Source: Oceanipulchritudo coccoides
GTDB lineage: Bacteria > Verrucomicrobiota > Verrucomicrobiia > Opitutales > Oceanipulchritudinaceae
DNA: 64,000 nt
Direction: 5' to 3'
Assembly (NCBI RefSeq): GCF_010500615.1
Contig: NZ_JAAGNX010000002.1
Coordinates: 362,990-426,989, forward strand
A model generated the notes under the pieces. It worked only from the letters and a program-made list of their open reading frames with translations, did not search any database and was not told the DNA's origin. Positions 1 through 64,000 of the stretch are shown here, piece after piece. How positions within the stretch are numbered: position 1 is the first letter of the stretch; each line of letters begins with the position of its first letter. A program made the position numbers and the translations under genes.

Positions 1-754
1 ACGGATCATGTTTGTTGCCCGGATAGCTTTTGCGGTCGCTCGGGTGCAATTTGCCCCGGGAAGTGGAGGGCTGCAGCAGCGGCGTAAAGGCATAGGTTTC
101 GACACCGTGAACGGAGGATTTTCCGGAGGCGTTGAAGTGAAGCGAGAGAAAGAGATCACCCTTCAACCGGTTGGCCATTAGGGCACGCTCCGGCAGGGCA
201 ATCAGCCGGTCACCGGAACGGGTCAGGGTGACTTTGTAGCCAGCCTTTTCCAGTTGGGCCTTGAGGCGTTTGGCAAGATCGAGAGTGAGGGACTTCTCAC
301 GCAATTTCAGGGCAGGATTTTCCGCACCCGGATCAGTGCCGCCGTGTCCGGCATCAATAATGATGTGATGAAAGCCCGGCGGTTTTCCAAAAACCTGAGG
401 TGTCAGGATCGGCTGTATTTGGTGGCGAAAGTCTGTTTCACTGAGATACAACTTGCCCCGCGACCCCGCGACAGGAAATCCCAGATGGACCCGCAGGCCA
501 TTCACGATCATTTCGCGCTTGTGCAATTCGAAACGAAGGCGTGTCCACTCGGACTTGAGTTCCTTGATCTTCCCCTTTTCCACCCAGCGGGATTGCATCC
601 CGAGCTTTGCCCCAATCTCATCCAGTTGGAGGTGGTTCACCCCGTTCAGCTCAAGGGCGCACAAAGGGATGCAGACAAAGAAAATAGCCAGCAAGGCAAC
701 AACTCCCTCGCGGTGAATTCGCTTTAAAAAAGAGACAAGCAATCCGAAGGCCAT
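1..754 (-). CDS. N-acetylmuramoyl-L-alanine amidase, 3' end beyond window
   Basis: Amidase_3-type zinc enzyme that cleaves the bond between MurNAc and the peptide stem of peptidoglycan in the periplasm. The visible 251 codons start with an Arg/Lys-flanked hydrophobic segment (VVALLAIFFVCIPLCAL, about residues 18-34), a signal peptide or anchor. A small stalk-like region follows (about 55-115). The catalytic domain opens with IIIDAGHGGTDPGA, whose His is a zinc ligand, and continues through an ERA segment to LSLHFNASG, whose His is a second ligand. The frame is open to the left edge, so the C-terminus is not seen. ATG at 754 lies 13 bp after the infC stop, so the gene is probably the last of the infC transcript. 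Family call is firm; the exact subfamily (AmiC-like) is not. Confidence 0.88.
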   Translation of the reverse strand, partial: MAFGLLVSFLKRIHREGVVALLAIFFVCIPLCALELNGVNHLQLDEIGAKLGMQSRWVEKGKIKELKSEWTRLRFELHKREMIVNGLRVHLGFPVAGSRGKLYLSETDFRHQIQPILTPQVFGKPPGFHHIIIDAGHGGTDPGAENPALKLREKSLTLDLAKRLKAQLEKAGYKVTLTRSGDRLIALPERALMANRLKGDLFLSLHFNASGKSSVHGVETYAFTPLLQPSTSRGKLHPSDRKSYPGNKHDP

Positions 755-767
755 AGCGGGCCTGTCC

Positions 768-1379
768 TTACTCCTCCTCAGGTGGCTGGGCGGATACGGA
801 TTCGTTGAACTTCAGGGTGCGCTTTGCGACGGGGAGCGGAGTCATGATCAGGTTGACATGGCGCCCGCTGAGTTTCGGAGTACCGTCTGCTTGACCCACG
901 TGGCTCAAGTCCTTTGCGGCTTTGGCGACAACTTCGAGCCCAAGGTCCTTGTGCTCGTTTTCACGACCCCTGAACATTAGACTCAATTTGAGCTTGTTGC
1001 CCTTGTACAAAAACTCCTCCCCATGGCGGAGCTTCGTCATGTAATCATGCTCCTCCGTCCTCACGCGGAATTTGACTTCCTTGATCTTGGAGGTGGATGA
1101 GCCTTTCGCCTTGTTTTCCTTTTGGCGCTTGGACTGCTCGTACATGTACTTGCCAAAATCGAGAATCCGGCAAACCGGTGGACGGGCGCTCGCACTGATT
1201 TCCACGAGGTCCAGGCCCATCTTTTTGGCGGCTGCCAAGGCATCGTCCCGTGAGACAACCCCTATTTGCGATCCATCGCTTCCGATCAAACGCACTTCGC
1301 GTGCACGGATGCGCTCATTTTTTCTAACGTAATTACCGTGGTTACGACGACCACGGCCTCCAGAGTATGGTTTCGGCAT
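768..1379 (-). CDS. infC: Translation initiation factor IF-3
   Basis: IF-3 binds the 30S subunit, keeps 50S off and checks start-codon pairing. The 203-residue product has the N-terminal domain (VRLIGSDGSQIGVVSRDDAL, then ARPPVCRILDFGKYMYEQ) and the C-terminal domain (KEVKFRVRTEEHDYMTKL, GRHVNLIMTPLP). An acidic, glutamine/proline-rich tail (SAQPPEEE) is extra. The start is an ordinary ATG with AAGGA about 6 bases upstream, not the rare AUU-type start known in Escherichia coli, so the classical autoregulation by start codon is not evident. It lies between clpP and the amidase on the same strand; no rpmI/rplT follows, unlike the common infC-rpmI-rplT order. Confidence 0.96.
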   Translation of the reverse strand: MPKPYSGGRGRRNHGNYVRKNERIRAREVRLIGSDGSQIGVVSRDDALAAAKKMGLDLVEISASARPPVCRILDFGKYMYEQSKRQKENKAKGSSTSKIKEVKFRVRTEEHDYMTKLRHGEEFLYKGNKLKLSLMFRGRENEHKDLGLEVVAKAAKDLSHVGQADGTPKLSGRHVNLIMTPLPVAKRTLKFNESVSAQPPEEE

Positions 1380-1480
1380 TTATTCCTTTTTGGCTTTCCT
1401 ATGGGGTGTAGTTTGTAAGTAGAGGCATTGTTTTATGCCAGCTATGGGCCATTTGACAAGACGGAATGACCCCACCCACT

Positions 1481-2092
1481 TCAGTCATCTATTTTTTCAA
1501 CAATCGCGTCAGCAAGGCCGTAATCGATGGCCTCCTGCGCATTGAGATAAAAGTCACGGTCCGTATCCTTTTGGATTTGCTCAATCGGCTGGCCGCTCGA
1601 GTCAGACAAAATCTTGTTCATTTCCTCGCGGAGTTTTTCCATTTCCTGTGCCTGGATATGGATATCAACGGCCGCCCCGCGCATGGTGCCCATGATGAGG
1701 GGTTGGTGTATCAGCACCCTGGAATGCGGGTAGACAAAGCGCTTTCCCTTGGTGCCTCCGCAAAGGAAGATTGATCCCATGCTGGCGGCCAGGCCCACGA
1801 CGACGACCTTGATCGGGCTGGTGATCAGCATCATCGTGTCGTAAACGGCCATTCCTGCGGTGATTGAGCCGCCGGGGCTGTTCAGGTACAGGGTGATTTC
1901 CTTGCCCGGGTCGCTGGCTTCCAGATAAAGCAGCTCCTCCGTGGCGACGCGAGCGGACTTGTCGTTCACTTCGCCCCAAAAGAAGATTTTACGCTCCTCC
2001 AGAAACTTGCGCTTCATCATTTCGGATAGCGGCAGTTTCTTTGGAGAATCGTTTTGATCGGTCTCGTCGTTTGCTGTTGGACGGAATTGCAT
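1481..2092 (-). CDS. clpP: ATP-dependent Clp protease proteolytic subunit
   Basis: Serine peptidase that forms the double-heptamer barrel of Clp proteases; it degrades unfolded or tagged proteins delivered by ClpX/ClpA-type ATPases in the cytosol. The 203 residues match the usual length. The triad is visible: Ser104 in GLAASMGSIF, His129 in SRVLIHQP and probably Asp180 in DTDRDFYLNA. NSPGGSITAG is the conserved oxyanion-loop region. The N-terminal 20 residues are polar and not conserved. The gene lies 57 bp after the ispA-like gene and 101 bp before infC, all on the same strand. No clpX or tig is adjacent, so the usual tig-clpP-clpX order is absent here. Confidence 0.96.
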   Translation of the reverse strand: MQFRPTANDETDQNDSPKKLPLSEMMKRKFLEERKIFFWGEVNDKSARVATEELLYLEASDPGKEITLYLNSPGGSITAGMAVYDTMMLITSPIKVVVVGLAASMGSIFLCGGTKGKRFVYPHSRVLIHQPLIMGTMRGAAVDIHIQAQEMEKLREEMNKILSDSSGQPIEQIQKDTDRDFYLNAQEAIDYGLADAIVEKIDD

Positions 2093-2149
2093 AAGAAGAA
2101 AAGTGGCGATAAGATCACTTTGAGCAAGGCTGACAACGGAATTTTTTGT

Positions 2150-3034
2150 TTAATTCAGGCGATGCTCCAGTTTGCGGATTACGCCCACGAGGAAATCCGC
2201 CTTGGTGCCGGGGAGGGAATGGCAAGCTTCAATAGCGAGCATGGTGGCCTCTTGGGCTGCCTTCCGGCTGGCTTCCAGACCGTGAATGGAGACGTATGTG
2301 TTCTTGGCCTGCCGGGCATCGTTGCCGACCGTTTTTCCGAGAACGTCCGCAGTGGAGGTGGCGTCGAGAATATCATCGATGATTTGAAATGCCAGACCGA
2401 TGGATTGACCGGCCCTTTCAAGCAGCTCGAACGCCTCTGCGGGAGCCTCGGTCAAATGAAGTCCCATCAGGAGGGCCGAGGTGATCAAGTCGGCAGTCTT
2501 GTGCTGGTGGATATAATTCAGCTCGTCGGCTGAAATGGTCGTGTTTTCCGAGAGGGTGTCGACAACCTGGCCACCAATGAGGTGCCGGCTGTCAGCCGCT
2601 TCAGAAAGGCATTTCATCAGCGCGACGCAGCACGCCGGCTGTTCTTCGTAGTGAAAGGCGAGAAGGCGGAAGGCCTCTGTGAGAAGGGCGTCCCCGGCCA
2701 GAATGGCGGTTGCCTCGTCAAATTGGACATGTGCGGATGGCTTACCGCGGCGCAATGGGCTGTTGTCCATGCTCGGCAAGTCATCATGCACGAGCGAATA
2801 GGTATGCAGGCATTCAATGGCCACAGCTGCCGGGAGAGGATCGGCCTTTTGGGGATAGAGATCCGCAGCAGCAAGCAGCAGGACCGGGCGAAGCCGTTTT
2901 CCGCCCGCATCCAGACAATAGCGCATAGCCTCATGAATAGCGCCCGGTGCTACGTCCACTTTGGGCAGAAGGGCGCTCAGGCCAGTCTCAACCTGGTTCT
3001 GATAGCGCTGGTAAGTTTTGTCCAAGGACTCCAT
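2150..3034 (-). CDS. ispA: Polyprenyl synthetase, farnesyl/geranyl diphosphate synthase type
   Basis: Trans-prenyltransferase that condenses isopentenyl diphosphate with allylic diphosphates, feeding undecaprenyl, quinone and hopanoid synthesis. The 294-residue product carries GGKRLRPVL (about 44-53), the first Asp-rich motif DDLPSMDNSPLRRGKPS (Asp84, 85, 90) and the second Asp-rich motif IIDDILD (220-224). The two residues inserted between the aspartates of the first motif (DDxxxxD) are typical of bacterial FPP synthases (IspA). QHKTADLI and GKTVGNDA are further conserved positions. No xseB or dxs neighbour is present. Product chain length is inferred from family resemblance. Confidence 0.9.
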   Translation of the reverse strand: MESLDKTYQRYQNQVETGLSALLPKVDVAPGAIHEAMRYCLDAGGKRLRPVLLLAAADLYPQKADPLPAAVAIECLHTYSLVHDDLPSMDNSPLRRGKPSAHVQFDEATAILAGDALLTEAFRLLAFHYEEQPACCVALMKCLSEAADSRHLIGGQVVDTLSENTTISADELNYIHQHKTADLITSALLMGLHLTEAPAEAFELLERAGQSIGLAFQIIDDILDATSTADVLGKTVGNDARQAKNTYVSIHGLEASRKAAQEATMLAIEACHSLPGTKADFLVGVIRKLEHRLN

Positions 3035-3110
3035 CGATTTGTGGATTGTAATTGAGAAATCTGCTGAATGCGAAAAGATGAAGCGAAAAGATTAACAAGG
3101 GATCAGGCAA

Positions 3111-3737
3111 ATGGAGAATATGGAAAAAGTCACATGGCGGATTTGGGAAAGTCCGGGGATCGGGCGTTCGCTTCTTATCGGCGGACTGCTGTTTTATGTC
3201 CCGATACTGAATTTTCTTCTATTGGGCTATTACGGGCGCTGGGCGAGGCGCCTCATTCTACGGGAAGGGATGGACCTGCCGGAATGGTCGGAGGGCCGCA
3301 AGATTCTGGAGGAGCTGGTCCGGGTCATTGTCCCGGTCGTTGTCTGGCTGGCTATTCCGTTTGCCCTTGCGGGTCTTCTCGGTTGGGCCATCTCGGGATT
3401 GTTTCATCTGCTGTATCTCGACATCTTTGCCGCGACCGTATCCTGGCTCCCCGTGGCTTTGGTGGCCCTCATTGCACCCCCTTGCCTGGTCGCCTCCCTC
3501 ATCCGTCTATACCGGAACAATTCAATCCGCGAGAGTATCGATGTCCACGGGGTGCTGCACTTCACCATCAACCGGCTCCGTCGATGCCTTTTCCCAATGC
3601 TCCAGTTTTATGGCATTCTGGCCGTTGGTTGGCCCCTGATCGGATTTGCGGCTTTTCTTGCCACCTTGCCGCTGCTGGCCCAGCTCATTCTGGTCATGCG
3701 CCCGAAGGATAGTGGCTTGCAAAGCCCCGTTTTTTAA
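3111..3737 (+). CDS. DUF4013-like multi-pass membrane protein
   Basis: A 208-residue membrane protein of unknown function. It begins with a short amphipathic stretch (WRIWESPGIG), followed by hydrophobic segments at about residues 20-40, 68-95, 100-130 and 160-198. The layout (SLLIGGLLFYVPILNFLLLGYYGRW, later RNNSIRESIDV and a paired C-terminal membrane hairpin) resembles the DUF4013 family. It is divergent from ispA (76 bp apart) and 30 bp before the FmdB-like gene. The start ATG gives MENMEK; a second ATG three codons in is equally possible. Nothing in the sequence points to a substrate. Confidence 0.65.
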   Translation: MENMEKVTWRIWESPGIGRSLLIGGLLFYVPILNFLLLGYYGRWARRLILREGMDLPEWSEGRKILEELVRVIVPVVVWLAIPFALAGLLGWAISGLFHLLYLDIFAATVSWLPVALVALIAPPCLVASLIRLYRNNSIRESIDVHGVLHFTINRLRRCLFPMLQFYGILAVGWPLIGFAAFLATLPLLAQLILVMRPKDSGLQSPVF

Positions 3738-3767
3738 TTGAGGAAAGCTTCCTTTTAAAAACCAGCC

Positions 3768-4073
3768 ATGCCCACATACGAGTACACATGCCAACAATGC
3801 GGTCACGACCTGGAGGTTTTTCAGAGGATGTCGGATGATCCATTGCAAGACTGTCCTGAGTGCCAGACCCCTTCGCTGAAGCGCAAGATCGGGCTTGGAG
3901 CCGGTATCATCTTCAAGGGGGGCGGTTTCTACGAGACCGACTTCAAGGACCGGAAGGGCCAACCGAAAGAAAGCTCACCTGGCCCGGATAAATCAAAGAA
4001 AGCGGATGATAAAAGCGGAGCCTCAAGCGAAAAAAAGAGCTCCGCCTCCAGCAGCGAGGCATCTGCCAGTTAA
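3768..4073 (+). CDS. FmdB-family zinc-ribbon protein
   Basis: Small cytosolic protein of 101 residues with the FmdB/CxxC-CxxC regulatory-type zinc ribbon: MPTYEYTCQQCGH, then PLQDCPECQ, giving four cysteines for one zinc. The ribbon is followed by GAGIIFKGGGFYETDF, which is a hallmark of the family. The last third is low complexity (Lys, Ser, Asp, Ala), probably disordered. The family is named after a regulator of formamidase operons, but its members are mostly uncharacterised, so no specific role is assigned. It lies between two unrelated membrane-protein genes on the same strand. Confidence 0.85.
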   Translation: MPTYEYTCQQCGHDLEVFQRMSDDPLQDCPECQTPSLKRKIGLGAGIIFKGGGFYETDFKDRKGQPKESSPGPDKSKKADDKSGASSEKKSSASSSEASAS

Positions 4074-4171
4074 ACCGGCAACTTCCAGCCAGTGATACGC
4101 GCTTGCCTCAGTTGGGAATTTCCACTATCCCTTTTACTAATTCCGGTACCTGATTTTCCAAGGAGTGTCTT

Positions 4172-4864
4172 ATGAAAAAAAATGAACCCAACGATCCGAG
4201 CCTTATCCTTGTTCTCTTTATTGGTTTCCTGAGCTTTTGTATCGGGGGCATTCTTGGAGTTGCCAGTCTCATCTCCCTGCCAGTTGTTGAGAGCACCAAG
4301 GCGCTGGAGCCGGACGAGATTGAGCCGGGAACGGTCTATTATATTAAAGGGCAACAGTCGGGCCGAACAGCTTGGCGGGCTAAAGAGGATGCCTGGCGCG
4401 CTGGCATGGTCGATGTCCTGCGGCTCAGTGAACCAGAATTGAACCAATGGAGCCGCGACCGTTTGGACATTGATGAGTCTCCTGATGCAAAGGATGCATC
4501 TGATCTGGAGGGAACTTTCCATTTCTTGCCATCCGCGGTGAATTTCCGGGTTGTTGAAGACGGTCTGCAATTGGCGACTAAAATCGAACTGGGTGGTTAT
4601 CTAAAGGACAAGACTGTCATTTATCAGGTCACAGGGCGCTTTGAAGACTCTGCACACGGTATCCGGTTCGTCCCCCTCTCCGGGAATATTGGAGCAGCGC
4701 CATTAGGGTCTATCCCAGTTGTCCGCGATTTGTTATTTGGTCTGCTCACCAAGCGCATTTCCAAAGGTGCCGATGTGGATTGGCTTGGTGAAAGCCTCGA
4801 CAATTTGGAGTCTGCAGAAATCGCGGAAGGCAAGCTCGTCCTGCGGCGTAAAGCCGAGGGTTGA
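4172..4864 (+). CDS. Hypothetical membrane-anchored protein
   Basis: A 230-residue protein with no family I recognise. A single hydrophobic segment (LILVLFIGFLSFCIGGILGVASLISL, about residues 11-36) after a short charged start indicates an N-terminal anchor with the rest outside the cytoplasm. The soluble part is mixed alpha/beta in appearance and acidic, with no cysteines apart from one in the anchor. ATG at 4172 follows AAGGAG about 8 bases upstream (ccaaggagtgtcttATG), a good ribosome binding site. The stop is 5 bp before the preferred ATG of the GT4 gene, so the two are probably co-transcribed. Confidence 0.6.
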   Translation: MKKNEPNDPSLILVLFIGFLSFCIGGILGVASLISLPVVESTKALEPDEIEPGTVYYIKGQQSGRTAWRAKEDAWRAGMVDVLRLSEPELNQWSRDRLDIDESPDAKDASDLEGTFHFLPSAVNFRVVEDGLQLATKIELGGYLKDKTVIYQVTGRFEDSAHGIRFVPLSGNIGAAPLGSIPVVRDLLFGLLTKRISKGADVDWLGESLDNLESAEIAEGKLVLRRKAEG

Positions 4865-4869
4865 TCCCA

Positions 4870-6096
4870 ATGCATGACCCCGTTTCGCCACCCCCGCATC
4901 GGGTGGTCTTAATCTTCACGTCCTTTCCCGTCCTCTCGGAAACATTCCTTCAGAGGGAGGTACAATGCTTCCAGTCGGCTGGCCTGACGATGGAGCTGGT
5001 TTCCCTTTGGGGTGGAGAAAGTGAGTGGAATGGGCTTCCCGTGCACAGAAGCGGCTTTTTTGGCGCACTGGCGGGGTTGTTATGGCTGCCGTATTGGCTG
5101 ATCAAGAAGCCCGGGACCTTGTGTTTTTTCCTGGGTCAACTTTGGAAGCCGAGGTCTTCCGGGTGCCTGAACTGGGTGGAAAACCTGCTTGGATTCAGCT
5201 ATGCCATGCGCACGGCAAAATATTGGACTGCCCTCAGGGCCACCCACTACCATGCTGTGTGGGCTTCTGCCCCGGGGATGGCCGCATGGGCCCTGCACAA
5301 ATTTTCCGGGATTCCGTTTTCTGTCAGCGGACATGCGTATGACTTGTACGAAAAAGGCGGTGATGGGTGGCTTGAGCGGAAGGCTGGGGAAGCTGAATGG
5401 ATTCGCACCTCTACCGATGCGGGTCGTCTCCGCTGGGAGGAAAAGGGTGCTGAAAAGGACAAAGTGATTGTTGTTCGGCGTGGCCTGCCCGAGCTGCCGC
5501 CGTGGAACCAACCTCTTCCCGTCTCCACGCCATATCGCCTGCTCAGCGTCGGGCGGATGGTCGAGAAAATGGGCTTTGACCGGCAGATTCCACTGTTCCT
5601 CGAGTTGAAGGAGGCAGGAATCCCTTTTTCCGTCGAATGGATTGGGGACGGTCCCGAGCGGAATTCGCTTGAAAAAGCCGTCCAAGAGGCGGGATTGGCG
5701 GACTTTGTGACCTTTCGTGGTCGGCTTCCTTTCAGTGAGGTCGAATTGGCCTACCAAAAAAACCAGATATTCATCTTTACGGGCCGGATCGATAGCCGGG
5801 GCGACCGCGCGGGTCTTCCCAATGCGGTTGCGGAGGCCATGGCATGGGGACTATTGGTCTTTGCCACGGATGTCGGAGCGGTCCGGGAAGCGATTGATGA
5901 TGGCTCAAACGGCATCGTCTGGGCCAATGAGCCAGAGGCATCCATTATGATTCAGGCTTGCAAAGATCCCATCTTACAGGACCTTCTCCGTACGCGTGCA
6001 AGAAAGTGGACTGAGGCCCATTACCAAATAGCCCACAATCTTGGCCCGCTAATTGCTCGGTTTGAGCTTGTAACTTTTTCAACATCAGTTGGTTAA
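4870..6096 (+). CDS. Glycosyltransferase family 4 protein
   Basis: GT-B fold retaining glycosyltransferase of 408 residues, expected at the inner face of the membrane. The N-terminal Rossmann half begins VVLIFTSFPVLSETFLQRE, typical of GT4 enzymes of exopolysaccharide loci, and continues to SVSGHAYDLYEKGG. The C-terminal donor-binding half has LLSVGRMVEKMGFDRQIP, EWIGDGPERNSLEKA, VTFRGRLPFSEVELAYQ and the E-x7-E-like region GLPNAVAEAMAWGLLVFATDVGAVREAI. ATG at 4870 is chosen over the in-frame TTG at 4861 because GAGG lies about 10 bases upstream. Next to it is a serine-palmitoyltransferase-like gene, which suggests glycosylation of a lipid, but donor and acceptor cannot be read from the sequence. 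Confidence 0.88.
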   Translation: MHDPVSPPPHRVVLIFTSFPVLSETFLQREVQCFQSAGLTMELVSLWGGESEWNGLPVHRSGFFGALAGLLWLPYWLIKKPGTLCFFLGQLWKPRSSGCLNWVENLLGFSYAMRTAKYWTALRATHYHAVWASAPGMAAWALHKFSGIPFSVSGHAYDLYEKGGDGWLERKAGEAEWIRTSTDAGRLRWEEKGAEKDKVIVVRRGLPELPPWNQPLPVSTPYRLLSVGRMVEKMGFDRQIPLFLELKEAGIPFSVEWIGDGPERNSLEKAVQEAGLADFVTFRGRLPFSEVELAYQKNQIFIFTGRIDSRGDRAGLPNAVAEAMAWGLLVFATDVGAVREAIDDGSNGIVWANEPEASIMIQACKDPILQDLLRTRARKWTEAHYQIAHNLGPLIARFELVTFSTSVG

Positions 6097-6110
6097 TTCC
6101 TTTTGCCGCC

Positions 6111-7313
6111 ATGCCTTTTGATATCGGAAACATATTGCGTCCCAAGAACACGATCCTGCAGCGTTGCCAGCGGGATGAAGGGACGAAAGCACGCCTGAAG
6201 TACAATCCGTGGTATCACCACATCGACTCCCAGAATGGGTGCCGGATCCAAGTTGACGGGCGTGAAATGCTCATGATGAGCAGCAATGATTACCTTGGAC
6301 TGAGCAATCATCCGCGGGTTATCCAGGCCGGGCAAGAGGCCCTGCAGAAGTGGGGCAGCAGCACGACTGGCTCACGACTGGCCAACGGGTCCCGATCATT
6401 TCACCGGGATCTGGAGCAGCAGCTGGCGGCCTTCCTTGGGAAAGAGGATGCCATGGTGCTCAGCGCCGGCTATCTGGCCTGCATGGGTGCGGTTTCGACC
6501 TTTGCCGAAAAGGGTGACCTCATTCTCGTCGATCGCAATGTCCACAGTTCCCTTTGGTCTGGAATTCTCCTTTCCGGGGCGAACGTGGAGCGCTTTGCCC
6601 ACAATAATCCGTCGGACCTGCAGGACATTCTTGTCACGGAAGACCGTGACCGGCCGAAAATGGTGGTTGTTGAGGGGGTCTATTCGATGGAAGGACACAT
6701 TGCCCCGTTGCAGGAGCTGATCGAGGTTTGCCGACCTTTCAATTGCTTTTTCGTCGTGGATGATGCCCACGGGCTCGGGGTTCTTGGTGACCGGGGGCAG
6801 GGCACGGTTGGCTACCTTGACCGGACGAATGATGTCGATGTCATCTGTGGCAGTCTCTCCAAGTCCATGGCCAGCACAGGTGGTTTTATTGCCGGATCCA
6901 AGACGATTATTGAGTACCTTCGCTCCCATTCCAAGCAGACTATTTTCAGTGCGGCAATCAGCCCGACGCAGGCCGCTGCGGCCAAGACAAGTCTTGATAT
7001 CCTGCAGGACGAGCCCGAGCACCGGGAGCGCCTCTGGGAGAATACACGCTATTACAAGCGCATGTTGAACCAGATCGGGGCGAACATCTGGGAAAGCGAG
7101 ACGCCTGCCGTGCCGATTATCGTTGGTAACAAGGAACGGGCCTACCGGATCTGGAAAGCTCTCATGGACGAGGATATTTTCACCGTTATCTCCATCCCGC
7201 CGGGCGTCCCACCGGGAAAGGACTTGATCCGGACGGCAGTATCCGCCCAGCACACCTTTGAGGATCTGGAGCGTATGGTGGATGTCCTCAAAAAATCCCT
7301 CAAGAAGGTTTGA
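6111..7313 (+). CDS. Alpha-oxoamine synthase family enzyme, serine palmitoyltransferase-like
   Basis: PLP enzyme of 400 residues that should condense an amino acid with an acyl-CoA or acyl-ACP and lose CO2. The family includes 8-amino-7-oxononanoate synthase, 2-amino-3-ketobutyrate ligase, serine palmitoyltransferase and cysteate acyltransferase. Seen: SSNDYLGLSNHPRV (about 57-70), GSRLANGSRSFHRDLE, VVDDAHGLGVLGDRGQG and the PLP lysine K251 in GSLSKSMASTGGFIAGS. The SLSKS/GGFIAG form of the lysine motif is closer to serine palmitoyltransferases than to BioF or Kbl (GKALGG). No biotin or threonine genes are near; a GT4 and a sulfotransferase gene flank it. Long-chain base synthesis is therefore the preferred reading, but substrate is inference. 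Confidence 0.78.
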   Translation: MPFDIGNILRPKNTILQRCQRDEGTKARLKYNPWYHHIDSQNGCRIQVDGREMLMMSSNDYLGLSNHPRVIQAGQEALQKWGSSTTGSRLANGSRSFHRDLEQQLAAFLGKEDAMVLSAGYLACMGAVSTFAEKGDLILVDRNVHSSLWSGILLSGANVERFAHNNPSDLQDILVTEDRDRPKMVVVEGVYSMEGHIAPLQELIEVCRPFNCFFVVDDAHGLGVLGDRGQGTVGYLDRTNDVDVICGSLSKSMASTGGFIAGSKTIIEYLRSHSKQTIFSAAISPTQAAAAKTSLDILQDEPEHRERLWENTRYYKRMLNQIGANIWESETPAVPIIVGNKERAYRIWKALMDEDIFTVISIPPGVPPGKDLIRTAVSAQHTFEDLERMVDVLKKSLKKV

Positions 7314-7346
7314 AATTCACCCATCCGGGTAAGAAAGTAGCAGGTC

Positions 7347-8036
7347 ATGCGAGTTCGCGTCCTCAGCCTTGCTTTATCCGTGGTCCTTTTGACCTCGTTG
7401 GACAGTTCTGCATATGCCCTGAGCCTGCTTGACCGAAGCCCCTTTCTATGGCCCGGATTTTCACCCAAGGAGGGCGATCCCAAGGCGCAGGTAGCTGCGG
7501 GAGCGCCATCGGACCTTGAATTTCATGCGGTGTATGAACTTTCTGGTACAACAAAAGTCCTGCTGAAGGACCGCCGAAAGAACGAATTCCACTGGATCCG
7601 GATTGGAGAGGAAGTGGAGGGGATGCTTCCCAAGGAATACAACCGGGAAAAGGATGAGCTGCTCCTTGCCTACGATAATCAGGAAAAGTGGCTTTCCCTG
7701 CAGGATCTTCCGCAAGCCAGTGGCAAGCCCTCGGCCGCTGTCCAACCCGCAAGACCAACCAACACAAATCAAAATACGACGAGACGCCGCGTTATCCGGC
7801 CATCAAACCGCACGACTTCCTCCTCGACAAGAAATGTCATCCGGCCGACTTCAAGGACATCTTCAAATGTACCGCGACCGCCCATTCGTTCAACGAGGCG
7901 ACCCGTAACAGGGGATCCCCCGGTTGCCCTTCCGCCGGGTTTTGTTCCTCCCGAACCCGTTGGCGATCCGGCCACCCAGGCTCCCGAGTTTCTTCCTTCC
8001 CTGCCGCCAGGCACAACCCCTCCGTCGAAACCCTGA
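7347..8036 (+). CDS. Hypothetical secreted protein with Arg/Pro/Ser-rich tail
   Basis: A 229-residue product I cannot assign. Residues 1-24 (VRVLSLALSVVLLTSLDSSAYA) form a clear signal peptide. A small globular region follows (about 45-125; FHAVYELSGTTKVLLKDRRKNEFHWIRIGEEVEG), which looks like a compact beta domain. Residues 130-190 are basic and repetitive, with the unit VIRPSNRTTSS / VIRPTSRTSSN and then PRPPIRSTRRP. The end (190-229) is proline-rich. It starts 33 bp after the alpha-oxoamine synthase gene and ends 24 bp before the sulfotransferase, so it belongs to the same transcript. A basic, disordered tail could bind an acidic cell-surface polymer; that is inference only. Confidence 0.6.
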   Translation: MRVRVLSLALSVVLLTSLDSSAYALSLLDRSPFLWPGFSPKEGDPKAQVAAGAPSDLEFHAVYELSGTTKVLLKDRRKNEFHWIRIGEEVEGMLPKEYNREKDELLLAYDNQEKWLSLQDLPQASGKPSAAVQPARPTNTNQNTTRRRVIRPSNRTTSSSTRNVIRPTSRTSSNVPRPPIRSTRRPVTGDPPVALPPGFVPPEPVGDPATQAPEFLPSLPPGTTPPSKP

Positions 8037-8060
8037 CCGCGGGGTTGGATTCCTTTGTTG

Positions 8061-9554
8061 ATGAAGTCGATTATTATCTGCGCCACCCCGAGATCCGGCA
8101 GTTATCTCCTTTCGGATCTTCTCAACCAGAGAGGGATGCCCTTCGCAGAAGAATGGCTCACGCAGTTCCACCAGGAGTCCAGAAAGCGGGCCTATGGGGT
8201 CAAGGACAGCTTGGACTACATCTCCTTTCTCAAGTTGTTGACCGCCCGGGAACGCCAGGCCGGCCTTTTCTCCATGAAGGTGATGTTTCCCCAGTTTTAC
8301 CAACTGACTCAGCTTCTTGGCGAATCAAAGGAGGTGCCGGGAGGTACCTTCATGGAGAAGCTCTGCCACATATTTCCCAATCCGGCTTTTATCCGGGTTT
8401 CCCGGGAGAATAAGGTGGCCCAGGCCATTTCTCTCCACAAGGCCCGGCAAACGGGCCAATGGGTGAAGCGCAGGGGGGAGGAATTGCGGCCTGCCATCAA
8501 TCCGGTTTATTCCTTCCTCGGAATATTGGACGCATTTGAGGAAAGGCGACGATCCGAAAAATTATGGGAGGAGTTCTTCGAAAGCCATCCTGCTGATGTT
8601 TTTGAGATGTCCTATGAAGAGCTCATAGCGGACAAGGAAGGGATGCTTGAGCGTATTTTCAACTGGGCGGGGCTCAAGTTCAGTCCGGTGGCAAAATCCG
8701 AGGCCTCCAGTGGATTCCAACCGATGCGTTCTTCAATAAACGATGATTGGATCAAGCGATTTGAGCAGGACCTGGAACGCTCCCTTGACGATACCTCTGC
8801 TCCCTCTTTTGAAGGGCCTGAGAACATCAGTATCTCGGATGTTGGACTTGAAAGGGATTACATCGTTGGCGAAAGGTATTCCCTGGATGTGACCTGTCAG
8901 CCAGATCCTGGAAGTGAGATATCTCCAGTCGGGAAAAATAATGGCGATGGCTGGTTGCGTGTTTCCGGTCTTCTCTCGGGAGATGGGTTTGAGTCCTCTT
9001 TTGAGCAGGAGCTACAGTTGGCGGAGTCGGGTGCCTTTACCGCAAAGGGTATCCTCCCGATGCCGCCAAAGGCAGGTGTTTATTCCCTGAAGCTGGTTCT
9101 TTCGCGCAGGCATTTGCAGGTGGATGAATTGTTCTCCTCGCCCGGGGTGGAGCATGAAGTGAAATTCAGGCATCCACCCGCCCGGGAGGCCGCGCGAAAA
9201 CTACTGCCGGAGACTCGTGACCTGGATGACAGCTGGCAGTATGTCGAGTGGTTTGGGTATTTCCTCGATGACAAGTTTCCCTGGGTCTACCACGCCGATC
9301 ACGAATGGCTGTTCATCAAGCCTGAGCCGAATGATGACGGGGCATTGCATATCCTTGATGCGCAGCTGGGTTGGCTGGAGGTTTATCCTGACCGGTACCC
9401 CGAGCTGCGAAGCCTTAAGGATGGCAAACGGTGGCTTTTCCTCAAACGTGTCGAGGACAAGCGTCTATTCAGGGATCTGTCGGAAGACCGGGACATGAGT
9501 TTTGAAACCAACAGGCCCGAACACCTCGAAAAACTCAATCCCGGGAATGACTAA
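8061..9554 (+). CDS. Stf0-type sulfotransferase with aromatic-rich C-terminal extension
   Basis: The N-terminal half (about residues 1-250) is a PAPS-dependent sulfotransferase like mycobacterial Stf0. It has the 5'-phosphosulfate loop CATPRSGSYLLSDLL at the start, and FIRVSRENKVAQAISLHKARQTGQW, which holds the 3'-phosphate Ser/Arg positions. Residues 260-385 are an uncharacterised beta-rich region. Residues 390-490 form a Trp/Tyr-rich module (WFGYFLDDKFPWVYHADHEW, LGWLEVYPDRYPEL, GKRWLFLKRVEDKRLF). No signal peptide is present. ATG 8061 is chosen; two TTG codons precede it. Stf0 relatives sulfate sugars such as trehalose. The acceptor here is unknown; the neighbouring lipid and glycosyltransferase genes make a glycolipid plausible. 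Length is roughly twice that of Stf0, hence the fusion call. Confidence 0.82.
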   Translation: MKSIIICATPRSGSYLLSDLLNQRGMPFAEEWLTQFHQESRKRAYGVKDSLDYISFLKLLTARERQAGLFSMKVMFPQFYQLTQLLGESKEVPGGTFMEKLCHIFPNPAFIRVSRENKVAQAISLHKARQTGQWVKRRGEELRPAINPVYSFLGILDAFEERRRSEKLWEEFFESHPADVFEMSYEELIADKEGMLERIFNWAGLKFSPVAKSEASSGFQPMRSSINDDWIKRFEQDLERSLDDTSAPSFEGPENISISDVGLERDYIVGERYSLDVTCQPDPGSEISPVGKNNGDGWLRVSGLLSGDGFESSFEQELQLAESGAFTAKGILPMPPKAGVYSLKLVLSRRHLQVDELFSSPGVEHEVKFRHPPAREAARKLLPETRDLDDSWQYVEWFGYFLDDKFPWVYHADHEWLFIKPEPNDDGALHILDAQLGWLEVYPDRYPELRSLKDGKRWLFLKRVEDKRLFRDLSEDRDMSFETNRPEHLEKLNPGND

Positions 9555-9574
9555 GCTCTTCTTGTCCGGGGCAT

Positions 9575-9603
9575 AAAAAAAGCCCCGGCAGACACCGGGG
9601 CTT
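9575..9603 (-). terminator. Rho-independent terminator of the 9627-10415 gene
   Basis: Perfect 9-bp stem AAGCCCCGG / CCGGGGCTT with a 6-nt loop. Read on the minus strand it is followed by six U residues (the A run at 9575-9580), just after the stop at 9627. On the plus strand no U tract follows, so it is unlikely to end the sulfotransferase transcript efficiently. Confidence 0.85.
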
Positions 9604-9626
9604 GTGATTAAATATGTCAGTTCCAA

Positions 9627-10415
9627 TTACTGGACCGGATCGGTCAGCTCAACCCAGCTGCCACCACCGCCGAGGCGGATGATGAAATTACCCGGGTCAG
9701 TTGGGGAATCATCGAACTCACTGAAGTAGAACCAGCCAGCGCCATTGGCGTCATAACCGGAAGCGTCTGCGAGGTAGAGGTAACCTTCGAGGACCTGTGC
9801 GCCGGCTTCGCCGTCACTGAGGTCATTCACGCCGTCACCGTCAGAATCGCGGAGGTCGTTCCAGCCGTTTGTGCCGGAGACGAAGAACCAGATACCTGAG
9901 GTTTGTCCCGGGAAGAGGTTGTTGGTATACATCCAGACACCCGTTGCGAGGGAACGATTACCCGTGTTGGGATCGACGAAGACAGTAGCATCCCACTCAA
10001 GAACGTAGAACCAGTTGCTGGCAGCAAAGTGGTACATGTTCTTCAAAGTGAAGCTGAAGTACTGCTGGCTTTGATCGGCAGCGAGGCCTGTATCAAAGTC
10101 AAAGAAGTCAGATCCGAACCAGCTGACGATGAAGTCGCCACCCTGTGGGAGATCAGGAACAGTAAGTGTCGTGCCATCACCAAGCGTGATGCTGCCGTCT
10201 CCGTTAACCGTAGCGACAGGAGCATTGATGGTGTTTCCATCGACAACGAGATTGCCGTCAACGACTTCACCAGCCGGCGGGGCAATGACTGTGCCGTCAC
10301 TGAGAACGAGGTTACCGTCTTGGTCAACGGTGGCTCCCGGGTCAGGTTGGGCGTTCAGGGAGAAAGCAACCGCGCCGACAAGGCAGGTTGCGACGATTTT
10401 TTTGATGGTATTCAT
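9627..10415 (-). CDS. Secreted Trp-rich protein with tandem Asn/Gly/Asp-rich repeats
   Basis: A 262-residue exported protein; signal peptide MNTIKKIVATCLVGAVAFSLNAQ. Residues 27-90 hold three related units of about 20 residues (DGNLVLSDGTVIAPP, DGNLVVDGNTINAP, DGSITLGDGTTLTVP), probably a short beta repeat. The rest is rich in Trp, Phe and Tyr (FIVSWFGSDFF, NWFYVLEWDATVFVDP, TGVWMYTNN, GIWFFVSGTNGW, GAGWFYFSEFDD), resembling the aromatic module on two other proteins in the window. DSDGDGVNDLSDG is a thrombospondin type-3-like calcium loop. It is monocistronic, with its own terminator. Function unknown; a surface or matrix protein is the likely role. Confidence 0.7.
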   Translation of the reverse strand: MNTIKKIVATCLVGAVAFSLNAQPDPGATVDQDGNLVLSDGTVIAPPAGEVVDGNLVVDGNTINAPVATVNGDGSITLGDGTTLTVPDLPQGGDFIVSWFGSDFFDFDTGLAADQSQQYFSFTLKNMYHFAASNWFYVLEWDATVFVDPNTGNRSLATGVWMYTNNLFPGQTSGIWFFVSGTNGWNDLRDSDGDGVNDLSDGEAGAQVLEGYLYLADASGYDANGAGWFYFSEFDDSPTDPGNFIIRLGGGGSWVELTDPVQ

Positions 10416-10558
10416 AATATGTTACTAGGTTTGTTTTGAAGTTACAGTTATGTGTGAGGTTAAACACGCAAATGCGCGAAGTGTTTCAATTTATGCACCT
10501 TTTTCGGGAAAAATTGTCTGAATATCTAAACCGAAAGGGGGAAAATGCACAAGATTTT

Positions 10559-11377
10559 TCAAAGAAAGTCGGGAAATCCGCTTTTCAGCCGGGCAAACAG
10601 GAAAAACCCACCGACGAGGAACAGGGCCGAAAAGCCGTACAAATAGGCGATCTGGACCAGATCCGGGGCAATTCCCCAGAGCACGATGGCCCGGAGATTC
10701 TCAGTGGCCAGGAGAACCGGATTCCACTTGAGAAAGGTCCAAATTTGGGGAAATTCCATGACTTTGATGGAACTGTAAAAGACCCCGCTGGACCAGAAGA
10801 CAATCTGGCTCATGACGTTGGTGAGCTGCTGAAGATCACGGAAATAGACGCTCAGGGCGCTGATCATGGCCGAAAGTCCGAGCGCAAGGCCCATCATGGG
10901 CAGGAAAATGACCGGCATGTAAAGAATCTCCCAGCTGAGCACAGAGCCAAAGAAAAGCCCCATGATAATCCAAAGGCAGGCATTTATCGCGACCTTGAAG
11001 GCGGTCCCGAGGACTTGGACAATGGGCAGTATCTCGAGCGGGAAAACGACTTTTTTAATGAGGTTTCTGTTGCGGAGCAGGTTATTTGTGGACTTGGCGA
11101 TGGTCTCGTTGACGAGGTTTACCATACTGAGCCCGATGTAGATCCCGATGGCGTAGCTGATTGAGGATTCGTTTTCCACCTGCCCGAACGAACCGCCAAA
11201 AAGCACGCCGAACACCACCAGGTAGAGGCACATGCTGAGGATGGGATTAAAAACCAGCCAGAGGATGCCCAGGGCGCTGCCCTTGATCGTCTCAGCAACC
11301 TCCCTGACGGTCAACTGGCGAAGCAGTTCACCGACATTGGTCCAGCGTGAGGCGGTATTTGCGTGGGAAGAACTCAT
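10559..11377 (-). CDS. ABC-2 type polysaccharide export permease
   Basis: Membrane half of an ABC exporter of the Wzm/KpsM/TagG family, 272 residues with about six membrane segments. Family positions include the amphipathic start (LLRQLTVREVAETIKGSALGILWLVFNPI), RNLIKKVVFPLEILPIVQVL and the terminal NPVLLATENLRAIVLWG...FLFARLKSGFPDFL. It moves undecaprenyl-linked glycan across the inner membrane together with the ATPase encoded divergently at 11481 (104 bp away). Having permease and ATPase on opposite strands is unusual, since they normally overlap in one operon. The 103-bp space between them must hold both promoters. Confidence 0.92.
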   Translation of the reverse strand: MSSSHANTASRWTNVGELLRQLTVREVAETIKGSALGILWLVFNPILSMCLYLVVFGVLFGGSFGQVENESSISYAIGIYIGLSMVNLVNETIAKSTNNLLRNRNLIKKVVFPLEILPIVQVLGTAFKVAINACLWIIMGLFFGSVLSWEILYMPVIFLPMMGLALGLSAMISALSVYFRDLQQLTNVMSQIVFWSSGVFYSSIKVMEFPQIWTFLKWNPVLLATENLRAIVLWGIAPDLVQIAYLYGFSALFLVGGFFLFARLKSGFPDFL

Positions 11378-11480
11378 CCGGCATTCAATCAGCCTTGAGT
11401 TTGGGCATGGACCCGGTGAGTCAAGGCTTATTCATCATTGATTTTGGCTGCTCAAGGCGTTTAGGTCGGCTCTTTTCAAG

Positions 11481-12818
11481 ATGACCGCACCTGATGATCA
11501 TGCAATTCAACTGAGGAATGTTTCCAAGGTTTACCGGATTCCCGCCAAAGGCCGCGAATCATTCCTGGGATCCATGACGGTCATGTTTGATGCCCTTCTG
11601 GGGAATTACGGGAAGCGCCACGGGACATTCCGGCAGTTTGACGCCTTGGAGCCGCTTGATGTAATGATTGGACGTGGCGAAAGCATGGCCATTGTTGGCC
11701 GGAACGGATCGGGCAAATCCACTCTCCTGCAGATTATCGCGGGCACCCTCCGGGCAACGACGGGAACCGTTCAGGTGAATGGCAGCCTTTGTGCGCTTCT
11801 TGAGCTTGGGTCGGGCTTCAATCCTGAATTCACGGGAATGGAGAACATTTATCTCAATGGAGCGATGCTCGGGCTCGAACGCAAACGCATCGAGAACAAG
11901 CTGGAGGACATTCTTGCCTTTGCGGAAATCGGGGAGTTTGTCGATCAACCTGTCCGGACTTATTCTTCCGGGATGCGCTTACGGCTCGCCTTCGCGGTGA
12001 TTACAGCGGTGGATCCGGAAATCCTGATCATTGATGAAGCCCTCTCAGTGGGTGATGCCTTTTTTCAATCCCGGTGCGTGCGATGGTTGGAGGATTATCT
12101 GGAGCGGGGAAACACCTTCATCTGCGTTTCCCACGACATGTTCATGATCCAGCGCTTGTGCCGGCGGGGAATTGTCCTTGATGACGGACGGAAGGCTTTT
12201 GAGGGAGATATTTCAGATGCCGCAAACTTGTATTACCGCCTGCACGGCAAGGGGGCGAAGGTTGGGGGCCGCCTCCTCGACAAGGATGAGCCCGCCGATG
12301 AGGAGGACAAGGATGACGAGGACGACCTGGTCTCGGTGAAGGACGAAGCAGGGTGGTGGTTATTGAATTTGAGGATCAAGGAGCGCACCGGAAACCAGCA
12401 AGTCACGATTGAGAAGGTATGGACCCAACCCAACCTCCAGGAGGGAATTCCTTCGGGCAAATGGCTGAAGGTAAAGATCCAGGTCAGGGCGCGTGAACCC
12501 ATTGAGCTTTTTCACTTTGGTTTTGGATTTCGCGACCGCAGTGGTCAGCTAATTGGAGGATATCATTCCTTCTATGAGGAAAAAAGTGTCGCTATTGAGA
12601 GCGCTGGTCAGGGAAAAATCATTACCTGTGAGTTCAAGCTCGATCTGAAGCCGCAGATGTATCTCCTTGTGATTGGACTGGCGATTAACCACACCGCTGA
12701 CGACTGGCAAGATCTTGACTGCATCTGGGATTGTGCCAAGGTTCTGGTCACGGGGCAGGAAACATTCTGGGGTCTTGCGCCTTTGCCCATGCGTGGTTTT
12801 ACTGCTGAGGATCTTTAA
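11481..12818 (+). CDS. ABC exporter ATPase with C-terminal Wzt-like glycan-binding domain
   Basis: Nucleotide-binding subunit of the glycan exporter, 445 residues. The ATPase domain (about 1-245) has Walker A GRNGSGKST, the signature YSSGMRLRLAF and Walker B ILIIDEALSVGD, then the SHD switch (CVSHD). A highly acidic linker (DKDEPADEEDKDDEDD, about 268-285) leads to a beta-rich C-terminal domain (290-440) like Wzt_C. In Escherichia coli O9a that domain binds the methylated/phosphorylated end cap of the O-antigen. The next gene is a methyltransferase, which fits export of an end-capped chain. The gene is divergent from its permease partner. Confidence 0.92.
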   Translation: MTAPDDHAIQLRNVSKVYRIPAKGRESFLGSMTVMFDALLGNYGKRHGTFRQFDALEPLDVMIGRGESMAIVGRNGSGKSTLLQIIAGTLRATTGTVQVNGSLCALLELGSGFNPEFTGMENIYLNGAMLGLERKRIENKLEDILAFAEIGEFVDQPVRTYSSGMRLRLAFAVITAVDPEILIIDEALSVGDAFFQSRCVRWLEDYLERGNTFICVSHDMFMIQRLCRRGIVLDDGRKAFEGDISDAANLYYRLHGKGAKVGGRLLDKDEPADEEDKDDEDDLVSVKDEAGWWLLNLRIKERTGNQQVTIEKVWTQPNLQEGIPSGKWLKVKIQVRAREPIELFHFGFGFRDRSGQLIGGYHSFYEEKSVAIESAGQGKIITCEFKLDLKPQMYLLVIGLAINHTADDWQDLDCIWDCAKVLVTGQETFWGLAPLPMRGFTAEDL

Positions 12819-12849
12819 CCCTCCATCACCATTCACCTTTCGATAATTC

Positions 12850-13953
12850 ATGGCACTTGAACGCGTTAACCCTTTTGAAGAGGAAGATCGATTTGCAGTG
12901 GACCACTTGTTGCGGTACCTCTGGGCAAGGCCATTGGTTGAGAAAAAGAGGACGGTTGATATTGCCTGTGGGTTGGGGTTTGGAACAGTCATGTTGGCTG
13001 AGAACAATGAAGCCGAGATCATTGGGGTGGATTCCGACGGGGACACGATTAACCGTTGCCTGGAGCTTTGGGACCATCCCAGCGTCAGCTTTAAACAAGG
13101 ACTTATCGAGGAGGTTCCCGAGCTGGTTTCAGGTCAGGTGGACTGTCTTGTTTCATTTGAAACACTGGAGCACATTCCCGACCCAAAGGCCGGATTGGCG
13201 GCAATCAAGAGACTGCTGGGCGAGCAGGGTCTGTTCATTGGATCTGTTCCCGGCGAGACCGACCTGTACGAGGAAAACGAATTTCATCTCCACTCATACA
13301 ATGAACAACGCTTGGGCACGCTTCTTCAAAATGAGTTTAAGAACAGCGTGATTCTCAAGCAGCGGTTCCACCTGGCTTCAATTGTTGATTCTGCCGGGTC
13401 GTCAATTCCTGACGTGGTCTCCTTCGAAACAATGGACGCGGCGAGAATTGATTTCGGAAAAACAACCGAAACAAGCGACTCCCTTGTTTTTCTGGCCTCT
13501 GATGCACCCCTTCCTGATGCCTTTGGCCACAAGATCGCACTATCCCGTCAGGCCTGGTTCAAGGACTTTGTCCGTGCCCAGACTTACGCCAGTGAATTAA
13601 AGTCCCTTTCCCACAAGTACACGGATCTTTTCAGCCGCCACAACAAGTTGTTTTTCGAGCACGGCGAACTGCAAAGAAAGTTTACGAATGTCCTCGGGTG
13701 GGGAAAATATCACTACGAGGTAGTCGCAGGTAAACAACCCGAACAGCATTACATGGAAACCATTGAGAAAGCCCAGTCTGCAAGGGAGGAAGCGCTTCGA
13801 GCCGAAGTGCAGGCCCTGCAAGCCGAGATCCGGGACTTGAAGGAGCAAAAGCAGGAGGAGTCGGTTCCCGAGGAAGAGACGCGCAAGGTGCAGGATGAGT
13901 TTTTCAGCGGTTACAAAAAATTAAACACACCATCCGTGGAAGATCCACAATGA
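12850..13953 (+). CDS. SAM-dependent methyltransferase with C-terminal coiled coil
   Basis: 367 residues. The class I methyltransferase domain (about 1-200) has motif I VDIACGLGFGTVMLA, the acidic end of strand 2 (IIGVDSDG) and VDCLVSFETLEHIPDP. Residues 245-355 are helical and charged, with a heptad-like stretch REEALRAEVQALQAEIRDLKEQ. No kinase domain is visible, unlike WbdD of O9a. It lies 31 bp after the exporter ATPase, and its stop overlaps the start of the 1210-residue gene (ATGA at 13950-13953), so the two are translationally coupled. Likely role: methylating the non-reducing end of the exported glycan or a sugar precursor. The first reading rests on the coiled coil and the context. 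Confidence 0.82.
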   Translation: MALERVNPFEEEDRFAVDHLLRYLWARPLVEKKRTVDIACGLGFGTVMLAENNEAEIIGVDSDGDTINRCLELWDHPSVSFKQGLIEEVPELVSGQVDCLVSFETLEHIPDPKAGLAAIKRLLGEQGLFIGSVPGETDLYEENEFHLHSYNEQRLGTLLQNEFKNSVILKQRFHLASIVDSAGSSIPDVVSFETMDAARIDFGKTTETSDSLVFLASDAPLPDAFGHKIALSRQAWFKDFVRAQTYASELKSLSHKYTDLFSRHNKLFFEHGELQRKFTNVLGWGKYHYEVVAGKQPEQHYMETIEKAQSAREEALRAEVQALQAEIRDLKEQKQEESVPEEETRKVQDEFFSGYKKLNTPSVEDPQ

Positions 13954-16900
13954 CACGCTCACAAGTTGCTATCATTACCCGTACCAAGGACCGGCCTGTT
14001 TTTCTGCAGCGGGCCATGCAGTCTGTGCTGAAACAGGATTTTACGGACTGGGTTCATGTGATCGTCAATGACGGGGGAGATCCAAAGCTCGTTGACCTGC
14101 TGGTCGAGGTCCACAAGGAGGCGTATGCCGGTCGCGTCAAGGTGGTGCACCATGCGGAAAGCAAGGGTATGCAAAACGCTTCCAACGCCGGGTTGGCAGC
14201 AGTCGAGAGCACCTATGCGGTGATCCACGATGACGATGACAGTTGGTATACCGACTTCCTGAGCAAGTCGGTTTCCTTCCTCGAAGCAAAGGGCCCCGAA
14301 AGCCCGGTGCAGGGGGTTGTTACCCAGACAACCCAGATCATGGAGGAAATCACACTTTCCGGGCAAATCGAGGAATTGAAGCGTCGCCCTTATTATCCCT
14401 TCGCCTTTGTCAACCTGGGAGAACTGCGTAAACGCAACATATTCGCCCCAATCGCTTTTCTGTATCGAAAAAAAGCGCATGAAAAAATTGGATTATTCCG
14501 GCAGGAATTTGATGTGCTGGGCGATCATGATTTCAATCTTCGTTTTCTCCGACACTTTGAAATTGGCGTAATACCAACTTTCCACGCCTATTACCACTGG
14601 CGTCATGGAAGCCATGGAAACACGGTCACCCGGGGCCGAGAGGGCCATCGCCAGATGCTCAACCGGATGAAAAACACCTACTACCGGGAAGCCCTCGAGA
14701 ATCCCGATGTTGCGGTGGGCGATCTTGAGGGAGTGGATTTTCCGGAACCGGACGGGACGGACCCCATACCGTTCAAGCTGCGTACCGAAGAGTCCAAGCC
14801 GCCAAGGCCGATACCAGATTTCAGCAAGGACTTTAAATTCGAGATTCTCTCCCTTGACGTCTTTGACACGGTTCTCAAGCGGCGATGCCATCACCCGAAG
14901 GATGTTTTCAAATTCCTTGAGGCCCGGGCGGTCAGCGAGCTGGGCCTGCCGGAGAAACCCTATGCGCTTGCCCGGGAACAGGCAGAGGCCCTTGCCAGAA
15001 AGGAAGTTCGCCCGGAGATTTCGACTGAAGTCACGCTTGATGAGATTTACCCGTTTGTGGCAAAGCTTTGTGGGCTTAAAAAGAAGCAAACAAAAGATCT
15101 CATGGCCCTTGAGTTGGCTCTTGAGGCGGAGTATCTCTACGGGGATCCGCGCTGGATTGAATATTACAGGAAACTGAAGGAATCCGGCCAGCGGGTAATT
15201 TTCGTTTCTGACATGTATCTAAAAACGGATACAATGCGGAAAATCCTTGAGGGTTGTGGATTTCCCGACCCGGAGGTGTACGTATCCTGTGATCTGCAAG
15301 CCTCCAAGCACGAGGGAGCCCTTCAGGAAAAAGTTGTCGAAAAGCTGGGCGTGAAACCCGCATCGATTCTACATGTTGGAGATAATTTCCACAGCGATTA
15401 CCTGAAGACCGTCCACGCTGGCTGGCAGGCTTTCCACTGGTCGCGGGAGTTTGGATATATTCCCTGGTATGCCGAAGTGGATCCCTACATTCACAATTCC
15501 CATGACCTTCTCAGTCCGCGCATCATGGGTGAGCTTGCACGGCTCGGGATGCTGGATGAGACAACCGGCGAGGACCTCATCACAAAACTGGGCCGAGAGG
15601 TGGCAGGACCTTTTTACCTGGCTTATCTCTTGTGGGTCATACAAGAAGCGAGAAAGGATGGCGTCCGCAAGCTACTCCTCATTGGCCGGGATGGATATTA
15701 CTGGGAGAAGACGCTGCAGATCCTTGCCAAAAAGGAAAACCTGGAGATTGAGTTCACATATCTTCACGCCTCTCGGAAGGTCTTCAACTTTGCCTCCTTC
15801 TTCACCCTGGACGATACAGCGATTGAGTTTCTTTCAACTCCCAATCCTGCCCTTCGGGTAAAGGATTTTATTGACCGTACAGGTCTGGACTCATCGGCAT
15901 TCACGGAATTCATCAAGATGGCCGGATTTGATGATCCGGAGGAGGTGCTGACAAACGAGATGGGGGGGCGCTTTCTTGAGGATAACTATCAGGCCCAGTT
16001 GGAAAAACTATTCCGGCTCTTGAGGCCGGAGCTCGAATTGATGTTTGCGGAGGACCGCGCGGGCACACTCAATGTGCTCAAGGAAGCCGGTTACAATCAT
16101 GAAGACTGCGCCTTTGTCGACATTGGTTGGAACGGATCCTGTATTCGGCCTATTGGTCGATTACTCGGTCTCGACAAACCGGAGCAGGTGAAGGCCTATT
16201 TCTTTGGAACATGGAGGGAGGTTTTAAAGGGGTCCGACCACCTTAAAATAAAATCCTTTTTCATGCATCTCAGCGAGCCGCTGGATCATTTCCGGTTAAT
16301 TCGAGAATCCGTCAACCTTCTGGAGTCCTTGAATGCGGCCCCGTTCCCCACTTTGATGGCCTTCCATACGGAGGGAGACGAGGTTGTTCCGCACTTTTCG
16401 AAATACCTCAAGAGCGGGTTTTCCATCGATCAGCAGGAACGCCTTTGGAAGGGTGCAAAGGTGTTTCTTGATACTGTTCTGGAGAATGGTTTGCCTGAAA
16501 CAGGGGAATCCGGCGGGCATTGCTACCTGTTTCTGGTCTTGAACCGGCTCCTCCGGGAGCCCAGCCAGCAAGAAGTCAAAACCTGGGGGGCCATTCTTCA
16601 CTCGGATGGCTTTGGGATTGAGATATACAAGCCCCTGGTTGAAGCAGTTACACCTGACCTGACGGGTGATGCGTTGATGGCGGCCTACCGTGGATCGAAT
16701 TGGAAACGGGGTTTTCTGTCATCCCTTTCTGACACGCAGCGCCAGTTCGTGATTGAGAGGATTGAAGATGATTCCCCAAAAAGTTTTGAGAAACTAAGGG
16801 CAGATCTCGAGTACAAGATTCGTCAAGCAGACGAGCTCTGGGGCGAAAAAGAACGCTACAAGTGGCAGGTAGACAACTTGACCCAAACGCTTTCCAAGTT

Positions 16901-17582
16901 GGAAAAGACCTCCAACAAACTTCAATCGGACCTGGATTACAAAACACAGCAGGCAGATAAGTTCTGGAAAGAAAAGGAGGAATACAAGTGGCGGGCTGAA
17001 CATTCCGGTGAGATCATTTCCCGGCTGGAAAAGACCGCAGAAAAGTTGCAGGGAGATCTGGACTGGAAAACCAAGCAGTCTGATGAATTCTGGGCGGAGA
17101 ATGAGCGCCACAAAATTGAAGCGCAATCGTTGAAGGAACAGTTGCAGATGATCGCCCAGGATCAAGAGGTAAGGCTCTCTTACATAGCTACCCTGGAAAG
17201 CCAGATCACTGAACTAAAGGAACAGATTATTTCTGCGGGGACCCGGGAAAAGGAGTTCTACACGGCGCTTTCTGAAACACGCGCCCGCCTTTCGGACGTG
17301 GAGACGGAGCATGGCCGTCAATCATCCTACATATCCACCTTGGAAAAATCCGTTGAATCCTTTGAGCGACAGGTCGCTGAATTGAATGAACAGATTGCTT
17401 CTGCGGGAATTCGGGAAGACGAGCTCAATGCGGTGCTTTCGGAAACGCAAACCCATCTGTCGGAATTGGAAAGCGCGCATGCCGACCTTGTCGCCGAGCG
17501 GGATCGTCTCAAGGCATTGTTGTTGAATCGCGGGAAACTACTAAAAGTATTCTTTAGCGGGAAAATCCCGGAGAAGGATTGA
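13950..17582 (+). CDS. GT2 glycosyltransferase - HAD - unknown domain - coiled-coil fusion protein
   Basis: 1210 residues in four parts. (1) GT2 domain, about 1-245: IITRTKDRPVFLQRAMQSV, metal-binding IHDDDDSW, GDHDFNLRFL. (2) HAD domain, about 300-500: motif I LSLDVFDTV (Asp303), motif II VIFVSDMYL, motif III Lys in QASKHEGAL, motif IV HVGDNFHSD (Gly477 onwards). Motif I has Phe, not Asp, two residues after the nucleophile. (3) Unassigned domain, about 545-930: RDG at 580-582, HASRKVFNFAS, DIGWNG (Asp724), YFFGT, NAAPFP, WKRGF; this HAD-plus-unknown arrangement resembles COG5610. (4) Coiled coil, about 945-1195, made of internal repeats. No membrane segment or signal. Likely a cytosolic polymerising enzyme that also alters phosphate groups on the chain; the chemistry is not established. 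Confidence 0.85.
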   Translation: MTRSQVAIITRTKDRPVFLQRAMQSVLKQDFTDWVHVIVNDGGDPKLVDLLVEVHKEAYAGRVKVVHHAESKGMQNASNAGLAAVESTYAVIHDDDDSWYTDFLSKSVSFLEAKGPESPVQGVVTQTTQIMEEITLSGQIEELKRRPYYPFAFVNLGELRKRNIFAPIAFLYRKKAHEKIGLFRQEFDVLGDHDFNLRFLRHFEIGVIPTFHAYYHWRHGSHGNTVTRGREGHRQMLNRMKNTYYREALENPDVAVGDLEGVDFPEPDGTDPIPFKLRTEESKPPRPIPDFSKDFKFEILSLDVFDTVLKRRCHHPKDVFKFLEARAVSELGLPEKPYALAREQAEALARKEVRPEISTEVTLDEIYPFVAKLCGLKKKQTKDLMALELALEAEYLYGDPRWIEYYRKLKESGQRVIFVSDMYLKTDTMRKILEGCGFPDPEVYVSCDLQASKHEGALQEKVVEKLGVKPASILHVGDNFHSDYLKTVHAGWQAFHWSREFGYIPWYAEVDPYIHNSHDLLSPRIMGELARLGMLDETTGEDLITKLGREVAGPFYLAYLLWVIQEARKDGVRKLLLIGRDGYYWEKTLQILAKKENLEIEFTYLHASRKVFNFASFFTLDDTAIEFLSTPNPALRVKDFIDRTGLDSSAFTEFIKMAGFDDPEEVLTNEMGGRFLEDNYQAQLEKLFRLLRPELELMFAEDRAGTLNVLKEAGYNHEDCAFVDIGWNGSCIRPIGRLLGLDKPEQVKAYFFGTWREVLKGSDHLKIKSFFMHLSEPLDHFRLIRESVNLLESLNAAPFPTLMAFHTEGDEVVPHFSKYLKSGFSIDQQERLWKGAKVFLDTVLENGLPETGESGGHCYLFLVLNRLLREPSQQEVKTWGAILHSDGFGIEIYKPLVEAVTPDLTGDALMAAYRGSNWKRGFLSSLSDTQRQFVIERIEDDSPKSFEKLRADLEYKIRQADELWGEKERYKWQVDNLTQTLSKLEKTSNKLQSDLDYKTQQADKFWKEKEEYKWRAEHSGEIISRLEKTAEKLQGDLDWKTKQSDEFWAENERHKIEAQSLKEQLQMIAQDQEVRLSYIATLESQITELKEQIISAGTREKEFYTALSETRARLSDVETEHGRQSSYISTLEKSVESFERQVAELNEQIASAGIREDELNAVLSETQTHLSELESAHADLVAERDRLKALLLNRGKLLKVFFSGKIPEKD
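16797..17145 (+). repeat. Tandem 126-bp coding repeats (42 residues each, 2.7 copies)
   Basis: Within the coiled coil of the 1210-residue protein. Copy 1 begins RADLEYKIRQADELW (16797), copy 2 QSDLDYKTQQADKFW (16923), copy 3 QGDLDWKTKQSDEFW (17049, partial). The first two are exactly 42 codons, i.e. six heptads, and end in SKLEKTSNKL / SRLEKTAEKL. Confidence 0.88.
17178..17492 (+). repeat. Second tandem coding repeat, 49 and 56 residues
   Basis: Downstream in the same coiled coil. Copy A starts SYIATLESQITELKEQI (17178, 49 codons). Copy B starts SYISTLEKSVESFERQV (17325, 56 codons). B carries one extra heptad near its start; both then share (E/N)EQI-SAG-RE and LSET. All unit lengths are multiples of seven. 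Confidence 0.82.
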
Positions 17583-17598
17583 AGCAGTCCGGGTAAAA

Positions 17599-19599
17599 TT
17601 AACCGTGCGGTTTGCTGAAGCGGGCAGCGGGGTAGAGTAATTTAAAGAGCATCCGTTCAGGACGGCTTAATTGGGTATAATAACCTTTCCGCCAGTGGGA
17701 TTGCTTGAATTCCTGTTTCCACAATTTCTTGGAGATTCCCAGACCTTTGAACCCTGATGGTCCAGCCATGCAACTGTGCCGAAAATATGAACCATAGCCA
17801 TCGGCATATTTAACCGCACCAAGCCGGGTAGCTTCTTCTGCAGAGGGCTCGACGAGAAGGCGTTGAAGCAAACGCATTACATCCTTCGGCGGGACTCCCT
17901 TACCCGGTCCGTTGCTGGCGCGCATGATCTCTTGTACATATTCGATAACGGCACCATGAATTTCGGCTAGTGCCGGGAGGTCATCCTGATTATCATGATC
18001 CTTTGCCAGCACCGGACTAAAGCCCGTGTCGGTATCACCCTCCATGAAAAGAAAAGTGTGTTCGGGCGCGGCAAAGAAAAACTCGACCAGGCAGACGCAG
18101 TGGCGAATGATATCCATCGTGTCCTCCGGGAAACCGTACTCCATGAGATAGTGCACATGCTTTGACAGTGGACCGGACCGTTCAATCGCTTGTGGATAAG
18201 TCCCAAGATAATACCCCTCGATGGGCAGGTCTGGCGCTTCGGGTCGCAGGAGCTTTTCAAAGGAGCGCTGAATGGATGTCATCCAACCGACATCAACAAG
18301 AACAAAGGACTGGTCATCGAGGACCCCCTTATGTCTCAGGTAGGAAAGGTAAATGGAACGTTCCTTTGCCGCTGCCTCAAGGAGCGCAGGGGAAATATGG
18401 TGGTATAGTTTGCGCAGGTTCTCGTATTCGTGACCACCAACAACCGGGTGATCAATGTTGTCGAAGCCACACTCACGGATCGATTCAAGATGTGCCTGCG
18501 GGTCGATGTTGATGCGTCTTAAAAAGTCCCCGATAGTAAGGCCGATCCCCTCGGCAAGCCAGTCCTCAGTGACCTTGTCCAGTTCGTGAATTGAGGCAAA
18601 ATTCAAAGCCCGTCTGGAGGCAAAAAGATAATCTGCTTCAGGGCAGTCACTCAAATTTGTCGTGAGAATCTCATACACCTGCTTCAGGATGTGGCCGTCA
18701 CGCGAGAGGAAATAAACCTTTTTGATCCCGCGGCCACGCAGCTTTTCAATCAGGAATTGCACGTATCCATAAATCAGCGGGGCGGCAAATTGGTATCCAA
18801 TGCGATACCAGAAAGGATCCTCGTGCAGATCTTCCCGGAGACATCCCCGTGCCGAAAGTCCAAGAAGGAGGCTCTCCTGGGGGCTGCGGGAGGATTTAAG
18901 AAGAAGCGGTTCCCAGGGGTTTCCGGAAAAGCGGTCGATTGAATCAATGGCCTTGCCGATTTGAAGTGTACGGATGCCCAGCTTGGCCGCCTGCTTTCCA
19001 TCGCTGCGTGGGTTGTCCCCCACGTGAAGGAGTTTTTCGGGTGAGATCTGGAGATCATCGAGCACATGCTGAAAAAGCTTTCCGGTATGTTTCAGCTTTC
19101 CAATCGTCGAGCTGAGATAGAAGGCGTCATAATCTTCAAACCCGTTTTCCCGGAGGCAATCCTCACAAAAGGTCTGGGGGAGATACATGTCGGAAATTAA
19201 AATCACCCGTTTGCCGGCCTCGCGCGCGGACCGAATCATGGCCTTGGCGTTTTCCAGCGGATAGAGCAGGCGTTTCTCGACCGCCATTTCGTGCTCAATC
19301 AATTCAGCCGCATCCAGGGGCCATGCCGGATAGTCTTCCTTCAAAAGCGTATAGATGTCATCCAGCAGGATTTCCTCAGACTGCCGTTCGTCCCATGCCC
19401 GGCGTCGGGCCCTCGAATCCGCGTCGCGGCGAATTTGAGCAAAGTGATTGAAGGCCTCTCCAAAGCGCTCAACCAGTTCAGTCTCAAGAATTGTGAAAGT
19501 ATCGTCAGGGAGCGCGCAGCGACGTCCCAATACCGTATCAAAGATATCGAGGGAAAGCACCTCAACATCCGCCAAATGGCCTTCAAACTCCGGGCTCAT
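17599..19599 (-). CDS. HAD-superfamily protein with C-terminal unknown domain (COG5610-like)
   Basis: 666 residues equivalent to the middle of the 1210-residue protein. The HAD domain (about 1-215) has LSLDIFDTVLGRR, RVILISDMYLP, TIGKLKHTGKLF and HVGDNPRSDGKQA; again Phe stands two residues after the nucleophilic Asp. The second domain (about 250-640) has SRDGHIL, FASRRALNFAS, DVGWMT, YYLGTY, FAAPEHT and HWRKGYY. No coiled-coil tail. Its ATG overlaps the stop of the upstream GT2 gene (ATGA at 19596-19599), so the pair is a split form of the GT2-HAD-unknown fusion. It is the last gene of a five-gene minus-strand operon and ends 17 bp from the convergent 1210-residue gene. Confidence 0.8.
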   Translation of the reverse strand: MSPEFEGHLADVEVLSLDIFDTVLGRRCALPDDTFTILETELVERFGEAFNHFAQIRRDADSRARRRAWDERQSEEILLDDIYTLLKEDYPAWPLDAAELIEHEMAVEKRLLYPLENAKAMIRSAREAGKRVILISDMYLPQTFCEDCLRENGFEDYDAFYLSSTIGKLKHTGKLFQHVLDDLQISPEKLLHVGDNPRSDGKQAAKLGIRTLQIGKAIDSIDRFSGNPWEPLLLKSSRSPQESLLLGLSARGCLREDLHEDPFWYRIGYQFAAPLIYGYVQFLIEKLRGRGIKKVYFLSRDGHILKQVYEILTTNLSDCPEADYLFASRRALNFASIHELDKVTEDWLAEGIGLTIGDFLRRINIDPQAHLESIRECGFDNIDHPVVGGHEYENLRKLYHHISPALLEAAAKERSIYLSYLRHKGVLDDQSFVLVDVGWMTSIQRSFEKLLRPEAPDLPIEGYYLGTYPQAIERSGPLSKHVHYLMEYGFPEDTMDIIRHCVCLVEFFFAAPEHTFLFMEGDTDTGFSPVLAKDHDNQDDLPALAEIHGAVIEYVQEIMRASNGPGKGVPPKDVMRLLQRLLVEPSAEEATRLGAVKYADGYGSYFRHSCMAGPSGFKGLGISKKLWKQEFKQSHWRKGYYTQLSRPERMLFKLLYPAARFSKPHG

Positions 19600-20465
19600 T
19601 TTTTCTTAAAGAGACTGAACCGGCGTTTTTTAAACTCGTTCTTCACGTCCCAGGCAAGGTCCCAAAGCATAAGTGCCTCGTTGGCGATGACCCCGGTCCC
19701 GGTGCGCCCGCTCTTGATATCCTCGCGCAGCCACTCGTTGCGGAGGAGGTTGTCATAGAAAGCGTGCAGGTGTGCTTTCGCCTGAACCGAGCTGGCGTAG
19801 TCACCGTTGCCGCTGTGATCGCGATCGTGGTAATAGGCGAGCTGTTCGGGAATCAGGCCAATTTCATACCGGGACAGAAAGCGCACATTAAAATCCCAAT
19901 CTCCGAGAACGGGAAGGTCTTCCCTGAACGCACCTGCTTCATGGCAGGCCTCGCGGTCAAATAGGAAAGCGATCGGGGCGAAGACATTTTCAGCGAGCAT
20001 CCGGCGCAAGCTGATATGCTGCAACCAGTCATTGTAGGGAAAAGTCCGGAGCTGGCGGACGGAATCCCCTTCGATGGCCTCAATGACCCGCTCGGTGTGT
20101 GTTATCACGCCCTTGACGGAGGGGTGGGGCGGGGAATCCAGATAGGCGGAGGTCCTCGCAAAAAATTCCGGGTGAAGGGAATCGTCATCGTCGTGGATAA
20201 GCGCGTATTTGCTGTCGAGGGCATTCAGGCCGGCGTTGGAGGCGGCTTCCATCCCTACGGATTCGGGATGATGCAGGCACTGGACCTTGCTTTTTTTCTC
20301 GGCGGGAAGGGCTTCAATGAGACGATTTACCGGTTCCGGGTCGCCACCGTCATTGACAATCACGAGGCTCCAGTCTCCGAGGGTTTGTTCACAGACGCTA
20401 CGGATTGCCCGTTCAAGCAGAACCGGTCGGTTCTTGGTCCGCATGATTGCACCAATTTTAGACAT
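19596..20465 (-). CDS. GT2 family glycosyltransferase
   Basis: Inverting GT-A glycosyltransferase of 289 residues, paralogous to the N-terminal domain of the 1210-residue protein. Shared features are IGAIMRTKNRPVLLERAIRSV, LVIVNDGGDPEPVNRLIEA, HHPESVGMEAASNAGLNAL, the metal-binding LIHDDDDSLHPEF, NVFAPIAFLFDREA and LGDWDFNVRFLSRYE. The intact HDDDD motif suggests an active, metal-dependent enzyme. Translationally coupled to the HAD gene that follows and 50 bp after a second, closer GT2 paralogue. Probably adds sugars to the glycan exported by the ABC system encoded at 10559-12818. Confidence 0.9.
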   Translation of the reverse strand: MSKIGAIMRTKNRPVLLERAIRSVCEQTLGDWSLVIVNDGGDPEPVNRLIEALPAEKKSKVQCLHHPESVGMEAASNAGLNALDSKYALIHDDDDSLHPEFFARTSAYLDSPPHPSVKGVITHTERVIEAIEGDSVRQLRTFPYNDWLQHISLRRMLAENVFAPIAFLFDREACHEAGAFREDLPVLGDWDFNVRFLSRYEIGLIPEQLAYYHDRDHSGNGDYASSVQAKAHLHAFYDNLLRNEWLREDIKSGRTGTGVIANEALMLWDLAWDVKNEFKKRRFSLFKKK

Positions 20466-20515
20466 CCGGAAACGGTCAGCCTCAAATGCCCCTTTTTCAA
20501 GGTTAAATATAGGGG

Positions 20516-21355
20516 CTAAGCTTTTTTAAACAGGCGAAGGGAGCGTTTTTTGAACTTCTGCGTGAGATTCCTCAGCATGCGGGCCTCGTTGGCGATGACT
20601 CCGGGACCCGTTCGCCCGTTCTGAATGTCTGAACGCAGCCAACGGTTTCTCAGAAGGTTGTCAAAAAACAGCCTGCGCTGCGCGTGCTCATGGGCATCGG
20701 ACGGTTCTCCACGTTGGTGCATAAAGGCGAGCACCTCCGGGAGGACGGCTATTTCATAGAGGGTGAGGAAGCGCACATAGAATTCCCAGTCGTACAGGAC
20801 AGGAAGGGATTCATCAAAGCCGCCCGCCTTCTCGCAGGCCTCGCGATCATAAAGAAAGGCGATCGAGGCGATAACATTCTCGGCAAGCAGTCGCCGCATG
20901 CTGATGTGTTGCAGCCAGTCATTGAAGGGGGCACGGCTTGTTGTCTCTATGGAGGCTTCCTCGACGCGCTCAAAAACCTGTTCGGTACCGGTCACGACAC
21001 CCTTGACCGAGGGATGAGCCGGAGCCTTCAGATATCCGGTTGTCCGCTCAAGAAATTCCGGGTGAAGCGAATTTCCATCATCGTGGACGAGGACAAAGCG
21101 GCTCTCGAGCAGCATCCGTCCAGCATTTAGCGCCGCTCCCTCCGTGACGGCCTCTTGCAGATGGATGTGCCGGACTTTGCTTCGGTTTTCCGGGCTCAGG
21201 GATTCCAGTACTTGATCCACGGTGTCGGGGCTGTTGTTTTCCCTCACAATGACCAGTTCCCAATCCTTGAATGACTGGTCGCATACGCTCTGGATAGCGC
21301 GCTCCAGAAGCATGGGGCGGCTTTGAGTCCGCATGATGATGCCTACTTCTGCCAC
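20516..21355 (-). CDS. GT2 family glycosyltransferase with altered DXD region
   Basis: 279 residues, a close paralogue of the gene at 19596-20465 (both contain NVxAxIAFLxDREAC and an almost identical C-terminal tail FKKR-LxLFKK). The metal-binding region reads VHDDGNSLHPEF where the paralogue has IHDDDDSLHPEF, so one or two of the acidic residues are lost. The reading frame extends upstream to TTG at 21433, but GTG at 21355 is preferred. It gives MAEVGIIMRTQSRP, which aligns with the MSKIGAIMRTKNRP start of the paralogue, and it avoids overlap with the upstream gene. Start uncertain by up to 26 codons. Probably arose by tandem duplication; activity uncertain. Confidence 0.8.
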   Translation of the reverse strand: MAEVGIIMRTQSRPMLLERAIQSVCDQSFKDWELVIVRENNSPDTVDQVLESLSPENRSKVRHIHLQEAVTEGAALNAGRMLLESRFVLVHDDGNSLHPEFLERTTGYLKAPAHPSVKGVVTGTEQVFERVEEASIETTSRAPFNDWLQHISMRRLLAENVIASIAFLYDREACEKAGGFDESLPVLYDWEFYVRFLTLYEIAVLPEVLAFMHQRGEPSDAHEHAQRRLFFDNLLRNRWLRSDIQNGRTGPGVIANEARMLRNLTQKFKKRSLRLFKKA

Positions 21356-21407
21356 ATCGTGAGATTCAGTCCGCCAACATTGTTTTTCAAGGAGAATGTC
21401 GGGCTCC

Positions 21408-22604
21408 TCATGATCGATCGGGAGGCATGCCAATAATCAGTGGGGCAAGGGCGAGCCGCTGCCATGGCTTCAGGCGCTTTAAAAACCCTGCTCTCCAGTA
21501 AGCCCGACGGTATTGGTTGCGCAAGTTCCAGACAGATGTGGATGATCCTTCCGGACGGGCCAGTGGATGGAGATCAAGCGCCTGCCCGAAGCCGCCAAAG
21601 TGGTTCACATTCCCAACGATCTGGGCTTCCTTGGCGTTGGGCTTCCTCAAAAGGCGCGTCAATTCAGCAAAGCCCTCCTCCAGCGGCATTGCTGGATCAG
21701 CCTCCCAGCATTCCCGCTTTTTCTGGATGTGTGCCAAAGCGGCCCTTTGCATCAAGATCAGGGAAGGTTGGATATCGGCATGTTCATCAACGGGAACATA
21801 TTCTGGCTTGAAGGAATTGCCCTCTCTCCGGATGCGCTTAATGGACGGATGCGGTGCCGCAAAGAGCGTTTCCACAAGCAGCTGGCAGTGCCTGATGGCG
21901 CGGCATGGCTTTTCCGGGGAGGAGTGATTGAAATAGAGGCCCGAGGTGCGCTTGGAATCCTGCACACCGACTGGGGCAATGGTTCCCATATAATAACCGT
22001 GCAGCTCCGTCTGGCTTCCGGAATTATTCAATAATTCCTGCAGTGCTGCCTGCAGATTACCTTGCCAGCCCAGATCGACGAGGGCCACCGGTTCTTTTGT
22101 GGCAGTGATCAGTCCCACCGACTCCAGATAAGCGAGCAGGCACTCACGTTCCTCCTTGGCCTGCTTGAGGATTCTTCCCGAAACAGAATCCAGATAGTCC
22201 ATGAAGGCCTCACGGTCTTGCCGGGAACGCAGGGGAGCATTCCAGGCTACGCCTGTGTCCGCGCCCGGCTCCGGAAAATCGAGACCCAGTTGGTGCAAGC
22301 ATTGGGCCGGTGTGAGGTTCTTCCTTGAGAGAATCAGGGCTTTCTCGGAATCGCCGAGCCGCTCCATCCGGGCAATGCGCAGACATCGGCGTGAGGCCCA
22401 GAGATAGAGCGGTGCAGGTGACCCTTCCTTGCCGTAAAGAAGTTCCCAAGTGTCCTTTAAAATCAGGCCGTCACGGGCCAGAAAGAGGATCTTCCGCATA
22501 TTGCGGCCGCTGATCTGCTCATGAATCCAGTGACACATACTGAAATACAAAGGTGCGCAGACCCGCTCACCGATATGGGTCCAGAATTGTGTATTCCCAC
22601 TCAT
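21408..22604 (-). CDS. Stand-alone unknown domain shared with the HAD and GT2-HAD proteins
   Basis: 398 residues, with no HAD or GT part. It aligns with the second domain of the other two proteins from its first residues: HIGERVCAPLYFSMCHWIHEQ, ARDGLIL, WASRRCLRIAR, DLGWQGN, YYMGTI, FAAPHPS and, near the end, YWRAGFLKRL. The preferred start is ATG at 22604, which overlaps the stop of the upstream GT4 gene (ATGA 22601-22604); an earlier in-frame start at 22640 would overlap by 40 bp. That the domain exists alone shows it is an independent unit. No enzyme family recognised. Confidence 0.75.
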   Translation of the reverse strand: MSGNTQFWTHIGERVCAPLYFSMCHWIHEQISGRNMRKILFLARDGLILKDTWELLYGKEGSPAPLYLWASRRCLRIARMERLGDSEKALILSRKNLTPAQCLHQLGLDFPEPGADTGVAWNAPLRSRQDREAFMDYLDSVSGRILKQAKEERECLLAYLESVGLITATKEPVALVDLGWQGNLQAALQELLNNSGSQTELHGYYMGTIAPVGVQDSKRTSGLYFNHSSPEKPCRAIRHCQLLVETLFAAPHPSIKRIRREGNSFKPEYVPVDEHADIQPSLILMQRAALAHIQKKRECWEADPAMPLEEGFAELTRLLRKPNAKEAQIVGNVNHFGGFGQALDLHPLARPEGSSTSVWNLRNQYRRAYWRAGFLKRLKPWQRLALAPLIIGMPPDRS

Positions 22605-23701
22605 TCGAGCAGCCCCCGCACATTGGCTTTCCACGAGCAATCAGCCACCAATGCCTTTCCGGCCGCTCCCATTCGCTGGCGCATCTCCGGATCCTGAATC
22701 AGCAGGATGAGCGCTTCTTGAAGCGCTTTGGCATCACCGGGCGGCACCAGAATGGCATTTTCCCCATCCCTGACAGCTTCCCGGACCCCGCCGACATCAG
22801 CGGCAATAACTGGCAGGCCCGCCGCGGCTGCTTCCAGATAAACAATCCCAAAACTCTCGATGCTCGCGGGGTCGGGCTGGCTGGCCATGACAAAGATGTC
22901 CGCGTTGGAAAAGGCCCGTTGGAGATCTTCTCCCTGCAGGGCTCCGGAAAGCTCGACCGGGTATGGGCAGGCACTTGTTGCCGCCTCGAGATGCTTTTGC
23001 CAAAGGCTTCTCCGGGCATCCCCGACAACCTGATAATGGAGGTTATGGTTTTTTAACTGAATGGATGACAACGCCTTAACTACTTCAACTTGTCCTTTTC
23101 GGGGATGGATTCGGGCCACTGTGAGAATACGGATTTCGTCGCCGGATCGCTTTTCAGGTATTGCAAAGGCCTTCTTCCACTCCTCAGAAACGGCTGGCGG
23201 AATAATATGGACCCGCTCTTTCAAATCCGGGAATGCCTCCAAAAGCAGGGTGCGCGTGAAGGCGCTGTTAACGATTAGGCGATCGACCGAGGGAAACAGC
23301 TTCAAAAGGCGCTTTCTCCAGAAGTTGTTCCGCGTGAATTGCGACAATTCAGATCCGTGAAAGGTGATCCAGAGCGGAGTTCTTGATAAATCGAAGAACC
23401 GCTGGAAAAGGAGAAGGGAGCGAACGGGAGCGGGCTCAGTCAGGAGCAAGACCGCTCCGGGAGACTCCCGGCAGTGCCGTTTGACGACCCTTTGCAGTCG
23501 CCACAAGTCGTCCGGGTCCTGCGACCCGCGGCTTTTAAAGCGATCCCAGGCAAAGGGCATCCGGGGAACGGGGCCTGGAAAATCCGGGCAGGAAACAACA
23601 ATTTTCTGTCCATGCGCCGCCAAGGCCTTGGCTAATTCAAGGCTGTAAGTGGCAATGCCACCTGTTCGCGGGAAGAACTCGTTCGTCAGGATGCGGATCA
23701 C
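22601..23701 (-). CDS. Glycosyltransferase family 4 protein
   Basis: GT-B retaining glycosyltransferase of 366 residues. Acceptor half: ILTNEFFPRTGGIATYSLELA, WITFHGSELSQF, DRLIVNSAFTRTLL. Donor half: ILTVARIHPRKGQVEVVKAL, YQVVGDARRSLW, VELSGALQGEDLQRAFSNAD, then the E-x7-E region SIESFGIVYLEAAAAGLPVIA with GGVREAVRDGENAILVPPGD. First gene of the minus-strand run GT4 - unknown domain - GT2 - GT2 - HAD, and divergent from another GT4-like gene at 23815 with 113 bp between. Family is clear; sugar donor is not. Confidence 0.92.
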   Translation of the reverse strand: MIRILTNEFFPRTGGIATYSLELAKALAAHGQKIVVSCPDFPGPVPRMPFAWDRFKSRGSQDPDDLWRLQRVVKRHCRESPGAVLLLTEPAPVRSLLLFQRFFDLSRTPLWITFHGSELSQFTRNNFWRKRLLKLFPSVDRLIVNSAFTRTLLLEAFPDLKERVHIIPPAVSEEWKKAFAIPEKRSGDEIRILTVARIHPRKGQVEVVKALSSIQLKNHNLHYQVVGDARRSLWQKHLEAATSACPYPVELSGALQGEDLQRAFSNADIFVMASQPDPASIESFGIVYLEAAAAGLPVIAADVGGVREAVRDGENAILVPPGDAKALQEALILLIQDPEMRQRMGAAGKALVADCSWKANVRGLLE

Positions 23702-23814
23702 AGCGTGAAAAGGCTTAAGCCCGGGACTTGATTGGGCGAGTCAAAAGCAAGTCTGCGCCCAATGGCAACCGGGTCTTGAAAAGGTCGCCCGGGAATGATG
23801 CGATACGCGGAGGG

Positions 23815-24972
23815 ATGAAAGAACATTACCTGCATCACACCAATTACCTCTACACCCCCGGCGGGATGCAGCGTATGATTCAATTGCATCTGGAAGGGGG
23901 GAAGGATCGGGCAATCTCCTTTCGCGATGCAGCCCCTCACCAGCCGGAATCCTCTTCCGATGCCCTTTGTGCTGAGCTGTCCACTTCCGTTCGCCGAATT
24001 CGTGAGCGCTACCGAAATGCTGTCGACTCGTTGAAACCGGCTGTTTCCGTCTACCACAATTGCTGGGGAGTGGAGCTTGTCCATGATTTGGATCCGGCTC
24101 CCTGCCGGGTCGGGTTTCTCCACTCGGATTTCCCGGGATTTCCCGGAATGCTCCAGCATTTTGCCGCCTACTTCGACGCCTTTGTAAACATCAATCCGGG
24201 CCTGCATCAAAAGAGCATGGAGTTGCTTCCCGACTGGCCCAAGGAACGCTTTATGCTCCTCGACAGTCCCGTAGAGCTTCCTGCTGTTGTTCCCGAGGCG
24301 GGGGAAGGCCCGTCCGTCATTGGAATTATCGGGCGGATCAAGCGTGAACAAAAGCGGCTCGACCGGCTTCCGGCTTTTCTCACGGCATGTGACCAGTTAT
24401 TGGACAAGTATGAAGTGCATGTTCTGGGCAGTGGTGACTTCGAGGATGAGCTGCGCCGGCGCTTGAAAGGAAGAACGAATGTCCGTTTCCTCGGCTGGCT
24501 TGAGGGGCGGGCTTATTGGGAGGCCATTCGCAGGTGGCGCTACCTGCTTTTCATGAGCGATTATGAAGGCACGCCGCTTTCCCTTATTGAAGGAGCCCAT
24601 GCTGGTCTCTGTGCGGTGTATCCGGACTTTCATCCGGGAGCTCCCTTGCCGGCCGGATTGACGACTGAAAATCTATATCCGCCGGGCAATGTGACCGCTG
24701 CGGCACATCTCATTGCCCGGTTGGAAAAAGCGGGTTCCGCGATGCCTTCGCCTCTAAAAACCAAAGAGCTGGCAGGAATCCACGACCCGCAATATTATCT
24801 CTCCCGTTTCCACGAGCTTCTAAACCCGGATCAACTGGCAGCCTTGCCCGCCTTGCCCGACGCGAGGATCCGTGCAGGGAAGTCCTTCCCGGGGTGGGCA
24901 CCGCTGAGTCTCTACCACATGCGTACAAAGCGACTCCGTTTTGGCTGGAGGGGAATCATCCGGCACAGCTAG
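23815..24972 (+). CDS. GT-B (family 4-like) glycosyltransferase
   Basis: 385 residues. The N-terminal half has HYLHHTNYLYTPGGMQRMIQ, SVYHNCWGVELV and GFLHSDFPGFPGM. The C-terminal half has IGIIGRIKREQKRLDRLP, HVLGSGDFEDELRRRL, VRFLGWLEGRAYWEAI and FMSDYEGTPLSLIEGAHAGL, the usual donor-site region. An upstream TTG at 23728 is possible, but ATG at 23815 preceded by GGAGGG is preferred, although the spacing to the Shine-Dalgarno is very short. It is convergent with 24979-25884 (6 bp). Its N-terminal layout recurs in the 25926-27008 protein. Confidence 0.82.
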   Translation: MKEHYLHHTNYLYTPGGMQRMIQLHLEGGKDRAISFRDAAPHQPESSSDALCAELSTSVRRIRERYRNAVDSLKPAVSVYHNCWGVELVHDLDPAPCRVGFLHSDFPGFPGMLQHFAAYFDAFVNINPGLHQKSMELLPDWPKERFMLLDSPVELPAVVPEAGEGPSVIGIIGRIKREQKRLDRLPAFLTACDQLLDKYEVHVLGSGDFEDELRRRLKGRTNVRFLGWLEGRAYWEAIRRWRYLLFMSDYEGTPLSLIEGAHAGLCAVYPDFHPGAPLPAGLTTENLYPPGNVTAAAHLIARLEKAGSAMPSPLKTKELAGIHDPQYYLSRFHELLNPDQLAALPALPDARIRAGKSFPGWAPLSLYHMRTKRLRFGWRGIIRHS

Positions 24973-24978
24973 TTCCGG

Positions 24979-25884
24979 TCACGCCTTGAACTGCTGTAAG
25001 ACAAAGTCGTCCGCCTTGATCTGGAAGGATTGAGTTGATTCCTTGAGCCGCTGGTACTTCCCAAGGGTGTGCGGATCCGTGCAGCTTTCCTCCGGAAAAT
25101 GGATCTCCTTGCCCATTGCTGCGCACTCAATGAGCAGACGCGGGTTTTCGTCGTAACCATCAATTGCCGGCAGATAGAGGTATCGACTGAATCGGGCGAA
25201 GAAGTCCTCCACGGGCGGGGTCAGGACCGTGAATCCGGCATTCCGGTAATATGCTGCCTGACGTTTACCACACAGGACTAGAAGTTTGTCATGAGGAATG
25301 TCCTTTGCCGCCTTGTGAATCTCCTCCGCGGAGTGCTGCTTATGGGAGGATTGGCAATTGATGAGCAGGTTGTTTTCCGTTGTCGCCGGTTGTTTCAGGC
25401 AATCGAGCAGGAGCTTTTTCTCGTAGGGAACAACATTCCTCAGCCGATAGTCGTGTTGCTTGGGATTCAGCAGGTAAGTCACCTTTCCCCGTTCCACGGG
25501 AAAGCCGAACGGCCATCGGGCATCCCTTCGCATCCACATGCTCGGAAGGACAAAGGTCTCCCGAGCCCGCAACCACCAGAAGATCCGCCGGTAGGTGTTG
25601 TAAGGTAACAGGACGCGATCAAATTTTTGGGCCACAACCTGCCAGCGCAGGGGAAGGAAAATTGCATCCTCAAGCGGATCAAACTCCAGCGCATAGCGGT
25701 CCCGGATCAGTTTTTCCGGCAGGCCCTGGTTCCAGCCCATATAAACCAGTTGCACAGGGACGCCCGATCGCTTGAGGGCAATCAAGTATTCCAGGCTGTC
25801 GATCAGCGACCCGGTCACCTTTCCCCAGGGGGAGAGGTAAATAACGGCAGCCTTGTTCATAGGGACAGGTAAATAAGCGCTCAT
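24979..25884 (-). CDS. Hypothetical protein, possible glycosyltransferase
   Basis: 301 residues, no family recognised with certainty. The N-terminus (AAVIYLSPWGKVTGSLIDSLEYLIALKRSGVPVQLVYMGW) looks like the first Rossmann unit of a GT-B enzyme. Later RYLYLPAIDGYDENPRLLIECAAMGKEI resembles the donor-side region of GT-B proteins, where a conserved Glu sits in ExxAxG. Between them, NLLINCQSSHKQHSAEEI and KLLVLCGKRQAAYYRNAG alternate strand and helix. Located among glycosyltransferases and divergent from 25926 with 41 bp between. ATG at 25884 chosen; ATG at 25860 is an alternative. Function is inference from context. Confidence 0.6.
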   Translation of the reverse strand: MSAYLPVPMNKAAVIYLSPWGKVTGSLIDSLEYLIALKRSGVPVQLVYMGWNQGLPEKLIRDRYALEFDPLEDAIFLPLRWQVVAQKFDRVLLPYNTYRRIFWWLRARETFVLPSMWMRRDARWPFGFPVERGKVTYLLNPKQHDYRLRNVVPYEKKLLLDCLKQPATTENNLLINCQSSHKQHSAEEIHKAAKDIPHDKLLVLCGKRQAAYYRNAGFTVLTPPVEDFFARFSRYLYLPAIDGYDENPRLLIECAAMGKEIHFPEESCTDPHTLGKYQRLKESTQSFQIKADDFVLQQFKA

Positions 25885-25925
25885 TCTCTTTGCAAAGCGG
25901 AATTACATTTTGAAGACTTTCTTCT

Positions 25926-27008
25926 GTGATTCCGGCCAGGCACATATTTCACGCACCCCGCACCGGTTGGGACCGGATTCATGCCTGGCAGGAGGCAACA
26001 AAGGAGCCCGTCTTTGTCTGGGGAATCGCTTCAGGGGCGGAGGAGAGCCGTCTTTTCGGGTCCGTCAAGAAGACCTTCGCGGAATGGATCGAGGCAACGG
26101 GCGGCGATTCTGCCATGTCCATCTACCACGACGGGTTCGGATCGGATGCGTTCGGCCCGCTCGACCCCACATCCCACAAACTGCTTTTCCTGCACCATTG
26201 GTTCCCCCGCTGGGAGCGCCATTTTGAATGGCATTTGCGCTGTACGGGAAAGGTTCTTGTCGGTGATTCCTGGATGCCTCCCATCTTGAGGGAGAAATTC
26301 GGCTGGATTCCTGAACGGTTTATTGGTGTGGCCCCCCAACCCCAGTTGTATTCCAAGGAGGAATTGGTGCCTCGCCCGGAAGCTGCCAAGCCACGAACCG
26401 GGATTTGGCTTCACGGGAAATCGTGGCGACCTTATGGCAATCGCCTCCGCGCCATCGTTGACCGCTGGCCCGAGGCCGCTGGTGAAGTGGAGATTATCAC
26501 GGAGGGAGGCGGTCCGCCTCGCTGGGCGAGGAAGCCCTTCATCATCTGGAATTCAGGAATGCCATTTGAATTCGCCCTGCACCGGATTTTCACATGGGAC
26601 AGCACGTTGCTCCTGAATGATTTCTCACTCGATTCCCCATGGCTTCTTCAGGCCCTTTCGATCAGGTGTTTTCCTTTGGTACCGGATGGAGAAAGTCCTG
26701 CCCAAATGGGGCCGTGGCTCGACGATTCAGCCCCAAAGCCCTATGAATGGGGAGACACCGCAGACGCTGTCCGGCTTCTTCAACAATGGCGCTCGGCGAG
26801 GGAATCCCTTCTTCCGGAATTTGGAAAATGGGCCGATTCTGTTCTCGAGACCCATCCGCCAAGTGAAGCTTTCATGGACTCATGGAACACCTGCAAGGCG
26901 CAATTTGTTGACCAGCGCGTCCCAAAACTTCGACAGCGCAGGCCCATCGCAAGCCTTTATCCAGTCGGTTGGTACGAGCGCATTCAACGCCTCCGGGCCG
27001 GGTTTTAG
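25926..27008 (+). CDS. Hypothetical GT-B-like protein, distant paralogue of 23815-24972
   Basis: 360 residues starting at GTG 25926. Its N-terminal half repeats the pattern of the 23815 protein: HIFHAPRTGWDRIHAWQ against HYLHHTNYLYTPGGMQRM, SIYHDGFGSDAFGPLDPTSH against SVYHNCWGVELVHDLDPAPC, and LLFLHHWFPRW against VGFLHSDFPGF. The second half (GIWLHGKSWRPYGNRLRAIVDRWP, VEIITEGGGPP, LLLNDFSLDSPWLLQALSI) is more divergent, and the typical donor-site Glu motif is not obvious. Rich in Trp. Probably a glycosyltransferase or an inactive relative; low certainty on activity. It ends 102 bp from the convergent gatB. Confidence 0.58.
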   Translation: MIPARHIFHAPRTGWDRIHAWQEATKEPVFVWGIASGAEESRLFGSVKKTFAEWIEATGGDSAMSIYHDGFGSDAFGPLDPTSHKLLFLHHWFPRWERHFEWHLRCTGKVLVGDSWMPPILREKFGWIPERFIGVAPQPQLYSKEELVPRPEAAKPRTGIWLHGKSWRPYGNRLRAIVDRWPEAAGEVEIITEGGGPPRWARKPFIIWNSGMPFEFALHRIFTWDSTLLLNDFSLDSPWLLQALSIRCFPLVPDGESPAQMGPWLDDSAPKPYEWGDTADAVRLLQQWRSARESLLPEFGKWADSVLETHPPSEAFMDSWNTCKAQFVDQRVPKLRQRRPIASLYPVGWYERIQRLRAGF

Positions 27009-27093
27009 CCTTATTCAAGTTTTCTTGCTGATTGAAATAGAGGGCTCCTTTCACCGGTTCCGGCCCTGACTCCCGCCAGATTCCTGAAACTCA

Positions 27094-27121
27094 TAAAAAA
27101 GTCCTGAGGGTCACCCCTCAG
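27094..27121 (-). terminator. Rho-independent terminator of the gatCAB transcript
   Basis: Stem CTGAGGG / CCCTCAG with a 4-nt loop, followed on the minus strand by a U run (A6 at 27095-27100). The loop contains the gatB stop codon, so half of the stem is coding sequence. Confidence 0.8.
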
Positions 27122-28580
27122 CGATTATCTTGAGGAGCATGTCGCGCACGGCCTGCGGATTGGCCTTGCCCTTGGAGGCCTTCATGATCGGCCCCATGAA
27201 GCTGTTGACAGCCTTTTCGTTGCCATCGCGTACTTGCTGGGCCGCTACAGCATTGCCGGCCACGGCATCGCGGCACCACTGCTCAAGTTCGCTTGAGTCG
27301 GTAGGTTCAGCCTTGATGCCTTTTTCCTCAATGATGGACTCGGCGGATTTGCCGGAAGAAAACATTTCAATCAGGACATCGCGGGCAAGGTGCTTGGTCA
27401 GTTTGCCTTCGTCGATCAAACGAACCAGGCCCGCAAGCTCACCGGGAACCAGCTTGACCTGTTCCATGGGAAGCATGCCGTCGCCTTCCGCCTGGGCGCG
27501 TTCGCGTTGGAGTTCATTCGCGATATAATTGGCGAGGGCCTTCGGGTTTTTGTTGTAGGTTGCCATGGCCTCCTCGAAAAACCCCGTTAGCTCGTGATCG
27601 TAGCAGATGACCGAAGTGACCGTGTAGGGCAATGAATACGCCTCCATATAACGGCGTTGACGGACAAAGACCCCTTCCGGAAGACTGGCTTTCAATTCTT
27701 CCACCCGCGACCTTGGAAACCTGACTGGAAGCAGATCCGGGTCGGGAAAGTAGCGGTAGTCGTGCGCTTCCTCCTTTGATCTCATGGAAGTTGTGCGACT
27801 CGCATCGGCATCCCAGCGGCGCGTTTCCTGCGGGACTTCCTTTCCTTTGTCGTAGGCCCGCGACTGGCGCTTGATCTCGTAATTGATAGCGTTCTTGACC
27901 CCTGTGATGCTATTGAGGTTTTTCATTTCCGCCCGGTTATTGAGGGCCGATTGGCCTTTCGGTCGGACACTGACATTGGCATCGCAGCGCATCTGGCCCT
28001 TTTCCATGTCACAATCGGAAACGCCTGCCGCCATCAGGTGCATGCGGATTGATTGGAGCAAGGCAACCGCCTCATCCGCACTTCTCAAATCCGGTTGAGT
28101 GACAATTTCAAGGAGAGGTGTACCGGCCCGGTTGTAATCAACCAGCGACTCCTTTTCAAAGTGGGTCAGTTTGCCGACATCTTCCTCAAGATGGGCATGA
28201 TCCAAATGAATAATCTTGTGCTCGCCCATCTGGTTGCGAGACGGCCCGGACAATTCAATTTCCACCTCACCGCCCATGCAGACAGGCGCATCCATCTGGG
28301 TCAGTTGGTAATTCTTTGGACTGTCCGGATAAAAATAGTTTTTCCGGTCCCACTGGAAGACTTCAGGAATCTCACAATTGAAGATCAATCCCATGCGAAT
28401 GGCTTGTTCAATCGCTCCCTTGTTCAGGACGGGCAGGGCACCGGGCAGGCCCATGACGATGGCATTCGTCAATGAATTCGGTGGCTGGGCAAAACCAGTT
28501 GGAGCATCCGTGAACATCTTCGACGCGGTCTTCAACTGCACGTGGACTTCCAGTCCGATAACGGCTTCGTATTCTGGCAT
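27111..28580 (-). CDS. gatB: Asp/Glu-tRNA(Asn/Gln) amidotransferase subunit B
   Basis: Subunit that binds the mischarged tRNA and activates its side chain in the GatCAB transamidation of Glu-tRNA(Gln), and often Asp-tRNA(Asn). 489 residues: YEAVIGLEVHVQL at the start, the signature YFYPDSPKNYQLTQ, DHAHLEEDVGKLTH, DYNRAGTPLLEIVT and RCDANVSVRPKG. The helical and YqeY-like tail is present (SGKSAESIIEEKG to KASKGKANPQAVRDML). It starts 6 bp after gatA. A tRNA-Gln gene is also in this window (49506). Confidence 0.97.
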   Translation of the reverse strand: MPEYEAVIGLEVHVQLKTASKMFTDAPTGFAQPPNSLTNAIVMGLPGALPVLNKGAIEQAIRMGLIFNCEIPEVFQWDRKNYFYPDSPKNYQLTQMDAPVCMGGEVEIELSGPSRNQMGEHKIIHLDHAHLEEDVGKLTHFEKESLVDYNRAGTPLLEIVTQPDLRSADEAVALLQSIRMHLMAAGVSDCDMEKGQMRCDANVSVRPKGQSALNNRAEMKNLNSITGVKNAINYEIKRQSRAYDKGKEVPQETRRWDADASRTTSMRSKEEAHDYRYFPDPDLLPVRFPRSRVEELKASLPEGVFVRQRRYMEAYSLPYTVTSVICYDHELTGFFEEAMATYNKNPKALANYIANELQRERAQAEGDGMLPMEQVKLVPGELAGLVRLIDEGKLTKHLARDVLIEMFSSGKSAESIIEEKGIKAEPTDSSELEQWCRDAVAGNAVAAQQVRDGNEKAVNSFMGPIMKASKGKANPQAVRDMLLKIIAEG

Positions 28581-28586
28581 GGTCGA

Positions 28587-30071
28587 TTACTTTCCGTTGT
28601 TGGTAACCAGCGCGGGCCGGTGCTTGAATGGTTGCGCTATTTCGTAAGCCTTTCCGGTTTGCAGAAGGTTTCCTTCCGCAAAGGGCTGCCCGATCAACTG
28701 AAAGCCAATCGGCAAACCACTTTCTGATAATCCGCAGGGCATCGACAATCCCGGAAGGCCGGCGAGATTAACCGAGATCGTAAAGATGTCAGCGAGATAC
28801 ATGGAAATCGGGTCATCAACCTTCTCTCCAATTTGGAAAGCGGGGCTCGGGGTCGTGGGGGTAAGGATCGCATCGACTTCGCCGAAGGCTTTCAGGAAAT
28901 CGTTGCGGATGAGGGTGCGAACTTGCTGGGCGCGCTTGTAGTACGCGTCGTAGTACCCGCTACTCAGGACGTAGCTGCCCAGGATGATGCGTCGCTTGAC
29001 CTCCTGTCCGAAGCCTTCGCCACGGGATTGGTAATACAGGTCGATTCCGTCCACGGCTTTTGGCGAGCGATGGGTGTAGCGGATGCCGTCATAGCGAGCC
29101 AGATTGGAGGATGCCTCCGCCGTCGCGATAATATAATAAGTCGGGACAGCCAGCCCGGTGTGCGGAAGGGAGATTTTCTTAATTTTGTATCCGACAGTTC
29201 GATACACCTCGATCACTTCCTCGACGGCCGACCGGACCTCCGGCTGGATTCCTTCACCAAAATACTCCTCCGGGATTCCCAGCTTGCGCGGCTCATCCGG
29301 CATGTGCAACTGGACGCTGGCCGCTTCCAGTTTTTCCGGCCACGAAGTTGAGTCGAGCGGATCCGGTCCGCTGATTACATCGAGAAGTGTTGCCACATCG
29401 TCGATACTGCGCCCCATCGGGCCAATCTGGTCGAGACTCGAGGCAAAGGCCGCCAAGCCAAACCGGGAAACGCGCCCGTAGGTGGGCTTCAACCCGACAA
29501 CCCCACAGAATGCCGCTGGTTGGCGGATTGATCCACCGGTGTCGGAGCCGAGGCTCCACGGACATTCACGCGCTGCCACGGCAGCCGCGCTTCCGCCGGA
29601 GCTTCCGCCGGGGGCATGCTCGGTATTCCACGGGTTGCGGGTCTTCTTGACGGCCGAATTCTCGGTCGACGATCCCATGGCAAATTCATCCATGTTGAGG
29701 CGCCCGAAAGGGATCAGTCCCGCTGAAAGCAATTTGTTGCCAACGGTCCCCGTGTAGGGGGAATTGAATTTCTCAAGAATGCGGCTGGCGCAGGTCAGGG
29801 GCTCTCCCTCGATGGCCATCACATCCTTTATGCCGACCGGTATACCATCGATCGGGCTCAATTTTTTGCCTTTTTCACGCCGTGCGTCGCTGGCCGCCGC
29901 CGCTTCGAGGACCTTCTCCCGGTCGAGGGTCAGGAAAGCGCCCACTTCCGGATCGATGGCCTCCACCTGGTCTGCCAAAGCCGTGCAAATCTCGACCGAG
30001 CTGACCTTGCCCTTGTGCAGGGCTTTTCCCAACTCAATCGCGGATGCTTCCAATATTCCTTCAGTATCCAT
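28587..30071 (-). CDS. gatA: Asp/Glu-tRNA(Asn/Gln) amidotransferase subunit A
   Basis: Amidase-signature enzyme that releases ammonia from glutamine for GatB. 494 residues with DGIPVGIKDVMAI holding the catalytic Lys, the signature block PGGSSGGSAAAVAARECPWSLGSDTGGSIRQPAAFCG containing both catalytic serines of the Ser-cisSer-Lys triad, and GPMGRSIDD. Full length. It lies 12 bp after gatC and 6 bp before gatB, a compact operon. Confidence 0.97.
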   Translation of the reverse strand: MDTEGILEASAIELGKALHKGKVSSVEICTALADQVEAIDPEVGAFLTLDREKVLEAAAASDARREKGKKLSPIDGIPVGIKDVMAIEGEPLTCASRILEKFNSPYTGTVGNKLLSAGLIPFGRLNMDEFAMGSSTENSAVKKTRNPWNTEHAPGGSSGGSAAAVAARECPWSLGSDTGGSIRQPAAFCGVVGLKPTYGRVSRFGLAAFASSLDQIGPMGRSIDDVATLLDVISGPDPLDSTSWPEKLEAASVQLHMPDEPRKLGIPEEYFGEGIQPEVRSAVEEVIEVYRTVGYKIKKISLPHTGLAVPTYYIIATAEASSNLARYDGIRYTHRSPKAVDGIDLYYQSRGEGFGQEVKRRIILGSYVLSSGYYDAYYKRAQQVRTLIRNDFLKAFGEVDAILTPTTPSPAFQIGEKVDDPISMYLADIFTISVNLAGLPGLSMPCGLSESGLPIGFQLIGQPFAEGNLLQTGKAYEIAQPFKHRPALVTNNGK

Positions 30072-30083
30072 GGTAAACCGGGC

Positions 30084-30380
30084 TTATGCGTCTTCGACAA
30101 CTTTTGGCACCACGATCTGGTCAGTGCGTGAAGCAGGTGCGTTCTTCAGTGCGCGGGAGGGTTCCCACGGGCTTCCGGGGACATCCTCACGAAGGGGTCC
30201 AGCGACATCGAATGGGTGGGCCATCGGCTCAATTCCTTCCACATCCACTTCCTGGAGCTTTTGAAAAAAGCCGAGAATATCCGAAACCTGGCCCGCAAAG
30301 GCGGCTTTCTCCTCCTCGGTAAGATGGATGCGCGCCAGCATGGCCAATTTATCAATATCTATCTCTGGACGTTCCTGCAT
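30084..30380 (-). CDS. gatC: Asp/Glu-tRNA(Asn/Gln) amidotransferase subunit C
   Basis: Small 98-residue subunit that wraps around GatA and stabilises the complex. It shows the family pattern IDKLAMLARIHLTEEEKAAF near the N-terminus and a central FQKLQEVDVEGIEPMAHP, followed by PLREDVPG. First gene of gatCAB; 58 bp separate it from the PLP-enzyme gene upstream on the same strand, so a shared transcript is possible. Confidence 0.94.
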   Translation of the reverse strand: MQERPEIDIDKLAMLARIHLTEEEKAAFAGQVSDILGFFQKLQEVDVEGIEPMAHPFDVAGPLREDVPGSPWEPSRALKNAPASRTDQIVVPKVVEDA

Positions 30381-30438
30381 AAAGGATCATGGGGTAATGC
30401 CGACTCGGTTTGAGGCAAGCGTGTAATACAAAACGGGC

Positions 30439-31941
30439 TTAGAGTGTACGACCAAGCTCGGCGATAATAGCCTCAACGGGCTCCGTGCCGACCGAGAGGC
30501 GAATCAGGTCCGGGTCGATCCCATGCTTCTTCAGGATTGCTCGGCCTTTGGCGGTTTTCACCATGTCGTAATGGGCCAGATACATGAAAGGGCACATCAT
30601 CGTAAATCGCGCTCCGAAGCTTGGACTCTTCACGATACAGGAAGGATCGTAGAATTCGGCCACGGGCTTATTGAGGCTGAATGAAATGATCCCGCCCGGT
30701 CCGGCTTCCCTGTGCTGCAGCCAGTTGTAGTTGTAGGCGGCCGGTTGGTTGTGCGCCCAGAAAATTGAGTCCACGCTTTTATGATTCGCGAGAAACTCCG
30801 CTATTTTTCCGGTAGAGGCATTGATTTGGCGGATTGTTTCGGGATAACGGTCTATCTGGATAGCCATTCGTCCCAAGTCACCATCTGAAGGGCGCGAGCC
30901 AAACGCCGAAACGACGGGCAGCAGGTCGTCATAAAACGGCGATTCCGCATTCAAGGCAAGGGCCCCCATCATGACATCGGCTTCCGACGCGGCGTATTTC
31001 GTCAGGCTGTTGATGTGGAGATCCGCATACTTCAGGACATTCAGGTTGTGCGGGCTGACAAGCGTGGGATCCAGGATCAGGGCAGCTTTGTACTTGTCTG
31101 CAAGTTCGCGTAATTGCTCAACATCGGGAGTCTGCACAAGCGGGTTGGTCGGGACCTCGGTGACAATCCCCGCGACACGGTGTCCATGTTCCGCGAGAGT
31201 ATCCTTCAGTTCTGACAGGTCCATCACTTCGTACAACTGGATCGGATCGGCGTTGGGAAGGGCAAAGCGTTCAAGAATCCGTGCCGTGTCCACATAGAGC
31301 CATCCGAGCTGGATCCAGAGGTCCCGGCCACGGTCCATCTGAATCGACTGCAGGGCACGGAAACCCGTGTAGAAAGCATTCATCCCGCTACGAAAGAGCC
31401 TGATATCTGATTCGGCCGCAGTCCCATAGACCGAATGGAGGTGGCTCCGGATGACCGCTCCGTTTTCTTCCGCACTTCCAGACCGGCGCTCCTCTTCGAA
31501 TTCCGGGACATCAAACCACTTTTGAAGAAAGTGACCCGCTTCCCGGGAAGAGAGTCCCGCACCGGTATGTTGAAGAAAAATGCCAGCCTCCTTCTGGATT
31601 TCCGGGTCACCATGCAGGCGGATCGTCCAGATTTCCTCAATCGGTGCGATGCTATGATCGTTCAAGCCGAGAAAGTGGCTCAAGTCGCGAGCCACGGCCT
31701 CGGAGGGGAGGAGGGGATCGGTTGCCATCATGCAACCCTCCTGCTCCAGACGAACGGACAAATCCGTGATGAGCGGATTCCTGAAAAAGCGCGGATAACC
31801 AGCCGTGAAGGATGATAGAACCTTCGGATCCTTTTCCTCATAGCCAATCACATCGGCCATTGTGGGAAGACTCACACAAACGCTGTGCGGACTTCCATTG
31901 ACCGGATCACCCAGAGGATAGGACTTGAAGAGTTCAGGCAT
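30439..31941 (-). CDS. PLP enzyme of the Cys/Met metabolism family, fungal-type cystathionine gamma-synthase-like
   Basis: 500 residues; bacterial MetB is about 390. The C-terminal 350 residues form the Cys/Met-metabolism PLP domain: MNAFYTGFRALQ, TEVPTNPLVQTPDVEQL, LILDPTLVSPHNL and PLP lysine K315 in INSLTKYAA. The N-terminal region contains PHSVCVSLPTMADVIGYEE and AGYPRFFRNPLITDL. These resemble the start of fungal cystathionine gamma-synthases (STR2/met-7), which have VSLPTW, VGYEEG and GYPRFF, rather than bacterial MetB. Predicted reaction: cystathionine from cysteine and an activated homoserine. It follows the decarboxylase gene by 16 bp. Confidence 0.72.
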   Translation of the reverse strand: MPELFKSYPLGDPVNGSPHSVCVSLPTMADVIGYEEKDPKVLSSFTAGYPRFFRNPLITDLSVRLEQEGCMMATDPLLPSEAVARDLSHFLGLNDHSIAPIEEIWTIRLHGDPEIQKEAGIFLQHTGAGLSSREAGHFLQKWFDVPEFEEERRSGSAEENGAVIRSHLHSVYGTAAESDIRLFRSGMNAFYTGFRALQSIQMDRGRDLWIQLGWLYVDTARILERFALPNADPIQLYEVMDLSELKDTLAEHGHRVAGIVTEVPTNPLVQTPDVEQLRELADKYKAALILDPTLVSPHNLNVLKYADLHINSLTKYAASEADVMMGALALNAESPFYDDLLPVVSAFGSRPSDGDLGRMAIQIDRYPETIRQINASTGKIAEFLANHKSVDSIFWAHNQPAAYNYNWLQHREAGPGGIISFSLNKPVAEFYDPSCIVKSPSFGARFTMMCPFMYLAHYDMVKTAKGRAILKKHGIDPDLIRLSVGTEPVEAIIAELGRTL

Positions 31942-31957
31942 TTTGAGAGGAATCCCC

Positions 31958-33202
31958 TCAGGCCTCGTTGACGAGGATTTGTTCCAGGGTTTGACGCTTG
32001 CGGATCACTTTGATGGATCCATCGGTACACAACAGGATTTCCGGGGCCTCCGGAAATGAATTATAGTTTTTGGCGGACATCGCGGAGCAATAGGCACCCG
32101 CCCCGCCAATCAAGGCAAAGTCCCCGATCCGGGCATCCGGAAGATCTCTTGCCGACAGGGCTTCCGGGTCTCCGGGAGCAGGTGTCAGGATATCGCCGGA
32201 TTCACAGCAGTGGCCAACGACAATGACCGGTCGGCGCACCGTACCGGGTTTCGCCTGCAGGAGTTCGATGGGATGCTGGGCCCCATAAAGGGACGGCCGT
32301 AGAATCTCCGTCATACCGGCATCAATTTTTAGAAAGGAATAACCCTCTTCCCCGGTATCGACGATATCCTGCACGCGGGTCAGGAGTGCGCCAGCATTGG
32401 CAATGAGGAAGGTGCCCGGTTCAATTTCAAAATGCAACTTGCGGCCGGTCCTTTCGGCAAAGTCCTCCAGCAGTTGCGCGACAGGCGCCCCGCAGGCCTG
32501 GAGGTCGGTTGAATTTTCCCCCTCAACCCGGGCTACTTTGAATCCTCCCCCAAGGTTGAAATGGGTGACGGTCTCGTATGCCTCCGCCATTCGCAGACTC
32601 AGGCTTGCCGCCCGTTTCCAGACCTCCGGATCGCTCCCTGAACCGATATGCGTGTGGATGCGAAATGCGCACAGGCTAAATTTTTCAAGGATTGCCCGGA
32701 CTTCTTCCACCTTGGCATTCCATATCCCAAAGCTGGAGGCAGGCCCGCCAACGTTGGTGCGGTTGGTTCCGCCCGAGCCAAGGCCAGGATTGAAGCGCAG
32801 GCCGACCTGAGTCCCAGGAAGGGCTTTCCCGTAAGTCTCGAGCTGGTTTAATGAGCAGGCATTCACGGACATGCCTTGCTGAACCAGCTCTACAAAATTC
32901 ACTGGAAGTTCCTGCGTGCTGAGTGAGATCTTGCTGGCGTCGATACCGGCGGCCAACAAGCGTTCCGCCTCATAACCACTGCTGGCATCGAAATGGAGTC
33001 CCTTGTCCGAGAAGAGGCGCAGGATGGCTCGTGTCGGGGCCGCCTTCATGGCATAGCGAACAGTCAACCCGAACGGGGCCGGAATAGTGAGGGCTGCTTC
33101 CGCCTGTGCCTTTAATTGAGCTTCATCATAGACAAAGACGGGTGTTCCTGTGCTTGCGGCGATGCGCGTGGCTGTCTGGTAATTTATCATCGGGTCTCGC
33201 AT
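31958..33202 (-). CDS. Diaminopimelate decarboxylase family protein
   Basis: Fold-type III PLP decarboxylase, 414 residues. PLP lysine K53 in VRYAMKAAPTRAIL; HFDASSGYEAERLLAAGI; HTHIGSG; the phosphate-binding FNLGGGFKVAR; EPGTFLIANAGALL; and the substrate-site CCESGDILTP, close to the GPxCESGD of LysA. The Arg or Lys that binds the meso-diaminopimelate carboxylate cannot be assigned by eye, so a role in lysine synthesis (LysA) is probable but decarboxylation of ornithine/arginine or a carboxynorspermidine-type substrate is not excluded. ATG at 33202 or 33190. Same strand as the SDR (24 bp) and the PLP enzyme (16 bp). Confidence 0.8.
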   Translation of the reverse strand: MRDPMINYQTATRIAASTGTPVFVYDEAQLKAQAEAALTIPAPFGLTVRYAMKAAPTRAILRLFSDKGLHFDASSGYEAERLLAAGIDASKISLSTQELPVNFVELVQQGMSVNACSLNQLETYGKALPGTQVGLRFNPGLGSGGTNRTNVGGPASSFGIWNAKVEEVRAILEKFSLCAFRIHTHIGSGSDPEVWKRAASLSLRMAEAYETVTHFNLGGGFKVARVEGENSTDLQACGAPVAQLLEDFAERTGRKLHFEIEPGTFLIANAGALLTRVQDIVDTGEEGYSFLKIDAGMTEILRPSLYGAQHPIELLQAKPGTVRRPVIVVGHCCESGDILTPAPGDPEALSARDLPDARIGDFALIGGAGAYCSAMSAKNYNSFPEAPEILLCTDGSIKVIRKRQTLEQILVNEA

Positions 33203-33226
33203 TTATCGCCATCTATTGAGGCAAGC

Positions 33227-34057
33227 TCACTTCGAAGGCAACTTGTAATAGCTGCGAATTGCCCGCAATAGGCAGGAAACGGGAAGGACTCGAAGGCCCA
33301 TCGGGGCAACCCATTTTTGGAAGAATCCACCGCTGCGGACAACACTGCTTTTTCCCTTCGCGATCGCCCGGATCATGTCGGAGGCCGCCAAGCTGGCTTC
33401 CGGGGCCGCCTGAAGATGCCTCTCAAATTGTTCCCATGCGCGCAGTTCACTTGTTTCCAGACTTTCCGGTCGCGACATGTTTTCATTGAAGGCTGTCCGG
33501 AAATCTCCCGCCTGAAAATCAATGAAGGCAAGGCCTGTTCCGTGCTCGCTGGTGATCAGGCTCTGCGTGAAGGCACTTAAACCCGCTTTGCCGGCGGTGT
33601 AAGTCGCCATGAAAGGGAGCGGAAAACAGGCGGCCAGCGAACTGACATTGAGGATGCAGCCCTTGCCGCGCTTGCGCATTCCCGGGAGAACCGCCCGCGT
33701 CAGTTGGATCGGGGTGTGCAAGAGTAACTGGACCTGCTTCTCCACGGATTCCCCATCGCCAGCCGTCAGGTTTCCAAAGCTGGACCAGCCCGCGTTGTTG
33801 ATCAGGATGTCTATCTGCTCCAGCACATCGCGGTTGTCCTCGATGAAAGTCTGCATTCCTTCGGCCGTTCCGCCTTCCAGCTTCAGCCAACGGAGGCCGT
33901 CCGGCCCGGCAGTGTATTCCGGATCCCTCGTTGTGCCATACACTTCAAGGCCTTCCTCCAGAAGCTGCTTTGTCACCGCTTGCCCAATCCCGGAGGAGGC
34001 GCCAGTCACCAGGACATTCTGGAAACGGGCTTTCAGTGCGTGCATTTCCTTCGGCAT
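33227..34057 (-). CDS. Short-chain dehydrogenase/reductase
   Basis: Classical SDR of 276 residues. Cofactor loop TGASSGIG near the N-terminus, INNAG, the catalytic Ser in LNVSSLAA and YTAGK holding Tyr and Lys. An Arg after strand 2 (YGTTRDPE) suggests NADP(H). The C-terminal 30 residues (WVAPMGLRVLPVSCLLRAIRSYYKL) are hydrophobic and basic and may touch the membrane. ATG at 34057 is preferred; an upstream in-frame TTG at 34102 exists. Substrate unknown. Probably first gene of the minus-strand run ending in gatB. Confidence 0.85.
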   Translation of the reverse strand: MPKEMHALKARFQNVLVTGASSGIGQAVTKQLLEEGLEVYGTTRDPEYTAGPDGLRWLKLEGGTAEGMQTFIEDNRDVLEQIDILINNAGWSSFGNLTAGDGESVEKQVQLLLHTPIQLTRAVLPGMRKRGKGCILNVSSLAACFPLPFMATYTAGKAGLSAFTQSLITSEHGTGLAFIDFQAGDFRTAFNENMSRPESLETSELRAWEQFERHLQAAPEASLAASDMIRAIAKGKSSVVRSGGFFQKWVAPMGLRVLPVSCLLRAIRSYYKLPSK

Positions 34058-34279
34058 GGTCAGTAAATTTTGCCCTGACACTCCTTCGTGGCAAGCCTTC
34101 AACCGTTAATTCAGGCAGCAGGGGGAGCCCGTGCTTGCATTAGAGGTGCTTAACGGCCACAAAAACACACCTTATACCCCTGCGCCCCATCTAGCCCCTG
34201 TCCTTAAATCCTTTACTGTATAACCATTGCTTATTATCCCCAATCCCAATATTTAAGAATACTTTTTAATAATCAGGAA

Positions 34280-35026
34280 ATGAGTTCATTAGGAAAAAAA
34301 TACATCATGGCCCTCAGCGGACTGGTCCTCGTCGGATTTGTCATTGGCCACATGGTGGGGAACCTGCAGATGTTTCTCCACCCAGACTGGATCAACGAGT
34401 ATGCGTACAAGCTGCAAAACCTGCCCTACGGGTTGCTCTGGGTCGTACGGTTGGTCCTCCTGGTCTGTGTGATTGCCCACATTGTGACGGCTATTCTGCT
34501 TGTCGTGGAAAACAAGCGGGCGCGTCCGGCGGGCTACGTGGAGAAGGCCCATCTTCAGGCGAGTTTTGCCAGTCGGACGATGCGTTACAGCGGGACGATC
34601 CTTCTGGTCTTCATCGTGTTCCATATCATGCATTTCACGGTGCAGAACATCCATCCGGAATTCAAGGAGCTGGAAACACAGCTCGAGGGAGTGGGGACCA
34701 TGCACCACGTAAATGACAAACTGACGGCGATCGGTAAGACGCACGTGCACGACGTCTACAGCATGGTGGTCCACGGATTTGGACCGCGGTTCTGGTATGT
34801 CTCCGTTTTTTATATTATCTCGATGGCCCTTCTCTGCTTCCACCTGATGCATGGTATCAGCAGTATGTTCCAGAGTCTGGGTCTGCGTAACGCGGCTTGG
34901 CGGGTGCGTCTCGACCGGATTGCCCTAGCCCTGGCCATTGTGGTCTTTATCGGCTTCGCCTCCATCCCGGTGGCCAGCCTGACGGGCATACTTGAGCCCA
35001 TCACGCCACTCATAGCCACTCATTGA
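34280..35026 (+). CDS. sdhC: Succinate dehydrogenase cytochrome b558 subunit
   Basis: Membrane anchor of succinate:quinone oxidoreductase (or fumarate reductase), 248 residues with five hydrophobic segments, the single large b558-type subunit found in Bacteroidota/Chlamydiae-like enzymes. Candidate haem ligand histidines lie in [31 protein letters not shown] and [12 protein letters not shown]. Start ATG follows AGGA closely. It is separated from the divergent SDR by 222 bp without coding sequence. No sdhD is needed in this type, and none is present. Confidence 0.93.
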
Positions 35027-35043
35027 GTAACGAGGAATTTATC

Positions 35044-36990
35044 ATGAATTTGGAATCAAAAATCCCCGAGGGTCCGGTTGCGGAAAAGTGGACCAACGCA
35101 AAATTTAATTACAAGCTGGTTAATCCCGCCAACAAGCGCAAATACAGCGTGATTGTTGTGGGAAGCGGGCTTGCCGGTGGAGCCGCTGCGGCGACGCTTG
35201 GCGAACTCGGCTATCAGGTGAAGTGTTTCTGCTATCAGGACAGTCCCAGGCGGGCGCACTCCATTGCCGCCCAAGGCGGTATAAATGCCGCCAAGAACTA
35301 CCAGAACGACGGCGACAGCGTGTATCGGCTTTTCTACGACACAGTCAAGGGAGGAGACTTCCGGAGCCGTGAAGCCAATGTGCACCGTCTGGCTGAGGTC
35401 TCGAGCAACATCATCGACCAGTGTGTCGCGCAAGGTGTGCCCTTTGCCCGCGAATACGGAGGCATGCTTGCCAACCGTTCCTTCGGCGGCGCGCAAGTGA
35501 GCCGTACCTTTTATGCCCGTGGCCAGACCGGACAGCAGCTGCTGCTTGGGGCATACCAGAGCTTGAGTCGCCAGATCGGTCTTGGCCAGGTCAAGATGTA
35601 CAACCGCCATGAGATGCTGGACGTGGTTCTGGTCGATGGTGAAGCCAAGGGGATCATCACGCGAAACCTGGTCACAGGTAAGATTGATCGTTGGGCCGCG
35701 GACGCTGTGGTGCTGGCAACCGGCGGTTACTCGACGGTGTTCTTCCTTTCCACAAATGCTGCTGGTTGTAACGTGACCGCGGCTTGGCGCGCGCATCGTC
35801 GTGGAGCAGGCTTTGCCAACCCCTGCTATACGCAGATCCACCCGACCTGTATTCCGCAGGAAGGTGAACATCAGTCAAAATTGACGCTCATGTCTGAGTC
35901 GCTTCGCAATGATGGGCGTGTCTGGGTTCCCAAAACCCGGGAGATGGCCGCCAAGGTCCGCGACGGTGAGATCAAGCCGTCCGAAGTTCCCGAAGATGAA
36001 CGCGATTATTTCCTCGAGCGGAAGTATCCAAGCTTTGGCAACCTGGCACCGCGTGACATTTCAAGCCGTGCTGCCAAGGAAGCCTGCGATGACGGACGCG
36101 GTGTCGCAAAGACCGGGTATGGCGTTTTCCTCGATTTTGCGGATGCCATTAATCGCCTCGGCAAAGACGTGATCGCGGAGCGCTACGGCAATCTTTTCGA
36201 CATGTATGAGAATATCATGGGCGCCAACGCCTATGAGCAACCCATGCAGATTTATCCTGCTCCACACTATACGATGGGCGGACTCTGGGTTGATTACAAC
36301 CTGATGACTTCCATTCCGGGTCTGTTCGCCACGGGCGAGTGCAATTTCTCCGACCATGGGGCGAATCGACTTGGGGCATCGGCGCTGATGCAGGGGCTTG
36401 CAGACGGGTATTTCATTACCCCATATGTGATCGGCAATTACCTTGCTTCCCAAGTGCCTCTGAGCAAAGCCGGCAAGACGGACGTAAACTCAGCACCTTT
36501 TGTGGAAACTGAGGCGGCCGTGAAGGAGAAGATCGATAAGATGGTTTCCATTCAAGGAAAGACCAGTCCGCGAAGTATCCACATTGAGTTGGGCAAGATC
36601 ATGCTCGACAAGTGCGGCATGGCGAGGAACGAAGCTGGCCTGAAAGAAGCTATCCAGAAAATCCGTGAACTTCGGAAAAAATTCTGGGAAGACGTGAAGA
36701 TTCCTGGCGGGCCCGAGGAATTGAATATCGAGCTGGAGCGTGCGGGCCGGGTAGCCGACCATCTTGAGTTTGCCGAGCTGATGTGCTACGACGCCTTGGA
36801 CCGTGATGAATCATGTGGCGGTCACTTCCGCGAGGAACACCAGACTCAAGAGGGGGAAGCCGTCCGCGATGATGAAAATTACGCCAATGTTTCCGTCTGG
36901 GAGTTCAAGGGATTGGAAAATCCTCCCGCAAAGCATGTTGAGCCTCTTTCCTTCGAGAATGTCCACCTCGGTATACGCAGTTACAAATAA
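35044..36990 (+). CDS. sdhA: Succinate dehydrogenase flavoprotein subunit
   Basis: 648-residue FAD subunit that oxidises succinate to fumarate. Dinucleotide loop [20 protein letters not shown]; the covalent-FAD histidine in [17 protein letters not shown]; substrate-site HPTCIP and [30 protein letters not shown]. The C-terminal domain is of the long form shared with Bacteroidota enzymes. ATG at 35044 is chosen since GAGG lies about 10 bases upstream; an in-frame TTG at 35023 would overlap sdhC. Lies 17 bp after sdhC. Confidence 0.96.
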
Positions 36991-37025
36991 GGAACTTTCC
37001 GATAATTTAAGAGACAGGAAAAATA

Positions 37026-37802
37026 ATGTCTGAGAAAAACATTCAAATCACCTTGAAAGTGTGGCGTCAAAAGGACGCCTCCGAAACCGGCCAGTTTGAG
37101 ACCTACAAGATGGATGAGGTCTCCACCTCTTCTTCCTTCCTGGAGATGCTTGATTTGTTGAACGAGCAACTGATCGCGGAGGACAAGGATCCTGTGGCTT
37201 TCGACCATGATTGCCGTGAGGGTATCTGCGGGATGTGTTCCCTCGTAATCAATGGTATTCCCCACGGTAAGAATGCCTTGCAGACGACCTGCCAGTTGCA
37301 CATGCGCAGTTTCAGCAATGGGGATACGATCACGATCGAGCCCTACCGCTCAAAGCCTTTCCCGGTGATGAGGGACCTCGTCGTTGACCGGACTCCGCTT
37401 GATACGATCATGCAGGCGGGCGGATTTGTTGATCAGCGCGTGGGCGCGGCGCAGGACGCAAACGCCCTTCCGATTTCCAAGGAAATCGCTGACAAGGCGA
37501 TGGATGCAGCGGCCTGTATCGGCTGCGGCGCATGCGTGGCAGTTTGCCCGAATGCGTCGGCCATGCTCTTCACCTCGGCCAAGGTGAGCCAGCTGAACAT
37601 GCTTCCGCAGGGTAAGCCCGAAAAGGACCGCCGCTCACTAAGCATGGTCAACGCCATGGATGGTGCCGGCTTCGGCAACTGTACCAACATCGGTGAGTGT
37701 GAAGCGGCTTGTCCGAAAGGCATCAGCCTCGATTTCATTGCCAAAATGAACCGCGACTACGCGGTGGCCTCCGCGAAGAAGTTTTTTGGGGCAATCGGCT
37801 GA
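37026..37802 (+). CDS. sdhB: Succinate dehydrogenase iron-sulfur subunit
   Basis: 258-residue subunit that carries electrons from FAD to quinone. Cysteine sets: [2Fe-2S] in [18 protein letters not shown] with a later TTCQLHM; a ferredoxin-like block [13 protein letters not shown]; and [14 protein letters not shown]. Long form, as in the b558-type enzymes. It starts 35 bp after sdhA and is followed by a strong terminator at 37865. Confidence 0.96.
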
Positions 37803-37864
37803 GAAGGCTTTCTTGACACGGACCAAGGCACCCCTATCGCTATCAAAATGCGTTTGACGGATTT

Positions 37865-37891
37865 CCGGAAGCGGACCTTCCGGTTCTTTTT
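37865..37891 (+). terminator. Rho-independent terminator of sdhCAB
   Basis: Stem CCGGAAG / CTTCCGG with a 5-nt loop (CGGAC), followed by TTCTTTTT. It lies 62 bp after the sdhB stop and just before rny. The rny transcript must therefore start within or be read through this hairpin; TTGACA at 37813 is the only good -35-like hexamer nearby. Confidence 0.88.
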
Positions 37892-37906
37892 GGATCGGAA
37901 CTGAAT

Positions 37907-39439
37907 ATGGGGTTGATAAGTATCATAGCCGCCTTTGTCGCGGGTCTCCTCTTGGCGGGAGTCCTCGCCCTCCTCGTCTATCAGCGTCGCAAGAAAACTG
38001 ACGAAGCGCTTCTTTCGGAGCGTTGCCGGATTATCGAACGCGAAAAGACCCTCGAAATTGAGGAGTTGAAGCTGCGCGAGGAAATTGCTCTGGAAAAGCG
38101 GCAGGCTGAGGCCGACCGGGAGCTCAAACGACGCGAAATCGAGATTCGTGGTCTTGAAGAAGAGACGGCTGTGGGGGCAAGTGCAGTTGCAAAGGAACGC
38201 GAAAAGCTCGAAAAGCGGCGGTCAGAGCTGGATGAACGCTACGATGTCATTGAGCGATCGGAGGATCGTCTCCGCGAAAATATAGCGGAATATCGCACCC
38301 GCCTCCAGGAAGTGAGCCAGCTGACGGTAGATTCAGCCCGGGAACAATTGCTGGAGCAGGTCCGGCACGATATTCAAGACGAGGTCCGGGAATTGAAAGA
38401 GGAGCTTTTGGGCCGCTCGGAAAAGGAAGTCGAGGCAGAGGCCAAACGGACGCTTATCGCTTGCATGCAAAGGCTGAGCGCGGCCCCGCAGGAGGATATC
38501 ACAGCGACGATTGTGGCGATTCCAAGCGATGATATGAAAGGTCGTATTATCGGCAGGGAAGGGCGTAACATTAAGTCCTTCGAGTCCATGACGGGAACGA
38601 CGCTTTTAATCGATGAGACACCTGACAGCGTCTTGATTTCATCTTTTGACCCGGTTCGCCGGGAGACCGCCCGCCTTGCCCTTGAGGCTCTCATCAAGGA
38701 TGGCCGCATTCACCCGAGCAGTATTGAGGAGGCCGTCAATCGCGCTGAAGAGGAAGTCAAGCAGAGCGTTGTTGACAGTGGTGAAGATGCCTTGCGCCGT
38801 CTCCGGCTCAATCGCATGCACCCGGAAATTGTATCTTGTCTGGGAAAATTGAGATTTCGTCTCTCGAATAATCAGAACTCACTCGAGCACTCCGTCGAGG
38901 TGGCTAATCTATGTGCCTTAATTGCTTCAGAGCTCGGGCTGGATACCGAACTGGCCAAGCGAAGTGGCCTCCTCCATGATATTGGAAAAGTCCTTGATCA
39001 GGATCATGAAGGCAGCCATGCCCTTGCCGGCAGCTATCTCCTGAAACGTCTAGGGACCGAAGATCCGAAGGTGGTCAATGCGGTTGCTGCACACCACAGT
39101 GAAGTCCCTGCAGAAAGCCCATATGTGGCCCTTGTGATGATCGCTGACAGCCTTAGCGCCACACGACCGGGGGTCCGTGCCGACAGCCTGGATGGATATC
39201 TTCACCGGGTACGCAGCCTCGAGGAAATTGCCCAGTCCATGGAAGGGGTCTCCGAGGCCTATGCCATCCAGGCCGGGCGTGAAATCCGTGTGATTGTCTC
39301 CCCGGGTTCCGTCAGTGAAGCGGACGCCGGCTTGCTCGCGCGGAATATTCGTCGCCGCATTGAGGACGAGCTCCAGTATCCGGGAACCATCAAGGTCACC
39401 GTCATCCGTGAGCAGCGGTTTTCGGAAACCGCACAATAA
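37907..39439 (+). CDS. rny: Ribonuclease Y
   Basis: Membrane-bound endoribonuclease that starts mRNA decay, 510 residues. N-terminal membrane helix (ISIIAAFVAGLLLAGVLALLVY), a long charged coiled coil (about 30-195), the KH domain with GRIIGREGRNIKSFESMTG, and the HD domain with SLEHSVEVANLCALIA, RSGLLHDIGKVLDQ and AHHSEV giving the metal ligands. Length matches the family. Start ATG at 37907 is 15 bp after the U-tract of the sdh terminator; a GGAUCGGAAC stretch upstream gives only a weak ribosome binding site. Confidence 0.95.
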   Translation: MGLISIIAAFVAGLLLAGVLALLVYQRRKKTDEALLSERCRIIEREKTLEIEELKLREEIALEKRQAEADRELKRREIEIRGLEEETAVGASAVAKEREKLEKRRSELDERYDVIERSEDRLRENIAEYRTRLQEVSQLTVDSAREQLLEQVRHDIQDEVRELKEELLGRSEKEVEAEAKRTLIACMQRLSAAPQEDITATIVAIPSDDMKGRIIGREGRNIKSFESMTGTTLLIDETPDSVLISSFDPVRRETARLALEALIKDGRIHPSSIEEAVNRAEEEVKQSVVDSGEDALRRLRLNRMHPEIVSCLGKLRFRLSNNQNSLEHSVEVANLCALIASELGLDTELAKRSGLLHDIGKVLDQDHEGSHALAGSYLLKRLGTEDPKVVNAVAAHHSEVPAESPYVALVMIADSLSATRPGVRADSLDGYLHRVRSLEEIAQSMEGVSEAYAIQAGREIRVIVSPGSVSEADAGLLARNIRRRIEDELQYPGTIKVTVIREQRFSETAQ

Positions 39440-39514
39440 AGACCGGGTCTTCAGCTCAAATTTGACCAGTTTACCATCCTGACAGGGACCAAATTTCCTG
39501 TTTTCCTCAGCTAT

Positions 39515-39634
39515 ATGCGAAAGCGAGCAAAACGTGAGGAGGAGGCCTTCCAAATGGCTCCAATGATCGAAATTGTGTTTCTGCAGCTTTTTTCGACTCT
39601 TTCTGTACGGATGAATCCCTATTTCGGGATATAG
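39515..39634 (+). pseudogene. Truncated exbD-like remnant (5' end only)
   Basis: A 39-codon frame whose first 25 residues copy the start of the intact exbD gene at 41130. Remnant: MRKRAKREEEAFQMAPMIEI then VFLQL. Intact: MRKRTRRQEEPFQMAPMIDM then VFLLL. The DNA match covers about 75 bp and stops abruptly in the membrane segment; the frame then runs into the 3' end of the opposite-strand HAF gene and ends. The essential Asp of the ExbD/TolR membrane helix is Glu here. It cannot be functional as a proton-channel subunit. Too short to be called from length alone; the call rests on the match to 41130. Confidence 0.65.
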
Positions 39635-40920
39635 ACCCATGCGCCGTTCTCGGTGACATTCTCGCCGGGGCAATAGAGCCAGTGGTTCATGTCCACGCTC
39701 CAGACCCAGGGATCGTTTTCCACCCAGAGCCAGCTGAGCCATGGAGTGGTGTCGCAGTAGCCGTCAACCCGAACTTCAAATGGACCGAAATTTGCCCTGC
39801 CCGATTCCAGTATTTGCAAACGGAATGTAGAGGTCTCATAATTAGCCCCAGCATCTCTAGACGCTAGGCCAACAACGGTACTTCCATCCCCACTTATGGC
39901 AGTTGCTGAAAGATTAAACCCTTGTCGGTTAATCCCATAAGAGTCGACAAATTGATTCAGTGCTATGGGTTGCCAATCCATCATTTCTGTTGTGTATTGG
40001 CTACCAGTGTCACTGACCAAAAGCATGGATTTCATATCTCGTGAAATGTCGAGAAAGCGGAGTTGACCAGTATTTTCAAAGAGAATTTCAGGATGGCCAT
40101 TTTTCCACATCATGAATTTGGACGGTCTATTGTCATCTCCCACAAGCCCAAGGATTAGAGAACCATCATCAGAAACCGCCCTTGCGAAATGTGCCTCCGT
40201 TTCGTATCCTGGTAGTTTCGGTAAAATGCTGACTTTATAATTTATCCACTGAACTGGGATATATTGATTACCTCCCGTGTTGTCTGCACCCACTATGACT
40301 GAACCATTTGAGGAAACATCATAAGCGTTGCTTTCTCTTTCGCCAAGGTCTGAAAAGCCCAACCCCATTAAGACTGTGCCGGTACGGCCTGGTTTCCAGC
40401 AGCAGGCTTCTTTGATATAGGTGTCACCGTAATAGGCAGACCCTACTGTAATACTTCCATCACCAGAAACAGCTTCTATTAAAAAACGATTTTCCCCCCA
40501 ATGAGGCAACTCCGATCGAACCCATCCTTCTCCTGTAGTGAAACTCCATTTACTCCCAAATCTGAATCCGGATCCTAATTCCGCAACAATATGGGCACAA
40601 TCGTCAGTTATAATAGGTGTACACCGACCAATTTCAGGCAAGAGAGTATAAACACCGTTTTCCCAGATAAAGATCGAGTATTCATCGTCGGCATCGTCGG
40701 AGATCATGTTGTATTCGTATAATCCGCCGACAATAATTGAACCATCTGAAGAAACATCTGTTGTTATTATGGCAGCAGACGACTCATAATACCCTGGCGG
40801 AGTCCCAAGAAATTCAAGTGTTACCATCTTTTCGGCTAGCAATCCATTAGCAAAATATGCACTGAGAATAAACAGTATTACTACACATACCCAGTCGCCG
40901 CAGCAATTTCTCCGTTTCAT
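39619..40920 (-). CDS. Exported HAF-repeat protein with Trp-rich C-terminal tail
   Basis: 433 residues: signal peptide (VCVVILFILSAYFANGLLA), then about seven HAF-type beta-propeller repeats with the core VSSDGSIIVGG, VSGDGSITVGS, VSSNGSVIVGA, VSDDGSLILGL and ISGDGSTVVGL. The last 50 residues (TTPWLSWLWVENDPWVW, NHWLYCPGE, ENGAWVYIPK) are a Trp-rich module also seen at 8061-9554. It has a full Shine-Dalgarno AAGGAGGG before ATG and a near-consensus promoter, both stronger than those of its neighbours. Codon and base use look more A/T-rich than the flanks. It separates a broken exbD copy from the intact one, so it may be an insertion. Function unknown; extracellular or outer-membrane location expected. 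Confidence 0.78.
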   Translation of the reverse strand: MKRRNCCGDWVCVVILFILSAYFANGLLAEKMVTLEFLGTPPGYYESSAAIITTDVSSDGSIIVGGLYEYNMISDDADDEYSIFIWENGVYTLLPEIGRCTPIITDDCAHIVAELGSGFRFGSKWSFTTGEGWVRSELPHWGENRFLIEAVSGDGSITVGSAYYGDTYIKEACCWKPGRTGTVLMGLGFSDLGERESNAYDVSSNGSVIVGADNTGGNQYIPVQWINYKVSILPKLPGYETEAHFARAVSDDGSLILGLVGDDNRPSKFMMWKNGHPEILFENTGQLRFLDISRDMKSMLLVSDTGSQYTTEMMDWQPIALNQFVDSYGINRQGFNLSATAISGDGSTVVGLASRDAGANYETSTFRLQILESGRANFGPFEVRVDGYCDTTPWLSWLWVENDPWVWSVDMNHWLYCPGENVTENGAWVYIPK

Positions 40921-40973
40921 TATCCCTCCTTCGTTGAGATTTCCTGTAAATCCTGCTTCAGGGGGAGTACTCC

Positions 40974-41002
40974 TTAATAAAATTCAGAACCAGTTTTGTC
41001 AA
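40974..41002 (-). promoter_or_regulatory. Sigma-70-type promoter of the HAF-repeat gene
   Basis: On the minus strand TTGACA (-35, 40997-41002), a 17-bp spacer and TATTAA (-10, 40974-40979), 54 bp before the start codon at 40920. Confidence 0.7.
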
Positions 41003-41129
41003 AAGTAGAGATTCTTTACATCGAAAAATAAGACCGACTGATTTTGCTAATTAGTGAGTTGGGCTGCTTACCCAAATTCAGGTAAAAGAAAGCCTTTTTT
41101 GATCGCCCGCCGGTCACCAAGGTGGATGC

Positions 41130-41531
41130 ATGCGTAAACGAACCCGACGCCAGGAGGAGCCCTTCCAAATGGCTCCTATGATCGACATGGTGTTTCTGCT
41201 GCTGGTATTTTTCATGACGGTGAGCACGCTTGCCAAGGATTCCCGTCCAGAGACAAGCCTTCCTGTTTCGGAGACGGCACAAGTCCCCGCTGAGGCACCA
41301 CCAAGGGATGTTCTCACGCTTATTCCGGATGCCGACTCGAGCAGGATATTCTGGTACAACAAGCAGGTTGATGGCAAAGCTTTGGAGGGCCTGCTTGAGA
41401 AGAGAGGCGAGGGGAGCGAGCTGCTCCTGCGCGGTCCCCCTTCGCTTCCCTGGAAGTTCTGGAAGGAGATATTCGAGGAAATTCGTACGGCTGGTGCGGA
41501 TGAGGTGGTCCTGGGAACTTTTGAAAACTGA
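41130..41531 (+). CDS. ExbD/TolR-family biopolymer transport protein
   Basis: 133 residues. Basic N-terminus in the cytoplasm, one membrane helix with the essential proton-path Asp in MAPMIDMVFLLLVFFMTVSTLA, and a periplasmic domain of about 85 residues. Such proteins form a proton-driven motor with ExbB/TolQ/MotA-type partners to energise TonB or Tol. A second exbD lies 9 bp downstream; no exbB or tonB is adjacent. The remnant at 39515 is a partial copy of its 5' end. Confidence 0.88.
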   Translation: MRKRTRRQEEPFQMAPMIDMVFLLLVFFMTVSTLAKDSRPETSLPVSETAQVPAEAPPRDVLTLIPDADSSRIFWYNKQVDGKALEGLLEKRGEGSELLLRGPPSLPWKFWKEIFEEIRTAGADEVVLGTFEN

Positions 41532-41540
41532 GGCATTTGG

Positions 41541-41966
41541 ATGCGTCAGCGACGGCCAATGGATGCCCCCGAGATTCCAATCGCCCCGATGATCGATTGC
41601 GTCTTCCTCATGCTTGTTTACTTCATGACAACCAGTTCACTCGAGAAGAGCGAGGCGGACCTCCCGTGTCCGGTTGGGTCGGCCGGCATGGCTCTTGATC
41701 CCCTTGAATCGATTGATGAACAGCAGATGACAATTTCTCCCTCGGGAACAGTCTTGTGGAACGGCTCGAGTTTTGACCTGCTGGGCTCATCCACGGGCTA
41801 CAGGTCCTTGTGTGACAGGCTTAAGACTTTCCTCAACACGTGCAGGCTATCCGGTAGTGAACCATCACTACGAATTCAGCCACATGATGATGCACCTTAC
41901 CAGGCGGTGGTCACCTTTCTGGATGCCGCCACGCTGGCCGGTATTGAGGCCATTCATTTCCCCTGA
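41541..41966 (+). CDS. ExbD/TolR-family biopolymer transport protein (second copy)
   Basis: 141 residues with the same layout: APEIPIAPMIDCVFLMLVYFMTTSSLEK carries the single membrane helix and the key Asp, followed by a periplasmic domain (about 40-141). It starts 9 bp after the first exbD, so the two are co-expressed. Sequence outside the helix is quite different from the first, so they are probably not redundant; a heterodimer is possible. It converges with the response regulator gene 14 bp away. Confidence 0.87.
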   Translation: MRQRRPMDAPEIPIAPMIDCVFLMLVYFMTTSSLEKSEADLPCPVGSAGMALDPLESIDEQQMTISPSGTVLWNGSSFDLLGSSTGYRSLCDRLKTFLNTCRLSGSEPSLRIQPHDDAPYQAVVTFLDAATLAGIEAIHFP

Positions 41967-41980
41967 CGGCTGTCTCCCGC

Positions 41981-42619
41981 TCAGGCCTCGACGATACCAT
42001 TCTGGATGGCGAATCGTGTCAGCCCGGCAATATCATGAATATCCAGTTTGTTCATGACATTGGTGCGGTGGGTATCCGCGGTCTTCACGCTAATGTTAAG
42101 TTTGGCGGCAATCTCCTTGGTCGTGTTGCCCTCGGCAATCAATTGAAGCAGCTCACGTTCCCGGGTCGTCAATTTCTCCATGGAATCCGTGACATGCGGA
42201 TTGAGCATCAAGTCCCTCAGGGTTTCCAGGATCTGGCTACTCATGAATGACTCGTTGTTGAGCACTCGCTTAATGCCCTCCTCCAATTCGTCAATGGAGG
42301 CGTTCTTGTGGATGATTCCGTTCACGCCCGCCTTCATGGCCGACTGAACCCGCTCCCGTGACGAATAGGCGGAGAAGATAATCAGCTTAACGCGTGGAAG
42401 GTCCTTCCTCAGTTGCCTGACAATCTCCAGACCGTTCAAGCTGGGGACCATAATATCGACAATGACCAAGTCCGGCTTGATTTCACGGCACGCATCATAC
42501 CCCTCCAGTCCGTCGCCTGACTGGCCCGCCAATTCACATTCAGGCAATTCCTCAACAAGGCGACAGACGAGCTGACGGAGGATAGTCTGGTCTTCTATTA
42601 CATATACTTTTTTCATCAT
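41981..42619 (-). CDS. NarL/FixJ-type response regulator
   Basis: 212 residues. Receiver domain (1-120) with acidic pair ED (9-10), phospho-acceptor Asp55 in VIVDIMVPSLNG, conserved Ser in IFSAYSS and Lys in GIIHKNAS. LuxR-type helix-turn-helix (about 148-205) with LTTRERELLQLIAEGNTTKEIAAKL and SVKTADTHRTNVMNKL. No histidine kinase gene is nearby. Its ATG overlaps the gmk stop (ATGA, 42616-42619), giving translational coupling to gmk and ftsK; targets unknown. Confidence 0.93.
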   Translation of the reverse strand: MMKKVYVIEDQTILRQLVCRLVEELPECELAGQSGDGLEGYDACREIKPDLVIVDIMVPSLNGLEIVRQLRKDLPRVKLIIFSAYSSRERVQSAMKAGVNGIIHKNASIDELEEGIKRVLNNESFMSSQILETLRDLMLNPHVTDSMEKLTTRERELLQLIAEGNTTKEIAAKLNISVKTADTHRTNVMNKLDIHDIAGLTRFAIQNGIVEA

Positions 42620-43239
42620 TTCCTGAGTGAGAGGTATAATTTCCGTAGGGCGTCGTAATCGGCCTCACGGGTTCCACTTAAGATAACGTGTTCAAAATTG
42701 TCCACTTCCTGCAGTTCAATCCTGGCGGACTTGAGGCGCCTTTCGATTTCCATTTCGCTTTCTCCGCGACCCTTCAGGCGCTCGCGGATTTGCTCGAGGG
42801 ATTCCGGCTGGATAAAAATCGTATGCAACCCACCGGCCAAGCGCGAATTTATCGACGGCTCTTTCCTGAATGTTTGTGCTCCCTGGATATCAATATTGAG
42901 CATGAGATCCTTGCCTTTTTCCAATTGTTGCAGGATGTGCTTTTTCTGTGAGCCATAGTATCGTCCATGGACGATCGCCCATTCGATAAAGTCACCGTTT
43001 TCAAGTCGCCTTTTGAACACTTCCTCATCAAGAAAGTGGTAGTCGAGCCCGTCCACTTCCCCGGGTCTTGGTTGCCGGCTGGTGGTCGTGACAATGCGCT
43101 CAATGCGGTCGGGAAATTCGCTTAGCAACTGCTCACAAAGGGTGGTTTTGCCTGACCCTGCGGGGCCGCATATGATGAGGATAATCGGCGATGCGGTGGG
43201 GGGAACAGTCATCGATCGCCAGTTTTCAGAGATCGACAT
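42616..43239 (-). CDS. gmk: Guanylate kinase
   Basis: Phosphorylates GMP to GDP with ATP in purine nucleotide metabolism. 207 residues. P-loop CGPAGSGKTTL, GMP-binding TTTSRQPRPGEVDGLDYHFL, then FIEWAIVHGRYYGS and MLNIDIQGAQTF. The first ATG (43239) overlaps the 3' end of ftsK by 14 bp; ATG at 43212 (MTVPPTAS) would avoid the overlap and give a more usual N-terminus. Coupled at the other end to the response regulator gene. Confidence 0.95.
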   Translation of the reverse strand: MSISENWRSMTVPPTASPIILIICGPAGSGKTTLCEQLLSEFPDRIERIVTTTSRQPRPGEVDGLDYHFLDEEVFKRRLENGDFIEWAIVHGRYYGSQKKHILQQLEKGKDLMLNIDIQGAQTFRKEPSINSRLAGGLHTIFIQPESLEQIRERLKGRGESEMEIERRLKSARIELQEVDNFEHVILSGTREADYDALRKLYLSLRK

Positions 43240-45817
43240 CCATCAGGATTTCCCGCGGACTGGACCCGTTTTCCGGCCCGACCATACCCTCCGCCTCGAG
43301 GATTTCCATAATCCGGGCGGCCCGGTTATAACCTATTTTCAAGCGGCGTTGCAGCATTGATGTGGATGCCCGTTTGCTTGTCTTGATGACGTTGATTGCA
43401 TCCGGGACCAACTCGTCTTCCCACTCGCCTTCCGCCGTGGAGGAGGAGTCATCTCCAGATTCAATGTTGCGTTGAAATTGCTCATCAAACACGGGTCCGC
43501 CATTTATCTCGCTGATCTGACTGACAATAGCCGTAATCTCATCATCGCTGACAAAGGCGCCCTGGGCGCGAACAAGGTCTGCCGAGCCTGGTGGCAGGAA
43601 GAGCATGTCCCCTTTTCCAATCAAGTGGTCGGCCCCCATGGTATCCAGAATAGTCCGTGAGTCGACGCGGGAGGCTACCTTGAATGATATCCTGCTTGGC
43701 AGGTTGGCCTTGATGACGCCCGTAATGACATTCACGGATGGTCGCTGTGTGGCGAGGATCAGATGAATTCCGGCAGCACGGGCCAATTGAGCAAGTCGGG
43801 CAATGCCGGTTTCAATGTCAGCTGGAGCAACCATCATCAGGTCAGCCAGCTCGTCCACAATACACACGATGTAGGGAAGTTTTTCCGGTGGGGCTTCCTC
43901 GCCGGCTCCCGGATCGCGCGGAACCTCGATCTGGGATGCGGCGGCTCTTTCTTCCGGCGTCAATTCAGCATCAAGGGCGGCGGCCCGCTCTTCAAATTCC
44001 TTGGCCTCACGCTTCGACTTGATCATCTTGGCATTATAGCCGGCGATGTTGCGGACCCCGAGCCCGGCGAAGAGTTGGTAACGCTTCTCCATCTCATTGA
44101 GCAGATACTTGAGCGCGTTGGGTACCTTCTTTGGATCCGTGACAACCGGGACCAGCATGTGGGGCAGTGAATTATAAACCTGCATTTCCACAATTTTCGG
44201 GTCGACCATGACAAAGCGCAGATCCTCAGGACTGGAATGATAAAGAAGGGATGTAATGACAGCGTTAATACAAACTGTCTTGCCCGAACCGGTCGAACCG
44301 GCAATGAGGAGGTGAGGCATTTTGGTCAGGTCGGCAATCAGGGGTTTGCCGGAAACATCCTTTCCAAGGGCAATCGGAATCTCGGCCTTATTGTTAACCC
44401 AGTCAGCTGATTCAAGAATATCGCGAATAAAGACAGATTGCGGGTGCTTGTTGGGAACTTCTACCCCGACGCACCCCTTGCCTGGGACAGGGGCCAGAAT
44501 ACGCACCGAAAGCGCCTTCAGGTTGAGGGCGATGTTCTTGTCCAGATTCTGGATTTTCTCCACGCGGACACCGGGGGCGGGGAACACATCATAGCGTGTG
44601 ATGACCGGACCCGTATGGACATCACCCGGAGAGACCCGCACCCCGAATTCCTCGAGGGTTTTCACCAGCATCTCGGATGTTGCCTGGTGCACGGATTCGT
44701 CTTCCACGGTTGTCGGCTCAGCTTGTTCAGTAAGCAGGCGCATTGGCGGGAATTTGTAATTACCCTTCCTCTCGGGAAGTTTGGCTGCCGCCTTCTTGAC
44801 TTCCTCGCCCGCAATAATGCGCAGGTTTGACCCTGTGGCAGCTGCCTTTTCCGTGGCAGAGGACGATGGGAGGGTGATGCCTTTTGGCTTCTTTACGGGA
44901 GCCTCCTTGGCCTTTGGAACCGGAGCTTCCATTTTTTGAGCCTGCGGAACGGTATCTTCCTCCATGATTGGCTCGAAAGGTTCTGCTATTTCGGAACGCC
45001 CGATCTTCAGGTTTGAAGGGGCTTTCTCCGGGGGCTTGGCCACTGCCGGAGTTTCGTCTGGGGCAAGCGGGGCGGAGGCGGCCTTGGCCTTTTTAGCTTC
45101 AAGGGCTTTCTGTTTTCTAGCCAGTTTTTCGGCTTTACGGGCTTCCTTGCGTTCCCGGCGGGCGATAGCCCGTTCCTCACGTGAAGCCACCCAGGCTGCA
45201 ATCTTCACGCTGAAAAGATGACGAATGTCGCTGCCCACATTGTCGAAGAGCAGGAAAACGAGGGAAAACAGACTAAAGACACCAAAGACCACGATGGAGC
45301 CGACCATACCCAGAAAATCGCGCAAGAACTGGGCATAGATGTAAAAGCCCAGAAGGCCTCCCCAGCCGTATGGGAAGAAGTTGTCGGAAACCTCCGCCAG
45401 ATGAACAACCCCCACAACAGGAGACTCGGCCGACTCAATCTGGTACATGCTGCCAAAGACTGAGAGGCTCAGGAAAACGAGAACGACAGGGACCAGCTTT
45501 CGGATACCGAGTTTCCGGGCATACGGTCTGAAAAACATGTAGGAGATCCAAAAAGCCAGTACCGGCGTGGCATAGGCCGCCAGACCCATCAGGTAAAGAG
45601 TGAAGGAGGCCACCTGGACGCCGAATTTCCCGATGAGATTGCTATCCTGGATATCAGAATAAAAGGAGGGATTCTGGGTGGGGTGATAATCCCCGACGGC
45701 AAGTGCCATCAAAAGTCCAAGTATAAGGAAGACCAAAGCCAAAAAAGGCCTTGGTTTTGGATCCCGTGGTCCGAATGTGGGTGCTTTCTGCACCGGTTTA
45801 CGCTTCCTGGCTGCCAT
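43226..45817 (-). CDS. ftsK: DNA translocase FtsK/SpoIIIE
   Basis: Septal DNA pump that clears and aligns chromosome ends at division. 863 residues. Four or five membrane helices in the first 200 residues, a charged Ala/Lys/Pro-rich linker (about 210-365), the alpha/beta motor with Walker A GSTGSGKT (about 506-513) and Walker B-region IVCIVDELADLMM, and the C-terminal gamma winged helix (STSMLQRRLKIGYNRAARIM) that reads KOPS sequences. An insertion of about 45 residues rich in Glu/Ala (EEAPPEK) lies within the motor before the Walker B strand. First gene of the ftsK-gmk-response regulator operon. Confidence 0.95.
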   Translation of the reverse strand: MAARKRKPVQKAPTFGPRDPKPRPFLALVFLILGLLMALAVGDYHPTQNPSFYSDIQDSNLIGKFGVQVASFTLYLMGLAAYATPVLAFWISYMFFRPYARKLGIRKLVPVVLVFLSLSVFGSMYQIESAESPVVGVVHLAEVSDNFFPYGWGGLLGFYIYAQFLRDFLGMVGSIVVFGVFSLFSLVFLLFDNVGSDIRHLFSVKIAAWVASREERAIARRERKEARKAEKLARKQKALEAKKAKAASAPLAPDETPAVAKPPEKAPSNLKIGRSEIAEPFEPIMEEDTVPQAQKMEAPVPKAKEAPVKKPKGITLPSSSATEKAAATGSNLRIIAGEEVKKAAAKLPERKGNYKFPPMRLLTEQAEPTTVEDESVHQATSEMLVKTLEEFGVRVSPGDVHTGPVITRYDVFPAPGVRVEKIQNLDKNIALNLKALSVRILAPVPGKGCVGVEVPNKHPQSVFIRDILESADWVNNKAEIPIALGKDVSGKPLIADLTKMPHLLIAGSTGSGKTVCINAVITSLLYHSSPEDLRFVMVDPKIVEMQVYNSLPHMLVPVVTDPKKVPNALKYLLNEMEKRYQLFAGLGVRNIAGYNAKMIKSKREAKEFEERAAALDAELTPEERAAASQIEVPRDPGAGEEAPPEKLPYIVCIVDELADLMMVAPADIETGIARLAQLARAAGIHLILATQRPSVNVITGVIKANLPSRISFKVASRVDSRTILDTMGADHLIGKGDMLFLPPGSADLVRAQGAFVSDDEITAIVSQISEINGGPVFDEQFQRNIESGDDSSSTAEGEWEDELVPDAINVIKTSKRASTSMLQRRLKIGYNRAARIMEILEAEGMVGPENGSSPREILMDVDL

Positions 45818-45911
45818 TTATGTTAAGGGAAATTGAATAGGCAGAAGCTTTCCAGAAGACAAGGAAGGATTAGCAATTGACCACGTACATCACGAGTTTT
45901 TTATCTTTTTT

Positions 45912-46868
45912 ATGATTTCTTTTCTGCGTTTTACACCAATTTATCAAGAGCGAGTCTGGGGAGGCCGGGGCCTTGAGCTTTCCCTCGGGCGTGATTTGCC
46001 GGAAGGAAAGGTGATTGGCGAAAGCTGGGAACTCGTCGACCGGCCGGAGGCGGACTCTCCCCTTGATTCAGGAACCGGGACCCTCGGAACCCTTCGTAGA
46101 TCGGATCCGAATGCCCTGATGGGTCCGGGTTGGCCAGCCGACAGGCCGTTTCCCATCCTAGTGAAGTGGTTGGACTGCCAGGACCGGCTCAGCCTGCAGG
46201 TTCATCCACCTGCCTCGGTCGCGCCCGAGCTCAATGGTGAGCCCAAGACTGAGAATTGGTACATTGTGGAAGCCACACCGGATGCGGCCCTGCTGGCCGG
46301 GGTCAAGCCGGGCGTGCAGGCCGACGTGTTTCGCAAAGCAATTGAAGATGAGGAGCTGGAGGGATTGGTCTGCCGCCTTCCGGCGAGAAAAGGGGATTCC
46401 CTCTTTGTCCGAAGTGGGCGCCTGCACGCAATTGATGCTGGGAACCTGATCCTTGAGATTCAGCAAAATTCGGACACGACCTATCGCGTCTATGACTGGG
46501 GACGGGTCGGCCTGGATGGAAAGCCGCGGCAGTTGCACATTGAGGAATCCATGAAATCCATAGATTTCGAGGATACGGATCCCGAGTTGATGCACCCCGA
46601 AGGCCCGGAATCGGTTCTGGCCGATTCTGAGGAATTTCGCCTTCGCCGGCTTGAGCTGAAGCCCGGTGAGGAACTTTTCTTTCCTGCCAATGAAGAACCG
46701 CGCATTCTCAGTGTCGCTGAAGGTAAGCTGGTTGCCGGGGACGGAAATGCCGTGACCCGCGGGGACAACATTATCCTGCCATATTCGGGAGAATCCTCAT
46801 GGAAAGCGGAGACGGCATCTGTTGTCCTGGTGACCGACCGCTTCAACACAGTCACTTCCGCGCAGTAA
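45912..46868 (+). CDS. manA: Mannose-6-phosphate isomerase, class I
   Basis: Zinc enzyme converting fructose-6-phosphate and mannose-6-phosphate, which feeds GDP-mannose for glycans. 318 residues, the short bacterial form. VWGGRGLELSLGRDLP; zinc ligands Gln and His in LQVHPP, Glu in KTENWYI and His in SGRLHAIDAG; YRVYDWGRVG; and the C-terminal cupin with LELKPGEELFFPA. Divergent from ftsK with 94 bp between and convergent with proB (12 bp). May supply the glycan loci of this window, though it is not part of them. Confidence 0.92.
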   Translation: MISFLRFTPIYQERVWGGRGLELSLGRDLPEGKVIGESWELVDRPEADSPLDSGTGTLGTLRRSDPNALMGPGWPADRPFPILVKWLDCQDRLSLQVHPPASVAPELNGEPKTENWYIVEATPDAALLAGVKPGVQADVFRKAIEDEELEGLVCRLPARKGDSLFVRSGRLHAIDAGNLILEIQQNSDTTYRVYDWGRVGLDGKPRQLHIEESMKSIDFEDTDPELMHPEGPESVLADSEEFRLRRLELKPGEELFFPANEEPRILSVAEGKLVAGDGNAVTRGDNIILPYSGESSWKAETASVVLVTDRFNTVTSAQ

Positions 46869-46880
46869 TCCCGGGCACCT

Positions 46881-47987
46881 TCAGATCAGCACCAGGCTGT
46901 CGCGATGGACGACCTCAAAGCGCGATCGTTCCGGTTGGGTCTTCTGGATTTGGCTGGAATCCAACCCGATAATGCCACTAAGCGTCGCGGCATCATAAGC
47001 GACAATCCCGCGGGCAATTGTATTTGAATCGGGATCGAGAAGGTTGACTACCGCGCCCTGCTCGAAGGAACCTGTGCAGCTGAGAAGCCCCTTCGCCAGC
47101 AGGCTGGAATGATTTTCAAGAATGGCCCGTGCTGCCCCTGCATCAAGATGGAGGGAGCCCATTGGTTTCTCAAAAAAAGCAATCCAGCGCTTCCGGGCGG
47201 CAAGGGAAATCGTCTGCGGCATGAAAAAGGTTCCGGGGGCTGTGCCATCATGGACCTTTCCGATGATCCCGGGCTCATTGGCACTGCCAATAAAGACCCC
47301 GCAACCGGATTGGGTGGCCAGCTTCGCAGCTTCAATCTTGGTGATCATCCCACCAGTGGAAAATTGGTTTTCGGGACCACCGGCAAGCTCTCGGATGTCT
47401 TCCGTGACCTCTTCAACCAAGGGAATCAGGGCTCCTCGCCCATGATCCTTCATGAGCCCGGGAATGTTGGAGAGGATGATCAGCAGGTCGGCTTTTATAA
47501 GACTGGCTACCAGCGCGCTCAGGACGTCATTGTCACCGAATTTAATCTCATCCGCGCTGACCGTGTCGTTTTCGTTCACAACAGGGACGGCCCCGTATGA
47601 AAGCAATTCCTCGAGTGTATTCCGGACGGCCAGATGCCGCTTGCGGCCCTGGACATCTTCGCGGGTGAGGAGAATTTGGGCAGCCGTTATCTGGTGAGTC
47701 TGGAGGGCAGCCTGCCATGCCTGCATGAGGCAGGATTGCCCGACTGCCGCACAGGCCTGCAAGCCTGCGAGATCATCCGGTCTGTCGGTCAATTCAAGTT
47801 TTCCGATGCCCAACCCGACGGCACCCGAGGAGACCACAACCACTTCAAAGCCGTGCTCCTTGAGGGAGGAAATTTCCCTGCAAACGGCTTCAATACGGCC
47901 GCTCAGCAGATCGCCCCCGGGACCCGTCAATGAATTGGTCCCGATCTTTATGACGACCCGGCGCGCATTCGCCTCCAGAAACTGCAT
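46881..47987 (-). CDS. proB: Glutamate 5-kinase
   Basis: First enzyme of proline synthesis: phosphorylates glutamate. 368 residues from ATG 47987 (Escherichia coli ProB is 367). Amino acid kinase domain with RVVIKIGTNSLTGPGG, VSSGAVGLGIGKL, VNENDTVSADEIKFGDND and STGGMITKIEAAKLA. The C-terminal PUA domain (about 275-355) ends RGIVAYDAATLSGIIG. An upstream ATG at 48038 would overlap frr by 43 bp and is rejected. It follows frr by 7 bp. Confidence 0.94.
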   Translation of the reverse strand: MQFLEANARRVVIKIGTNSLTGPGGDLLSGRIEAVCREISSLKEHGFEVVVVSSGAVGLGIGKLELTDRPDDLAGLQACAAVGQSCLMQAWQAALQTHQITAAQILLTREDVQGRKRHLAVRNTLEELLSYGAVPVVNENDTVSADEIKFGDNDVLSALVASLIKADLLIILSNIPGLMKDHGRGALIPLVEEVTEDIRELAGGPENQFSTGGMITKIEAAKLATQSGCGVFIGSANEPGIIGKVHDGTAPGTFFMPQTISLAARKRWIAFFEKPMGSLHLDAGAARAILENHSSLLAKGLLSCTGSFEQGAVVNLLDPDSNTIARGIVAYDAATLSGIIGLDSSQIQKTQPERSRFEVVHRDSLVLI

Positions 47988-47994
47988 GAAGTGC

Positions 47995-48561
47995 CTAGAC
48001 TTGCAGGAGCTCCTGCTCCTTGGCCGCGAGGGCGTCATTGATCTGCTTCACATGGGAATCCGTTTCGTCCTGGATTTCCTTCTCATGGCGCTTCACATCA
48101 TCCTCAGAGACGTGCCCATCCGTTTTGAGTTTTTTAAGCTGATCCATTGCGTGGTGACGGGCCTGCCGAACACTGACACGGCCTTCCTCTGCATGATTAG
48201 CGGCCATCTTGACCATCTCCTTACGCCGGTCACCGGAAAGTTCCGGGATGGGGACCAGAATGGTTGCGCCTCTCGAAAGGGGATTCAGCCCGAGATTGGC
48301 ATCCCGGATCCCTTTTTCGATGGCCCCTGAAGTGCCCTTATCCCATGGCGTGACTTGCAGGGTGTGGTTATCCGGAGTTGTGATCGCACCCAACTCACGG
48401 ATGGCCATATTGGAACCGTAGGATTCCACGTGAACAGAAATATTCTCGATCATCGCCGGCGTGGCCTTGCCGGTATGAATGTTGGCGAACTCATGCAAGG
48501 TGTGTTGAAGCGCCTTTTGCATCAGCTCTACTGCTTCCAGATGAATTGTGTCGAAGTCCAT
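47995..48561 (-). CDS. frr: Ribosome recycling factor
   Basis: Splits post-termination ribosomes with EF-G. 188 residues of typical length: HEFANIHTGKATPAMIENISV, ITTPDNHTLQVTPWDKG, IEKGIRDANLGLNP, PIPELSGDRRKEMVK, and the helical C-terminus ending KEQELLQV. Downstream of pyrH by 75 bp, the common pyrH-frr order, then proB. Confidence 0.96.
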   Translation of the reverse strand: MDFDTIHLEAVELMQKALQHTLHEFANIHTGKATPAMIENISVHVESYGSNMAIRELGAITTPDNHTLQVTPWDKGTSGAIEKGIRDANLGLNPLSRGATILVPIPELSGDRRKEMVKMAANHAEEGRVSVRQARHHAMDQLKKLKTDGHVSEDDVKRHEKEIQDETDSHVKQINDALAAKEQELLQV

Positions 48562-48636
48562 GATTTACCTCCAAATTGGGTTTAGAATTATCTTTATAGG
48601 GTCTGTACAAACGGGTTCAAGCCTCGGTCGAGGGGA

Positions 48637-49374
48637 TTAACTGACGAGGGTGCCAATTTTTTTCCCAAGGACCGCCTGTTTGATCCCGCCTTCCTGGTTC
48701 ATATTGAAGACAAGGATCGGCATTTTATTGTCCTGGCAGAGAGCAAAGGCTGTCGCATCCATGACTTTCAGGCGAAGTTTGAGGGCCTCGGCAAAGGAGA
48801 TCTTGTCGAATTTCACCGCATCCGGATGCTTTACGGGATCCTTGTCGTAGATTCCATCAACCTTGGTGGCCTTCAAAATGACTTCAGCGCCAATCTCACT
48901 GGCCCGCAGGGCGGCCGTGGTGTCTGTGGAGAAATAAGGGTTTCCTGTTCCGCCAACAAATATAACCACACGCTTTTTCTCAAGATGTCGCGTGGCCCGG
49001 CGGAGGATATAAGGCTCAGCCACCTTGTTCATCTCGATTGCGCTGAGCACCCGCACGGGCACTTCCATTTTTTCCAGGCAATCCATCAGGGCCATCCCGT
49101 TGATCACGGTGGCCATCATGCCCATATAGTCGCCTGTGGTCCGGGCAACCCCCCGCTTTTCAACGCCGCTCAGGCCGCGGAAGATATTGCCTCCTCCCAC
49201 GACAAGTCCGATCTCAATTCCGAGGTCATAAACTGATTTCACCTGCTTGCACACGTCGTGCAGGATGGTTCCATCAATCGTTTCCCCTGATTTGCTGCAG
49301 CGAAGGACTTCACCGCTTAGTTTTAGAACGATCCGCTTGACGCGGGTTTCACTGCCTTCGGAACTTGCTTGCAT
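48637..49374 (-). CDS. pyrH: UMP kinase
   Basis: Makes UDP from UMP. 245 residues from ATG 49374; the frame is open to a TTG at 49428, but the ATG start matches the usual N-terminus (RIVLKLSGEVL near residue 14). IGLVVGGGNIFRGL, DYMGMMATVINGMAL, FVGGTGNPYFSTDTTAALRA and TKVDGIYDKDP are diagnostic. Divergent from the tRNA-Gln gene. First gene of pyrH-frr-proB. Confidence 0.95.
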   Translation of the reverse strand: MQASSEGSETRVKRIVLKLSGEVLRCSKSGETIDGTILHDVCKQVKSVYDLGIEIGLVVGGGNIFRGLSGVEKRGVARTTGDYMGMMATVINGMALMDCLEKMEVPVRVLSAIEMNKVAEPYILRRATRHLEKKRVVIFVGGTGNPYFSTDTTAALRASEIGAEVILKATKVDGIYDKDPVKHPDAVKFDKISFAEALKLRLKVMDATAFALCQDNKMPILVFNMNQEGGIKQAVLGKKIGTLVS

Positions 49375-49457
49375 CAAAGCGGACAGTGTTGGAGCGAAGC
49401 GCAAAAGGTCAATCCCTCTCACGCTCAAAGATAGGCCCGGAGAATTCGGGATCGTGC

Positions 49458-49486
49458 TTGACGAGGGGATTGGGCGGGCCTTTATT
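49458..49486 (+). promoter_or_regulatory. Probable promoter of tRNA-Gln
   Basis: TTGACG (49458-49463), 17-bp spacer, TTTATT (49481-49486); transcription would begin about 49493, some 13 bases before the mature tRNA. Confidence 0.5.
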
Positions 49487-49505
49487 GCTCTCCTTTATCA
49501 AGCGT

Positions 49506-49580
49506 AGGCCCATGGTGTAATTGGCAACACAGCTGGTTTTGGTCCAGCCATTCAAGGTTCAAGTCCTTGTGGGCCTGCCA
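49506..49580 (+). tRNA. tRNA-Gln (anticodon UUG)
   Basis: 75 nt with CCA encoded. Acceptor stem AGGCCCA / TGGGCCT (7 bp), discriminator G, D stem GTGT/ACAC, anticodon stem GCTGG/CCAGC with loop TTTTGGT (anticodon TTG), T stem CAAGG/CCTTG with loop TTCAAGT. All stems pair perfectly. First pair is A1-U72, not the U1-A72 usual for tRNAs charged through GatCAB. Confidence 0.95.
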
Positions 49581-49659
49581 TTTTCACCATTTTTTGCTCC
49601 CTGTGCCATTATTCTAATGTGCAGTTGCCTTTGCGGAGGTTTTACCTTTCGTCACGGAT

Positions 49660-50334
49660 ATGGATGGCTCTGGCTACGATGTAATTTTATGGGACTGGAA
49701 CGGGACCCTCCTCGACGACAGTCTGTACGGCCTTTCGATTATCAACAGCATGCTCCGGCGCCGTGGCTTGCCGGAACCCTCCAGGGAGGAACACGGGCGG
49801 CTCTTTGATTTTCCGGTTATACTTTATTACGAGCGTCTTGGCTTTGATTTTGAGAAGGAGCCGTTCGAAGTGATTTCCCATGAATTCGTGGACACGTACT
49901 TTCAAAATGTGAACAGTTGTGTTCTTCGCGAAGGAACCGTCGAAGCGCTTGGTCAGATCCGGGACCTTGGGATCCGCCAATCTGTCCTGAGTGCCAGCCG
50001 GCAGGACAACCTTGAACGGATGATCAGCGATTACGGCCTGGCTGGGTTCTTCGATGAATTGCTGGGAATTGATTCCATTCATGCACCGGGCAAGTCCGGC
50101 CGGGGTTGTGACTGGATTCGTGAATCCGGGATTGATCCGGCACGGGTGCTGCTGATCGGTGATACCATGCACGACGCTGAAGTAGCCGCTGAGATGGGCA
50201 TTGACGGGTGGATGATCGAAGGAGGGCATCATCCGATGAACCGCCTGAAGGAGACCGGGTGTCCCTGTTTCTCGAGCCTCCCCAAAATCCTTCAGGCGTT
50301 GGCTGAAAGTCGATCCAAAGCCTCGCCCCTATGA
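49660..50334 (+). CDS. HAD-superfamily hydrolase, phosphoglycolate phosphatase-like
   Basis: 224 residues. Motif I LWDWNGTLLDD (DxNGT, with Asn in place of the second Asp), a helical cap (about 17-80), motif II QSVLSASRQDNL, a Lys in GKSGRG and motif IV VLLIGDTMHDAEVAAEMG. The DWNGTL form is found in several HAD-IA phosphatases. The substrate is not evident. The stop overlaps the start of the antiporter gene (ATGA, 50331-50334), so the two are made together. Confidence 0.85.
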   Translation: MDGSGYDVILWDWNGTLLDDSLYGLSIINSMLRRRGLPEPSREEHGRLFDFPVILYYERLGFDFEKEPFEVISHEFVDTYFQNVNSCVLREGTVEALGQIRDLGIRQSVLSASRQDNLERMISDYGLAGFFDELLGIDSIHAPGKSGRGCDWIRESGIDPARVLLIGDTMHDAEVAAEMGIDGWMIEGGHHPMNRLKETGCPCFSSLPKILQALAESRSKASPL

Positions 50335-52592
50335 TTTTAGCAGCACAATTGAATGGTGACATGGGCAATGTGGTGGTGAGCACCCTTGCCCTTTCCATTG
50401 CGGTGGGAGGGATGCTCATGGTCCTTGCCAAGATGCTCAAGATTCCGGGAATCGTTCTCCTGCTTTTCGGGGGCATTATCCTCGGCCCGGAGGTACTGGG
50501 ATTTGTGCAACCGGACACGTTGGGACCCGCGCTCAATGTCCTGGTGGCAGTAGCCGTTGGCCTCATTCTCTTTGAGGGGGGGCTGACCCTTGATGTGAAC
50601 GGGTATCGTTCCGCCCCAAGGGTTATCCGGAATCTACTGACTGTCGGGGTGGTCGTGACATGGGTCGGCACGGGGCTGACGATCTGGCTAATCTTTCCAG
50701 TTGATCCCGCCTTTGCCGCCCTCACAAGCAGCCTCGTTATCGTGACTGGACCAACCGTCATCCAGCCAATCTTAAAACGAATCCGGTTAAAATGGAACCT
50801 GCACAACATTCTTCACTGGGAAGGGGTCCTGATTGATCCGATCGGCGTTTTTCTTGCCGTTCTGGCCTATGAGTGGGTTGTTGGCGGTGGGGGCGAGGAG
50901 GCGTTCATTCACTTTGCAATCCGGCTCCTTGGCGGGTTGCTGATCGGCGTCGTCGGTGGCGAGCTGATTGCCTGGATCTTGAAGAAACAGATTATTCCGG
51001 AGGAAATGATCAATGTATTCACGGTTGGATCCGCCATGCTCATCTTCGGCGTGACGGAGGCGATAATTGCCGAAGGGGGGCTGCTTTCAGTGATTGTGGC
51101 CGGGTTGATCTGCGGATCGCGTCAACCGCCAGCCTTGCGGGGGATTGTTGAGTTCAAATCGATTATAACGGATCTCCTGATCGGCTTTGTCTTTATTCTC
51201 CTGACCGCCCGCCTGCAACTTCAGCAGTTCATTGATTTTGGATTACTGGGATTTGCCCTGGTCGGTGTTGTCATTTTAGTTGTGCGCCCCTTGGCAATCT
51301 TTGCCTGTACCCGCGGGGCGGGCTTGAACTGGAAGGAGTTGGTCTTTCTCTCATGGGTGGCCCCGCGCGGAGTGGTTGCCGCCTCCATGGCTTCCCTTTT
51401 TGTCCTGACCCTGACGGAGCTTGGCCGGTTCGAAAATCCTGCTTTTCTCGAGACTTTCGTCTACTCCGTGATCTTCACAACGGTCCTTTTGCAAGGGTTT
51501 ACCGCCGGACCACTATCAAAACTTCTCGGCCTGAATGAGAAGCATCCAGACGGATGGTTGATTGTCGGAGCGCATCCAATAGCCCGCCAGATAGCCCGCT
51601 TCCTTGAAAAGGTGAGGGAAGTGCCAGTCGCCCTTGTTGACGGGAACCGGGTGGCCGTGAGTGAGGCCCAGCAGGAAGGCCTCAAGGCCTTTTTCGGGGA
51701 TGCCCGGGAGACGGCGGCCATCGAGGATCGCGTGGAAATGCGCGGGGTCGGAAAGCTGATGGCCTTTACCGACAATGAGGACCTCAACGAGCTTTTGTGC
51801 AAAAAATGGGAACCCGTTTTCGGGAAGGACCATGTTTATCGGTGGGCTTCTTCCAAGCCAGCCGAGGAGGACATTCATCACACCGGTATCATCTTGTGGA
51901 GCTGGATGCCAAAACCGTCCATGATTAGTTCCGAGCTCATGCTCGGGGAGGCGGCCACCGTCGAACTCGAAGGCATGCGGATGAAAAATCCCGGAAACCT
52001 TGCTGCCTTGCTGACCGCGCACGCCGAGGAAGTTCTCCTGGATCCTGGCCCGGATAGCAAAATGACCTCCGACAAGGTGGCACCCAGCACACTTTACCTG
52101 CAGAGGGAGGCGGATTATCTGCTCAATGCCCTGAACAGTGATTGGATTGTTTCGCTGGATACCAAGGAACCGGGTGAGCTCTACAAGGCCTTGGCGGGAC
52201 AACTTTCCACAGCGGACCCCATCCTTTCCGGGAGCGTGCTTTTGGATCAGCTTCTTGAGCGGGAATTATCCGTTCCGACGACTCTGGGACACGGAGTTGC
52301 TTTGCCTCATGCCAAGGTGGAGGGCATCAGCCGCACGTGTTGCGCCATTGGTTTGTTGCCAACCGGGATCGAGCTCGGTGATGAAGAGGATCCCGTGCGC
52401 CTTGTCTTCATGCTGGTCAGTCCGGTTGATAAACCCGAGCTTCACCTGGCTGTGCTCGGGGAAATTGCCCGCCTTTGTGCAGATGCCGAGGTTCGACAGC
52501 AACTGTTTGATTGCGATGATCCGGCAGATATTCTCCCGCTAATCCGCCGTTACCGAAGGCAACACACCCCGTTCGCTGACGCACGGGGATAG
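50331..52592 (+). CDS. Cation/proton antiporter fused to a PTS EIIA-type domain
   Basis: 753 residues. Residues 10-400 form an NhaP-like antiporter with about 12 membrane segments (FGGIILGPEVLGFVQP, LFEGGLTLDV, VTGPTVIQPIL, LSWVAPRGVVAASMASLF). Residues 405-480 look like a nucleotide-binding Rossmann unit of the TrkA-N kind (WLIVGAHPIARQIARFLE, VALVDGNRVAVSEAQ). Residues 600-745 resemble a PTS EIIA type 2 domain with the phosphorylatable His in LGHGVALPHAKVEG. This suggests transport controlled by nitrogen- or sugar-type PTS phosphorylation. Cation not known. ATGA-coupled to the HAD gene upstream. Confidence 0.88.
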   Translation: MILAAQLNGDMGNVVVSTLALSIAVGGMLMVLAKMLKIPGIVLLLFGGIILGPEVLGFVQPDTLGPALNVLVAVAVGLILFEGGLTLDVNGYRSAPRVIRNLLTVGVVVTWVGTGLTIWLIFPVDPAFAALTSSLVIVTGPTVIQPILKRIRLKWNLHNILHWEGVLIDPIGVFLAVLAYEWVVGGGGEEAFIHFAIRLLGGLLIGVVGGELIAWILKKQIIPEEMINVFTVGSAMLIFGVTEAIIAEGGLLSVIVAGLICGSRQPPALRGIVEFKSIITDLLIGFVFILLTARLQLQQFIDFGLLGFALVGVVILVVRPLAIFACTRGAGLNWKELVFLSWVAPRGVVAASMASLFVLTLTELGRFENPAFLETFVYSVIFTTVLLQGFTAGPLSKLLGLNEKHPDGWLIVGAHPIARQIARFLEKVREVPVALVDGNRVAVSEAQQEGLKAFFGDARETAAIEDRVEMRGVGKLMAFTDNEDLNELLCKKWEPVFGKDHVYRWASSKPAEEDIHHTGIILWSWMPKPSMISSELMLGEAATVELEGMRMKNPGNLAALLTAHAEEVLLDPGPDSKMTSDKVAPSTLYLQREADYLLNALNSDWIVSLDTKEPGELYKALAGQLSTADPILSGSVLLDQLLERELSVPTTLGHGVALPHAKVEGISRTCCAIGLLPTGIELGDEEDPVRLVFMLVSPVDKPELHLAVLGEIARLCADAEVRQQLFDCDDPADILPLIRRYRRQHTPFADARG

Positions 52593-52610
52593 CAGTCATT
52601 ACTGAACACC

Positions 52611-53975
52611 TCAGGGCTTGCCGATTCCGTGAGCCTCAAACCCGATCTTACGAAGCACTTCCAGGTCGACGAGGTTGCGCCCATCAAAGAAAAAGGCCGG
52701 CTTTTCCATCGAGTCGAAGACTTTGTTGTAATCGGTCTGGTCCTCCTTGAGGACATCCCATTCTGTGAGGATCGCGACAGCGTGAGCCTTGTCCGCGGCC
52801 GAGTAGGCGTCCTTGTGGATTGAGACCTGTGTATTCGATTCATCGATACCAAGATCGGAATAAATCTGCGCTGTCGTGACTTTCGGGTCGTAGATCGCCA
52901 GATGGCCACCTTCTTCCAACAAGTCCTTGCAGACATGTATCGCGGCGGATTCACGGGTGTCGTTAGTGTCCTTCTTGAAGGCAAAGCCAAGGATAGCGAT
53001 TTTCTTGCCGGAAACGGTGTTGAAGAGCGTCCGGACAATCCGCTGGCTGAAGCGGCGCTTCTGGTAGTCGTTCATCTGGACGACCGATTCCCAGTAGTCT
53101 GCCACCGATGACAAACCAAAGTGGTTGCACAGGTAAACCAAATTCAGGATGTCCTTCTGGAAGCAGGATCCCCCGAAGCCGACACTGCTCTTCAGAAACT
53201 TGGGTCCAATCCGTGAATCGCGGCCAATTGCGTAGGCTACCTCGTCCACATCCGCCCCTGTTGCTTCACAGAGGGCCGAAATGGCGTTGATCGAGCTGAT
53301 GCGCTGGGCCAGAAAGGCGTTGGCGGTCAATTTTGAAAGCTCGGAGCTCCAGAGATTCGTGGTGAGGATGTTTTCCCGCGGCACCCATTCGGCATAGACA
53401 TCCACGAGCTTCTGGACAGCTGCCTGGCCTTCTTCCGTCGTCTCGCCACCGATCAGGACCCGGTCTGGGTTCTCAAGGTCCGCCATAGCCGTTCCTTCAG
53501 CAAGGAATTCCGGATTGGAGAGGACTTGGAATTTGTTGCTGGAACCGGTCGAGTCGAGGATGCGCTTGATGGATTCGGCGGTGCGGACGGGCAGGGTCGA
53601 CTTTTCGACAATGATCTTGTCGCTGTCCGAGACAGACGCGATCTGCCGGGCGCACTTCTCCACATACTGGAGATCAGCGGCTTTTCCGGCCCCGATTCCA
53701 AATGTCTTTGTCGGGGTGTTTACACAAATGAAGACAATATCGGCCTCCTTGATCTTTGCGTCCACATCCGTTGAGAAAAACAAGTTGCGACCACGGGCCT
53801 CCTTGACAACCTCAAGCAGTCCCGGTTCGTAAACAGGTAGCTCATCCGTCTGCCATGCGGCTATCCGGTCCGGGTTCATGTCCACAACCGTGACTTCGAT
53901 CTTTTCGCACTTCTGGGCAATCTTGGCCATCGTCGGCCCACCCACATATCCGGCTCCTATACAACAGATTTTCAT
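52611..53975 (-). CDS. ugd: UDP-glucose 6-dehydrogenase, animal-type
   Basis: NAD-dependent enzyme that makes UDP-glucuronate for surface glycans. 454 residues from ATG 53975. [80 protein letters not shown], catalytic Cys in [18 protein letters not shown], and [16 protein letters not shown]. These stretches match vertebrate and fly UGDH more closely than the usual bacterial Ugd/TuaD type (about 390-440 residues). An upstream in-frame start at 54056 is rejected. Convergent with the antiporter gene (18 bp). Confidence 0.93.
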
Positions 53976-54047
53976 GTATTCCGTAAGAAATATCTTCGTT
54001 ACCCGCTGGCGAGGATATTTATTCCTTTCCCTTTTTAAACCCAAGGC

Positions 54048-54075
54048 TTGACGCAACCCCTGTTTATTTTAATAA
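54048..54075 (+). promoter_or_regulatory. Possible promoter for the 54196-59251 operon
   Basis: TTGACG (54048-54053), 16-bp spacer, TAATAA (54070-54075). The -10 sits in an A/T-rich stretch (TTATT tt AATAA, 54064-54075) loosely like the palindromes at 60108 and 61413. The 5' leader would be about 115 nt with nothing else recognised in it. Confidence 0.4.
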
Positions 54076-54195
54076 GTAATAAATATGAATCATAAGCACG
54101 TGGCCTCCCTGTTGGACTTACGGCAATTCACAATCTAATCCTTCTTTAGCGGTGGTTCCATTATACCATCCTAACTACCTCAACACTCTTCTTAA

Positions 54196-55218
54196 ATGAA
54201 AACACGCAACCCCCGTATTGGAGTGATTCTCGACCCCTGGGAATACTCAAGTTTCATACCCAAGCACATTTTACAAAAGCTAGAGGAAATCAGCGACGAT
54301 ATCCATTTTGCTGAGGCATCCTCTTTCCAGGGCGAGGATGAATGGAAAGCATGGCTGAAGGAAATTCGTCCAGAAATTATCCTGACGGGATGGATGACCC
54401 CATCCCTGCCGGAAGACTGTTTAAAGGAAATCCCGGAGTTGAATTACATGTGCCATCTCGTCGGGTCGGTCAAGGGGACCGTATCTGACGATTTGATTGC
54501 TGAAGGACTTATCGTGACCAACTGGGGGCATTCAATTTCCCGGACAGTAGCCGAATGCGGTTTGATGCTGGCGATCGGTGCCCTGAGAAGGGCGTCATTC
54601 TGGACATTGGAAATGCATAACCGCGCGGGATGGAAGGACCGCAAAAAAGTGGAAACCGGTTCGCTCTTTGGGCGCCGTGTGGGCCTGCACGGATTTGGCG
54701 CAATATCCCAGGAGCTCCGCAGACTGCTGGTTCCGTTTGACTGCCCTGTCTCGACCTTTTCTCCCAGTGTCCCCGATGCGCTTCTTGCGGAGCATGATGT
54801 GCTGCGCGCTGACACGCTGGAGGATCTCTTTTCCAAAAACGATGTGATTTTCGAGTTGGCTGCCCTTACGCCTAAAAACCGTGGGATCGTTACTGAGGAA
54901 CTTTTGCGGATGATTGAGCACGGTGGAGCCTTCGTGAATATTGGCCGTGGTGCGGTTGTGGATGAAGTGGCCCTTGCCAAAGTTGCGGCGGAGGGAAATA
55001 TTCAGGTTGCCTTGGATGTGTTTGGTGAAGAACCCCTGCCAGCTGATTCTCCCTTCAGAAAACTGGACCAAGTCTTTACGCTTCCGCATCTTGGAGGCCC
55101 GACTATTGATCGCCGGCAGGATGCCACACTGCATGGAATTAGGAATATTCATCGCTATCTGGCCGGGGAACCGATGATGGACCAGATCACGGCCGAGGTG
55201 AGTAAGCGGATATCCTGA
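54196..55218 (+). CDS. D-2-hydroxyacid dehydrogenase family protein
   Basis: 340 residues. N-terminal catalytic half, then the NAD domain with GRRVGLHGFGAISQELRRLL (the glycine loop reads HGFGAI). Active-site Arg in VNIGRGAVVDE, Glu in VFGEEPLP, and His in TLPHLGGPT. This is the 2-hydroxyacid dehydrogenase/phosphoglycerate dehydrogenase fold. First gene of the degradation cluster and 3 bp before the DUF2264 gene. Probably reduces a keto acid released from sugar breakdown, an inference from context. Confidence 0.85.
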   Translation: MKTRNPRIGVILDPWEYSSFIPKHILQKLEEISDDIHFAEASSFQGEDEWKAWLKEIRPEIILTGWMTPSLPEDCLKEIPELNYMCHLVGSVKGTVSDDLIAEGLIVTNWGHSISRTVAECGLMLAIGALRRASFWTLEMHNRAGWKDRKKVETGSLFGRRVGLHGFGAISQELRRLLVPFDCPVSTFSPSVPDALLAEHDVLRADTLEDLFSKNDVIFELAALTPKNRGIVTEELLRMIEHGGAFVNIGRGAVVDEVALAKVAAEGNIQVALDVFGEEPLPADSPFRKLDQVFTLPHLGGPTIDRRQDATLHGIRNIHRYLAGEPMMDQITAEVSKRIS

Positions 55219-55221
55219 TTT

Positions 55222-57123
55222 ATGAAGCTACCAGCTGACTACGTGTTCTGGCAGGAATCTGCAGAGCAACTCGTTGATGCTTTGATGGCCTTGGCAGATC
55301 CAGAGGGATCCGAGATTCCCTTATCCGGAAAGGCAAGTGACCATGATGCGAACGCGGACAGGCTGGAAGCCTTTACCCGGCCCTGTTTATTGTCCGCTTT
55401 CTGGTTGCAATCCCTACAGCACGGCAACGACTCAGGTAAGCGGGAACGGGTGGCCTCCTGGCTGAGGCAAGCCTTGTTGCGCGGAACTGACCCTGAATCA
55501 CCCTGTTATTGGGGGCCCAACACAAACTACCATCAGAATGGGGTGGAGATCGGTCTGCTCGCCAGTGCCTTGCTCCTGGCACGGGAATATTTGTGGAATC
55601 CATTCAGCGATGAGGAAAAGTATCAGGTCAGTCGCTACATTGCCACAAACCGGGCAACCGGCCATGTGTGGAACAATCATTTTTATTTTGGGCTTCTCGC
55701 ATTGGAGTTTTTAAGGGAAATCGGCATGGACCGTCCAGCTGACGCCGCCTCCATTGAATCCTGGTTTTCTGAAATGGAGGGAATGTACCGCAGCCAGGGC
55801 TGGTTCATGGATGGGGTGAATCAGAGCTACGATCATTACAATGCCTACGCCTTTCATTTCTACGGTCTGCTATGGAGTCACCTCTTCGGACATACCAATC
55901 CGGAGCGCAAGGCCCGCTGGTGCGGTTGGGCCGGCGAATTCCTTGACGAGTACCAGCACGTGTTCGCGGCCAGCGGGGAACATCCAGCGTTTGGCCGGTC
56001 GATCACCTACCGTTTCAATGCCTGTGCGCCCTTTCCTTTAGCCGCGCTTCTTGGCGTGAGTCCGCTCTCTGCAGGAAGGGCCCGTCGCCTCTGCAATCGC
56101 AATCTCCGCTTTTTCCTTGAGAAGCCGATTTACCAGGAGCAAGGGGCGATCGGAATCGGTTGGACCGATGTGTTCCCCGAGTTGTCCGAAGGGTATAGCT
56201 GCGCAGGATCCGTTTATTGGGCATCCAAGGCTTTTTCCGCTTTGCTCCTCCCCCCGGATCATCCCTTTTGGGTTGATGCCGAGGAGCCGCTTGCCTCTGA
56301 AGAAGGGGAATATGTCCGGGTTCAAAAGGATGCCGGTCTTGTTTTCCGGTCAATTGATGGAGAGGTGGAAATCCTGAATGCGGGGACCGAGATCTCCCCC
56401 ATGAACATGACCAAATTCGGTCCATGGAAATGGGGCAAACTGGCTTACCGCACGGGGATGGGGTTTCAAATCGGACATCAAGGCGAGTATTACAACAAGT
56501 TCGCCGGATGGTATTCCCGTGACGGGGGTCTGACCATGGAAGGCGGCAGTGACACCCGCATCCATGGACGCCACTATACACAACCCTTTGAACTGGATAA
56601 GGACCACCTGTCCTGCACGTACGCCCTCGGGGATAAGTTGGAGCAGCTCCTCACCATTGTCGAAACCAGCATCTGGTGGAACAAGGGCTGGCTACTCGAA
56701 ATCCATTGGACGGACGCCTACCAGCCCGTTCTCTTCACGCTCGGAGGGTACGCCCTTCCCAGCAGGGAAGCGCAGTCATTTAAGAGAAAGAGCGATGGGT
56801 GTATCCACTCAGTTGCGACAAATAGCCGCTACAGTGCACTCCAGCCATTGCTGGGGTTTGAAGGCGTTTTGTGGGACGAGCGGACAGATGATGATGAGCG
56901 CCGCAGCCATGTGCAGGCACCTTACCACGTCACGCCTCTGGCGCAGACAGGAAAGGCTTCCGGCGAGCGTGTGCTTGCCGCCCTTGTCTACGGCGGAAAC
57001 AAGGAGGAGGAAGCCAAGCCGTGGGAATGTCTTTCCATCCAGCGGGGTAAATGGATACTCGAACATCCCTCCCTCGGGAATTGGACGATCACACATTCCG
57101 CCCTGCCGTCATTGAATCTATAA
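55222..57123 (+). CDS. DUF2264 family protein
   Basis: 633 residues without a signal peptide. The N-terminal (about 20-340) helical part is an alpha/alpha barrel: EAFTRPCLLSAFWL, NYHQNGVEIGLLASALLLAREYLW, MYRSQGWFMDGVNQSYDHYNAYAFHFYGLLW and YRFNACAPFPLAALLGVSPL, as in DUF2264 proteins. The rest (about 340-633) is beta-rich. Members occur in polysaccharide-degradation clusters of Bacteroidota and Verrucomicrobiota, with no firm enzyme activity known to me. Conserved His, Tyr and Asp residues (SYDHYNAY) suggest a lyase or hydrolase. Lies between a dehydrogenase and a heparinase-like lyase. Confidence 0.8.
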   Translation: MKLPADYVFWQESAEQLVDALMALADPEGSEIPLSGKASDHDANADRLEAFTRPCLLSAFWLQSLQHGNDSGKRERVASWLRQALLRGTDPESPCYWGPNTNYHQNGVEIGLLASALLLAREYLWNPFSDEEKYQVSRYIATNRATGHVWNNHFYFGLLALEFLREIGMDRPADAASIESWFSEMEGMYRSQGWFMDGVNQSYDHYNAYAFHFYGLLWSHLFGHTNPERKARWCGWAGEFLDEYQHVFAASGEHPAFGRSITYRFNACAPFPLAALLGVSPLSAGRARRLCNRNLRFFLEKPIYQEQGAIGIGWTDVFPELSEGYSCAGSVYWASKAFSALLLPPDHPFWVDAEEPLASEEGEYVRVQKDAGLVFRSIDGEVEILNAGTEISPMNMTKFGPWKWGKLAYRTGMGFQIGHQGEYYNKFAGWYSRDGGLTMEGGSDTRIHGRHYTQPFELDKDHLSCTYALGDKLEQLLTIVETSIWWNKGWLLEIHWTDAYQPVLFTLGGYALPSREAQSFKRKSDGCIHSVATNSRYSALQPLLGFEGVLWDERTDDDERRSHVQAPYHVTPLAQTGKASGERVLAALVYGGNKEEEAKPWECLSIQRGKWILEHPSLGNWTITHSALPSLNL

Positions 57124-57136
57124 GGAGACTCCACCT

Positions 57137-59251
57137 ATGAACAAAAATCTCGCGATCTTGATCACCCTTGCGGGGAGCCCCCTGCTCCTGGATTCCGCCG
57201 ATGTTGGCCTCGATCCGTTTAAGCATGTCCCCGAGGAGGCTCCACGGACATGGGTCCTCTCCGGACAGAAGAATACCTTCATTCAATTCAATTCCACGGG
57301 AAACGGGAAGGCTTACCTCGAACGACTCAAGGAAGATTTAGATACATTCTGGATGGACTGGCCCATTCCCGAAGAACCCGAGAGTTATGGGGATCCCGAT
57401 CCCCGCCGGCGCACGAGTGAGCAAGTTGACAAGTGGCGGGGCATGCAGGATCTCAGCGGCCAGTTAACGGGTGTTGCTGAGGCAGCAACGCTTATCTGGC
57501 TGCTTACGGATGAGGAGCCCTATCTGGAAAAGGCGAAGGCGATACTCCTTTTATTGACGAAGTGGGATCCACTCGGCCCGACAGGGATTGATTACAATGA
57601 TGAGGCCCATTTCAGGCTTTTCCGCAAACTGCCCCAGGTTTACGATCAAATACGTACTCAATTATCGGATACTGAGCGGCAGCAAGTCCTTGATCACTTC
57701 CGTGTCCGGGGCGGACGCAACATGGCTTCAATCATGGAACACGGAGTTCCTGATCTGACACGTAATTCAGTCGAGAATGAGCCGGCCAGCCACTCGGTCC
57801 GGTTCATGGCCATGACTGGTCTGGCCGCCCTTGCCCTGTGGGACGATCTTCCTGAAGCGCGTGACTGGTGGGAATTTGTCTACACATGGTATCGCGATAT
57901 CTTCACACCCTGGGGCGGCGATGACGGCGGCTGGGCGGAAGGCCCCGCCTACTGGAGGGGTGTCTATGAGCACGCCATTTTTCAGGATGCCCTGTTCGCG
58001 ATTGGAGACCCACTCGCCTACGCTCAGTCTTTCTGGCGCAACACGGGCTATTTTCAGGTGTATTTCGTCCAGCCGTATCCGACAACTGGATTCGGTGATC
58101 TTTCAAACGCTGGACAATTCAACATGGAACCGGGTGTATGTCATTTCCTGGCCCACCTTGGGCGTGTCACCAATAATGGATACCTTTTGTCCTATACTGA
58201 TCTCTACTCTGATCCGCGTCCGCTACCGGTTGATCTCGGTATTGAGCATCTCTACCGTTCCTATCCGACCGCTGCCGAATCCTGGGTTCGCGATTTCATC
58301 GGCGCCAAGGCGGGCCAACTGGAGCGCGAACCGCTCTCAGAACTTCCCGGATCGCGGCTGTTTGCCGATGTCGGCTGGGTTTCGATGCACAGTGACCTTG
58401 GGAATCCGGAGAACGACATCATGCTGTCTTTCAAGAGCAGTCCCTACGGTTCCTTCAGCCACAGCCATGCCGACCAGAATTCCTTTATCCTGAATGCCTA
58501 TGGCGAGCAGCTTGCCATCAACAGCGGATACCGCGAGTACCACCGCTCCCAGATGCACAAGTACTACACGAGGCAGACAATTTCGAAGAACAACATTCTT
58601 ATCAGTCGCCAGGGGCAGCAGTCGCAGGACAAGAACGCTACCGGCAAGATTCTCCGTTTTGAGGAATCGGACCGCGCGGTCTGGACAACCGGTGATGCCA
58701 CCGTGGCATACAATACCCGCCAATCCCGCCACGATACTGTGCGCAAGGCAATCCGCGACATTATCTTCATCGACAATCGATACTTCGTCATCCGCGATCA
58801 TGTCCTCTTGAAAAGCCCCGGCCGGATTGATTGGCTACTCCATGCCCGGGATCCCATGACCTTCCACGAGGTGGATGGGTCGGTCGTCATCGAGCGCAAC
58901 GGTGTCTATCTTTATGGACGCTTGCGCGCCTACGACAACACCCTGCAGATGAAAGGCTGGACCGGGTTCCCGGTAGAGGTCGATCCAAAGTACAAGGATC
59001 CCGGGTTTATCAACTCCCAGGTTTACTTGCGGGAACCCGCCGTTGACCAGGCGCACTTCCAGGCCAACACCTTGAACGACAGGGATGAACAAACGATTTT
59101 TGCCGTCCTCTGGCCGTCGCGCGACGCCGCCGAGGCCTCGGAGTTTAAGATGGAGCTAATCGACCGTGAGGGCATTGAAATCCAGCGACCCGACGGCAAG
59201 ATCGACCGCATTCGCCTCACGGATGGAGAGCTCAGCATCGAGTCACTCTAA
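57137..59251 (+). CDS. Heparinase II/III-like polysaccharide lyase
   Basis: 704 residues. N-terminal signal-like segment (NLAILITLAGSPLLLDSADV). The alpha/alpha toroid (about 70-390; related to DUF4962) contains NSVENEPASHSVRFMAMTGLAALALWDD and GGDDGGWAEGPAYWRGVYEHAIFQD, with His and Tyr residues at positions usually catalytic. The beta-sandwich heparinase II/III domain (about 410-640) has SPYGSFSHSHADQNSFIL, AINSGYREYH and TRQTISKNNILI. Related enzymes (PL12, PL15, PL17, PL21) cleave uronate-containing glycans such as alginate or heparin. Which one applies here is not decidable. Export fits with uptake by the TonB receptor at 61504. Confidence 0.86.
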   Translation: MNKNLAILITLAGSPLLLDSADVGLDPFKHVPEEAPRTWVLSGQKNTFIQFNSTGNGKAYLERLKEDLDTFWMDWPIPEEPESYGDPDPRRRTSEQVDKWRGMQDLSGQLTGVAEAATLIWLLTDEEPYLEKAKAILLLLTKWDPLGPTGIDYNDEAHFRLFRKLPQVYDQIRTQLSDTERQQVLDHFRVRGGRNMASIMEHGVPDLTRNSVENEPASHSVRFMAMTGLAALALWDDLPEARDWWEFVYTWYRDIFTPWGGDDGGWAEGPAYWRGVYEHAIFQDALFAIGDPLAYAQSFWRNTGYFQVYFVQPYPTTGFGDLSNAGQFNMEPGVCHFLAHLGRVTNNGYLLSYTDLYSDPRPLPVDLGIEHLYRSYPTAAESWVRDFIGAKAGQLEREPLSELPGSRLFADVGWVSMHSDLGNPENDIMLSFKSSPYGSFSHSHADQNSFILNAYGEQLAINSGYREYHRSQMHKYYTRQTISKNNILISRQGQQSQDKNATGKILRFEESDRAVWTTGDATVAYNTRQSRHDTVRKAIRDIIFIDNRYFVIRDHVLLKSPGRIDWLLHARDPMTFHEVDGSVVIERNGVYLYGRLRAYDNTLQMKGWTGFPVEVDPKYKDPGFINSQVYLREPAVDQAHFQANTLNDRDEQTIFAVLWPSRDAAEASEFKMELIDREGIEIQRPDGKIDRIRLTDGELSIESL

Positions 59252-59268
59252 AAAGAAGGTTCCTTCAT

Positions 59269-60093
59269 TCACCACCATCCGAGTTCCCGCGCGCGCTTCA
59301 GGGCGTCCCCGAGAGGTGGCAGATACGGGTGCCATTTACGCTCCCATTCAATGCTCACCGTTCCCTGAAAAGCTTCACCACGAAGGAGGTCAACGGTCGA
59401 GGCGAGATCGAATTCCCCGTCTCCCAGCATCACATAAGTGAATGGATGACGTGCCGATGGTTCGCTGATGCTGTCCTTCACGTGCACATGAGGAATCCAT
59501 TCCTTGAGCGCTGCCCAGGTATCCTCAATTTTTTCGTCCGCTTTTTTCCATGTATGGTGCGTGTCCCAGAGAATCCTTACCGGATCACTCAGTGCCGCTT
59601 GTAACTGCTGCACTGCGCGCGTAGCGGTCAGGCAGTCATGCGTTTCCACCATGATGTCTGCCTTCCAGCCATTTCCGGCTTGTTCCCCGCGCCACCAGGA
59701 AATGGTTTCAAGAGCGGCTTCCATGTCCGCCTCTCCCAGTTCAGGAGTGAAGCTTCCTCCATCAAAGATCCGCACATTGGGGGCTCCCAGGGCATCTGCC
59801 CATTCCATGAATTTCAGAAATTCATCCCGGTCGCTTGGCGTGTTTCCGACCAGTTTCAAGGATGCATCCAACGCGACCACGGACATTCCTTCGTCCGATA
59901 AATACCTCGAAAGCGTTTCTGCATTCCCGTATCGCCCCTTGAACAGTTCCGGCAGGTCCACACGGTCTTCCACGGTTCGGAGCTCCAATCGGCTCAGGTC
60001 ATACTGCTGCGCCAGTTTAACAATTTCCTCAAGCCCGAGTTCAGGACAGCCCAAACTCGAAAAGCTCCAGTTAAGTTCACTTGAGTGCGTCAT
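59269..60093 (-). CDS. Sugar phosphate isomerase/epimerase (xylose isomerase-like TIM barrel)
   Basis: 274 residues of the AP-endonuclease-2 type barrel. LNWSFSSLGCPELGLEEIVKLA, LELRTVED, VVALDASLKL, VRIFDGGSF, MVETHDCLTAT, ILWDTHHTW, HVHVKDSI and SIEWERKW. Glu, Asp, His and Glu at strand ends form the usual metal site. Convergent with the lyase gene (17 bp) and divergent from lacI; the A/T palindrome at 60108 lies 15-26 bp before its start. Probable role: interconverting a sugar acid derived from the lyase product. Confidence 0.85.
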   Translation of the reverse strand: MTHSSELNWSFSSLGCPELGLEEIVKLAQQYDLSRLELRTVEDRVDLPELFKGRYGNAETLSRYLSDEGMSVVALDASLKLVGNTPSDRDEFLKFMEWADALGAPNVRIFDGGSFTPELGEADMEAALETISWWRGEQAGNGWKADIMVETHDCLTATRAVQQLQAALSDPVRILWDTHHTWKKADEKIEDTWAALKEWIPHVHVKDSISEPSARHPFTYVMLGDGEFDLASTVDLLRGEAFQGTVSIEWERKWHPYLPPLGDALKRARELGWW

Positions 60094-60107
60094 ATTTTAC
60101 CTTTTAT

Positions 60108-60119
60108 AATAATTATTAA
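60108..60119. promoter_or_regulatory. Candidate LacI-type operator (isomerase/lacI intergenic)
   Basis: Perfect 12-bp palindrome TAATAATTATTA, next to the isomerase start codon. Its core ATAATTATTAAA (60110-60121) recurs at 61455. Confidence 0.5.
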
Positions 60120-60276
60120 ACAGAGGTTCTTGCCTGTTGGGCGAGTATCTTCAAGGCTAAATTAAGGAGCAGGACTAACAAAGGGAAGAACACCAATCAA
60201 AACGGGTCCTGGGCACAGCTAAATTTTTCCTTAAAGAAAATTGCACTCCGGCTGAAATCTAAATTAATTTCTTTTA

Positions 60277-61365
60277 ATGCCTAAAAAGATTTCACAGGCT
60301 AAGATTGCCGAGAAGCTTGGAGTTTCCCAGTCGCTGGTCTCGATTGTCCTGAATGGGCGCAAGGAGGGCATTGCGAAGGAAACCTACGACCGTATCTGGG
60401 ACTATGCACTGAAGCATGGGTATTCGCCGAAAGGGATGAAGTTGTCGGAAAACAGTGCCTTCGGTGGGGAATCCATGCAGACTGTGGGCTACTTCCTTCG
60501 TGCGCCGCTGAAATTGGCGAACAAGAGCAATTTTTTCAGTCATGTGGCCCAGGGGTTGCATGACTTCCTGCGAGGGCAGAACTACAAATTGGTTTTCCTT
60601 GGTTCTGAAATGGATATTTCCACAAAGGAGTTGGCCAATAATAGCTGGCGCAATACGCCCCTTACGGGGGTTGTCATCATGGGCGAAGTCAACTCAGACT
60701 TTCTCGGCGCAGTGAGGGATCTCGGCAAGCCCCTGGTTTATCTGAGTGCGCGCAGCCCCGGGTTTTGCCATTCCGTTAACGGGAATGAATATCAGGCGGC
60801 TGAGCAATTGGTGGATCACCTCTACGAACTCGGTCACCGGCACTTCGCCTTCCTCGGTGGCATGGTCTCCCGCAGCCGAAATGATGAACGCCTCCACGGC
60901 CTCCAGCGGGCTCTTGCCCGGTATAATCTCAATTTACCCGATGAGGCCGTGTTCATCATGGAGGACGCCGAACGGAAGCAGGGATACCAGATGGCCGGGA
61001 CCATCCTCCAAGGGCACACCAAGAATTTCCCCACAGCATGGATGTGTGTAAACGGCCTTGTCGCCCGGGGCGCCTTGAGCCGGCTCTTCCAGGAAGGGCT
61101 CAACATCGGCGAAGATGTCAGCGTCGCCGCCTTCGATAATACCCGCGTTTGCGCTGAGGAAATTCCCGGTATCACTAGTGCGGCCTCCATTCCGGAAAAT
61201 CTTGGCCGCGAGGCCGGACGGATTCTCCTCAACCCCGAGCTCCACGAAGGGGATTCCCTCCTCGATATCGTCCTCCCCTCTAAATTTGTGGTCCGCGAGA
61301 GCTCAGGCCCCGCCTTGCCCAAGCCGTCCCTAAAGCTTAAAAGCCTCCTTGCCGCGGGTTCCTGA
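60277..61365 (+). CDS. LacI family transcriptional regulator
   Basis: 362 residues. Helix-turn-helix ISQAKIAEKLGVSQSLVSIVLNG at the N-terminus with the hinge region after it (YDRIWDYALKHGYSP). The periplasmic-binding-like effector domain has VGYFLRAP, GVVIMGEV, LVDHLYELGHRHFAFLGG, ERLHGLQRALARY, WMCVNGLVARGAL, VAAFDNT and ISSAASIPENLGREAG-type positions (written here as TSAASIPENLGREAG). It lies between the isomerase and the TonB receptor, so it probably controls this locus in response to a breakdown product. Confidence 0.93.
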   Translation: MPKKISQAKIAEKLGVSQSLVSIVLNGRKEGIAKETYDRIWDYALKHGYSPKGMKLSENSAFGGESMQTVGYFLRAPLKLANKSNFFSHVAQGLHDFLRGQNYKLVFLGSEMDISTKELANNSWRNTPLTGVVIMGEVNSDFLGAVRDLGKPLVYLSARSPGFCHSVNGNEYQAAEQLVDHLYELGHRHFAFLGGMVSRSRNDERLHGLQRALARYNLNLPDEAVFIMEDAERKQGYQMAGTILQGHTKNFPTAWMCVNGLVARGALSRLFQEGLNIGEDVSVAAFDNTRVCAEEIPGITSAASIPENLGREAGRILLNPELHEGDSLLDIVLPSKFVVRESSGPALPKPSLKLKSLLAAGS

Positions 61366-61412
61366 GCCGGGGAGTCCCCGTTTGACCCACCCGCCTTTCC
61401 GGAGCGGCTATT

Positions 61413-61420
61413 ATAATTAT
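61413..61420. promoter_or_regulatory. Candidate operator, distal site of the TonB-receptor gene
   Basis: Palindrome ATAATTAT, 42 bp (about four helical turns) before the same core at 61455 and 13 bp before the -35 at 61433. Confidence 0.45.
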
Positions 61421-61432
61421 CAGTAAATGCCG

Positions 61433-61461
61433 TTGACATGGGCTTTGGGCATTCATAATTA
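61433..61461 (+). promoter_or_regulatory. Promoter of the TonB-receptor gene
   Basis: TTGACA (61433-61438), 17-bp spacer, TAATTA (61456-61461), with the start codon at 61504. The -10 lies inside a candidate operator. Confidence 0.6.
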
Positions 61462-61466
61462 TTAAA
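61455..61466. promoter_or_regulatory. Candidate operator overlapping the -10 of the TonB-receptor gene
   Basis: ATAATTATTAAA, identical to 60110-60121. Binding here would block RNA polymerase. Confidence 0.5.
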
Positions 61467-61503
61467 GCAGTTTCTAATTACCCTTTATTTTAACACCCCG
61501 AAA

Positions 61504-64000
61504 ATGATGGCAACACTAAGCAGACTTGACCGATTTATCCGTTTAGCAGGATTGGCGGGAACGATCAGCATGATCGTTCCATTGGTGAACGGACAGGATA
61601 CAGAATTCCCCGGTGGCGGGGATATTTTTGAGCTGTCTCCCTTTGAAGTTTCGACTTCGCAGGACGTTGGCTACTTGTCGACCAACTCAACTTCAGGAAC
61701 AAGCTTGAACACGGCGATCAAGGACCTGCCGATGGCTATTCAGGTCATCAACCAGGACTTCATCACGGATACTGGTGCATCGAACCTGAACGAGGCGCTG
61801 ATATATGCCGCAGGTGTGTTCACCGACGATAATCAGGCAAGCAATTCAGTCGGAGCAACGCGCGGGACCCAAGGTTCAGTCGCTGGGAGCGGGAGTGGCG
61901 ACCGCTCGGTTTCCTCGGCCGGTCAGTCAAACCGTTTTGCGAACACGGTTTATATCCGTGGTTTGTCGACCCCATACCAGAACCGCTACGGCTTCCGTTA
62001 CGGTGGCCTGATTGTCACACCCAATTCGAGTATCGCCCTTGGCGGCATGCTGGACTCCGCCAATATCGAGCGTATCGAAGTGGTCAAGGGCCCGAATTCC
62101 CTGCTCTATGGTGTTGGCGTACTCACCGGTATTGTAAACGTGATTCCCGAGAAGCCATTGTCTGAACCGCACTATGGTTTCAGTATTAAGGGTGGAAATT
62201 ATGACTTTTTGCGTACAGAAGCAGAATTCACTGGACCGATTGTGGCTGATTGGATTCCCGGCCAGCTGAATTACCGTGCAGCGGGATCGATCGAATCCCG
62301 CGGTAATTGGAGAGACTTTTCCGAAGAAGAGACCGAATACTGGACAGTGCAGCTGGATTATTCCCCGGCCAAGTGGGCCAATCTTTTCCTTGAGTATCAG
62401 GATGGGTTTAACCGGTTTGACGGGATCGCCTCCCAGTGGATCTACGACAATGTCAACAATGCCAAGAATACCGAGTTCCGGAATATCTATGACGAAGCCT
62501 ACAACTGGGCCAAGCATGATGGCGAAATCCCAACCCTGCAACCGCTCGATCCGAACGGCTACAATACCTCTCTCAACACGATTGACGCAAACGGGTTAGA
62601 AAAGACCCAGCCCGGATTCAAACTGAAGGACGAAAATTTTGTCGGGGGAGGCCGCAAGGACGGTTTTCGCATCACCGGTCCTGACACCTTTGCCGAGCGT
62701 GAGGAACAGAACTTCCTCGCTGATCTTACCCTGACTCCGGTGAAAAACCTCTCCATCAACCTGGGGGCCTTCCTCGCCAGCCAGGAAACAACCGAGCGGA
62801 CCATGCAATTCACCTCAACCGATGGTACCGATTCCCGGAACCTGGTGGAAGTGGTTATTCCCAACGATGCCCAGCTGAATTCCATCTGGCAGTCCGGCGG
62901 AATTTACGGTGTACCGATGGATGATGTGGTGCGGGACGCCTTTGGCCTGACGACCAAGGTGGATCCGACCAAACACACGGGCAGCTACATCCTTCCAGCC
63001 ACGACAGACGACATTAAGTTGATCGAATACTGGTGGCGAGACAGCGTAGTCAAAAGCGACTCCGAGCAATACCGGGCGCGCGCAACGTATAGCTTTGATA
63101 CGCCCTTTTTCCGCGATGAAGAGGCTCACCATACCTTTCTTGTCGGATTTTCCTACATCAAGGACGATATCGATTTTCCGGATGGCGGGATCAACCGGGG
63201 CAATGCTCGTGCCAACCGATCCACCGACTTTGCCGGGATCCCTATTGTGGATAGCACCACAACCGGTTCGCCTGTAGCCGACCCCTTCAACAATGACGGA
63301 CTCTACTACCGCTCCATTTCCAATTTTGAGCCCATTTATTTTGATGGCCGCAATGACGGGGTTGATGGACACAACACGGTTCGCGCCGGCGATGTTTACT
63401 TAAACCAGGTTATTGAGCAGACAGGTTACTACGGGATTTACCAGGGCAAGTTTTTCAGGGACCGACTTGAAGTGATCCTTGGTGTCCGCAGGGACATCTA
63501 CAACGCCACCCAGCTCACCCACAAGCGGGCGGATGTGTCCGATGCGTTCCTGCGTGAGCAGGCGCTTGCCGATGTGGTGAAGACAGCTGAGGACATCGCG
63601 AAGGACCTGGGCGGAGGCGACGCCGCTGTTATCGAACAAATCAAAAATGATATTATCGCACAGACCACCGCCGACGACCGCTATATCACCGCATGGTACC
63701 GGGATTCATTTGAAAGTGGGGACCAGGGCTATTTTGGATACGCTAATCGGGCCGGTGCGCCCGACGAGACTTTCGGCGTTGTCCCCGGGAGCAAATTTGA
63801 TGTCTTTGAAGATGATATCGAAGTGACCACCTACACGTTCGGGTTGAATTTCGACATCACGCCCGATTTGACCATTTATGGTTTGTATGCGCAGGGAATC
63901 AGCCCTAACACGGCTTTGCGCGATGGGGCTGGGGATGTTATTCCCGCAGAGGAAACCGAGAGTCGTGAGATCGGCCTTAAATTTGATCTTATGGAAGGAA
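61504..64000 (+). CDS. TonB-dependent outer-membrane receptor, 3' end beyond window
   Basis: 832 codons are visible and the frame is open at the right edge. Signal peptide (RFIRLAGLAGTISMIVPLVNGQ), then the N-terminal DIFELSPFEVST, common in receptors of Opitutia. The plug domain begins TNSTSGTSLNTAIKDLPMAI and contains QVINQDFITDTGASNLNEAL, then VYIRGLSTPYQ, ERIEVVKGPNSLLYG and GIVNVIPEKPL. The remainder is beta-barrel (alternating aromatic strands, e.g. YWTVQLDYSPAKWANLFLEY). No carboxypeptidase-like (SusC-type) domain precedes the plug. It follows lacI by 138 bp and probably imports oligosaccharides made by the lyase encoded at 57137. Two ATGs in a row (61504, 61507) are possible starts. 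Confidence 0.93.
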   Translation, partial: MMATLSRLDRFIRLAGLAGTISMIVPLVNGQDTEFPGGGDIFELSPFEVSTSQDVGYLSTNSTSGTSLNTAIKDLPMAIQVINQDFITDTGASNLNEALIYAAGVFTDDNQASNSVGATRGTQGSVAGSGSGDRSVSSAGQSNRFANTVYIRGLSTPYQNRYGFRYGGLIVTPNSSIALGGMLDSANIERIEVVKGPNSLLYGVGVLTGIVNVIPEKPLSEPHYGFSIKGGNYDFLRTEAEFTGPIVADWIPGQLNYRAAGSIESRGNWRDFSEEETEYWTVQLDYSPAKWANLFLEYQDGFNRFDGIASQWIYDNVNNAKNTEFRNIYDEAYNWAKHDGEIPTLQPLDPNGYNTSLNTIDANGLEKTQPGFKLKDENFVGGGRKDGFRITGPDTFAEREEQNFLADLTLTPVKNLSINLGAFLASQETTERTMQFTSTDGTDSRNLVEVVIPNDAQLNSIWQSGGIYGVPMDDVVRDAFGLTTKVDPTKHTGSYILPATTDDIKLIEYWWRDSVVKSDSEQYRARATYSFDTPFFRDEEAHHTFLVGFSYIKDDIDFPDGGINRGNARANRSTDFAGIPIVDSTTTGSPVADPFNNDGLYYRSISNFEPIYFDGRNDGVDGHNTVRAGDVYLNQVIEQTGYYGIYQGKFFRDRLEVILGVRRDIYNATQLTHKRADVSDAFLREQALADVVKTAEDIAKDLGGGDAAVIEQIKNDIIAQTTADDRYITAWYRDSFESGDQGYFGYANRAGAPDETFGVVPGSKFDVFEDDIEVTTYTFGLNFDITPDLTIYGLYAQGISPNTALRDGAGDVIPAEETESREIGLKFDLMEG

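Follow-up and report, generated by a model that had tools for sequence, protein, structure and literature searches.

The gene at positions 13950 to 17582 of the window (the whole 64,000-nucleotide stretch of Oceanipulchritudo coccoides DNA analyzed here) probably encodes a ribose-adding polysaccharide polymerase, a reading to which we give about three chances in four. The protein would build a glycan in which β-ribofuranose alternates with a sugar added by its GT2 domain, for export by Wzm and Wzt; we know of no polymer from the source organism. The direct basis consists of homology and conserved catalytic residues in three enzyme domains, the predicted fold of the HAD and ribosyltransferase domains, the gene order, and a repeat-bearing coiled coil. 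We infer the identity of the GT2-added sugar, the capping role of a neighboring methyltransferase, any contact with the membrane and any influence of the coil on chain length.

Gene neighborhood and domain organization

The gene and its neighbors have the following features.

10559–11377, reverse: Wzm, ABC-2 permease (PF01061, E 1.1e-14)
11481–12818, forward: Wzt, ABC ATPase with C-terminal carbohydrate-binding domain (PF00005; PF14524, Wzt_C, E 2.4e-16)
12850–13953, forward: SAM methyltransferase with a short C-terminal helical heptad segment, candidate chain terminator (PF13847, E 4.2e-14)
13950–17582, forward: gene for GT2, HAD phosphatase, PRPP-dependent ribofuranosyltransferase and coiled coil (1210 aa, ATG start)
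13950–14759, forward: GT2 glycosyltransferase domain, residues 1–270 (HDDDD 93–97, GDHDF 191–195)
14811–15479, forward: predicted HAD phosphoribose phosphatase domain (CrpP-like), residues 288–510 (D303, K453, D478; Bcs3 alignment, model, VIA-align)
15570–16754, forward: predicted PRPP-dependent glycan ribosyltransferase domain (CriT-like), residues 541–935 (R580 D581, S608 R609, D724)
16755–17507, forward: coiled coil, residues 936–1186 (heptad-phase repeats)
16794–17117, forward: 42-residue unit (126 bp) in two full copies and a partial third (DNA identity 64% over the best 100 nt)
17214–17483, forward: coil segment present twice at a 56-residue spacing (168 bp; DNA identity 73% over the best 100 nt)
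17508–17579, forward: conserved basic, hydrophobic C-terminal tail, residues 1187–1210 (ortholog comparison)
17599–19599, reverse: second ribofuranosyltransferase, HAD and PRT without GT2 or coil (Bcs3, E 2.1e-29)
19596–20465, reverse: stand-alone GT2 (PF00535, E 8.5e-18), its stop overlapping the start of the HAD and PRT gene
20516–21433, reverse: stand-alone GT2 (PF00535, E 1.3e-12)
21408–22640, reverse: third ribosyltransferase domain, lacking an attached phosphatase (7shg, E 2e-07; RDG, SR and DxGW motifs retained)

An earlier note on this DNA had proposed a 1210-codon frame with GT2 motifs, HAD motifs, a third domain and a coil; the ATG-started frame was verified and all four parts were borne out. 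The GT2 motifs were confirmed by a PF00535 match to residues 8–180 (E 2.1e-17, 64 bits against a curated cut-off of 23.3), and the domain is 65–72% identical across five orthologs. A home-made GT2 profile used on the relatives gave weak matches in L048 (19.6 bits), L112 (36.4 bits) and L128 (43.8 bits). The polymerase is one uninterrupted frame in genomes G002, G008 and G015; that of G007 consists of two overlapping frames and that of G012 is split over two contigs, and both were scored as single genes from the order of their parts, unmended and unjoined. A PHROGs search gave no match at 1e-5, a literature search for COG5610 found nothing, and the protein was not described in the titles or abstract openings of open-licence PMC literature on rulers with tandem repeats or on Verrucomicrobiota with ribofuranose.

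The placement beside a Wzt-type ATPase and a methyltransferase, also claimed earlier, holds by the PF14524 and PF13847 matches. The closest solved chain to Wzt is 8dku (E 7.1e-65), the methyltransferase stop overlaps the polymerase start (ATGA), and the order Wzt, methyltransferase, polymerase is common to G000, G002 and G015. The two extra ribosyltransferases and two GT2s nearby may supply further residues to the same glycan. Recent tandem copying of the three ribosyltransferases was considered and rejected, as the main gene and 17599–19599 fall in separate well-supported clades; 21408–22640 sits on a long branch at an open fork. A Stf0 sulfotransferase and GT4-type glycosyltransferases also lie near the polymerase.

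The phosphatase and ribosyltransferase domains

Residues 288–935 match the phosphatase and PRPP-dependent ribofuranosyltransferase of Bcs3, at E 1e-55 in profile similarity and TM 0.71 in predicted fold, and are predicted to act as such. A profile of 12 HAD-PRT proteins searched against all solved chains found Bcs3 (1.3e-55) and 7shg (6.3e-53), and the next-best chain (3.6e-09) covered the HAD part only. Fold claims rest on a template-free model of residues 288–947 (pLDDT 87.1); a poor model of residues 1–1195 (mean pLDDT 47.8, four alignment rows only), which drew residues 946–1193 as long helices, was left aside. In a fold search with the shorter model, Bcs3 took ranks 1–6 (TMq 0.67–0.71) and 7shg ranks 7–8 (TMq 0.41–0.42, rmsd about 14), the latter with similar domains in a different arrangement. 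VIA-align superposed 612 residues of this model (model residues 9–659) on 8a0c with Z 25.8 and rmsd 4.8; beyond rank 3 its list consists of HAD folds and supports no claim of absence.

Within the 12-sequence alignment, D303, S420, K453 and D478-N479 of the HAD domain are invariant, which sustains the HAD motifs noticed earlier, with PF00702 on residues 394–483 just below its Pfam cut-off (25.4 against 26.4 bits). Invariant in the ribosyltransferase domain are R580-D581-G582, S608-R609 and D724, with G726 and W727 nearly so. Bcs3 D386, R679-D680, S707-R708 and E818 align with D303, R580-D581, S608-R609 and D724, respectively, and the R-D, S-R and acidic E818-equivalent positions of the PRPP pocket are thus present; Bcs3 residue numbers are our own count (chain index minus 3), and residue roles follow PMC10299916. 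There, alanine in place of D680 or E818 clearly reduced activity and E874 is the proposed base. E792, invariant in 12 of 12 sequences, aligns with E874 in a region where the alignment is unsure. Other counterparts of the PRPP pocket differ (S678 to G579, R712 to N613, T825 to C731, which adjoins S730, and S884 to T801). The nucleophile motif D303-V-F-D306-T aligns with Bcs3 D-I-F-D-T, and the second aspartate of DxD is missing, as in CrpP. The HAD phosphatase domain is followed directly by the PRT-like domain, as in the PRPP-dependent polysaccharide ribofuranosyltransferases (gPRT and PRP). The RDG, SR and DxGW motifs pointed out earlier are real and nearly or fully invariant, but the domain that carries them, then called uncharacterized, belongs by homology to a known Bcs3-like ribosyltransferase family, which places residues 545–930 in a glycan family rather than a housekeeping one.

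The earlier note also held that no enzyme of this order had been described, whereas Bcs3 and Cj1432 are published examples of a sugar transferase followed by a HAD phosphatase and then a ribosyltransferase. According to PMC10299916, Bcs3, the Haemophilus influenzae type b capsule polymerase (PDB 8a0c, 8a0m), shares the order transferase, CrpP, CriT, the fold, most catalytic residues and an ABC-exporter pathway. However, Bcs3 carries a ribitol-phosphate transferase (CroT) at its N terminus instead of a GT2, and it has an SH3b domain, with no long coiled coil described in the text consulted. Cj1432, the Campylobacter jejuni HS:2 capsule polymerase, likewise joins a sugar transferase, HAD and PRPP ribosyltransferase in a single chain with a C-terminal helical extra, but begins with a GT4 glucuronosyltransferase and ends in a four-helix bundle, residues 915–1031 (PMC12096443). 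The Klebsiella O4 and O7 ribofuranosyltransferases and Thermobacillus composti 7shg (PMC11231755) also have HAD and PRT domains, and the Klebsiella enzymes serve ABC-exported ribofuranose O antigens; these enzymes are stand-alone, without GT2 or coil, the coil being in the terminator protein. The distinguishing feature of the protein is its C-terminal coiled coil.

The coiled coil and the chain end

The coil, called repeat-built in the earlier note, exceeds shuffled sequences in both heptads and repeats. A home-made heptad-based rule flagged residues 956–1008, 1021–1050 and 1057–1167 (mean of 200 composition shuffles, 20 of 275 residues), and self-similarity scored 186 at offset 42 and 83.5 at offset 56 (maximum of 100 heptad-preserving shuffles, 50). 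Each 42-residue copy contains the motif LxxDLxxKxxQxDxxWxExxxxK; the sole TRF hit on the window's coil was a 9-bp, 2.1-copy array at 17347–17365. Six of 17 family genomes have a coil-bearing polymerase, and the nearest coil-less relative lacks the coil. Coil length among orthologs is 118, 160, about 190, 210 or 251 residues, and the best repeat offset is 14, 42, 49 or 56 residues, some of the repeats being 42-bp minisatellites; repeat copy numbers are provisional because MAG assemblies can miscount repeats. The catalytic body ahead of the coil spans 929–935 residues and aligns with 4 to 10 gap columns; past the coil, the tail is conserved. The idea that this tail is an amphipathic membrane helix was rejected: in each of the 6 orthologs, 215 to 894 of 1000 shuffles reached its hydrophobic moment.

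The coil probably acts as a tether or assembly handle and, with the conserved basic tail, may anchor the enzyme in a complex, perhaps at the membrane. Somewhat better than even is the case for catalysis as proposed with the coil as an ordinary oligomerization element or scaffold, its heptad-unit duplications being neutral slippage that says nothing of chain length. Any coil is expected to change length by in-frame duplication in heptad phase, and orthologs with the same body carry differing repeats. The polymerase coil also has no fused terminator, unlike the coil proteins described in PMC11231755. However, a plain scaffold sits poorly with an about two-fold length spread beside so constant a body and conserved tail, and with the co-occurrence of coil and methyltransferase. 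The neighboring methyltransferase (E ≤ 1e-15) is present in five of the six family genomes with a coil-bearing polymerase and in none of the 11 others; these counts ignore kinship, and some of the genomes are drafts of 74 to 84% completeness. The exception, G008, has neither such a methyltransferase nor a Wzt within its 20-kb stretch, and only more distant Wzt-like ATPases elsewhere.

A role of the coil as a chain-length ruler built into the polymerase is plausible, though we consider it unlikely. Coil and methyltransferase also occur together in ABC-exported glycan assembly in WbdD-type rulers and in the O101/O162 methyltransferase of E. coli, with the coil on the terminator (PMC11231755, PMC13168486); here it is the polymerase that bears a long coil, and the helical segment of the methyltransferase is short. 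PMC13168486 reports that the O101/O162 methyltransferase, which has a C-terminal coil, is required for the methyl end group and affects chain length, and its authors proposed a ruler. In the window, the coil ends in the 24-residue tail with no terminating enzyme at its far end, and the methyltransferase is a separate gene. The methyltransferase is identified only generically, with WbdD 29th among its PDB hits (2.7e-07), and a coil rule did not flag it; its best heptad window was reached by 10, 2, 0, 14 and 1 of 200 shuffles in five sequences. More doubtful still is a ruler set by DNA, in which 42-bp minisatellites would gain or lose exactly two heptads (14 residues) and shift chain length in small steps, possibly between strains, with the active sites untouched, the motif that recurs in the coil, LxxDLxxKxxQxDxxWxExxxxK, serving as docking place for the chain-ending methyltransferase. 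For export itself, the methyltransferase would probably cap the finished chain, and Wzt would recognize the cap and export the chain with Wzm; we judge export with a methyl cap an even bet.

Proposed reaction cycle and its meaning

The polymerase would work in a cycle of three steps. The ribosyltransferase domain would move ribose-5-phosphate from PRPP, β-linked, onto the sugar at the growing end, the HAD domain would take off the 5-phosphate, and the GT2 domain would extend the freed ribose by one residue from a nucleotide sugar, whereupon the cycle restarts. Drawn from characterized relatives, these steps very probably hold. The HAD unit of those relatives removes the 5-phosphate brought by the PRPP donor with each ribose (PMC10299916, PMC12096443), and the phosphatase here most likely does the same to each fresh ribose. 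For Cj1432, PMC12096443 demonstrates the order of activities biochemically, with the N-terminal transferase working on the just-dephosphorylated ribose.

The GT2 and ribosyltransferase parts could instead be fused for convenience, serving different glycans or side branches rather than one backbone. The cluster holds three ribosyltransferase domains and three GT2s whose partners could be mixed, with the Stf0 and GT4-type genes close by. However, 13 of 14 rows tagged GT2, HAD, PRT share with the window's protein one clade of 20 rows (support 93) spanning several phyla, so the pairing has been retained, and the fused transferase of Bcs3 and Cj1432 acts on the ribose; we therefore find such a fusion improbable. 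Among 17 fused loci (duplicate records removed, window excluded), the DNA examined includes a Wzt-type ATPase above 120 bits in eight and none in nine, a count of Wzt-type exporters only; eight coil-less fused relatives are without one there, some on short contigs, and in L059 the fused gene is surrounded by unrelated genes.

The earlier proposal that glycosyltransferase and phosphatase assemble and trim a phosphate-containing polymer before export stands for joint glycan assembly beside a Wzt-type exporter, but the trimming is very improbable: although the HAD domain adjoins a glycosyltransferase, its other neighbor is by homology a PRPP-dependent ribosyltransferase whose product bears a 5-phosphate, the group taken off by enzymes of this HAD family, so no phosphate-containing polymer is implied; nor does the protein match any polyol-phosphate transferase domain in Pfam at E 0.1.

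With the ribose-adding polymerase as the preferred reading, long proteins of Verrucomicrobiota and of some Myxococcota and Thermodesulfobacteriota, in which Pfam names the GT2 and HAD parts only, are now assigned to ribofuranose polymerases, an assignment that predicts β-ribofuranose in the surface glycans of these bacteria. If the coil is a ruler, the orthologs offer a natural length series on one catalytic body, and coil length could be tested directly against glycan length.

A predicted ribofuranosyltransferase fold behind the glycosyltransferase

The protein under study has two partial copies close by:

13950-17582, + strand: main gene, a frame coding 1210 residues
17599-19599, - strand: second copy, with the HAD phosphatase and PRPP-dependent ribosyltransferase (PRT) pair of the main protein, without GT2 and without coil
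21408-22640, - strand: third copy, the PRT part alone

These three, all in the window, are the only copies found in the 3.52-Mb genome (E <= 0.001), and two stand-alone GT2 genes lie between the second and third. The frame and its parts, as described in the earlier note, were confirmed. Pfam assigns residues 8-180 to GT2 (E 2.1e-17) and 394-483 weakly to HAD, and its coil-family matches at the C-terminus stay below cut-off. Residues 545-930 were covered neither by the Pfam matches listed nor by any of the 25 NCBIfam rows listed out of 26. The same note had considered this domain unknown; it matches the ribofuranosyltransferase domain of Bcs3, the Hib capsule polymerase (8a0c), and that of a Thermobacillus ribofuranosyl transferase (7shg). 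Against PDB sequences, a profile of 12 relatives matched Bcs3 at 1.3e-55 and 7shg at 6.3e-53. Single sequences gave the same hits for the main protein (3.2e-19 and 4.5e-13, respectively) and the second copy (2.1e-29 and 9.7e-18), and the third copy matched 7shg at 2e-07.

Residues 288-947 were modelled with AlphaFold2 (pLDDT 87.1, pTM 0.86); in a fold search with this model, Bcs3 chains held ranks 1-6 with TMq 0.67-0.71. Ranks 7-8 were 7shg (TMq 0.41-0.42), whose rmsd of about 14 indicates a different arrangement of its domains; the remaining 42 of the 50 rows listed covered the HAD part or were long, poor alignments. VIA-align superposed the model on 8a0c with Z 25.8 over 612 residues at rmsd 4.8, covering both the phosphatase (CrpP) and the ribosyltransferase (CriT), and on 7shg with Z 24.6 at rmsd 13.2.

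PMC10299916 names D386 as the nucleophile of CrpP, along with K548; docked PRPP in CriT is held by S678, R679, D680, S707, R708, R712, E818, T825 and S884, E874 is the proposed base, and alanine at D680 or E818 clearly lowers Bcs3 activity. In the profile alignment, D386 pairs with D303 of the main protein, R679-D680 with R580-D581, S707-R708 with S608-R609 and E818 with D724, all invariant in 12 of 12 sequences. E874 pairs with E792, likewise invariant in all 12, but the alignment is unsure in that stretch. At S678, R712, T825 and S884 the main protein has G579, N613, C731 and T801. On the basis of this alignment with the PRPP-holding residues, the RDG, SR and DxGW motifs picked out previously most likely form the PRPP pocket.

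The phosphatase does not imply the phosphate-containing polymer that had been suggested. In characterised ribosyltransferase relatives the HAD unit takes off the 5-phosphate that arrives from PRPP with every ribose, and its function is inferred to be the same here; the catalytic reading changes to a ribofuranose polymerase. By analogy with these relatives, GT2 would be a third unit alongside the ribosyltransferase and phosphatase. Among the papers listed by the literature searches, no experiment was found on a GT2- or coil-bearing member.

Distribution of the fused architecture

A scan of genome contigs confirmed at least 536 HAD-PRT relatives among at least 593 pattern matches, and the best 80 of these loci were used. 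GT2 precedes HAD-PRT in one frame at 13 of the 80 (home-made GT2 profile; L112 and L128 weak). Ten other long N-terminal parts were scanned, giving Methyltransf_24 in three (L067, L069 and L070, from Acetobacteraceae and Chelatococcaceae), RgpF in one, Capsule_synth below cut-off in one and nothing in five. Three Lachnospiraceae proteins of ~1500 residues (L087, L118, L120) show the reverse order, HAD - PRT - GT2-like. A sample of 387 genomes of the phylum includes 21 with HAD-PRT at E <= 1e-20.

In a quick tree of 108 PRT domains (SH-aLRT support, many long branches; G007 left out as its domain is cut by a frame change), all but one of the 14 retrieved rows labelled GT2-HAD-PRT, L048 with its marginal GT2 match among these 13, group with the window's protein in a 20-row clade (support 93) that has members from Verrucomicrobiota, Myxococcota and Thermodesulfobacteriota. 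The coil-bearing proteins and the coil-less L055 (Puniceicoccaceae) form a clade of six with support 100. Coil and tail are missing, by eye, from L055 and nine other relatives whose ends were printed; together with this clade, their absence suggests that the coil was probably gained once. One GT2-HAD-PRT gene (L059, 6906-9944) lies in a MAG titled Deltaproteobacteria (placed under Myxococcota), amid DNA-repair (MutY-like) and acyl-CoA synthetase genes together with alcohol dehydrogenase and ABC genes, with no glycan gene in the flanking frames scanned.

A Stf0 sulfotransferase-like frame occupies window positions 8055-9554. Similar frames occur in the available DNA of 5 of 19 fused loci, namely L040, L048 (a weak match, 2.3e-06), L055, L063 and L206; L040 and L206 were classed as fused on the strength of their coil. 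Among 71 other HAD-PRT loci, none has such a frame. This may point to a sulfated glycan, or shared taxonomy may be the source of the co-occurrence. Two proteins beside the cluster (7347-8036 and 9627-10415) have signal-peptide-like starts, judged by eye, and no Pfam match.

A coil built from repeats

Orthologs with GT2, HAD, PRT and coil are present in 6 of 17 family genomes. The G007 polymerase reads in two overlapping frames (L038, 12289-14724 and 14453-15751), reflecting an assembly error or a broken gene, and that of G012 is cut by contig ends. In the four orthologs read in one frame, the body to residue 935 measures 929-935 residues and the coils 251, 210, 160 and 118 residues; the other two coils measure about 188-191.

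Coil self-match offsets and copies of the motif LxxDLxxKxxQxDxxWxExxxxK (G000, the window's own genome)
Genome; best offset (residues); motif at >=7/9 fixed letters; exact copies
G000; 42; 3; 3
G002; 56; 2; 1
G007; 49; 1; 0
G008; 14; 1; 1
G012; 14; 2; 0
G015; 14; 2; 1

All best offsets are multiples of seven, which coils favour, and each exceeded all 100 heptad-preserving shuffles; no shuffle reached 7 of 9 motif letters. The coil stretch with the motif, searched in 55 related genomes, returned the same six only (E <= 1e-4).

Minisatellites of 42 bp lie in the coils of G012 (5.9 copies, 89%), G015 (4.3 copies, 92%) and G008 (2.9 copies, 98%), and at a second G015 locus (6.7 copies at 84%). Since the G008 unit differs in sequence from the G012/G015 unit, such arrays probably arose more than once. 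The repeats of the window coil are old, with a best 100-nt DNA identity of 64% at offset 126 and 73% at 168 (at most 44% at other offsets) and no array of such a period found there by TRF. A separate 522-residue frame with three predicted coil stretches follows a HAD-PRT gene in another genome (G224; L188, 7721-9289), a possible ruler protein.

Methyltransferase and exporter

The methyltransferase gene (12850-13953) shares four bases with the start of the polymerase gene. At E <= 1e-15 this methyltransferase is present in five of the 17 family genomes, each of them one of the six with a coil-bearing polymerase; the sixth, G008, has the shortest coil. The gene is directly upstream of the polymerase in G000, G002, G015 and G007, and in G012 one 614-residue frame with no assignment (L039, 882-2726) intervenes. 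Long Wzt matches (over 300 residues, 53-65% identity) occur in G002, G012 and G007, that of G015 being cut by a contig end. More distant Wzt-like ATPases occur in 13 of 17 family genomes at 1e-40, the window's own included. In the DNA available per locus, 9 of 17 fused loci show no Wzt-type ATPase nearby.

In all the Klebsiella systems of PMC11231755, the coil protein carries the terminating enzyme at its far end, whereas the main protein has none there and is therefore not classed as a WbdD-type ruler. Gene order and co-occurrence make the methyltransferase a candidate chain terminator, and the polymerase coil may pair with the methyltransferase helix. What is new here is GT2 as a partner, together with a repeat-built, length-varying coil on the polymerase.
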